Source: Bolinopsis microptera
Lineage: Eukaryota > Ctenophora > Tentaculata > Lobata > Bolinopsidae
Assembly: GCF_026151205.1 (NCBI RefSeq)
Contig: NC_087077.1
Location: 6,100,483 to 6,164,482 of the forward strand
Direction of reading: 5' to 3'
Length of the DNA: 64,000 nt
How positions within the stretch are numbered: the stretch's first letter is position 1; the number at the start of each line of letters is the position of its first letter. A model generated the notes under the pieces. It saw only the letters and a program-made list of their open reading frames with translations, ran no database searches and was not told the origin of the DNA. This document shows, one piece after another, positions 1-64,000 of this stretch. The position numbers were made by a program, and so were the translations under genes.

Positions 1-1010
1 ATGATAGGCCCATTTTCTTTTGTTCTGTGAATGCATGTCGAACAAGTGCTTCCGATACGGAAGTTTCCATGCTTTCTAGTCTTCGAACATAGTTAAAGAG
101 TTAAATACTTGGGGACTGGCCTCAATAGCAAGAGGGTATCGACCCGTATCACCCCACACTTCTGCATTGGAGGTTCTTTTGCCGACGCTTATAGTCCACT
201 TTAGGAAGGAGAAGTGAACTTTCTCGATCTGATCTTCGGCAATTTCCTTGAGTTGAGGGAACTTGTTCCGGGAAGAGAATGCCGTCATGAATTTGGTCTG
301 GGGTAACCATATCTGACAACCGTAAGAGGCGATAGGAAGAACTAAGCTTAAATATCACAGTTTTCTTAATTGACTGCAGGTCAATCATACTTTTGAGTGA
401 GAAGTAGCTTCTGATAGCTTTCTGCATCAATTTCACTTGTGCTAGCTTCAGACTTCCAGTAAGAGTAAATGTTATGCCGAGGTAGTATAGGTATATTCTT
501 GGACAGAGGAGATGTATATTTGGCCGTAAGTGAAGTTTTTGCATTCTTTTAATATCCTCCCAGCACGGTTGAAAACCATGATTGCTGTTTTAGATATGCT
601 AACTGACAAGCCCCAATCAAGGCAGTAGGATTCGAGAGTGCTGAGCATTTTCTGGAGACTCATCGCATTTAGGGAAAGCAGTATTAGATCATCAGCCAAG
701 AGTAAGTGAGTTACTCGTGTCGAATTGATGATAGGCACTTCAACTTCTTCCTGCTCGTTAAGGTCTTCAGAAAGCTGATGGATAAATATCTTAAAAAGTT
801 CAGGAGACATTGGGTGACCCTGTTCTGTGCCACAAAGAACATCAATCCTTTCTGACAGTTTGTCCAAGAGTTTAATTTTCGCTGATGAGTTAGTATACAT
901 GTGTTTCAAATAGCTGAAGAATCGGCCTTGTATTCCTAAGTGCCAAATCTTGTATAAGAGAGCTTCTCTGCAAACTGTGTCGAAAGCTAATATATTTTGC
1001 AGTTTGCGCG
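1..1010 (-). pseudogene. Decayed LINE reverse transcriptase fragment, continues past the left edge
   Basis: Read on the minus strand from about 985 downwards, conceptual translation gives an ordered RT palm: AFDTVCREALLYKI, then QGHPMSPELFKIFI near 830, then LLLADDLILL near 690 (catalytic DD), then LKLAQVKLMQKA and SYFSLKSMIDL near 400-450, then LKWTISVGKRTSNAEVWGDT near 170. At least two frameshifts separate these blocks, so the copy is dead. The same blocks occur in the better-preserved copy at 19798-21463 and in a short piece at 16158-16252, so the three belong to one family. The clade is not certain; an RTE-like or CR1-like LINE is possible. The 5' endonuclease part is missing. Confidence 0.85.
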
Positions 1011-1506
1011 TTATATTTTATTTCAGTCTATCAGTACCGTTGTATTGATAAAAGCATGATCATGTGACTGTGATACTGAAAGTCGCACTTGAAGTCAATC
1101 GATGAACTTATAGTCTCGAACCGGGCTCGATAAATTAGTTTTAGTTTGTGCCGGTACTTTTAGTGCCGGTACTTTTGCTACGAGGATAAACACAACCAAA
1201 GTAACCAAAGTAAGTAAGTACCCATACGTTGGCCTTAATAGCTTAGTCACGAAGTACCCAATTGAAACAATTTTGTTTGTATGACTTACTACCATACTGG
1301 TTCGAGGAATTTGTCAAATCGAAAAATATTCGTGTAAATTTTTTCAAATGAAGGTTCATTTTCGAATTTTGATAATTTGGACCATCGGATCGAGCCAAAT
1401 TTTATTGAATTGTGTTTAGCCATTTAAATTACGTTTGTCCTGAAAAAAATGAGAGTTCTAGCTTCTCAGATGACCAAGATATGAAGCATAACGAGTTTGT
1501 TTATTA

Positions 1507-1690
1507 CGTGTGATCAGGTGATTGGGTTGAGGTTAGATCTACATTATGTGAATCGTGCAGAGAGCCCCATTACGGTGTCGTAATTGGGTAATCATTGAGT
1601 ACCCAATAAATTTTGCTAACGAGATAAACAAATTGATTGATAACTTCGTCATTTTAAATCCGTTTGGCGACATCTTTTCAGATCAAATTC
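1507..1690. repeat. Dispersed repeat, diverged second copy at 62025-62180
   Basis: Shares ordered blocks with 62025-62180 in the same orientation: GTGATCAG/GCGATCAG, ATTGGGTTGAG, AATCGTGCA, a CCCAATTACGGT-like block, GATAAACA, TTGATAACTTCGTCATTTT and a final CTTCTGCAG/CATCTTTTCAG block. No coding potential was seen. It lies in the otherwise featureless stretch between the left LINE relic and the small element at 1950. Confidence 0.55.
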
Positions 1691-1909
1691 CGGATTTAAT
1701 TACCTATTGCAATATGTTACAACGAATTTTCTAGCATGTTCGCAAACACGAGTATAAGCAATTCAATGTTGATTGGGTGTGGCCCCTAAAAACCGAATTT
1801 TCAAATTTTGGCGACGTAATCCTCGAACAGTATACCATCGGCAAAGCAACAACTCCTAAATTTAAAACACGGCTGTGGTATAAGACCCAACGTATGGGTA
1901 CTGACTTTT

Positions 1910-1912
<3 letters not shown>

Positions 1913-1940
<28 letters not shown>
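1913..1940. repeat. 28-base poly-C tract
   Basis: An uninterrupted run of 28 C on the plus strand abuts the small inverted-repeat element at 1950. G/C homopolymer runs recur in this window (9163, 18822, 46760, 55222, 61511) and several sit at edges of repeats. Confidence 0.95.
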
Positions 1941-1949
1941 TGTATATAT

Positions 1950-2104
1950 GGGCTTTTTGTTCGGATTTCTCCAGTTGCAAGAGTGCTCTACCCGGAGCTG
2001 AGGGAGCTGTATACAATTGAAATTAAATGTTTCATGCTATCCGAAACGAATGCAATCGTCAGTGTTTAAACACTCTTGCAACTGGGGAAACCCAAACAAA
2101 AACC
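1950..2104. mobile_element. Short MITE-like element with 35-bp terminal inverted repeats
   Basis: The left end reads GGCTTTTTGTTCGGATTTCT and continues CCAGTTGCAAGAGTG. The right end, 2069-2104, read on the other strand gives GGTTTTTGTTTGGGTTTCCC and then CAGTTGCAAGAGTG. The roughly 155-bp unit is too short to code and sits between TATA-rich flanks. Superfamily is unknown. Confidence 0.6.
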
Positions 2105-2240
2105 ATACATATGTATTATATATAATTATATATATGTAGCAGAGTCAAAACAGGAGTGCTAGTGCTCTCCTTGACCGATTTATGTTTCATTCCTGTTCAG
2201 TTCCAGATTTTTGATATGACTAATTGGGACAGTAACTTAC

Positions 2241-3415
2241 AAACTCCAAACGTCAGAGATGCGGCCATCATAGTCCTTTCCTTTTACTATTTCGGGGGCA
2301 GCGTAGGCAAGGGAGCCACAGTGTGTTTTTAATTGGACACTCTCAGGGTTAATAGTTCGGGCAAATCCGAAATCAGACAACTTTATTCTGAAATAAGAGG
2401 GATCGTTTAACTACAAGCGTGGTAGAACTTTAATGGTCATTTAGTGTTTGCATGAACAAAACGCCTGACGGTGGCACAATCTGCTGGTTGCGGTGCTACT
2501 GCTAAATAATATATTTATAGCAGGTTTAGGTCACATTGCTGCCATGTAGCAAGTGTAGACCCGCAGTACTCGGTAACTATATTAATATAGGCGGTTAAAT
2601 TATTATTACTATTAGGAACGCAGTTGACTCAGATTTTAACTTACACCATGTCTTTGTCGAATAAGATGTTTTCGCATTTCAGATCCCTGTGGACAATATT
2701 TTTAACGTGACAGTGCTCCACAGCCTCCAAAATCTGTTGAAAATAAGCTTTGGCATCATTTTCGGCGATTTTCCTTTGATTGGCGTTGATGAAATCGAGG
2801 AGGTCGCCCTTTTCAGCTTCTTGCATTACAATGTACATACTTCTTTCTGTTTCCAATATTTCGAGCACTCGCACTATGTTCTTATGTCGCAGTTTATGGA
2901 TACATTGAATCTCCCGTGGCAGAAACTTTGTGAGGTAATCCTTGGGGGCACTTTTTTTGGAGACGATTTTGACAGCGACCTAAAATATTTGATCACTGAG
3001 GTAGATTTCAAAACTTATTTGAGTAGTCAATCGATCAAACGAAGTAAAGATGCAACTTACAAAATGGTTAATTCCAAACTCTATGTATAATCTTATAATC
3101 TTATCTTATAATGCTACGTTCAAATTAGTAATAATATGAAATTAGAAGTCATTCACTTACATGGCTTTTAAATTTTTCGGAGTAGCATCGTCTCACTTTA
3201 GCGTAAGCTCCAGTTCCTATGACATCTCCAAATATATACCCAGGAATCTTCTCCCTCGGCTTTGGCACGTGAGTGGAAGTAAGTCCAATATCTGAGGTCG
3301 TCGGTGAATCTGATTCATTTCCACTTTTTGACGTCATTTTGACAAAGTTTCTAATCCCATTTACGTTTTTGAACAAACAATTTCTTTCTGAAACTCGAAT
3401 AATATAATGAAACAA
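2241..3415 (-). CDS. TSSK-like serine/threonine kinase, 5' three exons only
   Basis: Three exons splice in frame with GT-AG borders: 3415 (or 3337) to 3161, 2979-2645, and 2387-2241. The joined product has a glycine-rich loop (GDVIGTGAYAKVRRC), VAVKIVSKK with the ATP lysine, LPREI with the helix-C glutamate, HRDLKCEN, DKDMVIKLSDFGFAR and HCGSLAYAAPE, ending at ISDVWSL. The HRDLKCENIL and CGSLAYAAPE blocks are typical of testis-specific serine kinases, which act in late spermatogenesis in animals. Two starts are possible; 3337 (MTSKSGNE) gives the more family-like N-terminus. The rest of the C-lobe (helices F-I) is not found between 1 and 2240, which holds repeats only, so the gene is either truncated by insertions or continues beyond the window. 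Confidence 0.82.
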
Positions 3416-3446
3416 ACTATGTAAAAACTGACCACTGAATCAAATG

Positions 3447-3452
3447 CACGTG
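3447..3452. promoter_or_regulatory. CACGTG E-box upstream of the TSSK-like gene
   Basis: A palindromic CACGTG lies 32-37 bases upstream of the first ATG at 3415 and 23 bases from the X-box. It could bind bHLH-type factors. A six-base match has little weight alone and is reported because it clusters with the X-box and GCGC-rich sequence to 3505. Confidence 0.3.
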
Positions 3453-3474
3453 CCGTTGCGCGACCTATTTACTT

Positions 3475-3488
3475 GTTGTCATGGGAAC
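3475..3488. promoter_or_regulatory. Consensus RFX X-box in the TSSK-like promoter
   Basis: GTTGTCATGGGAAC fits the RFX consensus GTHNYYATRRNAAC at every position. It is 60 bases upstream of the ATG at 3415 and 138 from the ATG at 3337, on a gene whose family acts in sperm. RFX factors are known regulators of ciliary and spermiogenic genes. That it controls this gene is inference. Confidence 0.6.
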
Positions 3489-3789
3489 GCGCAGTCATGC
3501 GCGTGTTGATTTTTATTGGAGACAGTACTTTAACAATTAAATCTGAATAGATTTAATTGTTGATATTTGTTGAGTCGGGTTAGTAGGACATTCAGCGTTT
3601 CATCTTTCATCATAAATTCGCCGTTGTAATTTGTCAAATATGTCAATGAAAATAATATCGCGAAAACTTAAAGTTTTGTATGTTACAACGGCCAGAATGA
3701 ATGACTCAACAAACAAATTTGTTTATCCCAACGGGACAATTCCCCATCCTCTTACAAACATGTATTGTAAGAAAATACACTCTAGTAAA

Positions 3790-4672
3790 AGCCACACTCA
3801 TCTCTCTGATTTGTCGTCAGTATGAATTATCCTTCCTTTGATGTAGTGGTGCTTGTTTGGCTCAGTGTTCTTCTTCTTTTGCAAGTTTTGAACAAGAAGT
3901 CTATCCTCAACTCGATCCTTCAATGAGCAGTCTGGATAGGACTAATGAAGACTGAGCTGAACTTCTCTGATTGTCGCAGCTTTCGAGCTTGACTGAGTAT
4001 TTGATAGGCTGTACTGGAACTGGCCAGAGTAACCTTGACTGGCCGAGTAGTTTTCTCCCTCGACTTGCCAACTCTACTGAGCTCCATTGCTAGTTTCAGT
4101 CCAATCTCCTCAAATATGTCTCCGAAAGTTCTGTTCAAGTCTTTACTGGAATTTTCCGGTAAACCAAAAATCATGATGTTCTTGCTCCGGTCTTCTGCTT
4201 GCACCACAAACTTGACGACTTCCTTCAAAAGTTCAAAGTCTCGGCCCTCGGGGGTAACTGAGCTTTCAGGTTGACAAACCATGACGTTTTCCTGAACTGC
4301 ATCGCTGTAAGATTTAAACTGACTTTCTACTGTGTCTTTAACGACGGTCTGCACTCTGCACTGCCTGCAACTGTTTCTGTAACTGTTTTTCTTTGCAGTC
4401 AATTATTGATTCCTGAGCGCTGATAACCAATTTCTGATTCTCAATCAACTGATTCTTGATTGAGCCCAGTCCATTTTTCATCGTCTTTAACTTGTCATTT
4501 TGAAAGTGAACCAAATGAAACGATTCTGACAGAAACGCTGCAAACTTTTCTTTTGCACTATACAGAAGTCATGTCAACTGGTGCTTCACAACCGAACTGA
4601 TTCATAACTTTTTCCATCCTATCCTCAGCTTTAAACATAATACTGTCAATCTCCGTGTCGTCCACAGCTGCC
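3790..4672 (-). pseudogene. Decayed LINE ORF1 (coiled coil plus RRM-like domain)
   Basis: Reading from ATG 4672 gives an acidic start (MAAVDDTEIDSIMFKAEDRM), then, after frameshifts, a helical glutamine/leucine-rich stretch and a domain with RSKNIMIFGLPENS, RPVKVTLASS, ARKLR and VFISPIQT, followed in another frame by KDRVEDRLLVQNLQKKK. The order matches the RRM plus C-terminal domain of many LINE ORF1 proteins, which bind element RNA as chaperones. At least two frameshifts (near 4400-4560 and near 3920) kill the copy. No ORF2 follows downstream on the minus strand, so the copy is 3' incomplete. Confidence 0.75.
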
Positions 4673-5560
4673 ATGATGTGAGGCTATTTACCTGGCTATT
4701 ATACTTATGTTCATAATCATAGAGATTGGAATGAACATAAATATAATAGCCTGGGGATTGGGGAATGGCAGGCTGAGCGGGGTCACGAAATCCTCTCCGA
4801 ACCTCTACGTGGTGTGGCCTGGTTGGCACTAACCGGTGGTGTGCTCTCTTGTTGAGTACAAAGGTTGGGACTTGCCAACTCAAAGTTCCCATAGGAACCA
4901 GGAAGTCAACACTTACAGCTACCAAGCACCAGGAAATTTCTCTTTTAGCTTTTTAGATATCAGGTCCCATCGAAGTCACCCACCACAGAGCTAGGGATTC
5001 CAATTCGCTCATCCTGACTACAAGGACACACTGATAATGAGTAGTCTTGGCACTTCTCCCTCCAGTAACTACTTTTCAGGTCTTTTCAGTTAAGACAGCT
5101 AATGCGTAAGGGCTGACACACGCTAGACACAGGCTCGTGATAAGACAGAATTAGGGATTTCAACTCTGACTACGAGGACTCACTGATAGCGACAATTCCT
5201 GGCACTTCTTCCTCCAGTAACCACTTTTCAGGGGGACTGGGTTAGCTTTGCCACACCCTTTATTGAAGTGTGACTGGACGCTCTACAATCATCTAGTAGC
5301 AGCAGAGTTTGACTGACACCCTTACTGGTTCTATTCAGTTTCTACAGCGGAAGTTCTCAACACTCGAAAACAGTTCATCTCGGACATCCTGCAGAGATGC
5401 TTTATCACAGCCTGCCCCATAACACGGGGAACCCTTAGATGTACAGTACCCTGGTGGACAGCATAGCTCACCAAAGCATAGTGGACCTCTTTAGTTCTGA
5501 GACGCAAAGCTAACCGGACCAGGAATAAACATCAATGCAATGCTTAGGGGATGAAAATAG
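4673..5560 (-). other. Probable 5' untranslated part of the decayed LINE
   Basis: No coding potential is visible. Two blocks repeat inside it: CACTGATAATGAG...GGCACTTCTCCCTCCAGTAA near 5030-5065 and CACTGATAGCGAC...GGCACTTCTTCCTCCAGTAA near 5180-5220, roughly 150 bases apart. The segment 4745-4790 resembles the LINE tail found at 27449-27481 and, inverted, at 24605-24636. 5561-5774 shows nothing recognisable. Confidence 0.4.
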
Positions 5561-5778
5561 GACATACAACGTTTAACGATTAACGATTTACTCGAACTTT
5601 TGATACATTTTTTAGCTCGACGTTACATGGTATCAATTCAGGACAGATATTCCTTCTTCAGGTTCATTGAGAAAATCGTACCCGCTATTTTCGTTACACA
5701 TGGCAAGTATCTAGACTAATGATATCATAGGATCTCCATCAATCATAAATTCCTCTCAGATTCCCAGGCTGCATTTAA

Positions 5779-7407
5779 GGGGACATACACCAAAAGCTTT
5801 TATGCCCTGGCCCTGCTGTTAACTTCATATTAAGAAAGTATACATCAAAACAATAAGATTTGATACATTAAAAATTATTTTTGAGGACCCGGAAATTTTG
5901 AGAAGTCTGTCACTGTAATACCGATATTTCGGTCATTTTAAAAGTCTTTTGGCTGATTTTTTTACTGAAGATTACTTACAATCCGTACAAGAAACCCCTA
6001 AAAGGATTATATAATTGAACCATAAATGACGAAGTTATAAACCAAACAAGGTCGAGAGAAGCAAAATTGAAATTTTTGTAAAAATCAAAGTTGTATATTT
6101 TACCATTCACCCAGGTCATAAGATATCGCTTCAAAAATTCTTGTGAGTGTAGCTGATAATCATATCCAACTTTTTGGAACAGGATTTCTCTCAATTTTGA
6201 GTTTTAAGGTATGAAATGTGGCCTCAAACGACTAAGTAAAATTCATCGTAAAAAGGGCCAAACATGGCAGATTTAAGGCTTAAAATGCCTATAACTGATA
6301 AAGTATCAGTTTTTTTGAAATAATTTTTACAGAATCGTAATCAGCTTGAGAAGACGAATCTTTTAGTACCAAATTTATAATAGTTAAAGACACAAAATTT
6401 GTAAAAAAATGTGTACAATTTGTACAAAATTTATACAAGGGGGGACCCTCGTGTTCGAGCTAGAAAATTATTTAAGACAATTTGTCTTATAAAATCACCT
6501 ATTTGGTACTAAAAGATTCGTCTTCTCAAGCTGATTACGATTCTGTAAAAATTATTTCAAAAAAACTGATACTTTATCAGTTATATCACGTTTTATGCCT
6601 GGTTTTACACTTCATTTAGGTATACTCAAAAAAAGTTTGATACAAAAAATTATTTTTGGCCCGAATTTTGTAGTAAGTCCTGTACTGTAATACATTTCGG
6701 TCATTTTAAAAGTCTAGGCAATTTTTTAGAATTCTTACAATCCGACTAGCCCTAAATAATGAAATAAATGTACGAAATTTAAAACGAAACAGGTAGAACA
6801 AAATTGAATTGAAATCAAAGTTGATATTACATACCAGATAAGATAACGATAATGCATTCACAAATTTTGTGAGGTACTGAAATCATATCCACTTTTGAAT
6901 CAGATCTCGTCATTTGGTTTTAGTTGAAATGTCTAAACACTTAATTCATCGTTAATTAAGCCAACATGGCAGATTTTAACTTTAAATCCTAAATGATAAA
7001 TATCAGTTGTTTTGACAAGTTTTTACAGATCTAATCAGCTGAAACAATCTTTTATACAATGTTATAACTAGTATAAGAACAACAATGGCATTTTAAGCCT
7101 TAAATCTGCCATGTTTGGCCCTTTTTACGATGAATTTTACTTGGTTTATAACTTCGTCATTTATGGTTCAATTATATAATCCTTTTAGGGGTTTCTTGTA
7201 CGGATTGTAAGTAATCTTCAGTAAAAAAATCAGCCAAAAGACTTTTAAAATGACCGAAATATCGGTATTACAGTGACAGACTTCTCAAAATTTCCGGGTC
7301 CTCAAAAATAATTTTTAATGTATCAAATCTTATTGTTTTGATGTATACTTTCTTAATATGAAGTTAACAGCAGGGCCAGGGCATAAAAGCTTTTGGTGTA
7401 TGTCCCC
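5779..7407. mobile_element. Foldback DNA element with TTAA target-site duplications
   Basis: The ends are long inverted repeats: 5779-6046 is matched, essentially base for base, by the reverse complement of about 7140-7407. The right arm then continues with the complement of 6230-6290, so a ~180-base block of the left arm is missing from the right. The termini read GGGGACATACACCAAAAGC and the element is flanked by TTAA on both sides (5775-5778 and 7408-7411), as for piggyBac-type insertion. Internally, 6296-6370 and 6510-6590 form a second inverted pair, and 6600-7080 is a diverged direct copy of the left arm. No transposase is present. A distant relative is at 16382-17706. Confidence 0.8.
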
Positions 7408-7429
7408 TTAAAGCGCTTAACAGCACCAG

Positions 7430-7870
7430 TTTTAACTCCAAGTTCGATCTGAACATCTCAGACCAACTCAACTCACTAGGTATTCTCATCGAGTAGAACT
7501 TCGTTCCAGGACATGAAGGAATATACGGTAAAGAACTAACGGACGAATTCGCAAGGGACGATCAATCCAACAACATCCCCATAGGACCAGAACCCTTCCT
7601 CCCAATTAGGCCACACTCAGTGACAAAGGAACATTCAACTTGAGATGTTCCTCTACAAATATAAATACAGGAACTTTAATTTTTCTGGATCTCACATCAG
7701 ATGGCTTACATGGTCGCTTTCAGGATAGGTCACAGCCCACTAGTTTATTTTCAGAACGTGGCAAACAACGTCAACTTCGAGACGCAAGATTGTGAACACT
7801 TTTCAGGAGAAGCAGAAACATCCCAGCACCTCCTCTGCAAGTGCATCCATGGATCATGACGTTCAGAATG
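7430..7870 (+). pseudogene. LINE RNase H domain relic
   Basis: Around 7497 one frame reads NFVPGHEGIYGKELTDEFAR, which matches the last RNase H motif of LINEs of the I/R1/LOA type (V/I-P-G/S-H-x-G-I-x-G-N-E-x-A/T-D). The frame breaks near 7630, and a later frame gives GEAETSQHLLCKC, a Cys/His knuckle usual at the C-terminus of such ORF2 proteins. Only this 3' end remains. The RT relic at 15361-16158 could be from a related element. Confidence 0.65.
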
Positions 7871-7980
7871 AGGATAATTGGTAAACTCTACCTTAACAAC
7901 AGTAAGGTATTGCAGTTCAGCAATTTTAAGACCACGTTTCACACTTAAGCCACCGTAATCTGATCCGTCGGGCTGGAAAC

Positions 7981-8025
7981 CTAGCTGATTAGCTATTTAG
8001 CTAATTAGCTAATTAGCTAATTGAG
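7981..8025. repeat. Short tandem repeat of TAGCTAAT type
   Basis: About four copies of an 8-base TAGCTAAT/TAGCTATT unit, itself nearly palindromic. It is simple sequence between the LINE relic and the PIM-like gene. Confidence 0.8.
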
Positions 8026-8163
8026 ACTGTCAAACTTCATTAATTTAACTACTATGGGGCTTCATGTTGGAAGTATTTTATCATTGGATCCAATTGCACG
8101 TAAAGTCCGATGAATTTCAACCGTTAATTACCTAATCAGCATTCCCCGCCTTATTTACCAGTG

Positions 8164-8170
8164 TATAAAG
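8164..8170 (+). promoter_or_regulatory. Possible TATA element of the PIM-like kinase gene
   Basis: TATAAAG lies 105-111 bases upstream of the ATG at 8275, leaving room for a short leader. In AT-rich DNA such a match can be chance. Confidence 0.3.
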
Positions 8171-8274
8171 ATGTATACAGGTATCGTGTTGTCATCTTAC
8201 TACTTTTGCATCCGAATTTATAATCGTTTGTCCATCTAGCGTTTCTCAAATCTGCTGTTGCGTTGTCGTCAACA

Positions 8275-9141
8275 ATGAACACCAAAAGAAAATCAGGATT
8301 AGGGATCGCGACTCCGAGCCAGATGACCGACGAATCATTCTACAGTTACTACAACCTAAGAAAACATCTTGGGAGCGGTGGTTACGGTATGGTGTGGGCA
8401 TGCGAGGAGAAGCAGCGGCCCGGTAAGATGAGTGCCGTGAAGATTATATCTGAAGCGAAGTGCAGGCGTAAAACTTACTGCCCTACTCGTGATTGCGATG
8501 TGCCTGACGAAGTTGCACTTTGGATGCCCCTTTCTCATCCTCTCATCCTTTCCCTCAACGATGTATTTTACGAAAGCTTCAGTAGACATTGGTACCTTGT
8601 CACAGACTATGATCCTGACGCTTATGATTTGTTTCATTTTGTAGACGTGAATGGCCGTCTTAATTCAAAAGATGCTGCCAACGTTATCAGTCAAATTATC
8701 GAAGCTGCATACTACCTGACCCAGCAAGGGGTGGATCACAGGGATATCAAAGACGAAAATATTCTGTACAATTATAAAACAAGGCAGATCAAACTCATCG
8801 ACTTTGGATCCGCATCGATCCTCACAACAGACTCCTACAGAAGTTACCAAGGGACGGACGTTTATCTACCTCCAGAGTACTACCACTTTAAGTGCTACGA
8901 TCCATTTCCGGCTTGTGTGTGGTCCATCGGGTGTCTTACCTACGTGTTATTTAATGGAGACTGTCCATTTAATACTAAGAAGGATGTTCAAGAATTCGAA
9001 TCCCTGCAGTGGAAGGTTGACAAGAAGACTCTCAACAGTCAAGGGGTGAACTTCATTGAAATGTGCCTTGAGGTGGACCCCAATCGGAGGATCGACCTGG
9101 GATCCTTGATCCATCATCCATGGATAAAAATGTACAGTTGA
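8275..9141 (+). CDS. PIM-like serine/threonine protein kinase, single exon
   Basis: An open frame of 288 codons starting at the first ATG (MNTKRKSG) carries a complete kinase domain: glycine loop GSGGYG (33-38), AVK with Lys56, helix-C Glu79, HRDIKDEN (155-162), LIDFGSAS with Asp176, GTDVYLPPE in the activation segment, and VWSIGC in helix F. The HRDIKDEN, LIDFGSA and VYLPPE blocks are those of the PIM family, constitutively active cytoplasmic kinases that promote growth and survival. The domain is complete and the length is near that of vertebrate PIMs. The absence of introns, while neighbouring genes are split, suggests an old retrogene or a PIM expansion of intronless copies. An insert rich in Cys and Arg (63-76, between beta3 and helix C) is not usual. 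A poly-C run follows the stop. Confidence 0.9.
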   Translation: MNTKRKSGLGIATPSQMTDESFYSYYNLRKHLGSGGYGMVWACEEKQRPGKMSAVKIISEAKCRRKTYCPTRDCDVPDEVALWMPLSHPLILSLNDVFYESFSRHWYLVTDYDPDAYDLFHFVDVNGRLNSKDAANVISQIIEAAYYLTQQGVDHRDIKDENILYNYKTRQIKLIDFGSASILTTDSYRSYQGTDVYLPPEYYHFKCYDPFPACVWSIGCLTYVLFNGDCPFNTKKDVQEFESLQWKVDKKTLNSQGVNFIEMCLEVDPNRRIDLGSLIHHPWIKMYS

Positions 9142-9816
9142 AAATAGAAGAGAAAAGTTTAAACCCCCCCCCCCCCCTCCTTCAATTAATCTGATTCTTA
9201 TTTGTATTTTATATTCACGTTTAACTTAAATATACTAACCACATATTGTTGTTCAAATAAGCGTTACGATAAGCATAACATAAAACCTAAACGAGAATCT
9301 TGTTAATTGTGTTGATGAGGTTCCCAATATCATCATTTGGGATAAAGTACTTTGTTGTTACTATGAACCGTTTTTCAGTGATTCACTATTTGAAATAATG
9401 AAGGTAAGTATCGACGAGATTCTTAGAAATTAGAAAATACTTTTAATTTCACATGCAAATTGTAACTTTAAGGACCGATGAATGAATTTACTGAAATTGG
9501 GTCTTTTGCAACTATTATAGGGTACTGGGGTTGTTCCATGACAAGTGTTCATTGAAGTTGTGTAAGTAAAATTACGTGCTCGGATCTTAGGTCATTTCTC
9601 AATTAAAGCACATAAAACGATTCGACATTAAAAAAGCTTGACATTGTAGATATGATGACAAATGTAACATAAACAAGTCAAAACATATAGAAAGTCGCAT
9701 CATGCTTCTTAAATTTAACTGCAACTCAATTTCATTCGTCGACTTGCAGTTTTTTCTAATGGCTGTTTTCAAAAATTAATCCATGACCCTTCACGATCCT
9801 TTTATAGGGGTATGTT
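9142..9816. other. Convergent intergenic region between PIM-like and GPCR genes
   Basis: AT-rich with a C-run at 9163-9177. No ORF, repeat family or RNA gene recognised. It must hold the 3' ends of both flanking genes. Confidence 0.5.
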
Positions 9817-11527
9817 CTAGACTAAAGATAATCTATTCCTCGTCGCGGGCACTGGACTGGGGCTGTGACCACGCAGAACAACTCCTTCATTGTTGATTCT
9901 AGATATCCCTGAAGATATCAAGGAGGGTGATGTAGGATCAATGATTTTGAGGCTGGCACCACATTCCTGACGAAGTCTTGAGGTGCACTTAGATGACACA
10001 GATGGGCTGCATCTTGGTGACACTGAAGGACTTCTTACCCTATTGCAAATCTTCAAACTTGTAGGTGATCTATTGGATCTTATTCTTGCCACACTGACTG
10101 TGGGGTTATTTACAGGTCTAATCGTGTTGTTATAAACAATCGTAGAATCATGGTTATCTTCTGAATAACAGCATTTGAAAACATCACACATTAAAAATCG
10201 TTTCATTACGAAGTTTCGAAATCGTCTGTTTGTGATACCCAGAATTATGGAGTTACATGAAGCGTTTATGATATATAAATGCCCATTGATAATTTCGAGG
10301 GAGACAGGAGAAGTTTTGCCAATGGGCGGGAGAAGTATTCTGAGCATGTTAGGGAGGGATGTAACTACAAATGTCCCGCAAATGGCAAATACTGTGAAAA
10401 ACGCTCGTCTGTAGGACGAATTTGCGTGCCTTCTCGAGAGTTTTACAGCATAGTAAAACATGCAAAGGTTGGAGAGGATCGTCATGATAAATGGTATGAT
10501 CACAAGCAAGAACGTCATAAACATGACCCAACGTTTAACTTCAGGATCATCATGATAAATGATCAGACTAACGCATGTGGACAGCAGAGGGTCAAACTTC
10601 GCGCCAACATTGTATACAAAACTGAGGACAAGTATAGACAGAGGTAGGACCCAGGTGAGTGTAGTGAGAACGTACGCGTGGCAAGTGGTGAAGGTTGCAG
10701 CTCTTAGTGCCTGTCTTATAGTAAAGATACGGTGACAGGAAACCGAACATATGAGGAGGATCTCTGTAGCTGCAAAGGGGTGTCGTAGGTACGCAACTAT
10801 TCCACACACGGCTTTACCTGCGATTTGAGCAGTTGTTACTGAATGTTAATAGGGAGTATGGGTATTTAATTTCACCGAAGTAAATTTGGAATTGTTTAGA
10901 TATAGTAAAATACTTAGATTTTACAAATTCAATTTTCGTGCTAACCAATTTTGCAACTAGCTCATGATAGTGTCCAGAATAATATCATCCTAATTATTTT
11001 GTTCTGTGACATATAATAATACCTAGACACCACTGATTAGTGCACGAGTTCGAAACACAAATAGTCAGTGTGGTAGAAAGGGTCCAGGCTATGTCGACTA
11101 CAGCAATGTTCCTAAGAAAAATCAGCGAGACTTTGTCTAGGTTTATCGCGTTGAACTTTATTGAAGCGTAGAGAATGATAGAATTTCCAAACGTTCCTGA
11201 GTGTTTGTATCGAACTTCAAGTGACACAAAAATGATCATATCAGTACAATAGAGCGATTTTATTTATCAGCTTCTTAAATTTTATGAGATGATTTAATCA
11301 AAGTTTGGTGAAATTTATATTTGCTGATAGAGAAACAACAAATTCTTTAACAACTTTCTTGAGCGAAAGATAATGAATCACGCATTTTGATCACAAATCT
11401 TACCCAGGAATAGCATAACAAAGTCATACACAGTAAGAAGTACAAATGCTACCAATCCTACTGTGTTAAGAAGATCCTGATTTCCTTCTACTTCAGTGAC
11501 GTTCGTAGGAATGACCGAGTTGTTCAT
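9817..11527 (-). CDS. Class A (rhodopsin-type) G protein-coupled receptor, three exons
   Basis: Exons 11527-11404, 11196-11023 and 10817-9817 join in phase (GT-AG introns, all phase 1) into 432 codons. The N-terminus has N-glycosylation sequons (NNS, NVT) and no clear signal peptide. TM1 ends in FLGTFGNSIILYA (N1.50). TM2 has IAVVDIAW (D2.50). The first extracellular loop has WCLGKAVC with the disulfide Cys. TM3 ends in SVSCHRIF where most class A receptors have DRY. TM4 to TM6 follow, and TM7 reads NASCNSIILGI in place of NPxxY. The cytoplasmic tail of about 120 residues is Ser/Pro/Arg rich with Cys pairs near FLMCDVFKCC that could be palmitoylated. The receptor is probably an orphan of an invertebrate-specific group; the ligand cannot be read from the sequence. 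Confidence 0.88.
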
Positions 11528-14500
11528 TATGCGCTACAATGAGCAAGGTCATTAGAACTTTAAGTTTAAACTATAGAAATCACTATAATTTATTCAATAT
11601 AGTAATAGTATATATACATCGCGCGTGCGATATAGGGCAAAATGACTGACTATAATAGAACATAAATATAATAAATTAATAAAGTAACCCACGAAAAACT
11701 GGACATTATCAAACAATGTTTGATCTCATTGTTTCATGTACATATTTCAATGTAAACGATCAGGATATAGGCACTTGCTGCATAGTGTGAGTTTTTGATT
11801 TTTCAACTGTAAGCATATACGACTAAAGTTTTAAAGGAGAGTTTGAAACGGAGAAAACGTGAGAGTATAACGTAAAATTCGCAAAAACATAACTTTACTG
11901 GCGGTGTCAAAACAGGGTAAGTTTCTATTCGGTACACAATATATTTACAAGTACAAACCCGGTCTATTAATATAAAAAACTACTTCAGCTTACAGGTTAT
12001 CCCACAAAAGGAGTAGACTTAGGCTACAATAGTAACCCAGAGAGCTGGAGATCGCAGTCTGATCGTGGATATTGAATATGAGAGTAAAAGATCAAATTGA
12101 TAACATAAATTTTAGTGGTAGTTTCAAAACAAAAATCTGGGCAAAATATCTTTTGGGAACACAATAGAATTACACGTAAAATTTTGGCCTAAAATTTCAA
12201 GGTTTATCAACTGAAATAGTGAGCAATTTATATAAAAATGGTAAACACAAAACAGTGATACTGCTGTAGCCGCCGTGTATCAATCATCATAATGTTAAAT
12301 TAGTACATGTGCCAACTGTTGTGCCTTGTATAGTTCATTAATAATATAACTATTAGTAAATTAGCTTTAACTTTCAAGCCGCAAAATTTGTGTGTTTGTA
12401 TAGTTTGTAGCGTGTTTGTTTGTTTAACGTCAGTTTAAGATGCTACACAGTACACTTAGCTACACGTTGCTAGATTGTATCTGATCGTTCTCGCAGGCTA
12501 TAAGTATATATGTCATATAGCCCGGCGAGCTGAAACATGCTCGCGGACTGTATCATCAGCGGTCTGAGAAATATCGGGCCCTTTTACTAGCGGGCTGCAC
12601 GGGCCCGCTGTAGCAAAAAGAGCCCGCTGGTGGATATACTAATTGATCTTCCGATTCGAATTCAAAACTCGGCGTCAATCTGCTAGCGGATTCATTGGAA
12701 CCAACTAGCAAATGTAATCATTATTATTACGCCATTAGGGCACCATCGGTTACCATCGGGTACACATTTCACAAGGGGAGTTTTAGAAGTCCCATCAATC
12801 GAATGGGGTCATTCAGCGACTGCAAGTGTGTCAGTCGATCGCTTCCTTTGTGACCAATTCAGACAGTCTAGAATGATGCTAAAGATGAATGGAAAAAGTC
12901 TGTTGGCGGTAGAGACTAGAGATACTCGATATTTTAGGCTTAGCGAACTAGCCCGAAGCTGACCCAAGAAAGATCACAGCAGATTTGCAAACGTGACAAA
13001 AGGATGAAGGCGATATTGTAAACCATCGTTTTAATATGAATGGTTTATAATACACCATCAAGGATACAAGTTTCGGTCGTGCTTACAGTTTTATTGTGCC
13101 AGAAATTAGAAGTTCATTGAAAGCATGCAACTAAATAGCCATCGATGTAGAGATTCATTAGTACCATGTATTCTTTATCATGCAACGAAATAAATCATTG
13201 TTGTCTAAAGTTCAAGTTTAGGCGTTGAATCAAGCATGGTAAATCGGAGTCTTACTGTACTATGAATTGGAAAGGACGCTGTTCACTTAAAAAATTTCTC
13301 GGTAAGTTGCAGTATTCCCCCTCTATAACGTGGGGTTTTCTTTTGGTAAGAATCAAATTTGCAATTGTCACACATCACGCATATGGTAAATTTGTGAGAC
13401 ATCTAATTATAACAATCTATGGCTTGACCGCGATGAATAGGCATCAAAGAATAAGCCTAGCCCTACCATGATTATATTACAATTATTTGTAAAAAACTAT
13501 TTTTTGGTCCAAACTCCAAAAATAGCCCAAAAAATAAGCCATCTCCAAAAATAAGCCATCTTTTACCTTTCTCTCAGGAGAAGGAAACTAGCGCTATATT
13601 GTTTTCTGGAGAATGTTCACCCCTGTTCTCACTTCTCAGGATAAGAAAACTGGTGCTCCAGTATTTTCAGAAGAAAGGAAGTGGTGCCTTCAGCAGAAAC
13701 ATTATCGGTTTTATCGGTTTTATCTAGACAAAACCAGAATCGTTATCTGTTTATCTAGATAAAAGATTTCATACCGATAATGAATAGCCTAGTCGTTTAC
13801 TTTGTAACGCTTAAGATCATTTAACTACAAATATAAAATAACATAATCGTAATGCTCAAATTTTGATTGACAAAATGTTTGTTTGACGTAAAATTTATGT
13901 GCTATTGATATATGTGCGAAAATTTGGGCAAGAGGGTCGCCCAATTTTTTGTTGCCCAAATCTCTGGGAACTAAGGTATACAAATCTTCGTGCAGAATTA
14001 TTTTATTTAAGTCGGTAAATAAGTTGTAGGTTTGAACCTTATTGACGAACTGTTACTGAGTTTATGATGAAATATCAAGCCTGATAATACCTAGATAATT
14101 GCTAAACAATTATCTGTTGATTATGAAGTAGAACTAGATAATGAAAACCCTAGTTTGCGTGCATGCGTGTTCTTTTTTGAAAGTCTTTACAAAATCAATT
14201 CAGCGGTATTGATTATATTCTTTAAACTTACTAGTATAACTATATAAAGGTAGTAAAATTGGAGGCGATATGTCATCATGCTGTACTCGGCCCTATTCTC
14301 TATATTATTATTTAAGGCTAATTTTTTAAATTTTTGGTGTGAACGTCCTAGATGCATTGATATAAAAGCGCCAGGACTCTTTTAAGTTCATTTTGAGTGA
14401 TTTCATTTTGTAGTGTAAAGTGCTTGCTCCGATCCCATGAGTAAATTCACCCTCAGAAGTCAAGTGATGGTATTTTTCGAAAGTTTGGATAAGCTAACAT

Positions 14501-15360
14501 TTGACGAACAATTTTAAATTATTGGTGCACCCTGCTGTATGATATGGAGAAAGTCTTTAAAATTATTTAACATTTAATCAGGATTTTACTGCACTACAAA
14601 CGGCCTGCAAGAGTGAACTTAAAAAACAAACATGCCCTACATTGTTACAGTCAGCACTCAGCAATGTATGGTATACAATTACAAGTATACAGATTACAGT
14701 AGTACCTTGCGACGCTGGTACAGTAACTTTAATTTTTAGGGTTTCTTTGGAACTGTCTTTGCGTTATATTTCTATTAATTGATTCCCACGAAGGCTGGAT
14801 GAGATTTGCTTCTGTTTTAGCTTCAGTTACCTATCAAGTCAACAAGGCTGGACTAAACTATATTGTATTGTCATCGGGCATTAACCTAACTGCTAGAAGT
14901 TTAAATAGTGTTAGCTATATATTATGGAAACTACATATTATATAACTATAATATTTATATACTACTACTACTACTTGTGTTGAGTATAAAAACATTAAAC
15001 ACGCCCAATATAAAATGCTGAAATGAAAAAAGCTGCAATTTTGTTTGACTCACTTAAAGTTAAATGCATCATAAGTCCTACTCCCCTTCAATAGTCGTTA
15101 ATCAAAATAATGATCATGTAAGTGGTCGCTAAATGATAATTAATTCTTGGAACATTAATGACTTCAACTGTTATGAACTTTTCAATCCGGTCCAGTAGTT
15201 GGATTTTTTTCAAAAAGACTTAATCATGTAGTCATTGACTTTTTCTTTTCAGGTTAAATGTAATGTCGAATACGATCCAAATTTCTACAACTAGCAAGTA
15301 TATGTTTCACACAAATAGTCATGTTTACCTGGAATAAGGAATGGACACTATATAAGACCT
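11528..15360. other. Gene-poor AT-rich region
   Basis: No supported gene. Contents seen: a GC-rich patch at 12515-12625 with repeated GGGCCC/CCCGCTG motifs; a possible mini-element at 13703-13783; (ACT)n simple sequence near 14960; repeated AATAGCC/AATAAGCC motifs at 13515-13560. Several short ORFs have no recognisable composition or splice support. This could contain regulatory DNA of the GPCR gene. Confidence 0.5.
13703..13783. mobile_element. Very short palindromic MITE-like sequence
   Basis: Left end ATTATCGGTTTTAT...TTTTATCTAGA. The right end read on the other strand is ATTATCGGTATGAAATC followed by TTTTATCTAGAT. At 80 bp it can only be a non-autonomous relic or a chance hairpin. Confidence 0.4.
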
Positions 15361-16158
15361 GTGATGGTGGGTAACACTACTATAGGTCTATCCAAATCTG
15401 CCAAATTCCTAGGAGTGACCCTCGACAGCAAGCTCAATTTCAATGAACATATCACCAATACCACCAAAAAGCTACGGCATCCCTTATACAATGTTAGAAG
15501 AGCAGTCGGCCCCACTTGGGGCATGAGCCCTAAAACATGCAAATGGATGTACACCGCTGTCATCAGACCTATTCTATCATACTGCTGTAGTGTATGGATT
15601 CGGGCAACCCAAACAGACACCAACGCGAGGAAGTTTAAACGAGTTCAGGCATTGGCATTGAGAATGATGTCTGGCGCCATGCCTAGTACTCCCTTCATCG
15701 CACTGAACCACCTCACTAACACTCCAGATATCATACTTTTCCTGAGAGGTGAAGCAGCAAAGGGCACAGCCATGCTTCAAGCCTATGGTAGCCCAACCTC
15801 CGAAACTATCGTCCCCAGAAAAGGTACCATCACAACTCACACCACTATCAACAAACAATTCATGGTAGACCTCAACATACCACCCAAAGCAGTGAGAGAC
15901 CTATCTATACCAACCTTGATGCTTGAACGACGCTTCATGGTCACCACTCCTGGAGCTGACAACATTGAATATAGAGGCTCACTCCAAAACACCATCGACA
16001 ACAACCCCAGTGAAACCATCACCTGCTACGTCCAAGACATCATCTTGGCAGAACTGCTGGATTGCACTCGGTCGCTCAAGAAAGGGAAGGCAGTGTCAGA
16101 TTTAGAAAACTTAATCCCGAACGACTTTCTTAAACTCTCTGGAAGGAATGTGCAATGA
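15361..16158 (+). pseudogene. LINE reverse transcriptase C-terminal relic
   Basis: An open frame of 265 codons contains AKFLGVTLDSKLNFNEHI, then YTAVIRPILSYCCSVWI and RVQALALRMMSGAMPSTPF. This is the RT thumb and connection region of I/R1/Jockey-type LINEs, which is followed in such elements by RNase H. The catalytic palm is missing, so the fragment is inactive. Frame preservation over 0.8 kb suggests a fairly recent, 5'-truncated insertion. It abuts a piece of a different LINE family at 16158. Confidence 0.8.
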
Positions 16159-16252
16159 TTCCCCACGGGATCCCTAAAACTTGCCCAGATAAAACTTAGA
16201 CAAAAAGGACTCCGGAGTTACTTCTCTCTGAAGAGCATGCTTGACCTTCGGT
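16158..16252 (+). pseudogene. Fragment of the LINE family seen at 1-1010 and 19798
   Basis: One frame reads PTGSLKLAQIKLRQKGLRSY followed by FSLKSMLDLR and a stop, matching SGSLKLTQQKLRQKALRSYF in the copy at 19837 onward and SLKLAQVKLMQKAIRSYF in the left-edge copy. Only about 95 bases remain. 16253-16381 shows nothing. Confidence 0.75.
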
Positions 16253-16381
16253 AACTCCCTGATGCAAAGATACACATGACGTTTTTCATAGGAAGCCAAA
16301 TTTAACACCCGTACGAAAGAACAGTTGTTAAACAAATCGAACAACAATCAGCGTGTCGAAAAGCTTAAGTTACAAATCGAT

Positions 16382-17706
16382 TAAGGCTGAGTGAAGAAGA
16401 AATAAGCAGTTACATCACTGATTGTTGTCTTCTTTTTGTTGTTGGATAAAACGAGTTACATAACGAGTTTGACGAGTTATGTAACTCATGTTATCACACG
16501 ACAAGCAGTGATGTAAATATTTTTTCCGATGATCTACGAAATGATGCTAGTAAACGCAGCATTTACATTGAAAAATAATGACCGATAATATTACTACATA
16601 TAATATTCCAGAGTCTAACTTTCTAGAGGACCCATCCTTATCTTGTTTTGATAAGAAACTATATTACTGCAGTGAGAACTTGGTTTAATCAAATGTGCTT
16701 TGGTTATAATCATTTGGCTGTGGATTTACTGCGCTTGCATTGATAACCGTTTTTTCGTGATAAATGCTGATGTGACATCCTAAAGCTTGCAGTTTATTTT
16801 AGTTTATTTAGTTTATTTAGTTACCATGAATGAAATTAATCTGCTTTTCTGTATAGTTCATTGCTTCGTTAGATATCATACCTAGGTTAGTCCTAATTAC
16901 AACATTCATTCGGCATTAAACATTTTTTAAGATCAGGAGCTATCACACCCCTATTTACCTGTTAATCACATCCTAAATGTAGGACCCATGCAATAACCTA
17001 GTTATCACATGGGTAGTTACTAGTTATCACATGGGTAAGTTACATTATATCTATAATTTAATTTAATTTTAATCCTTATATTAGCGTAAACAAGAGTAAG
17101 AGAAAAACTTTTACATTACGGACATTACGAACAACTTTTACATTACGGACGTCGGACATTACATAATGGACATTTATACAATGATCATGGGAGAATACGA
17201 TTTATTGCCCGACAAAATTGTAGATGCTTCCAATCGTATACAACTTCTTGTGACTGTAGCTGAAGTGGAAAATTTCATGAGGCCGCGGTTTTCGTAAAAT
17301 TCTGAGTTTTAGTGTGTGAAATCCAGCCTCAAAGGTTTTAGAAATATACACGTAAAAAATGACCAAAAATGGCTGATTTCGGGTTTAAAATGCCTATATT
17401 TATAATATATAACTTCAAAAGTATCCGTAATTTTGAAATTATTTGTACAGGTTCGTAATTAGCTCGGTAAGACGAAACTTTTAGCACCAGATGTATACTA
17501 ACTTACTAACTACCTATGGCTATACTTTATCTTAAACAATTTTCTAGCTCGAAATTCTAAAAACTTTAATGCCAGATTTTACACCTTAAAACTCGGAATT
17601 TCAAAAAATACAGCTTTTTTCATGGCTACACTCACAAGAAGTTGTGTACGATTGGAAATATTTAAAATTTTGTTGCTAAAATCGTATTTCTTCTTCGCTC
17701 AGCCTT
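16382..17706. mobile_element. Foldback or MITE-like element, distant relative of the 5779 element
   Basis: The outer ends match as inverted repeats: AAGGCTGAGTGAAGAAGAAA at the left, and the right end read on the other strand gives AAGGCTGAGCGAAGAAGAAA. Subterminal blocks CCAATCGTAYACAACTTCTT are also inverted (17228 and 17640). Between 17300 and 17500 the order CAGCCTCAAA, AAAAATGACCAAAAATGGC, TTTAAAATGCC, ACAGGTTCGTAAT, AAGACGAA mirrors 6215-6370 of the TTAA-flanked element. A hairpin GAGTTACATAAC/GTTATGTAACTC lies at 16453-16488, and short direct repeats TTTTACATTACGGAC at 17110-17150. No ORF. Confidence 0.6.
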
Positions 17707-18470
17707 GATCGGCTTCATATTACTATTTGTAACTTGGGCATTTAATATCTATTACTCAGTCGAATCATCCTTTGAAGAGGTTAGAGGTACTACAGCGACA
17801 GACTAGACCAAATTGAAAAAAGGCTTTAAAAATTAGTCGCTCGCTTTTCCCAATATTTCACGATGCGTAGAACCTCAGCTCATTACAATTACATTTTGAA
17901 GATCATAGCGGGCGATCGATATCATTCTCGGTATCATTTGGGAATCGTTATACTTATTCAAGTTAATTCTAGATCATGTTTTGGAATACGAAAAAAACTA
18001 AATAGATATTAATCGAATTTGTTGCTCAATTTTTGAAATAATGTCACAAAATGTAAATCAATCAGATCAGTTGTCAAATAATACTTGCTTAAAATTATGG
18101 AAATGACGGAACAAACGAAAATTATAACTTATTATTCGGTTGGATATTCAATCATCTTCAACAGGGCTAATACTGATAGTGATATAGTGTTGAGTTATTA
18201 ATTGCCGAATTGGTGACAACCAGCTTGCAGGGTTAGTGACGTGTCACGTGATGACAGCTCGCCCTGTCTCCAACTACGTAATAAACGGTTCAGATCGAAT
18301 AGAGTCAAGCTTCAGAAAATAATTTGACTGAAAACAGCCTGTCTTACATTTATACAGGGTGGCCCACAAGTAACTGTCTAGTCACTAGTGTCTACCCACC
18401 ACCCTAGGCCTAACGTAATTCGTGTCAGAATTTCACAGCTAATGCGAGGGGGAGTAGAGAGGGTTTTCAA
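17707..18470. other. Intergenic, no feature recognised
   Basis: AT-rich, no supported ORF or repeat family apart from the flanks. The telomere-like composite repeat begins near 18600. Confidence 0.4.
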
Positions 18471-19087
18471 ATGATAAAGGTTGATTATCGGGGACGGGGG
18501 CTATTTATCAGTGCTGACAAGCATGACTATTTACCCTCTATACTATCAACTATTGTCATACGTTGTAGACCTGCGCACGAGTACGCGGCTGTATCGTGGA
18601 TTTCGCCCGAGCGTGTTAAATCACTCTACAGTCGATCTTCTAGATTGTTCTAAAAAGGCCCCCGATGGTTGTAACCAACTTCAATCGATGTATTTTCGGA
18701 CGCTGATTCCGAATTACATAGGGTTAAAATGCTCTCCTGACGAGATATTGGCGAAAAACTGTATCGATCACGTGATATGACCGTATAAGGGGCTGCACGA
18801 CTCCCTGGGCCCCTAATAATGGGGGGGGGGGGCCTGGAAGTCGGCCTCCCGTATAAGGAAGTTAGTCTAATTTCCGAATGATGATTAATCACTTTACACT
18901 CGACTGTCACGTGACTTTTTAAACCCATTCTCTAGCTGGTTCTGAACGACTTTTCAAAACCCTAACCCTCTAATTTGATCCCAACCCTAACCCTAACCCA
19001 ATCCTTAACAAAAATGGGGGTTGATTCGGAATCAGCGTCCGAAAATACATCGATTGAAGTTAATTGGTTGCAACCATCAGGGTTGTA

Positions 19088-19135
19088 GCGCTATGCACTA
19101 CTGGGCCGCGCCGCGCATCTTCTCGCGACCATGTA
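19088..19135. repeat. Short dispersed GC-rich repeat, copy 1 of 3
   Basis: The block GCGCTATGCACTACTGGG...CGCGCGCAT followed by TCTCGCGACC recurs at 21958-22015 and, inverted, at 48740-48800. It stands out by high CpG in an AT-rich background. The adjacent 19180-19300 holds imperfect GAATGCTATTGC repeats. Confidence 0.6.
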
Positions 19136-19797
19136 TGCAGATCAGCGAGTTGATTGAGGATGTCAACCCATCGAGATCGTTGCTCTGCGAAGCAGAGCAT
19201 GAACGATCGACGACGATGCGAAGCAAGAATGCTATTACGAATACTATTGCTACATGCTATTGCGAATGCTATTGCAAAGCAAGAATGCTATTGCTAGTTC
19301 GCGTGGCGCGTCGAAGCGGCGAAGTCCTTCAAATCGGCGAGATGCGAAGGATTGACATCGTGAATCAACCATCGGGGCCGGGCCCCTTTTAGAAAAATCT
19401 CGAAGATCGACTGTAGAGTGATTTAGCACGCTCGCTAATTTCTTGTTAGGGTTAGGGTTTTAGCATATGTTTTTGTTAAGGATTGGGTTAGGGTTAGGAT
19501 TGGGATCAGATTAGGGTTTCGAAAATTCGTTCAGAACCAGCTTGAGAACGGGTTTGGGGTTAAAAAAGTTACTAGTTACGTGACAGTCGAGTGTAGAGTG
19601 CGAGCGTACTAAATCACTCTACAGTCGATCGTCGAGATTGTTCTAAAAGGGCCCCCGACAGTTGAAACCAACTTCAATCGATGTATTTTCGGACGCTGAT
19701 TCCGAATCACCCCCATGACATATAGAGTTAAAATGCTCCCCTGACGAGATATAGGCGAAAAACTGTCTCGATCACGTGATATGACCGTATAAGCTTT

Positions 19798-21463
19798 GTC
19801 CACCAGCTTTCACATGATCTCAACAACATCGAAGGAGTGAAAGTCCCTGTCCTAAATGATACAGATATAACTCATCTGCTATGGGCAGACGACCTTGTCC
19901 TTCTAGCCCTCAACAAACACAGTCTTCAACAAATGCTTGATGTCCTAAACAATTACTGCTCAGAATGGGGCCTGACAGTAAACATTGGAAAAACTTCAGT
20001 CCTTGTGTTTAACCCAACAGGAAGGCATCTGAAGGAAAGTCATGAGTTCAAACTGGGAGAACAACAGATCCCCTCCGGGAGAGAGTACTGTTACCTTGGC
20101 ATTACATTTACTCTGAGCGGATCACTTAAGCTAACACAACAAAAGCTGAGGCAAAAAGCATTAAGAAGTTATTTCTCTTTGAAAAGCTACATTGATACCC
20201 GCCACATCAGGAAATCTATACTGTTCAAGCTATATGATACACTTATTGTACCTGTGGTGTCGTATGGTTGCCAAGTGTGGCTGCCAAGCACAGCTCTGTT
20301 CCGCAACTTCCCCACAAACACGAGCATCACACCAGAAACAGGAAACGTGTGTACACTCATTGCCAGGGACCCTCTAGAGAACTTTCATCTGTCTCTTTTG
20401 AAATGGACCTTAGGGGTGAGGAAGTCAACATCCAATGCTGCGATATGGGGTGACACAGGCAGGCATCCACTAGGCATCACGCTATCAAAGCAAGTGTTTA
20501 ACTACAAAGAAAGACTTGAACAAATGGTTGTAGACGGTCGTGACTGCTTTGCAAGACACGCTTTCGAAGAGCAGGCGACCCTAAACCTGAGCTGGTTCTC
20601 CACTCTCGAGCAGATGCAAGAAACCATCGAGGCATCAGAGAGAAACCAAGGATTAAGACCAAGCCAGATTAGAAAGAGTTTGCAAAAGTGGTTTATAAAC
20701 TCATGGGAACAAGAAAGGACATCTAACAGAAAACTATCATTCTACAACTTAGTGAAGAGAAAGTTTGCTCAAGAGACGTATCTAGCCCTTGATCTTAAAC
20801 CTAACTGCTCAAAGAAGATCGCGCAATTCAGAAGCAGCTCCCACCGCTTTAACGTTGAAACTGGTCGCTACGGCAAAAAGCGGTTTAACATAAAACATCG
20901 GGCCTGCAGACATTGCTGCTCAAATGACGATGACTTGTTAGATCTTCTCTATGAGCTACCAGGGGCCTATCCAGTGATAGAAGATGAGCATCACATCCTC
21001 TACGAATGCCCCCTATACGAAGACCTACGCAAAAACCTGCATCAACGAACGAGGGACCTGTTAGTAATGAGAGAAGAACCGGGAGAAATCTTCGACGACT
21101 CAACAACTATTAGAGACATTGGACGGTTTTTAAATAAGGTCGATGAACGGAGGTTCCCGAAGAAAATTAATGAATGAATGTCGTGTTTTGTATATTTTGA
21201 TAAGTGTGTGGACATTGTATGATACTTTCTTTGTCATTGTTGAGTGCTCTTGGCTGAGTTTTTTCTGCATACGACTGTGCTATCTGTGCTTTATTCTTTT
21301 ACATGGCTATCTACTTTTACCACCTTGTTTGGTTATTTGTTACTTTGGGGTAGTTTTGAATATTAAACCTTCTATTCCTATATTGGTCAGACACGGCATC
21401 TGCCGTTTGACCCAATTTTGTTTAATTCCTGTTTAATTCCTGTTTAATTCCTGTTTAAGGAAG
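19798..21463 (+). mobile_element. 5'-truncated LINE inserted in the TTAGGG-type repeat
   Basis: The insertion separates ...ACCGTATAAG from GAAGTTAGTCTAATTT, a junction that is continuous in the other copy near 18843-18875, so its borders are well defined. It starts inside RT (QLSHDLNNIEGV), has one open frame to 21177, and ends in a 3' tail of TGTTTAATTCC repeated three to four times (21418-21460). 5' truncation with a repeated 3' tail is usual for RTE/CR1-type LINEs. Confidence 0.8.
19807..21177 (+). pseudogene. LINE ORF2 C-terminal half (RT palm to zinc knuckle)
   Basis: The frame opens at the truncation point without its own start; the first ATG is 19837. It carries ITHLLWADDLVLLAL (catalytic ADD), GLTVNIGKTSVLVF, CYLGITFTLSGSLKL, SYGCQVWLPS, and a C-terminal CRHCC...DEHHILYECP knuckle. 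About 450 residues remain, with endonuclease and N-terminal RT lost. The frame is unbroken, so this is a recent insertion by family standards. It is the best copy of the family at 1-1010 and 16158-16252. Confidence 0.85.
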
Positions 21464-22053
21464 TTAGTCTAATTTCTCGTTAGGGTTAGGGTTTCAGTAT
21501 ATGCTTTTGTTAAGGATTGGGTTAGGGTTAGGGTTGGGATCAGATAAGAGGGTTAGGGTTTCGAATAGTCGTTCAGGACCAGCTAGAGAACGGGTTGAAA
21601 AAGTCACGTGACAGTCGAGTGTAGAGTGATTAATTATCATCCTGTTGAGTGATTAATCATCATCCTAGTTTATCGAAATTTTTATGATAATAAAGTTATA
21701 TTGAATTCTATAATTATAAAGCCAAAGGCGCAGTTTATTGTTTATATCTCCGCCAAAAGCACACTCCCCAAATTGCGCGCATTGCTGTAACTTCTTTCAA
21801 ACTTCATGAATCGAGGAAAATTATTTTGAAATGTATTCAGAGTCAATATATGCACTTATACAAATCACTTGGAATACTTTTGAAAGAAAAGATGTGACAT
21901 TTTAACATTATAGTTATACTTATATTAACGGGTGATACTCGTAAAATATGTGTTCCTTGTAGCGCGATGCACTACTGGGTCGCGCGCGCGCATCCAATAA
22001 TGTTTCTCGCAACCACCGATATACTCTCTAACTGTGATCACGTTTTTTTTTCA

Positions 22054-22207
22054 AGGGGTCGTTCACATATTGCGTAATCAGCTGGGGGGTTTCTGAATGA
22101 TTACGCTTGTGTAATTTTGACACAATAGCTATTGGCTATGTGTAAAACTGATTACGGAGGGGTAAAAATGTTTCAAAAATGACTACGTAATATGTTAACC
22201 ACCCCTA
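22054..22207. mobile_element. MITE with 27-bp inverted ends (GGGGTCGTTCACAT family)
   Basis: Left end AGGGGTCGTTCACATATTGC and right end, complement, AGGGGTGGTTAACATATTAC. Related solo ends lie at 22401-22428 (complement AGGGGGTGTTCACAGATTAC), 47402 (AGGGATCGTTCACACATGAT) and 61997-62014 (complement AAGGGGTCGTTCACATATCA). No coding capacity; superfamily not determined. Confidence 0.7.
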
Positions 22208-22433
22208 GTGAACAAGAGACTCATTTTCAATCAAGTTCTCTTCAACTGTCAACTAATCATTTGAAAACCCCCTCCCCCTTTGTATCACGTGGTGACCCCC
22301 ACTGTCGCTTCACTATACAGGGACGATACAGGGAGATACAGGGAGAGCCGCGCACTTCGTGCTCGGCGGGTCATACAACGTATGACAACTCCCCCTTTGG
22401 CTGATTGCGTAATCTGTGAACACCCCCTAGGGG

Positions 22434-23395
22434 GTCCAAGGGGAACTTTTGATACATGTTTCGTATCAAACCCTCCAAAACAAGGCTCACTGAAACTGAT
22501 TCCGAAACAAGCACTTAGTGCTAGTGTCGACAAACTGGACACTATTACAGAGTCAGAGGAAAATACAGATAAAAGTGACCATGAGATTGAAAGTGAAGAA
22601 GAAAAAGCAGAGTCATCAGAGAGGAAAAGCCCACGAAGAGGTCGTGATGAGACAAGGGAGACGAGGGAGAGGAATCCCAATACCTCAGGGCACAAGAAGG
22701 AACAAATCTGTGAGCTCTTCAAGAAAAGGGCATGCCCACATGGACGAACTGGCAAAGTCCTTGTAGACGGCAAAACCTGTGAGAGGAGCCACCCTAAGAG
22801 ATGTTACAAGTTTTGCGACTTTGGGGCCAAGCATCAGAATGGGTGCAAGAAAGGTAAAAAGTGCCTATACTGGCATCCCAGAATATGCAAGTTTTCCATT
22901 AAAAACATCAGATGTGAAGACGATCAATGTACCTTTCAACACCTGGTGTTTACCCGCAACGGTCCTGGCCACGGAAAAGAAGAAGAACGAGAGACTTACA
23001 GACGAGTAGAAAATACTACTGAGCCCTACAGACGAAATGCGCTTCCCAAATTCAGCATTGCTTCGTCAGGATACACTACGTATCCCCCAACCATCAACAA
23101 GCCACGAGTAGAAAATCAAGAGAATAAGACTGCCCAAGATGAGTATTTTTTATTGAAGCTCATCGAGAACATGAAGGCTGGTTTTCAGGAACATATCGAT
23201 GGCTTGAGAAACGAGATTATCATCGGGAGGGGGAAAGAGGTCCAACGCCAACCGATTCCCCAGCAACTGAACCCCACGGAGCTACCATGCCACCCCGCAA
23301 CTCGAGCTGTTCCGGGACTGCACCCGCCCATCCCATACCCGTACATGATGGCACCACAGTGGTTCAGCCAGAACTTTCCACCATTGTCCTCTTAA
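22434..23395 (+). CDS. LINE ORF1 with three CCCH-type zinc fingers, 5' end unclear
   Basis: The frame runs open through the upstream MITE-derived DNA to 23395; the true start was probably lost, since no ATG is found until late in the frame. An acidic/basic charged segment (SEENTDKSDHEIESEEE, then RGRDETRETRERN) precedes three Cys/His units: CELFKKRACPHG..CERSH, CDFGAKHQNGCKKGKKCLYWH (split here as CDFG-x-C-x5-C-x3-H), and CKFSIKNIRCEDDQCTFQH. CCCH fingers bind single-stranded RNA, fitting a role in packaging element RNA. The tail is Pro-rich. It probably cannot be translated in its present form. Confidence 0.75.
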
Positions 23396-24600
23396 ATGGG
23401 CAGAGCGTATCTCCGGCAGCTACTAGCAGCTCTAGATGGAAACTACCCTACATCCAGGAAACCATCATCGAAGGAAGTAGTTGCCCCCACCATTCATAGC
23501 CATAACCGAGTCATGGCTAAAGAGTTACATCTCTGACGCTCAGGTGCAGATAAAAGACTATCGATCGTTTAGATCTGATAGACCAGAGAGAGTAGGAGGA
23601 GGTTGCCTCCTCTATGTTCATGACCAGCTAGTGGTGACAGAAACCGATCACTACGAGGATAGAAGCAATAACATGGTCATGTGCTATGTTAAGTCATGCA
23701 TCACCCTTTTTGCGACTGTCTACAGGCCCCCTGGAGCAGATACTTCAGGCTGGAAGAACTTACTAGACAGACTGCAAGCCAAAATAGATGCGATCTCAGA
23801 AAATACAACGGTGCCACTGCCAGACATATACGTTGTTGGAGATTTCAACTCTCCAGAGATAGACTGGGAACATGGAGGCTTAAGAAGTGAAGCCAGGTGT
23901 CAGGATTTTATAGAGTTTATAGACCGTAACTTTCTAACACAGGTCGTAAACCAATCGACAAGAGAAGGTAGCACCCTAGATCTTGTACTTACAAATGTTC
24001 CTAGGTATTTCGCAGAAGTAAAGGTGAACCCCACATCTTTATCAGACCACAGCTTGGTCGAAATTCAGCTTGGTTTTAATATGACTGGAAGAAAGAAGAA
24101 CGAAACCAGCAAGATCGACCCAAACTCCTTCAGGGCAGTTGACTATCACAAAGCCGATTTTGTGGCAATCAGTGATTGCCTTCAGAAAGTCGACTGGCTG
24201 AAGCTCTGGGAACTCTGTGACGAGGACTTGAACTCTTTTCTGGAATTGTTCAAGCTAACAGTGCTCCAGATTACCTTGGAGTTCTCCCCAAAGAAAGAGA
24301 GTGCAGCGGAGATTACCTCAAGAAAGAGAAGAGGGAATAAGCACGTTTATGTCATGAAAAGAAGACGAAGGAAGATGAATGCTAGGATACGTGCATTACA
24401 GGAAATGAATCCTAGCTCGAGTTTAATCCTAAACTGAAAACGGAGGTTTCACTGCTGTGTTACTCCGTACAGGAAGGGACCCTTGAGAAACTGAACAAAA
24501 AAGAACTCCGGGCAGTCGATGCAATAAAGAAGAACCCCAAATACTTCTTTTCGTATGCCAAGCGTCTCCAGAAGACCAGATCTACGCGATCCCGGTGTTG
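23396..24600 (+). pseudogene. LINE ORF2 endonuclease part
   Basis: After a frame change near 23480 the frame reads FIAITESWL (metal-binding Glu), VYRPPGADTSGW, DIYVVGDFNSPEIDW (Asp and Asn) and SLSDHSLVEIQ (catalytic SDH). These are the apurinic-like endonuclease motifs that nick the target for priming. The domain is followed by the linker (RKRRGNKHVYVMKRRRRKM) and, after another frameshift at 24437, by LKTEVSLLCYSVQEG and NPKYFFSYAKRLQKTRS, ordinary LINE linker sequence, which stops at the inverted tail near 24604. Confidence 0.8.
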
Positions 24601-24633
24601 AGAGTTACTGGGCCGCGCTCAGCCTGTCATTCC

Positions 24634-25682
24634 GCCAAATCTTTATTATTATCTTTATTAATGTTTATGAACATAATAGCCTGGGGTCCCCAGGTAATGT
24701 TGAGAGATGAGACTGGGGCATTAGTGGACGACCCCAGTATCAAGGCAGAGTTACTTCAGAAGCAGTACCAGAAGGTATTTAGAAACCCTATGAGTGCCGA
24801 TATTGATGAATGTATGAAGAGCCAAGGATTACCTCAGGGACTGGATTCCGGATTCAACGAGCTAAGCTTCACAAGAAAAGATATCATTGAAGCATTAGGA
24901 GAACTGGATCCCTATTCGGCCGCACCTGACGGAGAGATTCCTGCTAGGATCATACTCACAGCCTGCAAAGAACAACTTGCAGACCCCTTAACACTCCTCT
25001 GGCAGGAATCGTTCAGCAGTGGGTATATACCAGCGGAATTAAAGACCCAATATATCACCCCTATCTATAAGAAGGGGGACAGAACGGACCCAGCAAACTA
25101 TAGACCAGTGTCTTTAACCTCGCACATCATAAAGACATTTGAGCGTGTAATCAGAAAAAACCTGGTTCGTCATTTGGAAGAGAACATGATGATCAATACG
25201 AACCAGCATGGGTTCAGAAAAAAGAGGAGTTGCATGACGCAGCTTCTCAGTCACATCGAACAGATCTACAAATCACTCAACAATGATGAAGAAGTTGATG
25301 TGATTTACCTCGACTTTGCCAAAGCTTTTGAAAAGGTCGACCATGCAGTGCTGCTAGCCAAGCTTGGTCGATACGGAATTGGTGGTCAGGCTTTAAGGTG
25401 GGTCAAAGAGTTTTTGCTAAACAGAAAACAAACAGTCGTTGTTGAAGGTCGCAAATCATCCTTCCAGCCAGTGGCAAGTGGGGTGCCACAAGGGACAGTC
25501 CTAGGATCGATCCTATTTATTCTGTACATCAACGATCTGTTGAACAGCATTAGCTATAGTAACGGATTCAGCTTTGCAGACGACACAAAGCTGACTGGGG
25601 CTATCCGAGGAATGAGTAGTGTGGAGTTACTGCAAGATGATCTCAACATAGTCATCGAGCGGTCACGTGTTAACAACATGGA
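24634..25682 (+). pseudogene. First copy of the duplicated LINE RT domain
   Basis: Open from the rearranged junction: ITPIYKKGDRTDPANYRPVS, YLDFAKAFEKVDH, GVPQGTVLGSILFILYIND and FSFADDTKL (motifs up to catalytic ADD). It ends abruptly after RSRVNNME where the second copy begins with the sequence that opens this copy (GCCAAATCTTTATTATTATC). It differs from copy two by a 3-base insertion near 24952 and a few substitutions. Confidence 0.85.
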
Positions 25683-27407
25683 GCCAAATCTTTATTATTA
25701 TCTTTATTAATGTTTATGAACATAATAGCCTGGGGTCCCCAGGTAATGTTGAGAGATGAGACTGGGGCATTAGTGGACGACCCCAGTATCAAGGCAGAGT
25801 TACTTCAGAAGCAGTACCAGAAGGTATTTAGTAACCCTATGAGTGCCGATATTGATGAATGTATGAAGAGCCAAGGATTACCTCAGGGACTGGATTCCGG
25901 ATTCAACGAGCTAAGCTTCACAAGAAAAGATATCATTGAAGCATTAGGAGAACTGGATCCCTATTCGGCCGCACCTGACGGAGAGATTCCTGCCAGGATA
26001 CTCACAGCCTGCAAAGAACAACTTGCAGACCCCTTAACACTCCTCTGGCAGGAATCGTTCAGCAGTGGGTATATACCAGCGGAATTAAAGACCCAATATA
26101 TCACCCCTATCTATAAGAAGGGGGACAGAACGGACCCAGCAAACTATAGACCAGTGTCTTTAACCTCGCACATCATAAAGACATTTGAGCGTGTAATCAG
26201 AAAAAACCTGGTTCGTCATTTGGAAGAGAACATGATGATCAATACGAACCAGCATGGGTTCAGAAAAAAGAGGAGTTTCATGACGCAGCTTCTCAGTCAC
26301 ATCGAACAGATCTACAAATCACTCAACAATGATGAAGAAGTTGATGTGATTTACCTCGACTTTGCCAAAGCTTTTGAAAAGGTCGACCATGCAGTGCTGC
26401 TAGCCAAGCTTGGTCGATACGGAATTGGTGGTCAGGCTTTAAGGTGGGTCAAAGAGTTTTTGCTAAACAGAAAACAAACAGTCGTTGTTGAAGGTCGCAA
26501 ATCATCCTTCCAGCCAGTGGCAAGTGGGGTGCCACAAGGGACAGTCCTAGGATCGATCCTATTTATTCTGTACATCAACGATCTGTTGAACAGCATTAGC
26601 TATAGTAACGGATTCAGCTTTGCAGACGACACAAAGCTGACTGGGGCTATCCGAGGAATGAGTAGTGTGGAGTTACTGCAAGATGATCTCAACATAGTCA
26701 TCGAGCGGTCACGTGTTAACAACATGGAGCTACACGAACATAAGTTTGAGGTTGTAAACTACCCCCTGAATGGACCAAAAGCTCTAAGAGAGCTCCCGTT
26801 CTACCCAGAGACTGTTGAGTATACTACACCAAAAGGACACGCAATATCACCACAGGAAACTGTCAGAGACCTTGGAGTGTATGTTAGCAGCAGTAGGTCA
26901 TGGGGTCCTCACATTGAGAAGACAGTTCAAGGAGCTAGAAAAATGGCGGCTTGGACATTGAGTGCCTTTAGAGACCGGTCACAAGTAGTCATGCTGACTT
27001 TATACAAAAGCATGGTTCGCTCCAAGCTAGAGTACTGCTGTCCAGTCTGGAACCCTACAAAAGTCACAGAGATACAAAAGCTGGAGACTTGAGACAGAGT
27101 ACAGAGATCCTTTACTAGAAAGATATCTGGCTGCAGTGATCTCCAGTACTGGGACAGGCTGAAGAAGCTTAAGTTGATGTCCCTTCAGAGGCGGAGAGAG
27201 CGTTATTCTATTATTCATGTATGGAAAATTCTTAATGAACATGCTCCGAACGATACGGGCTTCGAGTTCAAGTCTCATCAAAGGCATGGTATTAAGGCAG
27301 AGATCCCAGCCATGAACAAAAACGCACAGTTGTCGGTAAGAACAGACTACGACAACAGCTTTAGAGTTAGAGCAGCTCAGCTCTTCAACGTGCTCCCATT
27401 TACCTGA
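25683..27407 (+). pseudogene. Second RT copy and LINE C-terminus
   Basis: It repeats copy one and continues past RSRVNNME with LHEHKFEVVNYPLN, LGVYVSSSRSWGPHI, SMVRSKLEYCCPVWNP, then an in-frame TGA at 27090, then RVQRSFTRKISG, RRRERYSIIHVWKILN and the C-terminal RVRAAQLFNVLPFT. This is the RT thumb and C-terminal region of CR1/Jockey-type LINEs. Apart from the TGA the frame is intact. Confidence 0.85.
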
Positions 27408-27478
27408 GGACCCCAGGCTTTAATGTTGTTAAACAACGAATAGAGATTAGGCGGAATGACCGGCTGAGCGCGGCCCAG

Positions 27479-27797
27479 TAAAAATTTTCTAATTTGCCGC
27501 AGACGCGATTACTGAAACCTTATGAAAGCTTTCGGCGCGGCTGACATTGTCATGCTTTCAGGCGCGCGACGTTTCAGGCGCGCGACGTTTCAGGCGCGCT
27601 ACGTTTCAATTTCACTCATAGGTGGGCACACCACTGTTACAGTGGTGTGCCCACCTATGAGTGAAATTGAAACGTAGCGCGCCTGAAACGTCGCGCGCCT
27701 GAAACGTCGCGCGCCTGAAAGCATGACAATGTCAGCCGCGCCGAAAGCTTTCATAAGGTTTCAGTAATCGCGTCTGCGGCAAATTAGAAAATTTTTA
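27479..27797. repeat. Perfect 319-bp palindrome (two 159-bp arms, one central base)
   Basis: Bases 27479-27637 and 27639-27797 are exact reverse complements around T27638, by reading both arms. Each arm contains the element end TGGTGTGCCCACC, three GCGCGCCTGAAACG units and TCAGCCGCGCCGAAAGC. The right half continues into the left arm of the long inverted repeat; the left half abuts the LINE tail. A third, slightly diverged copy of the arm is at 56790-56945. Confidence 0.9.
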
Positions 27798-29306
27798 AAA
27801 ATTTGCCAGTATTTGCCACAATTTGGCGGGACTGGAATATGATGCATTGGTTCGGTTAAAAAAACACCAGATATAATGATAACAAGATTAACGGTGACTG
27901 AAATATGGCGAAACTTGTTTAGCCCACAGCTATTGAAAATGTAGAGTTTACGAAGCTTGATGACTTAATGATAACACAATTCTTTTAGGCAGATAAAGAT
28001 ATTAAATCAAATACATGAAAACATAGCACGGCATGATAATCGAATGAAAATTATGTTGACCATCAGTCTTAGTGCCATGTCCGCAAGTGTACTTGTCCCC
28101 TTTTGAATCCATGAGCTATTGGGACATTAGCGGACATGGTTTTTGGGACATTAGCGAAACTAGAGTTAACGAAGCTCAAGTTACCGAAGCTTGATGACTA
28201 AATGATAACACAATTCTTTTAGGCAGATAAAGATATTAAATCAAATACGTGAAAACATAGCACAGTATGATAAATAAATGAACATTATTCTTAGTTTATT
28301 CCTTTTGTGTGAATAAGATCACCGTAGCAGACAGCAGTTCACGCAACATTGGCCGTGTGGACTGCTTGTCACTTGCGGAGGACATTTAAAAAACACGTTC
28401 TAGAAAAGTACACGTGTTAGTCAAAACAATACATGCACGTATTACAAAAATAATTACAAGTGTAAAATTACCAATCTTTAAAAATACACGTGTTACAAAT
28501 ACAATTACACGTGTAACAAAATACTGAGCACATATCAGGCCATATATTTGCTTAAATTTGAAGTGAGTTAAGTTTTAGAACCCTTTAAAAGCAACTCTAA
28601 AATTCAAATTCTTACCATTCTGAGAGGATTGGATGCTAAAACGATGAGTATCGTTGATCAGGAGCTCTATTTATCAGGTTTTATAAAAACGCCAATAGAA
28701 AAATGCGAAGATTTTTTATAGGGTCTCCCAGGAGATTCTATGTACTTCCAAAAGTATACATCCATTTTTTTTCCAGGTGTATTCGAGGAAATGTCTAAGC
28801 TTGTTATGTATGCAGTTTCATTGACCTAATACAAATGATGGAATTTAAGTGAATTTAATCTGGCGGGTGGTGTTTCTTTTATGCAGATAAAGAGCTGAGT
28901 TGTGGTCTAAGATGGGAAGCCATAACTTATCTCTGGATCTCAATCGGGTTGACATAATTAAAATAATAGTGCAATCTTGTCCTTGTCCTCTCCCCAGAAT
29001 CCACAAGATGGTTAGGAGAATCGTCGAGGGACAAGCTGCGTCCGAAGAGCTCCGAAGGAGGGTTTTCAATCAGTTCCAGCCTGAAATGAACAGTTTTCAC
29101 AGACTCTGCATCATATACAATTAATAATAAAGCTGGACTAGCTGGACCTGTTCTTATGATAAAATTAATTAAAAATAAACCATGTTCCCCACTTGGAAAC
29201 GATGTCACAGACAACAGCCACAATTTAACGGTAAACATTCTTCACTAAATAACTGACCCAGTTTTAACAAATTCGAGTCATGAGGAGGAGACTGAATCTT
29301 ACTTAC
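27639..29306. repeat. Left arm of a long inverted repeat (Harbinger 3' end)
   Basis: It matches 55521-56945 in inverted orientation nearly throughout: the end sequence, ACACGTGT-rich tracts at 28400-28520, the last transposase exon and its preceding intron. Homology stops exactly at the donor of transposase exon 9. The left arm has an extra direct duplication: GAAGCTTGATGACT...ACATAGCAC occurs at 27951-28030 and 28187-28263, around an insert with GAATCCATGAGCTATTGG, which recurs inverted at 32873-32975. Confidence 0.88.
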
Positions 29307-32300
29307 TCGTCTGCGTCGTCCAAGCGTGATATCCGCAAGAAATTGTGCAGATGCACACAGCTTTTCAGAATCAGCCTAGTCACCTCCTCATTTGTGGTCA
29401 GGTGACTCAGGATCTTCCATTTCCTTGATAGGTGTCCGAAGACGCACTCTATGACCATCCTGCCTCTGAAACAGTGTACAATTCAATCTACATAAGGTTC
29501 TACAAAAGTTTTCAGTTTTGCGATGATCACTTTACAGGAAAATACAGGAAAACAGCTCAAAGAGCACAAACGGTAATTCTTGATCAATTCATACAAAAAC
29601 AATCATGACTGTCTAATCTAATTAGATGTAGTTTTCTGAATTGTCGAGGCTACAATTTATTTATTTATTTAATTCGTGACGTTCCAGTACCTGGATAACC
29701 TATAGTTTGTCATCCGCTGAGATTTTGACACCTTCCCCCTGTACGGCTTCATACAATGAGCATGAAGGGGAAAGGCATCGTCACCGACAATGTAGTAATT
29801 GACTCTACCAAGTCGCTCCTGAAAAGAAGACGTAAACATTATATTAATTAAGTATCTTACAGCCTAGATAACATATAAGCTCATATTTTTATGTCCTAAA
29901 GGATGCAGACCAATGGCGCTGTTTTTAGCGCCCAGAACCACTCTCCAATCAAGGCCCCCCATCAAAGTCCGAAAGCGGGGTTAAATTAAATCTTTCTATG
30001 AACACACCCTGTTCCATTGTTAAAACGGTAATCATGTTCAAGGGCTGGGATTCCGGGTAAAGTATTTACTGAGTTAATGAAGCCTCGAGCATTTGGTATT
30101 CACGAGTGTTCGCATATTATCATCAGTTCTTACCTGATCATCATTCGGCAGAATCTCAGCAGCAGGTATAAAACCCCGTTCTAGGAATTCTCCGGAGGCC
30201 AGTCCTCGTCCCAGTCTGTCCTCTGACCAGATTCCTCCGTCTGATCGACCGCCAAAGCTTCCAACGTTAAAATGACGGATTCTGAATAAGTAATTGTAGT
30301 AAAGAAGTTAGAGAATGATGTTAGCATTTAAGTTACATCTCTCATAGATCGCCCGCAATCCTCGCAAGTTTTAACTCCAATCTACCCATTCCTGTTTTTT
30401 GCAGAATGCAGCAATTTTTATTGAAAGCATGCAAAAAACGATATTCATGAGCGGTACATATGATATTGTTTTAAGATTACATATCTCATTTCAATAAGTT
30501 AGTAGGAATCTGGCTACATAATCTTGGTTGAAGAGGAGAAGTGACAATGTTCTTCACTACACTAGCATTTAAGTTGAACCATTTTTTTAAAGATGACATG
30601 TGAAAATAGCACTTACATATAATCAGCGTCACACACTGCGAGGAGAATAACAGACGGCCATCCGTGATAATTAATCGTGTAACTTCCAGTTTTCCCAAAT
30701 TTTGTAATGAAGCAATGCTTGCCGTCCACTGCCCCTGTGAAATGACATGTGTAAATGCCTCTTCTGTCTCAGGACAGACGAGGATAATAAAATTGGTCGG
30801 CTCTGAATGTTTAAATCATACTCCTAAAATTTATGCTACTCAAAAACATCGAAATTTAATTCGTGAATTTTTGAAACTGTGGCGAACCTTAACTAGGCTA
30901 AGTTTCGGATTTCTGTGTGTGAAATGCCACCCTGTGGCGTATAGTTTTTGCCTGCTTTCAGAATGATCCAATAAAAACTGTACGAGGAGAGCATTTGAAG
31001 TTTGAAAAATGGTCGTTTCGGGAAGTCAAGATTGAAAACTTCCCATAGTTACTGTAGAATTGCATAATATGAGCAATGATCTTCAAACTGCAACAAATAT
31101 CGTTTGATCTCACTCTATTCCTCTCTTCTTTAAGGAAACGCTATAGCATCAATTTCCATGATTCACCAACTCGAGACCCTCAGCTCCCGGCGTCCAATCA
31201 AAGATAATCATATATATATATATCAACGTCAATAGATCGCCTCCCCCCTCCCCATCCCAAGATGCCTCCCCACCGTTCAGTCAGACTTTTTCATTACCAA
31301 TGCAGTGCGGCAGCTGCCATCTTTCATGGAATCTCTGAGCAATTTTTTTCCAACATTCAGTCGACCGTGGACGAAAATCTGCGTGTTCAGCCAGGCAGAC
31401 AGAGATGGCCGTTGTCACCTGAAATACAATTTTTACTTGATATAATAGACTTCTGTTCCTGAGGTATACCTGGTGATAAGTAAACTCAAAGTGTCAGTGG
31501 CTCAATGAATCTATAGAATAAGCAACTAAGCGCACCAACCTTCTTTATTATCCTACACACTCTGCACCGGGATAGTACAAACTGGTTCGCCAGATACCCT
31601 TGCGCACACCCAGACTTCAGGTAGCTGTGGTGTTAACTTCAATTAGTGATGTAAAAAGTGATATTCCACATTTACATTATAACTCTTATATATATATATA
31701 TATAATGTAGTATTGAATGTAGATAAGAAATAATTCGACTTTTCATCTCTCTACAGAAATTTAAAGTTCAAACAACTGAAAAGTTGAGAAATTTCTCATA
31801 ACGATTGACGACAGAGATAATTCCGTCATTTATAAATATTCATCCAAGATTCTACCCTATATTGTCCTGTCCAACCTTAGGGTTAAAATGAGCTGCTCTC
31901 TAGCTGAGATTGACGTACTTTTCCGGTTGAACTTCTTTGGTTCTAGAAGCGGTCGAACTTTCATGAAAAGTGAATGATACTCTGATCTCGTCATACCAAA
32001 TTGACTCCTGCCGGGCATCATCATTAAAATCTATCGATGGATCAAAATCTCTGGCTTATCGATTTAAAAATGGACAAGGAAATTAGCGGATATTACTATT
32101 TAATCAAGTTATGAGATCACTGATCCTTGTATAATATCATTATACTACATTATACATAGTATAAATTTTACTAACTGCATTTAGCTAGTTTATAGTAAAT
32201 ACACACGATCGCAGAATAGAGGAGCACAATTGGGCTCTTTGTTCTGCGACCGTGTTTCCTTGGTGGGCCGACAGGTTTTTGTTGTGTAGTAGTGCTGGGG

Positions 32301-33595
32301 AAAAAACACGCTTTAACTATGATCAATGAGAGTAAACATTTTTAATTCTTGACCTTAGTGCCACAGTTTCTGTGGTAAAAACAAATTTATAGTTAAACGT
32401 TATATATCGTAGAAGGGCATGATTTACTCACATCACTAAGCATCTGGATGGATTATTAGCACACAAGGATAAACATGACCACCAGCTATACCACGTAACC
32501 ATAGCTCCGAAAGAAATAAATTGCTCTACATAGAAACATCTGGTTATTCTGGCCTGATCCTATCACATTGTAGTCCCCAGGGGTTCGGTAACAGGCAACT
32601 GGGACCTGGGTCCTTTTACCAGCCACAATAACATTGGTCATGCCAGTACTGTCATAAACTGTAACCAACTATTAAAAATTAGTTATCTTTAGCTTAATTT
32701 TAAATTTTAAGTCATAGAGCAATCTTCTTAATTTTAAAATTTTTAAGAATAATATTTTACCCTAACTATGACGTGGTGGCACAATCATTATTCCACAATT
32801 TGTATTTCTCTAGATATCTCCAAGAATTATGTAAATATTAAGGCTCGCTAATATCATAGATATATATATAATAAGGCATGTCTTCTCCTTGCCACTAATT
32901 TTCCAAAAACTATGTCCACTAATATTCCAATAGCTCATGGATTCGAAAATGGACAGGACACCCCCAATCATACTAGGTTGAGCGATGAAAACATGATGTG
33001 GCATAAACTCATTTCGACTAGGCATTTCGTATTGTAAGATGGTAAATTAATCCGCAAATACACAACTCATTTCTTAAGCATGAGAGCGTTGCTAATCATG
33101 TAGGTTACCGGTAATGGTGCCTAAATATTGTGTAAGTCTGCTGTGTAAAATTTGACTTAATTTAATTATTTAGTTATTTAAACCCTTTAAACAAAATATT
33201 GAATTAAATTGAATTGAATATAATATATATTGCCAGAATTTACTTACTTGTACATTTCTGTTGTCCCATATTTTAAGAGACGGTTGATCTGAGTATTATA
33301 GGCTCCGAATTCCTTACGTCCTTGGTAGTAGTACTTTACAGGTGCTCTATAATACAATATAGAATGTCAACAGCTTTTTTAAAAATTGTCACAAGGAAAC
33401 ACGATCAAGCGAACCTTGGCCCTTTAAATTATGGAAAAGTCAGACAATTCAAAATAAAAAGTTTGTAAATCACAATACTCGCCTTTTTGCACAGCGATAA
33501 CTTATTGTACTGTAAACTGCTTTTCTTGATATTAACCGAGCTAGATGAATCAGCTTCCCAAGCAGCAGCCCACATCTCCTTTTCGTCATCACCAT
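28927..33595 (-). CDS. PIF/Harbinger-type transposase, about ten exons
   Basis: Exons with GT-AG borders: 33595-33484 and about 33345-33250 (both tentative), then 32007-31876, 31624-31540, 31418-31298, 30734-30617, 30281-30134, 29818-29691, 29465-29307, 29080-28927. Exons 3-10 join in phase with no stop. Landmarks: REQLILTLR then YLKSGCAQGY; LPHCIGAVDGKH (first Asp); GWPSVILLAVCDADY; NVGSFGGRSDGGIWSEDRLG (second Asp); YYIVGDDAFPLHAHCMKPY; NYRLSRGRMVIECVFGHLSR (Glu); CVHLHNFLR; C-terminal HYYFNYVN. These are the DDE nuclease blocks of PIF/Harbinger transposases, also kept in HARBI1. The catalytic triad is present, so it may be active. No Myb-like partner gene was found. The DNA upstream of exon 1 is cut by the LINE at 33747. 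Confidence 0.88.
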
Positions 33596-33680
33596 CCTAA
33601 CGTCAAAATCTCCTTTTCGTCATTACCATCCTAAAGTCAAAATCTCCTTTTCGTCATCAACATCCTAAAGTCAAAATTTT
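33574..33680. repeat. Minisatellite, three units of about 36 bp
   Basis: Unit ATCTCCTTTTCGTCATYAMC plus ATCCTAAMGTCAAA repeats three times and overlaps the proposed start of the transposase gene, so part of exon 1 lies in the first unit. This makes the N-terminus uncertain. Confidence 0.75.
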
Positions 33681-34012
33681 CGATGTGAATACATAGAACA
33701 TGATAATTAGATTAGATTATGATGAAAATCTTTTAAACATACTGGCAGTGCTGATTTACAATTATCTATATGTTGGTCTTTTCTTATCTCTTAGATTAGC
33801 TAACTTATAGAATTGCGCTGCTCAAGCCACCTTTACCTTATAGCTATACATTTTCTGGAATATTCCGTACATCCCGTACATTAGTGTTACATATTCTTAA
33901 TAGTGCTTCTATCAACCTTGCTATTAATCTACGATCTATCAACGGTTACCTGTTTTGACATTCCATTAATTAGTCAATTTAACTGTCACATTTGAGATTT
34001 ATCTGTTATCTG

Positions 34013-35263
34013 ATGGGTTCAAAATCGATATTCACATTTTCTAAAATTGACGATACTCCTCGTATTGATTCTTACTTTTCTTCTGACAGTGCTTTCTCTC
34101 AAAGTGAATCTATTAAACGTGCACTAAATTCAAGTGCAAATAGTTCTGATAGTATAACTAGTGAATCTGGCAAAGAACCTCCGGCTAAAATGCCAGTTAC
34201 TCACAACTTTCAGTCCAGTATTCGTTTTGATGTTGATAAAGCAAGTGATAACCCGTCCGAACTTACGGATTTAAAATCTCTTATTGTTAGCTTGCACAGT
34301 AAATTTGATCAACATCTAAGTGAGATTAATCCTCAACTTCAAGATATTAATAAACGTTTATCAGCTCTTGAAGAGCATTCCAATACGAATATTAGTTCTG
34401 TAACTCAACTTAGAGAGCGTGTAGTGCAGATCGAGCAGAGCGAGTCGAACCTTGAACAGAGAGTCAGAGAGCTTGAGTCAGTTGGGAGTGAGGGTAGAGA
34501 GGATCAAGAGGAGTGGAAGTGGAGTCCCACAGGATCTGACCGAGTTTCCGTAAAACTTTTAGGTGATTCCAACTCCTCAGGTAAGATCAAGTTTGGGGAC
34601 GGCAAAGGAACACTCGGTCCCGCACTTCCAGGGTCCAGTGTTCACTGCCCAACACTCTCCAACCTCACTAACCCAGATTCCCAAGAGTTCGAGAACGTTT
34701 CAGATGTCGTGATTGCAGTAGGGACAAACGACCTCAGACAGCAAGGCAGCAAACCAGAGGAGCTGGTGGAGAACACCTTCACCTACGTTGCAGCTCTGCT
34801 GAAGAAACGCCCCGAGATTCACGTCCTCCTCCCTGGAGTCCTTCCTATCTGCACGCCTGGTAGTGAGACTAACTCAAAAGTTAAGTTATATAATCATTTT
34901 ATCAAGACTATGTGTAACTCCCACATTCGATTAACCTACATTGATACCAAAGTCTTTATGGCAAATGATGGATCTCTGAAAACTGGACTTGCAATGGGTA
35001 CTGAAGACCCCCTTCATCTAAATACCAGTGGTTTAAAGTTGTATTTTAGTAGGATAAAGTATGCTTTACGTGCCCGTCATGACCTCCCAAATTCCAGGAG
35101 AGTGAAAAGTAACACGAGCCCTAGACCCAGGATTAGAGCAGGAGGAGAAGAGCAGATGGATGCTGAACAAGGATCTCAGAATGACAGAGGTGGAAATAGT
35201 TACCACAGAGGACGGGGAGGTGGAACTCGCAGAGGACGGAACTCCAACAGAGGAAGAGGATGA
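34013..35263 (+). CDS. LINE ORF1: coiled coil, SGNH-hydrolase-like domain, RGG tail
   Basis: From ATG 34013 (MGSKSIFTFSKIDD) 416 residues. After a Ser-rich, probably disordered start, residues about 85-160 form a heptad-rich coiled coil (LQDINKRLSALEEH, LRERVVQIEQ, LEQRVRELE). Residues about 175-345 look like an SGNH/GDSL esterase fold: VSVKLLGDSNSSGK (block I with Ser), VVIAVGTNDLRQ (block III GxND) and DPLHLNTSGLKLY (block V DxxH). The C-terminus is an Arg/Gly tail (RGRGGGTRRGRNSNRGRG) likely to bind RNA. ORF1 proteins with esterase domains are known from CR1/L2-type LINEs; here it accompanies an L1/Tx1-like ORF2. It probably forms ribonucleoprotein with the element RNA. Confidence 0.85.
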   Translation: MGSKSIFTFSKIDDTPRIDSYFSSDSAFSQSESIKRALNSSANSSDSITSESGKEPPAKMPVTHNFQSSIRFDVDKASDNPSELTDLKSLIVSLHSKFDQHLSEINPQLQDINKRLSALEEHSNTNISSVTQLRERVVQIEQSESNLEQRVRELESVGSEGREDQEEWKWSPTGSDRVSVKLLGDSNSSGKIKFGDGKGTLGPALPGSSVHCPTLSNLTNPDSQEFENVSDVVIAVGTNDLRQQGSKPEELVENTFTYVAALLKKRPEIHVLLPGVLPICTPGSETNSKVKLYNHFIKTMCNSHIRLTYIDTKVFMANDGSLKTGLAMGTEDPLHLNTSGLKLYFSRIKYALRARHDLPNSRRVKSNTSPRPRIRAGGEEQMDAEQGSQNDRGGNSYHRGRGGGTRRGRNSNRGRG

Positions 35264-36181
35264 ACGGTATATCTCACTCTATCCCACGGTCAGAGTGTTG
35301 TGTTCTAAATTATAAACCACTTTACAAAGCTTAATTCTGAGTAGCATCTTCCTTTTCCTAGTACGCAGTGTAACGTTATAATTTTTACTTAATTTAGGAG
35401 CTTCTGTCCCCCCACAATTTTTGCGATATCTCGTGACTACCTAGTATTATACTACTCATCGACTGTTCGGTATATTTCCAAATCTAACAACTTCATGGCA
35501 GTTTACAATGTGCCATTTATTAGTTTTTTCATCATGTCGTACGACACATTACCCACCTTTATCAGGGTTTATCTTGCCCGCTCACAAACCTCTTCTCTTA
35601 GCAGCTTCACTGCACCATCTTGCCGGCTCATACACTCGTCACCATGTCCGGGTTCATTCACAGCAGGCACCAGGTTCAGGGGTTGGGCCGGGCTGGTCAG
35701 GCGGTGTGGTGTTGGTTGATGGGGGGGTTTGTTGTTGGGTGATGGTGTGTGGGCTTGGGCCAGGTGGTGGCGAGGTCAGGTTCACCTTTCACCTCTCACA
35801 TCCAGCCACTTGAGCCTTTCTAGCCAGATTGATTTCCCTCTGACTTCTATATTGGAGAGTATCAGCTTAGAAGCTTATAGTATTAGGGGGACGCCCCATC
35901 ACGGGATTTCTAGGACTTGTTTAAGCGTATAAAATACATTTACTATATGGGCTATAGCAGCGTTATTTCAGCAATTTCTTGTTTAATGATTCATACATCT
36001 ACTAGTAATAAGATGTGTGATTGCGTGTGTTTTTATCATTTTGTTTTTTTGTCATTGTACAATAACTACTACGTCATTCTTTGCAATATTGGGAGAAACG
36101 GTACTAGACTCAATACTAGCTTTACTCGTCACGAACTTAGTGAAAATAACTTTAGAGCGGCGGCTAATTTCAGAATTTACA

Positions 36182-39100
36182 ATGTCAGAAAATGACAGTG
36201 TAGGAGCCAGTCTTAGGGTAGGTTCTTTCAATTGCAATGGCCTCGGAAACCCCGAGAAACGTAGATCGGTTCTTGGTTGGCTACTAGCTAAACCAGAAGA
36301 TATTATTATGGTACAAGAATCTCACTCTGTAGTTGAAACGGAAGACTTCTGGAGGACAATCTGGGGGGGAGATATTTATTTCAATCATGGTACCTCTAAG
36401 TCCACTGGGGTTACATTCCTGGTCAAACCCAATTCTAATATTAAAATTTGCAGTCACAGGATCATCACACAGGGACGTGTATCACTGTTAGAAATTGAGA
36501 AGGATTCCATCAAGTATTGCTTGGTAAACGTCTATTGTCCTAATAGCAATGATACTTATGTTGTAGAGAACTTGTTCCTGGAAACTCTAGGACGTACAAG
36601 GGATGATTATCGTATCTTGGCTGGGGACTGGAATACTATCTTAAATAATAATCTTGATAAATATGGTGGTAATAGTTCCCACAGTAATACTAAGCGTCAG
36701 CAATATTTGAACCAGGTGACCGCTGATTATGGCATCAGTGATATCTTCCGTCTTAGTAGGGGTAATGAGCGTGTTTATACTCACGTAAATAAACAGCACA
36801 AAACCCAAACACGCCTAGATTTCTTCCTTATAGATGATAGTCTGGTTAATTATCCGGTCTGTAACGCAGATATTAGTCATGGTTTTCGATCTGATCACAG
36901 CTACATTTCATTATCTCTACAGGGTTCCCCCATTAAACGTGGAATAGGATATTGGAAACTTAATAATAGCCATCTAAATAATGAGTCGTTTTTGAGTAAT
37001 GTACGGGAGATTATCAATGAAACTGCTGACAGTAATTTTGATTCGTACTCGGGACTCTGGGACGTGATTAAAATGAAAATTAAAGATTTTGCGATCAGAT
37101 TCGGAAAAAAAGAAAAGAAAGAAAAAGTTGCAAAAAAGAAAAAAATATCCTCTGATATTGAAGGGGTTAAAAAGATAACTGATTTTATGCAGAAAGATGA
37201 TCTGCGCAAAAAATTGTATGACTTGGAATCCCAGCTTGATGGTATCATTAAAGCTGAGGTTAACGGGGCCATGACCAGGTCTAGGATTCAGTGGACAGAG
37301 GAGGGTGAAAGGTCCACCAAATATTTCTTCGGGCTGGAGAAAAGTAGAGCTAAAAAAAAGTCTATTACCAAACTTATTAACAGCGATCAGAGTGTACTAC
37401 GCACACAGCAGGATATTTCTGAGCACGTAGTTAACTTTTATCAGGACATCTTTAGCTCTACGAATCCAAACGAACATGAAATAACCGATTATATTAATTC
37501 CAGTAACCTAGATACTATTGATCAGGAGAACGCTGATAGGTTAGATAGGCCAATTTCCCTCCTGGAGATGGATAGTATTATCAGTAAATTTAAGAAAAAT
37601 AAATCTCCAGGGTGGGACGGCCTCACTGCTGAATTCTACAAAGTATTCTGGGAGGACATTAAGAATATCCTATTTAACTCCTTTTTAGAGTCGGTTGATA
37701 ATGGGGTTATGTCACCTTCACAACGTCTAGGAATTATAACACTTATCCCGAAACCTAAAACCCCCATTGAGTTAAACTATATAAAGAACTGGCGACCAAT
37801 CACCCTTTTGAATGTAGACTATAAGATATTCACTCATATTATAAAAAATAGGATCTTAAGTTCACTTCCAACACTTATTAGTACAGCCCAATCCGGGTTT
37901 CAAAAAGGGAAGAGTACCAGCGATAATCTGATCTTAATGTATCTAACCTTAGAACATTACCATGAGAACCAAGAGGATACTGGTATGATTATGCAGGTCG
38001 ACCTCCAACGGGCTTTCGACTCGGTCGAACATAAGTTTCTTTTCAGTGTCTTGGAAGGTATGGGGTTTGGAAATTATTTAATCAACTTGGTGAGAGTGGC
38101 ATTTCACGCTGGTATGAGTTACGCTAACGTTAACGGACACCTTAGCAGCCCTGTTCACATACTTCGTGGCGTCCATCAGGGGAGCCCCCTTTCCCCAATT
38201 CTTTTCCTCCTAGTGTCCCAGGTACTTAGTAATAAGCTACAGTATAACCCTTATATTAAAGGCCTCAGCATTAATGGTATCGACATACTCATGAGTCTGT
38301 TTGCTGATGACACGGATCTGTACCTGGATCCCTCCCAGGCTTGCGTAGATGCAGTTATACTAGAGCTCAACCTGTTCGGTCAGCACTCAGGCTGTAAGCC
38401 CAACATCAGTAAAACTAAGTGCATACCTTTAGGAGCTACCAGAGACAACACTAGTCTTCGAAATTACCTTACCAGTACATACGGGGAAGACATGGTAGCT
38501 AACGAGTTTACAGCATTAGGAGTCAAGTTCGACAACACGTCTAGTGGAGCTGATCTCTGCAAAATGAACTACCACAGTAAACTTAGTAACGCCAGCACCG
38601 CTATCAACACCTGGAGTAAGAGAGACTTAACTCTGATAGGAAAGTGTACAATTATTAAATCTCTTATTCTTTCCCAGTTCACTTACCTTATCATACCACT
38701 AGAAACTCCTGATACTAACACCATCAGTAAAATAGACACTATGATATTTCACTTCTTGTGGGGTTGTAAGAGGGATAAGTTGAAACGTGATATTGTTACT
38801 TCTCCTCGTGAATGTGGGGGTCTAGGTCTCTTCTATACTAACGATTTTATTATAGGTTTAAAAGTGTCACTTATAGGAAAAGTTATCGATCCTAATTTCC
38901 AACATGCCTGGAAAAATATTATCATCAATCAGCTTTTACACCCAAATATACCAACTGTGTGTATAGAAAACTGCCTCACATTAAAGAATACTGGTTTTAC
39001 CTTTAACCTTCTTCGCCAGTATAAGCTTTGGAAGTCTATTTCTTCACAGTCAAGTAAGAGTACAGTCAACCACTGTGTGTGGGGAAGCGACGTAATAACG

Positions 39101-39964
39101 GACATTGGCTCCAAGCTCTGGAACGATATTCTTATTGATAGAAATATCATCTATCTTTCTGATTTCGTTTCAGAGGAAGGTAACCTCTTAAGTTTTCAGC
39201 AATTTCTGAGAAAGTGGGGCCAAACAAGTAGTATAATCTCTTCGACTCAATATGCGAGTATAAAATTGGGAATACGTCGATTTAATAATACCGATACGTT
39301 TACAAGTAACATTACATTTATCGATACCCAACTTTCACTTCGCTTTTGGGGAGGTAGGAATACCCCCAACTCTAGAGATACTCCTCTCACTATCAAAGGT
39401 AGAAACATTAGAGATACCATGTCTAAGCGTTTAGATCCCAGCACCCTTCCTCCAATGAGGAACTGGAGTGCTAACCTCTCCTTAACGGATATTGATTGGA
39501 TTAGTATTTTTACGGATATTTTTACTTCTTTCTCAAATAACTTCAAACTTATTCAGTACCAATATAAGCTCCTTCACCGGATTAGTACTTGTCGGTACAT
39601 GAGATATAAAATGAAGATTGAAAAAGATAGTCCAAATTGCTCGTTATGTAATCACAACCTCGAAACTATCTCTCACATATTTATTGACTGTCCAGCCACA
39701 AGCTCTTTCCTACAGGGAGTAAATCTGTTTATTAGATCGAATATTGACGCAAATTATGACGACCCATATCGCCACTATTTGATTTGCTTAAATCACAGAG
39801 ATAAAAGTGTTAACTTCATAAATTCGGTTTGCTGTTGGTTTATTGGAAGGAGTTTCCAGAACAAGGAACCCCTATTCTGGGAGCGATATCTTAAACATCT
39901 TAAGCTTTTCTTATTAGGTGAAAAACCGGATATTATACGGTGTCTTAAAGACGTTATACCTTGA
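36182..39964 (+). CDS. LINE ORF2: endonuclease, reverse transcriptase, zinc knuckle
   Basis: Start taken at ATG 36182 (MSENDSVGASLRVG), as the frame upstream lacks ATG and reads like UTR; 1260 residues. Endonuclease: SFNCNGLGNPEKR, IIMVQESHS (Glu), ILAGDWNTIL (Asp, Asn), GFRSDHSYISL (SDH). RT: KSPGWDGLTAEFYKVFW, LIPKPK, NWRPITLLNVDYKI, AQSGFQKGKST, MQVDLQRAFDSVEH, GVHQGSPLSPILFLLVSQ, SLFADDTDLYLD (catalytic FADD). C-terminus: CSLCNHNLETISHIFIDCPA (Cys/His knuckle). The SPGWDGLTAEFYK and FADDTDLY forms are those of the L1/Tx1 group. No stop or frameshift, so target-primed reverse transcription could be possible. Tx1 elements often insert at specific sites, here next to a Harbinger gene. Confidence 0.93.
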   Translation: MSENDSVGASLRVGSFNCNGLGNPEKRRSVLGWLLAKPEDIIMVQESHSVVETEDFWRTIWGGDIYFNHGTSKSTGVTFLVKPNSNIKICSHRIITQGRVSLLEIEKDSIKYCLVNVYCPNSNDTYVVENLFLETLGRTRDDYRILAGDWNTILNNNLDKYGGNSSHSNTKRQQYLNQVTADYGISDIFRLSRGNERVYTHVNKQHKTQTRLDFFLIDDSLVNYPVCNADISHGFRSDHSYISLSLQGSPIKRGIGYWKLNNSHLNNESFLSNVREIINETADSNFDSYSGLWDVIKMKIKDFAIRFGKKEKKEKVAKKKKISSDIEGVKKITDFMQKDDLRKKLYDLESQLDGIIKAEVNGAMTRSRIQWTEEGERSTKYFFGLEKSRAKKKSITKLINSDQSVLRTQQDISEHVVNFYQDIFSSTNPNEHEITDYINSSNLDTIDQENADRLDRPISLLEMDSIISKFKKNKSPGWDGLTAEFYKVFWEDIKNILFNSFLESVDNGVMSPSQRLGIITLIPKPKTPIELNYIKNWRPITLLNVDYKIFTHIIKNRILSSLPTLISTAQSGFQKGKSTSDNLILMYLTLEHYHENQEDTGMIMQVDLQRAFDSVEHKFLFSVLEGMGFGNYLINLVRVAFHAGMSYANVNGHLSSPVHILRGVHQGSPLSPILFLLVSQVLSNKLQYNPYIKGLSINGIDILMSLFADDTDLYLDPSQACVDAVILELNLFGQHSGCKPNISKTKCIPLGATRDNTSLRNYLTSTYGEDMVANEFTALGVKFDNTSSGADLCKMNYHSKLSNASTAINTWSKRDLTLIGKCTIIKSLILSQFTYLIIPLETPDTNTISKIDTMIFHFLWGCKRDKLKRDIVTSPRECGGLGLFYTNDFIIGLKVSLIGKVIDPNFQHAWKNIIINQLLHPNIPTVCIENCLTLKNTGFTFNLLRQYKLWKSISSQSSKSTVNHCVWGSDVITDIGSKLWNDILIDRNIIYLSDFVSEEGNLLSFQQFLRKWGQTSSIISSTQYASIKLGIRRFNNTDTFTSNITFIDTQLSLRFWGGRNTPNSRDTPLTIKGRNIRDTMSKRLDPSTLPPMRNWSANLSLTDIDWISIFTDIFTSFSNNFKLIQYQYKLLHRISTCRYMRYKMKIEKDSPNCSLCNHNLETISHIFIDCPATSSFLQGVNLFIRSNIDANYDDPYRHYLICLNHRDKSVNFINSVCCWFIGRSFQNKEPLFWERYLKHLKLFLLGEKPDIIRCLKDVIP

Positions 39965-40484
39965 TGACCATTTTATACCCAAAGTTCTGGATCCACTATA
40001 CACTCTTGTTTACTTATTCTCTCGAAATTACAGCCGTGTCTTACCTTTACCCTTTATTTCACAAGTTGTAGCCAGTGGAGTTATCTCCACTACTAGTATT
40101 GATATAGAGTCATATTTAAAACCAGTAGTATCTCTCCTTTTTCTCTCCATCTTATGTGCATTTTATTACTCTATATCCACTGACTTTATTCGACGTATTA
40201 TCTAAAAGAATAAAAAAATTTGTGTGCGTGTGTTTTTATATTTATTTTGCTACGGCGCATGTGAAACCCCAGGGCATCCAGCACCGGAGAAGCTGAAATG
40301 ACACTCTCTGAACCCTTGGTGCCGCTCAGATTTTGCCTCTTGGCTGGCAAGCCGAGTCTTGATCGATTAACTCAGCTTCTTCGGTACAACACAGACCGGA
40401 GGGTACTATTAGCCGCTTTGCCGGTGGTATCCTCCTGGTGTCCTGGGGTTTGGCAGGTTCCTCATTTAAAAAAAAAAAAAAAAA

Positions 40485-40522
<38 letters not shown>
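39965..40522 (+). other. LINE 3' UTR and poly(A) tail
   Basis: Non-coding between the ORF2 stop and the A tract at 40468-40522, which has a single T at 40486. No AATAAA directly before the tail; a TAAAAGAATAAAAA block is near 40203. Confidence 0.75.
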
Positions 40523-40523
<1 letters not shown>

Positions 40524-41249
40524 ATACTGGCTACAAAAAGCATTTTAGTAGTCCGAAGCTGTTCCAACATAAATTGAAACTGAGGTAAAAAGATGCCTAG
40601 CATCAAGTTAAATTTTAAATCATTATGACTGAGTTATGAATATCAAAATAAGGTAGGTGGTCGTTTCGAAGTAAGAATCCTGCAGCTGCACTGAAATATT
40701 GAAATAAATTTTTTTTCGTGCACATACAGAATGAATGGTTAATAATTTAATATATATGTAGACCAAGGTCTGTGCACGGGATGCTTCCTGGAAGAATACC
40801 AATCAAATAATATGATATATATGAGTAGTAACCATATTTACTATGCAAAATGCCCCAACCACATAGTGTAAATTTATATAGAATTCAAATTCCATATCAT
40901 CATTAAACCTCAATACCTAGTCAATATAATAGCCCAAGCAAAATTAAATAACTTCTTATATACCTTACTGTCATACTACAAATTAATTAAACAATTGAAA
41001 TCTGTTGACCAGAGAATAAATTTCTAAGCCTAATGCAAGTGAAATAATTTAGATGCAATAATGAATGCCTAATGTGAGTATCATTTGTCAATGTCCTTGT
41101 AAAAAAGTCTGTACAAGAGATATGAGTAACTAATATAGAAGAAAAAACAGGAAGTTGTCGTCTGTTGTAAAATAAATAAAATATCTAGAATATAAATTAG
41201 AATATAAAATACATTCAGTCAATGTGTCGTCAATAAACTGTACAATTAT
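40523..41249. other. AT-rich sequence between two LINEs, nothing recognised
   Basis: The first bases form the right target duplication of the preceding LINE. No ORF or repeat was recognised. By deletion of the LINE this is contiguous with the Harbinger upstream region, but no matching terminal sequence (GGTGGGCACACC) was found here. Confidence 0.4.
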
Positions 41250-41526
41250 CAAATGTTAAAACTGGGTGATACAGTCACCAAAAAAAATACTAAGTATGAT
41301 AAGTTAATAAATTAAATGTGGTCTATAAAACTACCACTAAGTATAATAGGTCAATAAATTAAAAGTGGTTTATAAAACTACCACTGTGGGAACTGGGAAC
41401 CCCTTCTCCAGTTAAAACATGTCAGTCATGTGCAAAATCAATCAGAATGGTAAGGTGGTAAAAAAGGGAATATCTTTTCGATACATCAATTATATATGCC
41501 TCAGATTTAAAAGAATTAGAAGTTAC

Positions 41527-44502
41527 TTAGTTATCGACGACTATGATTGCAGTGTAAAATTTGTCATATGAATTGTCGACGGTATAATTAGGGTCTGTTG
41601 TTATAGATGATAGTAGCTGTTTCTTATACGAATCACTAAAGCTTTTAACATCGGGCAGATTTCGTAGATCTGTTGGAACATTATTCCAACATTTTGCCCC
41701 CAAGTATTGAAAGTTTTTATGTGATGTTGATCTATTGACATAAAGGTTGCAGCTTTCGCCGCTCCTACTACCTCCTGATATGTAACTAAATTTGTTCATA
41801 AAGTTTGTAGGACAATTGTCATGGATGATTCTAAACATATAATTTGACAGGTGGAGTTGTCGTCTAAGATGGAGTGGTAACCATTTCATGTCTCTATAAA
41901 CATTAAGGCTGCTCTCTGTTTTTGGAACGTTGAGAGCTATTTTGGCTACCTTTTTGTACAGAGTGTCAAGTTCAGCAAGTTTTGTCTTGCCAGCTCTACA
42001 ATAGATCGTGTCTAAATAATCGAATTGTGGCAACATGAGTGCATTGGCAAACATTTTCCTATATTTAATGGGTAGCAGTGCTTTACTTCTATACATGGCA
42101 CCAATTCTCTTCATGACCTTCCTAATAATATAATCTACATGGCTTTTGAAGTTTAATTTACTATCTAGAATGAGGCCAAGATATTTTGTCTCTTTGCACT
42201 CCTTGATTGTGAAAGTTACCTCATTACAATCAATGGTTATTTCATCATGTTGGTCAACAGAATCAAACAATAGGAATTCAGTCTTCTTTTCATTGAGTGA
42301 TAATTTATTAACACTGAGCCATTTAAAGATTGTCATAAGTTCTATTTTCATGTTTATAAATGTGCTTCTGCAGGTTTGATCAAAGAATAGTGCACCATCA
42401 TCTGCAAATAGAAAGGGCTTAGATAGGTTACAGGCATAAATGATGTCATTTATGAAGATACTAAATAATATAGGCCCAATGATGCTTCCTTGTGGTACAC
42501 CACTCAGAACTTCTAAAAATGAGCTTAGATTGCCATTGATCCTAGTGCATTGATATCTACAAGATAAGAAGTTCTTAAACCAGGTTAAAGCAATGCCACC
42601 AATTCCATAATATGCCAATTTTTGAAGCAATATTTCATGATTCACTGTGTCAAAGGCCTTCTTAAGATCAAGAAAGATGATTCCTGGTTTATAAGACTTA
42701 GATTTACTCATATATATTTCGTCCATCAGATCGTACATCAGATAAGTTGTGGAGTGATTTTTCCGAAAGCCATATTGATGCCGGATGAAAAGTTTGTTCT
42801 CTTCCATGTAATCAGTGAGTTGCTTGCCGACAAAGTATTCTATAAGTTTTCCTACAAGTGGAAGGATGGATATTGGCCTGTAATTATTAGGATCATCTTT
42901 CATTCCTGCCTTATGGATGGGAGTTACTCTAGCTTTTTTACAAAGGGTTGGTACAACACCTGTATTAAGGCTCAGATTGACAATGTGGGTCAGTGGCTCA
43001 ACTATGTGTGGTACAGCTTGCTTAAGTAAAAATAGAGGCACATTGTCATATGAGGCCTTGTCATTCTTGAGCGTTTCGACATACATTAGGATATCAGTTT
43101 CATTTATTTCTTGGAATCTATCAAATGAGATATTAGAAGTTCTAGGAGGTAAAAAATCAGTAAAACTAACTCTTTCAATATTGGGGGCCTGATTTTGTAA
43201 TCTTGATCCAACATTTGCAAAATGAAAGTTAAATAGCTCAGGATCATTCTCATTGATAGTTTGACAATTAGTTGTACCAGGGGTCATATTTGATGCCAGT
43301 TTGATAGTTTTCCATATCCCTTTAAGATCATTCTTGGCACTTTTAACTTGTAGATCATCGATTACATTAGCCTTTTTGCAGGTTTTAGCTAATTTATTTC
43401 TAATATTTCTCTGAATCTTGTAGCAATCCCAGGCCTCATTACACTTTATACATTTGCTACATGTACCACATTTATTGCAATTTCCATTGTCTCTCTTATC
43501 CTTCTTTTTACGGAATTTCTTTAGAAGAAAATGTGTATGATTAATGGCATTTAAAAGTTCAGTAGAAGGTTTATGTATGAACTTTTCATGCCTTTCTATG
43601 GTCTTGCAAGGGAAGAAGGTTGCATATGCCTGTTCAATATGATGACAAAGGCCAGCAGTGATAGCTTCAACATCTGTACTTTCCAATAGTGGACTGTAAT
43701 CAGAACAGGTATCTAGATAGTCTAAGAATTGTTTAACATTACGTTTACAATGATTTCTAATTTCAACCTTCTCAAATTTAGGAGCTATAGGTACTTTACA
43801 ATCTATCTCACACATAATAGCTTGATGATCTCCAATACGTTCATCAAGAACAGAAGATTGGACAAAATCTGCATAACAGTTAGTGAATATTACATCAATA
43901 GTAGTCTGGGTAAAATTGTCTCCACGTTTAGCAACTCTAGTTATCCCTTGAATGGTTTGAACTAGATTGTAACATCTCAAGGTCATATCTAATTTTTTGT
44001 ACTGGGTGGATGAGATATTATTCTGGTCAATGTTTATATCCCCAATCCAGATAACCTTTTTCCCATTCAATTTTTTCATGCAAAAATGAATGTATTCAAT
44101 AAAGTTATCAACACTGCAATAATTTCCAGAGCGATAGAAGCAGCAAACATTGATCTTGCTATTCTTAAGCTTCACCCATAATGCTTCAATGTTATCAAGC
44201 TTACTATCCATAACTAATTCTGTGTAAGCTAGTTTTTTGTTTATCATTAAGCCACAACCACCCCTAGAACTGTTTGGCCTGTCGCATCGCATAAGGTTGA
44301 AGGAGGAAGGAATATTTATGGTGTCTGTGTCAATAGTATCATTAAGATTCATCTCATTTAGGGAAAGTATGTCTAATTTATGATCTCTAATAAGTTGGGA
44401 AAGTTCATTACTTTTAGCTAAATTGAGAAGCCCTCCTTGAATGTTACAATGACCAATGCAGAGGTTGTGAAACCTATCAGCTGCATTATTAAAATTTGTC
44501 AT
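41527..44502 (-). CDS. CR1-like LINE ORF2: endonuclease and reverse transcriptase
   Basis: 991 residues from ATG 44502. Endonuclease: CIGHCNIQGGLLN, ILSLNEMNLND (Glu), VIWIGDINIDQNN (Asp, Asn), IGDHQAIMCEI (DH). A Cys-rich insert, CNKCGTCSKCIKCNEAWDC, sits between endonuclease and RT. RT: RVTPIHKAGMKDDPNNYRPI, QYGFRKNHST, IFLDLKKAFDTVNH, LSGVPQGSIIGPILFSIFIN, LFADDGALFF (catalytic ADD), TKYLGLILDSKLNFKSH, and a C-terminal GAKCWNNVPTDLRNLP. The motif forms place it near CR1/Jockey-type LINEs. The Cys cluster (CxxC repeated) could be a zinc site and is unusual at this place. Confidence 0.92.
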   Translation of the reverse strand: MTNFNNAADRFHNLCIGHCNIQGGLLNLAKSNELSQLIRDHKLDILSLNEMNLNDTIDTDTINIPSSFNLMRCDRPNSSRGGCGLMINKKLAYTELVMDSKLDNIEALWVKLKNSKINVCCFYRSGNYCSVDNFIEYIHFCMKKLNGKKVIWIGDINIDQNNISSTQYKKLDMTLRCYNLVQTIQGITRVAKRGDNFTQTTIDVIFTNCYADFVQSSVLDERIGDHQAIMCEIDCKVPIAPKFEKVEIRNHCKRNVKQFLDYLDTCSDYSPLLESTDVEAITAGLCHHIEQAYATFFPCKTIERHEKFIHKPSTELLNAINHTHFLLKKFRKKKDKRDNGNCNKCGTCSKCIKCNEAWDCYKIQRNIRNKLAKTCKKANVIDDLQVKSAKNDLKGIWKTIKLASNMTPGTTNCQTINENDPELFNFHFANVGSRLQNQAPNIERVSFTDFLPPRTSNISFDRFQEINETDILMYVETLKNDKASYDNVPLFLLKQAVPHIVEPLTHIVNLSLNTGVVPTLCKKARVTPIHKAGMKDDPNNYRPISILPLVGKLIEYFVGKQLTDYMEENKLFIRHQYGFRKNHSTTYLMYDLMDEIYMSKSKSYKPGIIFLDLKKAFDTVNHEILLQKLAYYGIGGIALTWFKNFLSCRYQCTRINGNLSSFLEVLSGVPQGSIIGPILFSIFINDIIYACNLSKPFLFADDGALFFDQTCRSTFINMKIELMTIFKWLSVNKLSLNEKKTEFLLFDSVDQHDEITIDCNEVTFTIKECKETKYLGLILDSKLNFKSHVDYIIRKVMKRIGAMYRSKALLPIKYRKMFANALMLPQFDYLDTIYCRAGKTKLAELDTLYKKVAKIALNVPKTESSLNVYRDMKWLPLHLRRQLHLSNYMFRIIHDNCPTNFMNKFSYISGGSRSGESCNLYVNRSTSHKNFQYLGAKCWNNVPTDLRNLPDVKSFSDSYKKQLLSSITTDPNYTVDNSYDKFYTAIIVVDN

Positions 44503-44657
44503 CTTGTGAATCTTATTAATTCACAATGGAATGAATAAAAGTTGTAAAGTTGTGTTTAAACTAAAAAACAGAATAAAAGCAGGTTGTATTTGTCTGGATG
44601 TCGTACTGTAAAAATAAAACTGATGGTAGGAGTGTTATGTCAGTATTCAGCAGTATT

Positions 44658-46313
44658 CTAATGGTGTGCATGATACTTCAAGTGCCTTGCTAATTTAACT
44701 ATGCCATAATCATTGAGATGGACATTATCAGCTCCATAACTACTAAAAAATGACGATTTTCTAAAGCCTTTCTTATCACTAAACAAGAAACGATTTGTCT
44801 CGGTTGAGAGCAGTTTTACATAGGTGTATTTTCTTTGCAGATTTGATATACACTCATTGATATCAGTTATAACCTTGTTTCTGGAGAAACTCTCCCGAGG
44901 TAATAAGTTAACAATTTTAATATCAGCTCCAGGTGCCCACTTGTGAAGGAAAAGTACAAGTTTTTCAATACAATTGTTTGTAAAGTCAAGAGCTCTAGCA
45001 TCACCAGAAAAACTATCAGGGCACAGAAGTTTAGTCCTCATGTTGCGAGGGCTGTTCAGGATAGAGTCCACGTCATTTGTACCACACATAAGTACAATGC
45101 TTTTCACATTATTGGTATTAAGAGTGTCTTTTCTTACATCTGATTGAAACCGTTCATTGATTGCATTGGCTGTGGCACCAGGGTAGCTGAATACATGTGC
45201 CTCATGATGTTTGGACGATAGCTTTTCTCCCTCTAATTTGGAGAACATACTAGAGCTAATGTAGACACACAAAGATTTACCAGAATGTTCTATTGATCTA
45301 GTCTTAGGGGCCGAGGGTTCAGTGTTCTTAACTTGACTGGAAACATCAGACAGAGTAGATAAGGTTGCGCTGCCATCAATTAGGCGCAGAGTAATGCTTA
45401 TTCTCATGGTTTCAGACTTGTCCTGGATGAGGCTGTGTTCAAAGCTGGTCTGGGATTGTCTGGTCATATTCATTATGTCACCATGGGAGAGGGTGAGGTC
45501 AGCAATATGAGCTCTAAGTTTGGATCTGAAGCTTAGGACTCTAGTAGCCCCTAAAGAGATGGTGGAGATCATGGAGCCTGGTGAAATTGACCTCTCGTCA
45601 TCCGAGTGAAAGGGAATTCCTTGCTGACCATTTCTATACTTGGTAATCATAGCACTATTGAATTTCAACTTTGGGAACTGTGAGCGTAAGTGTTCTAAAA
45701 TAGACTTTAGGTATGGATTGTCTGCTACTGGCCTTGTGTTATGAAAGCCTCCATTGTAAGCGTAGGGAAAGTCCCCGTAATATGCAACTGCCCTATTCTC
45801 AAACTTATGAGTATAGTGGGTTTCTATATCTAACTTGGCAGTGTCAACAAACTGAAAAACTCCTCGACTCAAATCTTGGTATGGATTGATAGAGTTGGTC
45901 ACATCATTGTCACCATAATTTACAGAGTGTTTGGGATTTTCCAAATTGATAATTTCTGCTGAATGTTCACTGTCTTCTGCTAATTTGGATAGCTCTTGGG
46001 TTAACTCAGAAACAAGATGCGAGGATGACCTATTACTGAGGGGAACATTGATAGAATGTTCACAGTGATCAGGTACCTGGGGCAACACAGGGATAAGTGA
46101 ACCATCGCTGAGGGGAACTTTGAGTGCACTGTCACTTTCTGATAATTGTTTATAGAGAAAAGAAATTTGCCGACGAAGACTATCATTCTCTCTTAATAGA
46201 GATAAACAATTTGAACATTTATCAGTAGGACAAGAGCCGTTGCTGGGGAATTTAACAGAATTCCCTCGATATCTCAGATTGTAATGTCTTGAGCCAACTG
46301 GTATTCTAGACAT
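44658..46313 (-). CDS. LINE ORF1: AlkB-like dioxygenase fused to SGNH hydrolase domain
   Basis: 551 residues from ATG 46313. The N-terminus has CPTDKCSNC and a leucine-rich coiled segment (36-60). Residues about 150-312 show the AlkB pattern: AYYGDFPYAYNGGFH, MITKYRNGQQGIPFHSDDE with iron ligands His236 and Asp238, STISLGATRVLSFRS, LSHGDIMNM, the distal His293 in FEHSL, and RISITLR with Arg304 and Arg310 for 2-oxoglutarate. AlkB enzymes remove alkyl groups from nucleic acids. Residues about 346-545 follow as an SGNH domain: Ser353-355 in YISSSMF in place of GDS, MCGTNDV (411-414), DNVHLND (Asp529, His532). All AlkB metal and co-substrate residues are present, so activity on element RNA or cDNA is plausible; this is inference. 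Confidence 0.86.
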   Translation of the reverse strand: MSRIPVGSRHYNLRYRGNSVKFPSNGSCPTDKCSNCLSLLRENDSLRRQISFLYKQLSESDSALKVPLSDGSLIPVLPQVPDHCEHSINVPLSNRSSSHLVSELTQELSKLAEDSEHSAEIINLENPKHSVNYGDNDVTNSINPYQDLSRGVFQFVDTAKLDIETHYTHKFENRAVAYYGDFPYAYNGGFHNTRPVADNPYLKSILEHLRSQFPKLKFNSAMITKYRNGQQGIPFHSDDERSISPGSMISTISLGATRVLSFRSKLRAHIADLTLSHGDIMNMTRQSQTSFEHSLIQDKSETMRISITLRLIDGSATLSTLSDVSSQVKNTEPSAPKTRSIEHSGKSLCVYISSSMFSKLEGEKLSSKHHEAHVFSYPGATANAINERFQSDVRKDTLNTNNVKSIVLMCGTNDVDSILNSPRNMRTKLLCPDSFSGDARALDFTNNCIEKLVLFLHKWAPGADIKIVNLLPRESFSRNKVITDINECISNLQRKYTYVKLLSTETNRFLFSDKKGFRKSSFFSSYGADNVHLNDYGIVKLARHLKYHAHH

Positions 46314-46612
46314 AGTTTATCACAAAAAGATGCTACTGTTCGAAATTTAGTTAATGATTACAGTACCTTTGTAGCACTCCGGAGGATAAGGATAAGTGAT
46401 GTCTGATAATCTTTAGGTGATAGATGGGAGTAAACTGCTTTAAAAACCGATGTCTGATAGTCCTTAGGATGTCTTTAAGATAACTTTATCGTGCAACAAC
46501 CATTTACATTGACATACAACCTGTAATGGTCGTTACATTTACCGAGGCATTAGTTCCCACTGGGGGTCCTCAAATTATTTGTTATATAGTAGTGTTGAAA
46601 GTATTAAAGTAG

Positions 46613-46631
46613 TAAAAAAAAAAAAAAAAAA
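46613..46631. repeat. A-tract between LINE and MITE
   Basis: Run of 19 A on the plus strand, preceded by GTATTAAAGTAGT and followed by GTATTAAAAATTA. Possibly a remnant tail of a small retroposon; no body recognised. Confidence 0.6.
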
Positions 46632-46702
46632 GTATTAAAAATTAACAGCAGTAAGCGTAGTACATTCCATGAAAAGTTAGTTGCTGAGAACAGGACTTGA
46701 AC

Positions 46703-46946
46703 CAGTGGCGTAACGAAGGGCCCTGCTGACCCTGCTGTGCAGGGGGGCGCTGTCTTATGGGGGGGGGGGGGCACCAAATCGTCGTTTGAATGTGGGACAA
46801 TTTTGAAAAAATTTTGAATTACCGGCGTATCCTCTTATATTGCCTAATTTGTTCAATTTTAGGGAGGGGCACCAAAAGGAGAGGGGGCGCCAACAGGGGG
46901 GCACCTTTTCGGCAGGGGGGCGCCAACAGGCGACGTTACGCCACTG
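46703..46946. mobile_element. hAT-type MITE with 8-bp target duplication
   Basis: Termini CAGTGGCGTAACG and CGTTACGCCACTG are perfect 13-base inverted repeats, flanked by ACTTGAAC (46695-46702) and ACTTGAAT (46947-46954), an 8-base duplication with one mismatch. 8-bp duplications and CAGTGGCG ends are typical of hAT elements. The internal GGGGGCGCCAACAGG units are GC-rich. No transposase. Confidence 0.85.
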
Positions 46947-47087
46947 ACTTGAATCCACAATCTCCCAATGAACGCTTGGATGCTTTAAGTTATCTCGGCC
47001 CCACTCAGTCCCAACAATTCACTTATTTGTACTACTAAATTATTTACAAGGAAATATTCAAAAATATTCATATTTACCCTTCTGTAC

Positions 47088-47280
47088 TGAAGGGGACCCT
47101 TGGCAGGGTCACTCATTTAACCCTCGCATATGGTTTCCAAACATTCGGCTGAGAGACCCGACAGAGTCCTTAGCTGAGTGTCACTGTCGCTCACCTCAGG
47201 GACTAATGATGCACCAGCGGGGAGTCTAACCACTAATCTTTCGATAGTGAAATCTGAATACCGCCCCTACACCAAAGGAA
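47088..47280 (-). repeat. tRNA-derived SINE-like element, copy 1
   Basis: On the minus strand the head reads TGGTGTAGGGGCGG (A box, 11 of 12) and later GGTTAGACTCC (degenerate B box), then GTGCATCATTAGTCCCTGAG, GCTAAGGACTCTGTCGGGTC and an end at GGGTCCCCTTCAG. It shares the whole body with copies 2 and 3. Confidence 0.6.
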
Positions 47281-47401
47281 TGTTAATGCATGAAAATGAC
47301 TGAACCGAATATCCCCAGGCCAATTTTTTAGCCACTGCAGCACCACAACTGATGCAACATGTGTGTTTTTACCAATGTTTCACCTAAAAACCTGCCCTAA
47401 G

Positions 47402-47440
47402 GGATCGTTCACACATGATGTCAGCAGCCTGGGGGGATAC
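47402..47440. repeat. Solo terminal sequence of the GGGGTCGTTCACAT MITE family
   Basis: AGGGATCGTTCACACATGAT matches the terminal inverted repeat of the MITE at 22054. The partner end is not found, and it directly precedes SINE copy 2. Confidence 0.45.
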
Positions 47441-47462
47441 GAAACTACGGACTCCGTCGTAT

Positions 47463-47668
47463 ACTGAAGGGGACCCTTTTACACTCATTTAACCCTCACA
47501 CATGGTTTCCATTCGGCTGATCAGACCGGGAAGCTGCATAGACCCGATAGAGTCCTTAGCTGAGCGTCAATGACGCTCACCTCAGGGACTAATGATGCAC
47601 CAGCGGGGAACCGAACCAATAGCCTTTCGATCGTGAAATCTAACTCCCCCCCCTACACCACCAAAGAC
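47463..47668 (-). repeat. tRNA-derived SINE-like element, copy 2 (best preserved)
   Basis: The minus strand has a full A box TGGTGTAGGGGG (47649-47660, all 12 positions of TRGYNNARNNGG) and a B box GGTTCGGTTCC (47607-47617, one mismatch to GGTTCGANTCC), 31 bases apart as in tRNA genes. The body GAGGTGAGCGTCATTGACGC and GCTAAGGACTCTATCGGGTC follows, then CATGTGTGAGGGTTAAATGA. RNA polymerase III transcription is inferred from the boxes. Confidence 0.7.
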
Positions 47669-47679
47669 CTGCAATTTAA

Positions 47680-50048
47680 TCTTTCAAAATTCCGTTGGGT
47701 GCACATACCCAACAGAGTCTTTAGCTGAAAATATCTCAGATCGATTTTGGGCGTTTTCGACCACTTGTAGTTGAAATTCTTAAATATTAGATATCCTAAT
47801 TTATAACTTTTAATCAGAGTGAATTAATAATTGATATTTGATAATTTATTTATTTGATAGTTTAGTCTGATATTGATATTAATATTGATTATATTGATAT
47901 TTTTATTATTGAATGAAGCTAACTCCAGACATAAATAATACTACTTCTATTAACAAAGGGACTTGGAGTATAAACGACCAATTTTGCATAATTGTCTATC
48001 TAACCAAGAATTCAGGAGGCAAGGGTGGGTGCGTAAACTTTATGGTCTGCACTCTCAGATCCTGTATCACCCTGGATTCATTTCGACGTATTTTTGGTAA
48101 AAGTATATATACTTTCTGGTCACTCTCTTGCTACTCCAAGTCCCCTTTAGACGATATATGGTCTAAATGCTAAAGTTTGCGCTAGTTATATTTATAAAAT
48201 ATGTTTTTGTCTGCTTTAACTGATACTAAATAAAATTGTTGTTTTCTTGAAAAAATTGTTGTTTTCTTGAGTTTTATTTATGCTATTATGAAAAATATAT
48301 CAAAACCTCAGGAAACAACAATAGATGGCAGATTGAGCAGCGATGCTTGAAATTTGTGCAAATATTGTTTGATTTGCATTTATCAAGAAAACGACACCGT
48401 AGAATCGTTTGTCGTCATGCAGTAACTTCAGTAAGCTACTAACTCACTAATGTGCAAATCTGAGAAATTTTGAGTAAGCGCTCGATTTTTGAATTAGGAT
48501 ATATGATGGAGCGAATGTGCGCGGCGCGCCTCTGATTTTCGCTTTTATGTATTTTCAGCGTGGCTGTTAAGTTTATTATATTTAAATGAAACTTTAATTG
48601 AAAACTTTAATTGAAAACTTTAATTGAAAACTTCGGTTGAAAACTTGAATTAAAAACTTTAAATGAACTTTGATTCTTATCTCGATGTCAAACCTTCGCC
48701 GCTTGGTGAGGCACAAAGGTGCAGTTTGCCGATCTACCTAAGGTTGCGAGAAGAATTATTTGATGCGCGGCGCGACCCAGTAGTGCATCGCGCTACAAAA
48801 TGAACTTTAATCTAATATTGAATTTTGATTATAAAAGATTTTAAAAATATATCTAATGTTCAAAATGTAAAAAATGCATTATTAAAAATTGTTTAAATTG
48901 AAAAATATAAAGGAAAAAATGTTTACACCACATACATAAACTTAAAACAAAAAACATGTGTTTAAATATGTATTTCAATCTTTCAAAAATTCATGTAGAT
49001 TTGTTACATCAAAAACTGGTACTGAACAAAATTAAGGAAGAAAAAAAATTGAGCCGCGCATTTAAAGACGTTTTACCTCGAACTATAAAAATCGAACGCT
49101 TTGACAACATTTGTCGAATTTCTTCAAAATTGACTTAGCAGATTTATTACTTTACTTCATGGTGAAAAAACACCATTTGCTAATATAAAAAGTGGTGCTT
49201 TGTTGTTCAATGCCCCTTGAGCGACGTTTGCATGTATTTGGACTAATTTCTTACTTTCATATGTATTGGTGGATGATGTTTGGTTGGATGACGGACGTCG
49301 GCCAAACAGCTACAGCTTTGAAGTAAGACTATAAATTGTGTGTAGCTAAATGAAATTGCACAAGCTTGGAATGCGGTTCTCATAAGGAAATTAGCTCCTT
49401 TGGCTACAAAATAGCACGTATGGTTTTGAACATATATAATATGTTTTTTGATATTATATATCAATTAATCGCTGTTTCCTGACTTTCTACACTCAACAAA
49501 AATGTGTTTCTCCTATATCAGGCACAACAATGTTATGTCCTGAAACCATGCACTAGTGTTTCTATGTTTAGTAGGGTTTCCGGTCATTTATATATGTACA
49601 AAATTGTTCGTCTTGTAACCACCAGTATTATTATTTTTTCTATTATATAGAGTTTTTGACATTTTGGAGATATTTGTGATGATGTTATGTCATAATTTTG
49701 TACATTACTTTACCAGCGCCAGAAAAAATATGACATGCTGAGTCCTTCTCTTCACATGTATTTGCAGAATTATAAAATGTTTTCCCCAGCAAGTCATTCC
49801 TGACTACTGTTTGGGCAGATTTTAAGATGGGTTATTAACTGGTTTGCCCTCAGCTCAACCGACTTTTTACTTTACTTTTACTTTATCAGATGTGATGCTG
49901 CTGCACATTGGCTAAATGGATTGGCCTGGGGACATTTGGTTCAGTAATTTTCATGCTTAAACACTCCTTTTTTGACAAAACACATATATGCTGAAATAAA
50001 TACACACTTATTTTAGGCTTGGTGGTGTATGGGCAGGATTTGAGTTTC
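47680..50048. other. Gene-poor AT-rich region
   Basis: No supported gene. It holds tandem GAAAACTTTAATT units at 48586-48665, an inverted copy of the short GC-rich repeat at 48740-48800, and the block AAAATTGTTGTTTTCTTGA twice at 48232-48270. ORFs here have no family signature. Confidence 0.5.
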
Positions 50049-50269
50049 CAAATCGTCGTTTGAATGTGGGACAATTTTGAAAACTTAACTTAAGTACTAG
50101 CAAAACTGCGCGTTTTGCTCTAGATACACACACTTTTTTAGAGATTTTACCGGTGTATCCTCTTAAATCGCCTTGTTCAATTTTAAGGAGGGGCACCAAA
50201 AGGGGAGGGGGCGCCAATAGGGGGGCGCTTTTTTCGGCTGGGGCGCCAACAGGCAACGTTACGCCACTG
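50049..50269. mobile_element. Second, diverged copy of the hAT-type MITE
   Basis: Shares CCAAATCGTCGTTTGAATGT with the copy at 46703 and the right end GGCAACGTTACGCCACTG. About 65 extra bases (50080-50144) sit inside, including ACTGCGCGTTTTGCTCTAG. The left CAGTGGCG end is missing, so it is truncated. Confidence 0.75.
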
Positions 50270-50284
50270 CAAGCGACCCTGCTA

Positions 50285-50695
50285 AAAGATCTAGAATCTT
50301 GTAAGGGTCCCCTTCAGTCAGTACAGAAGGGTAAATATGAATATTTCGAATATATATGGCTGGTGATATCGAAATGGAAATGGGGGAGGGGTGGACAATG
50401 AAAGGAGACAGTTGCCCTAGGGATAAGGGATGAAAGGGGTAAAATAAAGGAGGGTGGAGGTGACTTGAGCCCTGGGATGGAAAATAGACTGTACAGAAGC
50501 CAGGAGTTCTCTCTTTCTCTTTATCTTTTAAAGGGGACCCTTACAAGATTCTAGATCTTTAATAGGGTCACTCATTTAACCCTTGCATGTGGTTTCTCAT
50601 ACACTAAGGAGGCTGCATAGACCCGACGGAGTCCTTAGCTGAGCGTCAATGACGCTCACCTCAGGGACTAATGATGCACCAGCAGGAGGAGTTAG
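50285..50695. repeat. SINE-like copy 3 with inverted flank
   Basis: 50533-50695 repeats the body of copies 1 and 2 (AGGGGACCCTT..., GAGTCCTTAGCTGAGCGTCA, TCAGGGACTAATGATGCACC) but lacks the tRNA-like head. 50290-50330 is an inverted piece of the same edge (AAGGGTCCCCTTCAG), so 50290-50575 is bounded by inverted repeats with TCTAGAATCTTGTAAGGGT on the left. Confidence 0.6.
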
Positions 50696-51038
50696 GTGAC
50701 TCCTAAGTCATCCAGGTGTTTGGGTTCAATGAAGCGTTTGGTGCAGTTTACATAATAATCCCTCAGGGACTAATGATACACCAACATCCCTGAGATGAGC
50801 GTCATTGACAGACATATGTTCGTAGATGCAGTATTTGACCTGTGATGAGTTCAACTGCCGGTCTGCATTTCATTCCGTTGATGAGGGTAGAGCTGAGGTT
50901 TTTAAAAAATGGTCTCATGTTTGTTGTGTACAGCAATAATATCATGATCTTATTTAAATTTTATCTGGAGATTTGATCAGCCAATAACCACTACAAAGCA
51001 ATTGTATCAATTGTACATACAAATTTAGATGAACTGTC

Positions 51039-51540
51039 TAATATGGTTCTGTGTGCAGATTTTGATATGCCGGGTTTACTTTGTATTTTCACGAAGGAAT
51101 TCTTCACCAAACTAATAATTTTATGCTGGAATGGAATCCGTTCTGTAAAAGTGTAAAGGTTTCTTTATATTTCAGAAACAGCTTTTATTTCCTAACAGCC
51201 ACTGCTTCCGTCCCAGCCTTCAGCCTTGATATTTTAATTACATCATATTTGATCGAGATTGTTAGGAAAGTTTATTATCAAGAGTATCAAACCCTGATTT
51301 TGTTGCTGGTATTACTCTTCTCATCATATTGATATAAAAATTGTTAATAAATTGTTTATTATAGTAGTAATAACTAATATGGTTCTGTGTGCAGATTTTG
51401 ATATGCCGGGTTTACTTTGTATTTTCACGAAGGAATTCTTCACCAAACTAATAATTTTATGCTGGAATGGAATCCGTTCTGTAAAGGTTTCTTTCTATTT
51501 CAGAAACAGCTTTTATTACCTAACAGCCACAGTAATATGG
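51039..51540. repeat. Direct duplication, about 160 bp, offset 338 bp
   Basis: ATATGGTTCTGTGTGCAGAT to CTAACAGCCAC at 51039-51205 recurs at 51377-51533 with few differences; the first copy has an extra AAAGTGT near 51146. The copies flank a unique 170-base stretch. It lies upstream of the ten-exon gene. 50700-51038 holds only a repeated TCAGGGACTAATGATRCACC piece. Confidence 0.85.
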
Positions 51541-51725
51541 TGTGTTTCACTGCGTTGTCATACTGGGTTTTGCATTGTTTTTTTTTGAAACCTTCATCAA
51601 GTAGATATATAGCATTGTAGGTCAATATTTTGGTTGATTTTCCTTTTCGTATAATGTACTGCATAATGTATCTACTGCTAACTGCAAATAATTCTGTTAT
51701 CTCGACTTACTTATTTGTAGGAAAC

Positions 51726-54700
51726 ATGTTCGAAAGGGAAACGTCGGTTACCAAGATTCAAAATGATGACAAGAAGAGGAACATGTTGAAGTACCTTAAT
51801 ATTTTTTTGCTAACCGAAGTGAAGGATAAGCTGGACTTTCTCCACATGTTAGTAGATGTGTAACGATCACGTTTTGAGAGCTAACAACCATAGCGCAGCT
51901 GCCAAGACAATTTTTACTGATACATAAATTATATGATGAGCTGAAACTACACTATCAGCCTTGCAGAATAAGAATAATAGCCTACAATGATTAGAAGATA
52001 TTTCAACTGTTCATATTTTCAGAAAGACGTTCACACCTACGAACATTGACAAGTTGGTAAAAAGCCTGCAGTGCGATCTAGATTGTAAGTATCCTCTGTT
52101 AGCCTCTCCTCCACACTTCTTTTTATTTGTTCATAAATTGGAAGCATTGTCATGGATTCTTTGAACAAGTGGTTGCGCAAAACGGTAGTTTAAAGGGCTT
52201 GGGTTGTGGTCTGGGTTAATGTTGTGTAACGGTAAGGGTTAGAGTCGGGGATCGAGCTATCATAGCTCGGAGCTAGGCCAGGTTTAGGTGTAAGACAACG
52301 TTTGAGATTTAAAACCAGGGGGCCAACGATCGTGAGGTGAAATGTCGAGGGGTGAAAACCCGTTTAATTCCATGTGATGGATTGTTTAAAAAAGTGGTCG
52401 AAAGGACGATTTAAAAGACCGTACTTGATCGTTGAAAGTTAATGATTCTCCTCTAAGACGTGTAGATATATGTAGATACGTTTTAAGTCATTAATATACC
52501 AGGAGAGAAAATCCGCATCTTATTGATGAACTATGCTTCCTTTCGACCACTCTTTTATCGACCAATGAAGTCACGTATGGGTAAGGTACTATGTGATCAC
52601 TGATCAGGTATCTACTCCACTTACTCATTCGGCTGTAATTACAGTGCACATTGATGAGAAAAAAGACAAGACTTCGGCAAATAGGAAGTTGCTAATATCT
52701 ACAATCTGTGAGCTGATCACCGCCCTCAAAAAGATAAAGGTAAGTAATTATACTTGATGTCACAGATCTTCCGAAATAAGGTCCTGGCAGTGGGATCAAT
52801 TAGAACATCCGTAATCAGATTGAGCTGTACATGATAAGCAGGCATTTTGCTTTGTACAAGTTTAAACAAGTTTCCCGTTTTTTACTTTACTAGGTTCCAG
52901 TTGATAATTACCGACTGCAACATCACCTTAGTTCAGTCGGGTGGAATGTTTGCAGTGTTTATAATTGCCTATGCTTCAAAAACATGCTGTGGCATACAGT
53001 ATAAACAATTTCCTGAACAGGGAGGTAGGAGTGGTGATGGACAGAGTGGAAGTCTGACAAAGTTAGACGAAGACATCAAGAAAGTTTTTTGGAACTTCTT
53101 TACAGCTAAAGACGACAAGGTTTGAATATAGTTCTTCAACTTAACAGTTAATATTCTCACTGATTGAACATAAATTGATCATTCCCCCCTGAGTCCTGAT
53201 AGGTATTGATTATGAATCGCTTTCACGTGGTGTATTAGATATTACATTAGCTATTAATTTTACCTACCATTGACCTTTAGCAACCCGGAGAAGACAGTGT
53301 TGATGGAGGAGAACAATTGGCAACAACTGTTAACGAGGCTCCGATCAGGGTCTCTAATATTTTCGAGAGATGCGACATAGGTATACATATTGTTACATTA
53401 TAATTATACCATAGTGAAGCTCACTCATATCACTGTATGAGAATTTCGCTGTAACTCATGACCGACGATAAATTTGCCCTACCTTCTCTGATCGTCTGTA
53501 TCAGTATAGCCTATCTTGGGCTTTAAAATGAATTGCTGCATTATGGTTAATCGTAGGCGATTCCCAGGTGCTATTCAGAGAGTGATAAAGAAGATGCCCC
53601 CGGTTCCCGTCACGAAACCTGGATCATTGACAGCCCCCGAGAGTGAACAGAGTGAGTTATAGCTATTTTAAAAGTCATCCGGATGGGTCACTAGGCGCTA
53701 CCTGTGCTGAATATGCTAATATTTGTTTAGTCATTTTTTGTACTATCTACTGATCGTAGAAACAGTTTTGTGTCATCGTCAGAGCGGACTCCCAGTTTGA
53801 AATTTTATGGGTTTACAATACGATTCTTCAAGTAGGAACATCCTGCAATAAACTTCGTTTTCATACACTAATCCGCTGTGACGTTTCCAGGTGCTGTTCA
53901 GAGAATAGCTTTGGCCATCCGGAGCGAGCCCCGGGCCCCCGTCGCAAAACCCCCCGTTCAACCGGACACCACACCAGCAGCCGGGCCTGCGCCTCCAACC
54001 GGCAAGGTCCGAAAAGACCACATATCCAGACTTCAGAAAGAGTCCGAGAGTCGCCTGAGTGAGTTACAGCTATTTCTAAACATCATTTAGAATTATCGCC
54101 TGTAATATGGATGGGTCACCACTCACCAGGCGCAGGAAGAATTCATCTTTGGTCAATTAAAGTTGATACTTTCATCTTTGACCATTTTTTTGTACGATCT
54201 TTGTGACGAGTAAAAATTGGAAACCGCATTATTTAATCAGACTTTTGTGTGATAACTGACGCGTTCGCCATAATACAAAACTCCCTAACCTTAAGGCGTA
54301 AGGTTTCCCTCTGTGCAACGTCGAAAATAACTTAGTCACGCCTTTATCATTTCAGAGAGACGACATCTTCACCCCAAGGGCCTCCGAGATACTTCGGCGA
54401 CAATGGTTGAGGAGGCTTTGAAGATCAATCCGGTGATAGGTAATAATTCAAGTGCAACATATCGTTTTTAAACTTTCGGACATTAATTTTTCTTCAAGTC
54501 GAAGATTGCATCGCCGTTTCCACACAAAGGTAGCTGGTTTGACGCACATCAAGTCTATTTTAAGCGATATAATACCCATTCACGGTCGAAATGGGGGTTA
54601 GTAGATATGCAATCGAAACCACTACAGTTTTAGGTCACTATAAGTCACGTTTCACTTGGTATGTGTATATAACTCAGTTCTAAAGTTAAAACTAACCCAC

Positions 54701-55521
54701 TTCTGCAGGTTATCTCAGAAATCCATCTCTTTACTTTTAGCAAATTTCATGTCTGTTTGAACCTCAGTCTTTTATCAGGAGCCGTGGCCGAACAGGCGAG
54801 ACAGATCCTCCAGGAGGATAGATGGGATGTGTTCGGCAAGAGTATTGCCCAGCTGTCGGCTGTCGCATATCAAGGTAACTTATTTATAGGTATTCGATCA
54901 AACAGTCCCGGAAAAAATTGGCTCACCGGCGCGGCCCAGCCAAAATATTTGCTACTCTTTTTTTGCAACAAAAAATCCTTGATCACGTCCAAATACTAGG
55001 GTCTCCCCAACAAAATCTTGCACCGGTCGAAAGCCGCGAGATTTAACTACCTAGACAAAACAATCTGCCACAATCTGCTTTCCAATCCAATAAGTTTGCA
55101 CAGGAAAAAAACTGAATTCGTTTTGTTGATATGATGTGTGGTCAAAGCAACCTGTCTCCATATAATACTATCCGTACAACAACAAGAAATGTAGGATCAT
55201 TGAATCTTTGGCGACTAATGTGGGGGGGGGGGGGGGAAACCCTATTTTGACTCATTTTGCCTCATTTTTCCCTTTTTTGGCTGCCCGAATGAGGTAAAAT
55301 AAAGTAAATTTCGGCAAAAACATTTGTCTCTAAAAAGGCTCAGAAAACTAGATTCATTTACCTCACTTTACCTCATTTTACCTCATCCCAATTTTGGCTG
55401 CCCGAATGAGGTAAAATGAAATTGACCCCCCCCACTAATGTTTAGAACTCTTTCAGACGAACTGGAGCTCATGGAGCACGCAGGAAAGATCCTACTCAAG
55501 ATCGCGGCAGACGCGAAGACA
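51726..55521 (+). CDS. Unidentified ten-exon gene, 3' end lost at the inverted repeat
   Basis: Exons 51726-51859, 52023-52084, 52645-52739, 52901-53119, 53281-53380, 53568-53651, 53891-54058, 54356-54439, 54779-54874 and 55457-55521 have GT-AG borders and join into 369 codons without a stop. Introns 5-9 are all phase 1. The N-terminal ~97 residues are helical and charged (KYLNIFLLTEVKDKLDFLHM, KLLISTICELITALKKI) and could be a death-fold-like bundle; exon 4 has a hydrophobic stretch (GGMFAVFIIAYASKTCCG). Exons 6 and 7 are duplicates (GAIQRVIKK / SAVQRIALA). Exons 7-10 are helical and basic. I recognise no family. The donor after exon 10 runs straight into the Harbinger-derived arm; splicing to the next exon there would hit a stop after four codons. 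Confidence 0.62.
55222..55433. mobile_element. MITE-like insertion bounded by G- and C-runs, 8-bp duplication
   Basis: The 212-bp unit starts with a run of 14 G and ends with a run of 7 C. ACTAATGT flanks it on both sides (55214-55221 and 55434-55441), so it inserted with an 8-base duplication, as hAT-type elements do. Internally TGGCTGCCCGAATGAGGTAA occurs twice and CTCATTTTGCCTCATTTT/TTTACCTCATTTTACCTCAT blocks are near-inverted. It lies in intron 9 of the ten-exon gene, near the acceptor. Confidence 0.7.
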
Positions 55522-56945
55522 GTAAGTAAGATTCAGTCTCCTCCTCATTACTCGAATTTGTTGGGTCAGTTATTTAATGAAAAATTTTTACCGTTAAATT
55601 GTGTGGCTGTGTTGTCTGTGACATCGTTTCCAAGTGGGGAACATGGTTTATTTTTAATTAATTTTATCATAAGAACAGGTCCAGCTTTATTATTAATTGT
55701 ATATTATGCAGAGTCTGTGAAAACTGTTCATTTCAGGCTGGAACTGATTGAAAAGCCTCCTTCGGAGCTCTTCGGACGCAGCTTGTCCCTCGACGATTCT
55801 CCTAACCATCTTGTGGATTCTGGGGAGAGGACAAGGACAAGATTGCATTATTATTTTAATTATGTCAACCCGATTGAGATCCAGAGATAAGTTATGGCTT
55901 CCCATCTTAGACCACAACTCAGCTCTTTATCTGCATAAAAGAAACACCACCCGCCAGATTAAATTCACTTAAATTCCATCATTTGTATTAGGTCAATGAA
56001 ACTGCATACATAACAAGCTTAGACATTTCCTCGAATACACCTGGAAAAAAAATGGATGTATACTTTTGGAAGTACATAGAATCTCCTGGGAGACCCTATA
56101 AAAAATCTTCGCATTTTTCTATTGGCGTTTTTATAAAACCTGATAAATAGAGCTCCTGATCAACGATACTCATCGTTTTAGCATCCAATCCTTTCAGAAT
56201 GGTAAGAATTTGAGTTTTAGAGTTGCTTTTAAAGGGTTCTAAAACTTAACTCACTTCAAATTTAAGCAAATATATGGCCTGATATGTGCTCAGTATTTTG
56301 TTACACGTGTATTTGTATTTGTAACACGTGTATTTTTAAGAATTGGTAATTTAACACTTGTAATTATTTTTGTAATACGTGCATGTATTGTTTTGACTAA
56401 CACGTGTACTTTTCTAGAACGTGTTTTTTAAATGTCCTCCGCAAGTGACAAGCAGTCCGCACGGCCAATGTTGCGTGAACTGCTGTCTGCTACGGTGATC
56501 TTATTCACACAAAAGGAATAAACTAAGAATAATGTTCATTTATTTATCATACTGTGCTATGTTTTCACGTATTTGATTTAATATCTTTATCTGCCTAAAA
56601 GAATTGTGTTATCATTAAGTCATCAAGCTTCGTAAACTCGACATTTTCAATAGCTGTGGGCTAAACAAGTTTTCGCCATATTTCAGTCACCGTTAATCTT
56701 GTTATCATTATATCTGGTGGTTTTTTAACCGAACCAATGCATCATATTCCAGTCCCGCCAAATTGTGACAAATACTGGCAAATTTTTAAAAATTTTCTAA
56801 TTTGCCGCAGACGCGATTACTGAAACCTTATGAAAGCTTTCGGCGCGGCTGACATTGTCATGCTTTCAGGCGCGCGACGTTTCAGGCGCGCGACGTTTCA
56901 GGCGCGCTACGTTTCAATTTCACTCGTAGGTGGGCACACCAGTGT
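55521..56945. repeat. Right arm of the long inverted repeat
   Basis: Inverted counterpart of 27639-29306, from AGTAAGTAAGATTCAG to GGTGGGCACACCAGTGT. It carries the last transposase exon on the plus strand (55735-55890: ELFGRSLSLDDSPNH, HYYFNYVNPIEIQR, stop) but none of exons 1-9. It lacks the 236-base duplication of the left arm and has small differences (CTCGTAGG for CTCATAGG at the tip). The terminal 159 bases equal the palindrome arm at 27479. Confidence 0.88.
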
Positions 56946-56948
56946 AAG

Positions 56949-57113
56949 CTCCCATCGGAGCTCCGGAGTATCACATTGCTAGACAGTTTCAAAGTTGGTC
57001 TAGGCAGATTCATGGAACAGTACCCAGACACACCAACGGTTCCGGGCTACACTCCGACAAACGATAACTCAATGCTGAGCTGGAGGAGGACGCACTCGAT
57101 GCATTTGTCCTGA
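56949..57113 (+). pseudogene. LINE ORF2 C-terminal relic
   Basis: A frame reads KLPSELRSITLLDSFKVGLG then RFMEQYPDTPTVPGYTPTND and ends at a stop near 57113. The S/T-L-x-S-F-K-x-x-L pattern is the usual end of CR1/Jockey-type ORF2. The right arm of the inverted repeat abuts it, so the element probably inserted into an older LINE. Confidence 0.65.
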
Positions 57114-58379
57114 GCACGCCCTGCCAAACTCACCAAAACGTACCAAAAAGCGTACGTATCCTTCGGCGGCGAAAAGTGGCATGCAACGTATGTCAATGGA
57201 ACTTTGGGGAACTTTTTTTGGGGAACTTCAGGAAACCTGGGGGACTTTCCCAAAGTCCCCCAAAAGTTCCCCAAACAAATTATCAGATTCTACCAATGAT
57301 TGTAGGTATTGTTTTTTGTTCTTTTCGTTTATTTTATATTATCTGTACGTGCTCTGCATAGCATTCTTACAAAATTGAGCAGTAAACATGACTATATTTG
57401 AATTGCACCGAGCAATGATAGATGATGATACAGGAGTTGATGAACCAAATGTAATGCACAAAATCAGATAAATAAAAAATAAATAATAAATCTGTAAACT
57501 TACAGCTCTATTGAGTCATGCTGCAAGTATCTACAAGTAAGTTAAGATTATACCTTATAATAACATACATGTTAACATTGATGGGTATTAATGTATATTT
57601 TGGGTATTAATGTAAATTTTTAATAATTTTGGGGAACTCTTTTTTTGGGGGAACTTCAGAAATCTTGGGGGACTTTCCCAAAGTTTCCCTTGGACCCCCC
57701 CCCCCTCCCCCCCCTAATAATCATCATTGGGTGGCACAAAAACTCATAGACGAAACGTGTTTTTAATTTAGACAATTGAGTTTGGAATGATGTTTTCTCC
57801 GTCCAGTTGACATGATAGACTACGTACGTACGTACGTACCACAGGTCCGTATTGCCTGATTTAAGTTATGCAAAAACCAGCGGTCAGCTATCGGAATATA
57901 GCGGTTACACAACGGAAGCTAGCGGATGGCTAGTGGAAACTAGCGGACGCCTAAAGGAGACGCGGTAAAATGCAGCACTCATACCTAGCGGATGGCTAGC
58001 GGAGGCTAGCGGACGCCGCGCGCAAACTAGCGGATACTAGTGGTGTACATTTCAAAGAAAAATGATACATTATTCTCAAATTTTGAAATGAAAATGAATT
58101 TCAAATCTTTTGGTTTTACCAAATTCAATATTGTGACTTCAATTACTACCCCAGCTTTAAACATTAAAGCTAATTTATTTTTACAAGTTTTACAATGCTA
58201 ATATGTTAAGGTAAGCCGCGCAAGTTATAAGCAAAACAATTTTTGTTTCTGCGCGGAGAATTGATTGCGGAGTAAATTTAAGATCTGAGCTGGGATATGA
58301 AGTCCGTGCGATATCATCGTGGATATGTGAGAGCACGTTTCCTTGATTTGTGTAGTGGATTTGTAGTGGATTTCACAGG
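57114..58379. other. Non-coding repeats between LINE relic and satellite
   Basis: Two hairpin-like G-rich units, GGGGAACTTTTTTTGGGGAA at 57207-57280 and its relative at 57630-57700 (GGGAACTCTTTTTTTGGGGG...GGACTTTCCCAAAG), a tract of TACG units at 57821-57838, and a cluster of about eight GCTAGCGGA/CTAGCGGAY motifs at 57900-58045. No gene seen. Confidence 0.55.
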
Positions 58380-60491
58380 TGTAGTGGATTTGTGTTCCGG
58401 GGTAGGTGGAACATGTTTTGGTGGTTAAATAGGTAGTACGTGACCCAAACGATCATTAAAACCGAGTTTCGACCTCCCAACCCACTCAGGCCACTCCCAG
58501 GGGCCACGCCCATCCCAAAATTACTGAAAATTAGGTAAAATCAAGACCGAAAATCTTTACCCCCGTAGTGCATTTATGTTCCGGGGTAGGTGGAACATGT
58601 TTTGGTGGTTAAATAGTTAGTACTTGTCCCAAACCATCAGAAAAACCGAGTTTCGACCTCCCAACCCACTCAGGCCACTCCCAGGGGCCACGCCCATCCC
58701 AAAATTACTGAAAATTAGGTAAAATCAAGACCAAAATTCTTTACCCCCGTAGTGCATTTATGTTCCGGGGTAGGTGGAACATGTTTTGGTGGTTAAATAG
58801 TTAGTACTTGTCCCAAACCATCAGAAAAACCGAGTTTCGGCCTCCCAACCCACTCAGGCCACTCCCAGGGGCCACGCCCATCCCAAAATTACTGAAAATT
58901 AGGTAAAATCAAGACCGAAAATCTTTACCCCCGTAGTGCATTTATGTTCCGGGGTAGGTGGAACATGTTTTGGTGGTTAAATAGTTAGTACTTGTCCCAA
59001 ACCATCAGAAAAACCGAGTTTCGACCTCCCAACCCACTCAGGCCACTCCCAGGGGCCACGCCCATCCCAAAATTACTGAAAATTAGGTAAAATCAAGACC
59101 GAAAATCTTTACCCCCGTAGTGCATTTATGTTCCGGGGTAGGTGGAACATGTTTTGGTGGTTAAATAGTTAGTACTTGTCCCAAACCATCAGAAAAACCG
59201 AGTTTCGACCTCCCAACCCACTCAGGCCACTCCCAGGGGCCACGCCCATCCCAAAATTACTGAAAATTAGGTAAAATCAAGACCGAAAATCTTTACCCCC
59301 GTAGTGCATTTATGTTCCGGGGTAGGTGGAACATGTTTTGGTGGTTAAATAGTTAGTACTTGTCCCAAACCATCAGAAAAACCGAGTTTCGACCTCCCAA
59401 CCCACTCAGGCCACTCCCAGGGGCCACGCCCATCCCAAAATTACTGAAAATTAGGTAAAATCAAGACCGAAAATCTTTACCCCCGTAGTGCATTTATGTT
59501 CCGGGGTAGGTGGAACATGTTTTGGTGGTTAAATAGTTAGTACTTGTCCCAAACCATCAGAAAAACCGAGTTTCGACCTCCCAACCCACTCAGGCCACTC
59601 CCAGGGGCCACGCCCATCCCAAAATTACTGAAAATTAGGTAAAATCAAGACCGAAAATCTTTACCCCCGTAGTGCATTTATGTTCCGGGGTAGGTGGAAC
59701 ATGTTTTGGTGGTTAAATAGTTAGTACTTGTCCCAAACCATCAGAAAAACCGAGTTTCGACCTCCCAACCCACTCAGGCCCACTCCCAGGGGCCACGCCC
59801 ATCCCAAAATTACTGAAATTACTGAAATTATTGAAAATTAGGTAAAATCAAGACCGAAAATCTTTACCCCCGTAGTGCATTTATGTTCCGGGGTAGGTGG
59901 AACATGTTTTGGTGGTTAAATAGTTAGTACTTGACCCAAACCATCAGAAAAACCGAGTTTCGACCTCCCAACCCACTCAGGCCACTCCCAGGGGCCACGC
60001 CCATCCCAAAATTACTGAAATTACTGAAAATTAGGTAAAATCAAGACCGAAAATCTTTACCCCCGTAGTGCATTTATGTTCCGGGGTAGGTGGAACATGT
60101 TTTGGTGGTTAAATAGTTAGGACTTGACTCAAACCATCAGAAAAACCAAGTTTCGACCTCCCAACCCACTCAGGCCACTCCCAGGGGCCACGACCATCCC
60201 AAAATTACTGAAATTACTGAAATTATTGAAAATTAGGTAAAATCAAGACCGTAAATCTTTACCCCCGTAGTGCATTTATGTTCCGGGGTAGGTGGAACAT
60301 GTTTTGGTGGTTAAATAGTTAGTACTTGACCCAAACGATCAGAAAAACCGAGTTTCGACCTCCCAACCCAATCAGGCCACTCCCAGGGGCCACGCCCATC
60401 CCAAAATTACTGAAAATTAGGTAAAATCAAGACCGAAAATCTTTACCCCCGTAGTGCATTTATGTAGGTGGAACATGTTTTGGTGGTTAAA
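58380..60491. repeat. 184-bp satellite array, about 11.5 units
   Basis: The landmark GTAGTGCATTTATG recurs at 58571, 58755, 58939, 59123, 59307, 59491, 59675, 59879, 60071, 60273 and 60457 (position of CATTTATG). The spacing is exactly 184 for the first six intervals, then 204, 192, 202 and 184, because ATTACTGAA units are inserted in the later copies. The central units are almost identical, implying recent homogenisation. No ORF spans it. Confidence 0.97.
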
Positions 60492-61440
60492 TTTTTGGTA
60501 TTGCGAAGGGGAGGTCTGCCTTCCGATATCGCATTACAAAGGGTAACCCTCGAGTCCAAAATCGTATATCGAAGGGTAGGTGCGGACTTCGAAAACCGAA
60601 AAAAATATTTTTGGCTCAGAATGATCAGAGTAGCATGAAACATGAACAAAAGTAGTTTCCAAGAAAACTTTGAAAATTTTTGACTTAGAAAATTTTCGGT
60701 CCGAGTCATTCTCGATACGTACCTCTGAAAGCAGAGCTCCCGCTTCCGAGCTCGTATTGCGAAGGGGAGCCCTGCCTTCCGAGATCGCATTACAAAGGGG
60801 AACCCTCGAGTCCAAAATCGTATATCGAACTTCGAAAACCGAAAAAAATATTTTTGGCTCAGAATGATCAGAGTAGCATGAAACATGAACAAAAGTAGTT
60901 TCCAAGAAAACTTTGAAAATTTTTGACTTAGAAAATTTTCGGTCCGAGTCATTCTCGATACGTACCTCTGAAAGCAGAGCTCCCGCTTCCGAGCTCGTAT
61001 TGCGAAGGGGAGCCCTGCCTTCCGAGATCGCATTACAAAGGGGAACCCTCGAGTCCAAAATCGTATATCGAACTTCGAAAACCGAAAAAAATATTTTTGG
61101 CTCAGAATGATCAGAGTAGCATGAAACATGAACAAAAGTAGTTTCCAAGAAAACTTTGAAAATTTTTGACTTAGAAAATGTTCGGTCCGAGTCATTCTCG
61201 ATACGTACCTCTGAAAGCAGAGCTCCCGCTTCCGAGCTCGTATTGCGAAGGGGAGCCCTGCCTTCCGAGATCGCATTACAAAGGGGAACCCTCGAGTCCA
61301 AAATCGTACTTCGAAAACCGAAAAAAATATTTTTGGCTCAGAATGATCAGAGTAGCATGAAACATGAACAAAAGTAGTTTCCAAGAAAACTTTGAAAATT
61401 TTTGACTTTGAAAATTTTTGACTTTCAAAATTTTTGAGAA
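60492..61440. repeat. 243-bp tandem array, about 3.7 units
   Basis: AAAATTTTTGACTTAGAAAA recurs with a period of 243 at 60674, 60917 and 61160. Units are nearly identical; the first has an extra GAAGGGTAGGTGCGGA. Because 243 is a multiple of three, long open frames exist on both strands (up to 313 codons on the minus strand); these are artefacts of the period. The end decays into AAAATTTTTGACTTT repeats at 61395-61440. 61441-61640 is a spacer with a C-run at 61511-61524 and a G-run at 61612. Confidence 0.95.
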
Positions 61441-61649
61441 ATTTTTAGAAACCTAAATTAAAAAGTTGGCCCTTTTTGGCCCCTTGCCCGGATTTCATGG
61501 GGGAAGCGATGGCCCCCCCCCCCCCGCTTCCTACACCCCTGGGCCCAGACAAAATATGTTTGGCTCATACCTATCATATAATACAATATAAACGATCAGT
61601 GTAGTATGGTGTGGGGGGGGGGCAATGGCATAAAATGGAGAATTACTCA

Positions 61650-61985
61650 AGGAGTGCAGCCCTCCCTTTTGCAGTGCGAGCTCGGAAGCGGGAGCCGTGC
61701 CTTCAGAGGTACGTATCGAGGATGACTCGGACCGAAAATTTTCTTAGTCTAAATATTTTCAAAGTTTTTCTGGAAACTACTTTTATTCACGATTCATGCT
61801 ACCTAGATCATTATTAGCCGAAAATATTTCTTCGATTTTCGAAGTCCGGACCTACCCTTCGATATACGATTTCGGACTCGAGGGATCCCCCATGTAATGT
61901 GATCTCAGAAGGCAGGCCTCCCTTTTGCAGTGCGAGCTCGGGAGCGGGAGCCCTGCCTTCAGAGGTACGTATCGAGGATGATTGC
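61650..61985. repeat. Inverted, diverged copies of the 243-bp unit
   Basis: CAGAGGTACGTATCGAGGAT occurs at 61701 and 61962 as the complement of the array unit, with AAAATTTTCTTAGTC and TACCCTTCGATATACGATTT between. About 1.3 units remain. They face the array at 60492 across a ~200-base spacer, giving a large foldback. Confidence 0.88.
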
Positions 61986-61989
61986 CAAA

Positions 61990-62250
61990 ATATCGATTAC
62001 ATGATATGTGAACGACCCCTTACGCGTACGTGCGATCAGTTTATTGGGTTGAGACTAGATCCGCCCTATGGGAATCGTGCACAAAGCCCAATTACGGTAT
62101 CTTAGCACGCTATCACATGATTATTCACCCAATTCGATACCAAGATAAACAGGTTGCTTGATAACTTCGTCATTTTTAATCCCTTTGCGGACTTCTGCAG
62201 TATGTAATACTAATTCGAATAAAATCATACCCTGAAGTGCTCCCTTTCGT
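61990..62250. repeat. Solo MITE end and second copy of the 1507-1690 repeat
   Basis: 61997-62014 reads TATGTGAACGACCCCTTA, the complement of the MITE end at 22054. 62025-62180 is the diverged counterpart of 1507-1690 (ATCGTGCACAAAGCCCAATT, TTGATAACTTCGTCATTTTT). Confidence 0.55.
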
Positions 62251-62253
62251 GAC

Positions 62254-64000
62254 TGATTTGGTTGACAAGTACTAACTATTTAACCACCAAAACATGTTCC
62301 ACCTACCCCGGAACATAAATGCACTACGGGGGTAAAGATTTTCGGTCTTGATTTTACCTGGATTTCAGTAATTTTGGGATGGGCGTGGGCCCTGGGAGTG
62401 GCCTGAGTGGGTTGGGAGGTCGAAACTCGGTTTTTCTGATGGTTTGGGACAAGTACTAACTATTTTACCACCAAAACATGTTCCACCTACCCCGGAACAT
62501 AAATGCACTACGGGGGTAAAGATTTTCGGTCTTGATTTTACCTAATTTTCAGTAATTTCAGTAATTTCAGTGATTTTAGTAATTTTGGGATGGGCGTGGC
62601 CCCTGGGAGTGGCCTGAGTGGGTTGGGAGGTCGAAACTCGGTTTTTCTGATGGTTTGGGACAAGTACTAACTATTTAACCACCAAAACATGTTCCACCTA
62701 CCCCGGAACATAAATGCACTACGGGGGTAAAGATTTTCGGTCTTGATTTTACCTGGATTTCAGTAATTTTGGGATGGGCGTGGCCCCTGGGAGTGGCCTG
62801 AGTGGGTTGGGAGGTCGAAACTCGGTTTTTCTGATGGTTTGGGACAAGTACTAACTATTTAACCACCAAAACATGTTCCACCTACCCCGGAACATAAATG
62901 CACTACGGGGGTAAAGATTTTCGGTCTTGATTTTACCTAATTTTCAGTAATTTCAGTAATTTCAGTGATTTTAGTAATTTTGGGATGGGCGTGGCCCCCG
63001 GGAGTGGCCTGAGTGGGTTGGGAGGTCGAAACTCGGTTTTTGTGATGGTTTGGGAGAAGTACTAACTATTTAACCACCAAAACATGTTCCACCTACCCCG
63101 GAACATAAATGCACTACGGGGGTAAAGATTTTCGGTCTTGATTTTACCTGGATTTCAGTAATTTTGGGATGGGCGTGGCCCCTGGGAGTGGTCTGAGTGG
63201 GTTGGGAGGTCGAAACTCGGTTTTTCTGATGGTTTGGGAGAAGTACTAACTATTTTACCACCAAAACATGTTCCACCTACCCCGGAACATAAATGCACTA
63301 CGGGGGTAAAGATTTTCGGTCTTGATTTTACCTAATTTTCAGTAATTTCAGTAATTTCAGTGATTTTAGTAATTTTGGGATGGGCGTGGCCCCTGGGAGT
63401 GGTCTGAGTGGGTTGGGAGGTCGAAACTCGGTTTTTCTGATGGTTTGGGACAAGTACTAACTATTTACCACCAAAACATGTTCCACCTACCCCGGAACAT
63501 AAATGCACTACGGGGGTAAAGATTTTCGGTCTTGATTTTACCTAATTTTCAGTAATTTCAGTAATTTCAGTGATTTTAGTAATTTTGGGATGGGCGTGGC
63601 CCCTGGGAGTGGTCTGAGTGGGTTGGGAGGTCGAAACTCGGTTTTTCTGATGGTTTGGGAGAAGTACTAACTATCTAACCACCAAAACATAAATGCACTA
63701 CGGGGGTAAAGATTTTCGGTCTTGATTTTACCTGGATTTCAGTAATTTTGGGATGGGCGTGGCCCCTGGGAGTGGCCTGAGTGGGTTGGGAGGTCGAAAC
63801 TCGGTTTTTCTGATGGTTTGGGAGAAGTACTAACTATTTAAACACCAAAACATGTTCCACCTACCCTGGAACATAAATGCACTACGGGGGTAAAGATTTT
63901 CGGTCTTGATTTTACCTGGATTTCAGTAATTTTGGGATGGGCGTGGCCCCTGGGAGTGGCCTGAGTGGGTTGGGAGGTCGAAACTCGGTTTTTCTGATGG
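62254..64000. repeat. Inverted satellite array with 395-bp higher-order unit, runs off window
   Basis: It is the complement of the 184-bp satellite at 58380. GCACTACGGGGG recurs at 62321, 62505, 62716, 62900, 63111, 63295, 63505, 63695 and 63879: spacings 184, 211, 184, 211, 184, 210, 190, 184. Short units carry ACCTGGATTTCAGTAATTTT and long ones CAGTAATTTCAGTAATTTCA plus GTGATTTTAG, so a short-long dimer of about 395 bp was amplified. The left array lacks this alternation. Confidence 0.95.

Follow-up and report, generated by a model that had tools for sequence, protein, structure and literature searches.

The window, by which we mean the whole stretch of 64,000 nucleotides analysed here, holds an intact and recently multiplied non-LTR retrotransposon whose ORF1 protein joins a domain of the AlkB-type Fe(II)/2-oxoglutarate dioxygenases to a putative SGNH-like hydrolase. 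The AlkB domain is under strong purifying selection (dN/dS 0.09). Moreover, AlkB occurs, as far as profile matches go, in many other transposon frames of the genome, and the pairing of AlkB with SGNH recurs in five sampled frames and in a Helitron-type frame. The element has the minus strand as its sense strand and consists of the following parts.

40698..46608 (-): whole non-LTR retrotransposon, about 5.9 kb, delimited by 5' and 3' ends shared among copies
46314..46608 (-): 5' UTR, from the compared upstream regions of copies
44658..46313 (-): ORF1, 551 aa, with N-terminal region, AlkB domain, linker and SGNH-like domain, from the frame and Pfam
46116..46232 (-): Cys-rich stretch (CPTDKCSNC, residue 28 on) and predicted helix or coiled-coil-like stretch
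45360..45899 (-): AlkB (2OG-FeII_Oxy_2) domain, residues 139-318, with H236, D238, H293, R304, R310, Y226, E240 and R174
44661..45281 (-): SGNH-like domain, residues 345-551, with SSS353-355, G379, GTND411-414 and D529/H532, from a sub-cut-off Pfam match and the blocks of type B
41527..44502 (-): ORF2, 991 aa, apurinic-type endonuclease (EEP) and reverse transcriptase (RT)
44323..44502 (-): first ~60 ORF2 codons, the divergent side of the boundary of ORF1 exchange between types A and B, from dS and sliding identity
40698..41526 (-): 3' UTR, ending without a poly(A) tail, from the compared 3' ends of copies

The family comprises two types of ORF1, type A, that of the window element, and the divergent type B. 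In ORF2, RVT_1 (E 6.3e-36) and Exo_endo_phos (E 2e-7) both lie above the Pfam cut-off, and the traits of a LINE are seen in this EEP and RT and in dispersed copies with common ends, some of them 5'-truncated. With L034 as the query, similarity stops 289-301 bp before the ORF1 ATG in 10 of the 12 A-type upstream regions, a set that includes the query and the window, and the other two are shorter. The 3' end is identical in position in all ten elements compared (the window, four further type A copies and five of type B). A check for target-site duplications in five A and five B copies gave no more than common words of 6-10 bp, plus one 42-bp match within a tandem repeat. Two alternative 5' leader sequences occur in the family, each with both ORF1 types.

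The window holds further features. A second LINE (33992-39964, +) has a 423-aa ORF1 with SGNH above the cut-off and without AlkB; EEP, RT and zf-RVT lie in a second frame of 1315 aa. The ORF1 of a third LINE-like stretch (22280-27092, +) carries Cys/His finger-like motifs with weak CCCH matches, and its overlapping RT frames (24595-25710 and 25710-27092) begin with nearly the same residues, as if partly duplicated. Likely host genes are a protein kinase frame (8263-9141, +; Pkinase 1.8e-47) and a rhodopsin-type 7TM frame (9817-10809, -; 6.7e-10), while overlapping frames of a repeated unit (RFWTRGFPFVMRSRKAGLPFAIRARKRELCFQRY...) at 60443-61384 (-) are probably a tandem repeat and not a gene. 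The base composition of the AlkB-bearing element (40698-46608) also stands out, its ORFs being poor in CpG and raised in TpG/CpA, which sets it apart from the other LINEs and from single-copy-looking frames of the window; CpG observed/expected is 0.35 in ORF1, 0.31 in ORF2 and 0.67 in the 5' UTR, and 0.57-0.72 in four frames of the two other LINEs.

The earlier note on this DNA had read one unbroken frame of 551 codons directly upstream of an intact endonuclease/RT ORF, giving no strand. The frame is borne out as a single ATG-to-stop ORF of 551 codons on the minus strand (window:44658-46313), with a plus-strand reading full of stops, and ORF2 starts 155 nt downstream on the same strand with both of its domains. 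Its origin by chance is ruled out by 60 order-2 Markov surrogates of the 64-kb window, in which the longest stop-free run is 219 codons. The residues then named (H236, D238, H293, RISITLR at 304-310, GTND at 411 and DNVH at 529) are exact, and the profile proposed for the AlkB domain, 2OG-FeII_Oxy_2, matches residues 193-310 with E 7.3e-19 (69.2 bits against a cut-off of 31.2) and gives 66.7 bits in type B. Further, a sequence search of the PDB leads from ORF1 to ALKBH2 (8.3e-14) and ALKBH3 (7.6e-11), the iron triad HxD...H and the RxxxxxR motif are present, and the AlkB-type double-stranded beta-helix that had been left to structure prediction is predicted with high confidence. The alignment for the ORF1p model took in 21 of the 25 viral-contig loci, three duplicates or near-duplicates and L032 being excluded; a single-sequence AlphaFold model of the entire ORF1p (pLDDT 35) was set aside. 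Fold searches return AlkB relatives only, and a missing SGNH relative there proves nothing. In the N-terminal region, a simple heptad score finds no clear winner, and helices appear at 30-58 in a low-confidence model.

Two departures from other AlkBs deserve attention. The Asn of N-x-Y contacts 2-oxoglutarate in other AlkBs; it is replaced by Thr in the window element and throughout the A and B frames (39/39), is kept in four of eight sampled transposon AlkBs, and is Thr in one further sampled LINE and Ser in another. Moreover, the transposon proteins lack VFGKWH, a stretch found in both host and human ALKBH2 that forms the DNA-probing finger of that enzyme; its absence points to single strands and gives no ground for proposing that they repair double-stranded DNA as ALKBH2 does.

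The other half of the identity first proposed, an SGNH hydrolase, stands on weaker ground than the AlkB half. Lipase_GDSL_2 matches residues 367-537 with E 1.9e-4 and 22.4 bits, under its cut-off of 32.9, and the domain is therefore called SGNH-like here; the same profile gives 16.2 bits in type B and 34.7, above the cut-off, in the related frame L094. The block residues G379, N413, D529 and H532 are in place, with the same blocks in type B copies, and block I reads SSS, not GDS, leaving S354 or S355 as the candidate nucleophile. This part of the model alternates strands and helices at low confidence (block pLDDT 28-76), and a PDB sequence search with the domain alone matched no chain. Overall, profile and predicted fold support ORF1 as a LINE ORF1 protein with an AlkB domain, to which a putative SGNH-like domain is added.

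A search of the genome (264.65 Mb, 232 contigs) with ORF1 listed 82 matches. Twenty-three type A copies, the window included, span residues 1-551 at 95-100% identity, 22 of them stop-free and one with a single stop, and 16 copies at 64-66% identity, all stop-free, represent type B; one further copy spans 1-551 at 87% identity with ten stops, and the other listed matches are partial or decayed. The stop-free copies at other loci rule out a chimeric assembly of the window locus, the danger that the earlier note had itself raised. Iron ligands, both arginines, Y226, E240 and R174 are invariant in 39/39 full or near-full frames (23 A, 16 B), one B copy having a short deletion elsewhere in the AlkB domain. 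Between the types, identity is 81-83% in AlkB, 65-66% in SGNH and 38-39% in the fast-evolving N-terminus. Comparison of three B copies with the window gives the AlkB domain a dN/dS of 0.091-0.098, synonymous sites of the SGNH-like domain are saturated between A and B, and pN/pS within type A is 0.22 in AlkB, 0.33 in SGNH and 1.08 in the N-terminus. ORF1 copies are clustered at G000:C4:415356-524550, some of them decayed and riddled with stops, and two members of this cluster (L079 and L081) share ~89% DNA identity with the window element. No hypermutation (CpG, A-to-G) was seen in the decayed copies L061, L079, L081 and L055.

Judged by its divergence relative to ORF2, ORF1 passes from element to element as a module. 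The dS between types A and B is about 1.2 in AlkB (1.16), 0.67 in ORF2 codons 1-60 (L070) and 0.04 in ORF2 codons 61-991, and six B copies with a full ORF2 in one alignment are 98.1-98.4% identical to the window ORF2. In all three plotted B copies, sliding identity climbs from ~78% to 99% where ORF2 begins, over a distance of 200 nt. A second pair of LINEs, L086 and L087, has the same step at the same place, with 55% identity in ORF1 and 97% in the first 149 ORF2 residues. Divergent ORF1s on near-identical ORF2 backbones, in two pairs, thus indicate that ORF1 switches partners while ORF2 stays, evolving as an exchangeable module, either by template switching or by DNA recombination, as it would seem. 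Fast evolution alone is ruled out as the cause of the ORF1 divergence because synonymous divergence, too, drops from ~1.2 to 0.04 past ORF2 codon 60. Two candidate cases were discarded: L061, seemingly an A-type ORF1 on a divergent ORF2 (39.6% by tblastn), is 94.4% identical in DNA through ORF1 into ORF2, and L080, a third ORF1 type on a like ORF2, is a decayed copy only.

The earlier note had taken the window ORF1 as one fusion; the fusion stands, its singleness does not. The AlkB profile has at least 150 hits in the genome, every listed one above the family cut-off, and among those listed 146 are in frames of at least 300 aa, 114 in frames of at least 500 aa and six in frames of at least 2000 aa, all of these being lower bounds from 150 scored out of 587 candidates. 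The frames examined beyond the window's own type were five LINE-like, three host-like and one of the six listed frames of at least 2000 aa. AlkB is above the cut-off in all five LINE-like frames (L086, L087, L088, L089 and L090). SGNH is found in four of them under the cut-off (8.3e-6, 2.4e-5, 0.001 and 4.9e-7); in L090 it is unseen by Pfam at 0.01 and similar to the SGNH ORF1 of the window's second LINE (2.6e-9). L089 and L090 have a PHD-like zinc finger too, sub-threshold, and the SGNH of the second LINE (33992-39964) also resembles that of L089 (7e-16). Downstream of the AlkB frame, EEP is above the cut-off in L086 and L087, the next frame of L090 weakly matches the window endonuclease (4e-4), that of L089 resembles L090's, and L088 has no downstream frame within the short flanking piece examined.

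The remaining sampled frame, L094 (G000:C3:14437500-14446500, minus), is one open frame of at least 2039 aa with SGNH, AlkB, DUF6570 and Helitron Rep, in which Lipase_GDSL_2 (3.2e-8, over the cut-off), 2OG-FeII_Oxy_2 (4.6e-21) and Helitron_like_N (2.9e-22) are matched; five other listed AlkB frames also exceed 2000 aa. Host-like AlkB genes are among the top hits as well, namely one ALKBH2-like (L091) and two ALKBH3-like (L092 and L093). Viral contigs searched with ORF1, ORF2 and the transposon-AlkB alignment, and genome contigs searched with that alignment, gave no confirmed relative, and the phage and plasmid collections gave ordinary AlkBs only (9 and 63 records).

The transposon AlkBs would form a family of their own. 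In a tree of 32 domains, which took in 14 of the 25 viral-contig loci and five of seven plasmid or phage AlkBs, the eight transposon AlkBs (seven LINE-like, one Helitron-type) make up one side of a branch (100/99; 200/200 bootstrap trees), apart from host, human, phage and bacterial AlkBs, and all eight keep the three iron ligands and both arginines across widely diverged elements. Three of them are very long branches, and long-branch attraction may contribute to the grouping; the remaining five still stay together without them (100/100). The host-like L091 groups with human ALKBH2 (100/99), and L092 and L093 with human ALKBH3 (94/93). AU tests do not reject a union of the transposon clade with ALKBH2 (p 0.192) or with ALKBH3 (p 0.215). 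As to orthology between the ORF1 AlkB and ALKBH2, the former branches separately, although the AU test does not reject a grouping of the two (p 0.19), and is without the finger stretch, and it is not classed as an orthologue.

How might such a protein serve the element? ORF1 proteins of other LINEs bind RNA, and this one would bind the element's RNA and bring the enzyme into the ribonucleoprotein, where the SGNH-like part would probably anchor or target the particle, by analogy with the proposal for the ZfL2-1 esterase. The modifications m1A, m3C, 1mA and 3mC block base pairing, and enzymes of the ALKBH2/3 class act on methyl groups of this kind. The enzyme would strip methyl or other alkyl groups at such N1-adenine/N3-cytosine-type positions from the RNA template, or from single-stranded cDNA during target-primed reverse transcription, and could also remove host-added marks. 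We consider it very likely that the ORF1 AlkB is a catalytically active dioxygenase, and only slightly less so that it acts on nucleic acid; that it would remove blocking lesions from the template or cDNA of its own element is put at even chances, and regulatory m6A is an unlikely substrate. The loss of the N-x-Y Asn in all A and B frames, and its replacement in four of the eight sampled transposon AlkBs, counts against the proposed dealkylase. The sub-threshold SGNH match of this copy also weighs against the overall reading, as does a finding in human cells, where the m6A eraser ALKBH5 lowers LINE-1 retrotransposition, according to excerpts of PMC7873242, so m6A erasure need not help a LINE. 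A wider reading, plausible though less likely than not, is that the transposons of this genome share a dedicated and ancient AlkB family, usually with an SGNH-like domain. As a module, this family would travel from one LINE backbone to another and between LINEs and rolling-circle Helitrons, a portable defence with which the elements rid their own RNA or DNA of alkyl marks that block or silence.

Among the alternatives, the one that survives best, itself unlikely, is that host marks such as m6A are erased from element RNA or from host transcripts, altering their stability, stress-granule capture or translation. The constraint on the AlkB domain would fit, as would excerpts of the orchid work, in which Gypsy-encoded AlkBs bind RNA and demethylate m6A in vitro, and a plant ALKBH9B reportedly releases retroelement RNA from m6A-dependent sequestration (PMC9289625).

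Somewhat less probable again is a link to DNA methylation, in which germ-line copies of the element would carry dense CpG methylation and the enzyme would repair DNMT-made 3mC or ease insertion into, or expression from, methylated DNA. The low CpG of its ORFs (0.35 and 0.31, against 0.57-0.72 in the other window LINEs) with raised TpG/CpA hints at this, and according to excerpts of PMC7343188 ALKB2 repairs DNMT-introduced 3mC, and ALKB2 and CpG methylation tend to disappear together. CpG depletion is a correlate only, however, and may have other causes, and the ALKBH2 finger is missing from the ORF1 AlkB. Nor is 5mC removal a known main activity of AlkB.

It is also improbable, a little more so, that the fold is kept for nucleic-acid binding or structure without catalysis. 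Esterase-type ORF1 proteins are described in excerpts as having no known RNA-binding domains (PMC3905857), so the AlkB fold could supply binding, with which its pI of 9.15 and the lost N-x-Y Asn would agree; pure binding does not, however, need the iron ligands and both arginines that are kept in 39/39 frames and 8/8 transposon AlkBs. Recent capture of a host ALKBH2/3 gene, a minor one-off passenger or an assembly artefact is very improbable, for although L091, L092 and L093 are possible donors and the AU tests do not reject either union, the copies are intact by the dozen, their AlkB is under purifying selection and the eight transposon AlkBs lie on one side of a branch, deeply diverged among themselves.

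The preferred reading, a dealkylase carried in ORF1p, which we consider probable, would have consequences beyond this element. Given an active enzyme, a nucleic-acid demethylase of their own would be built into the ORF1p of animal retrotransposons, and host use of base methylation against retroelements would become testable, given the many intact copies and the clear active site; the window's second LINE, whose ORF1 has SGNH alone, offers a natural comparison. The AlkB-SGNH pair in quite different transposons of one genome suggests that a demethylase may be part of the equipment of mobile DNA, and should further copies confirm the pair in a Helitron-type frame, it would seem to do something of use to transposons that are not related.

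The earlier note named no described AlkB-SGNH ORF1, and the literature on AlkB, dioxygenases and SGNH in retroelements and Helitrons, mostly open-access papers, likewise gave no AlkB LINE ORF1 and no AlkB Helitron; Repbase lies outside this scope and may hold an entry. What the note says of esterase domains in CR1/L2 ORF1s agrees with excerpts that describe esterase ORF1s in CR1, L2, RTEX and Penelope-like elements, type IV ORF1s combining the esterase with a coiled coil or a zinc finger/leucine zipper (PMC3905857; PMC4120745). Type IV proteins of CR1/L2-type LINEs, such as ZfL2-1 ORF1p, likewise have a C-terminal SGNH-type domain, a Cys- and helix-rich N-terminus and an ORF2 with EEP and RT, whereas the window ORF1 inserts AlkB between N-terminus and esterase, and no AlkB is mentioned for type IV in those excerpts. 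A platyfish Helitron has captured an SGNH hydrolase gene, as L094 has SGNH, but AlkB is not mentioned in the excerpt concerned (PMC4021074), while L094 has SGNH, AlkB and Rep in one frame.

Animal ALKBH2 and ALKBH3 are the closest solved structures to the ORF1 AlkB by sequence and fold, and share with the transposon AlkBs the iron, 2-oxoglutarate and E175-equivalent residues; at 27-30% identity, the transposon AlkBs nonetheless branch apart, without the VFGKWH finger and with a variable N-x-Y Asn. Plant RNA virus replicase and giant virus AlkBs also sit in selfish replicons, and several rank high in the viral-model fold search, but these are other kinds of replicon, with no SGNH fusion among the names of the viral matches listed. 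AlkB in plant RNA viruses, as the earlier note had stated, and in Phalaenopsis orchid Ty3/Gypsy elements is documented in excerpts of PMC9289625. The orchid elements are the nearest parallel in that a retrotransposon encodes an AlkB-family enzyme; there, by the same excerpts, a plant LTR element has a separate AlkB ORF, ALKBH5/9-like and m6A-active in vitro, and recently acquired according to the title (PMC9289625), whereas the AlkBs described here lie in non-LTR elements and a Helitron-type frame, are of the ALKBH2/3 class and are fused to SGNH.
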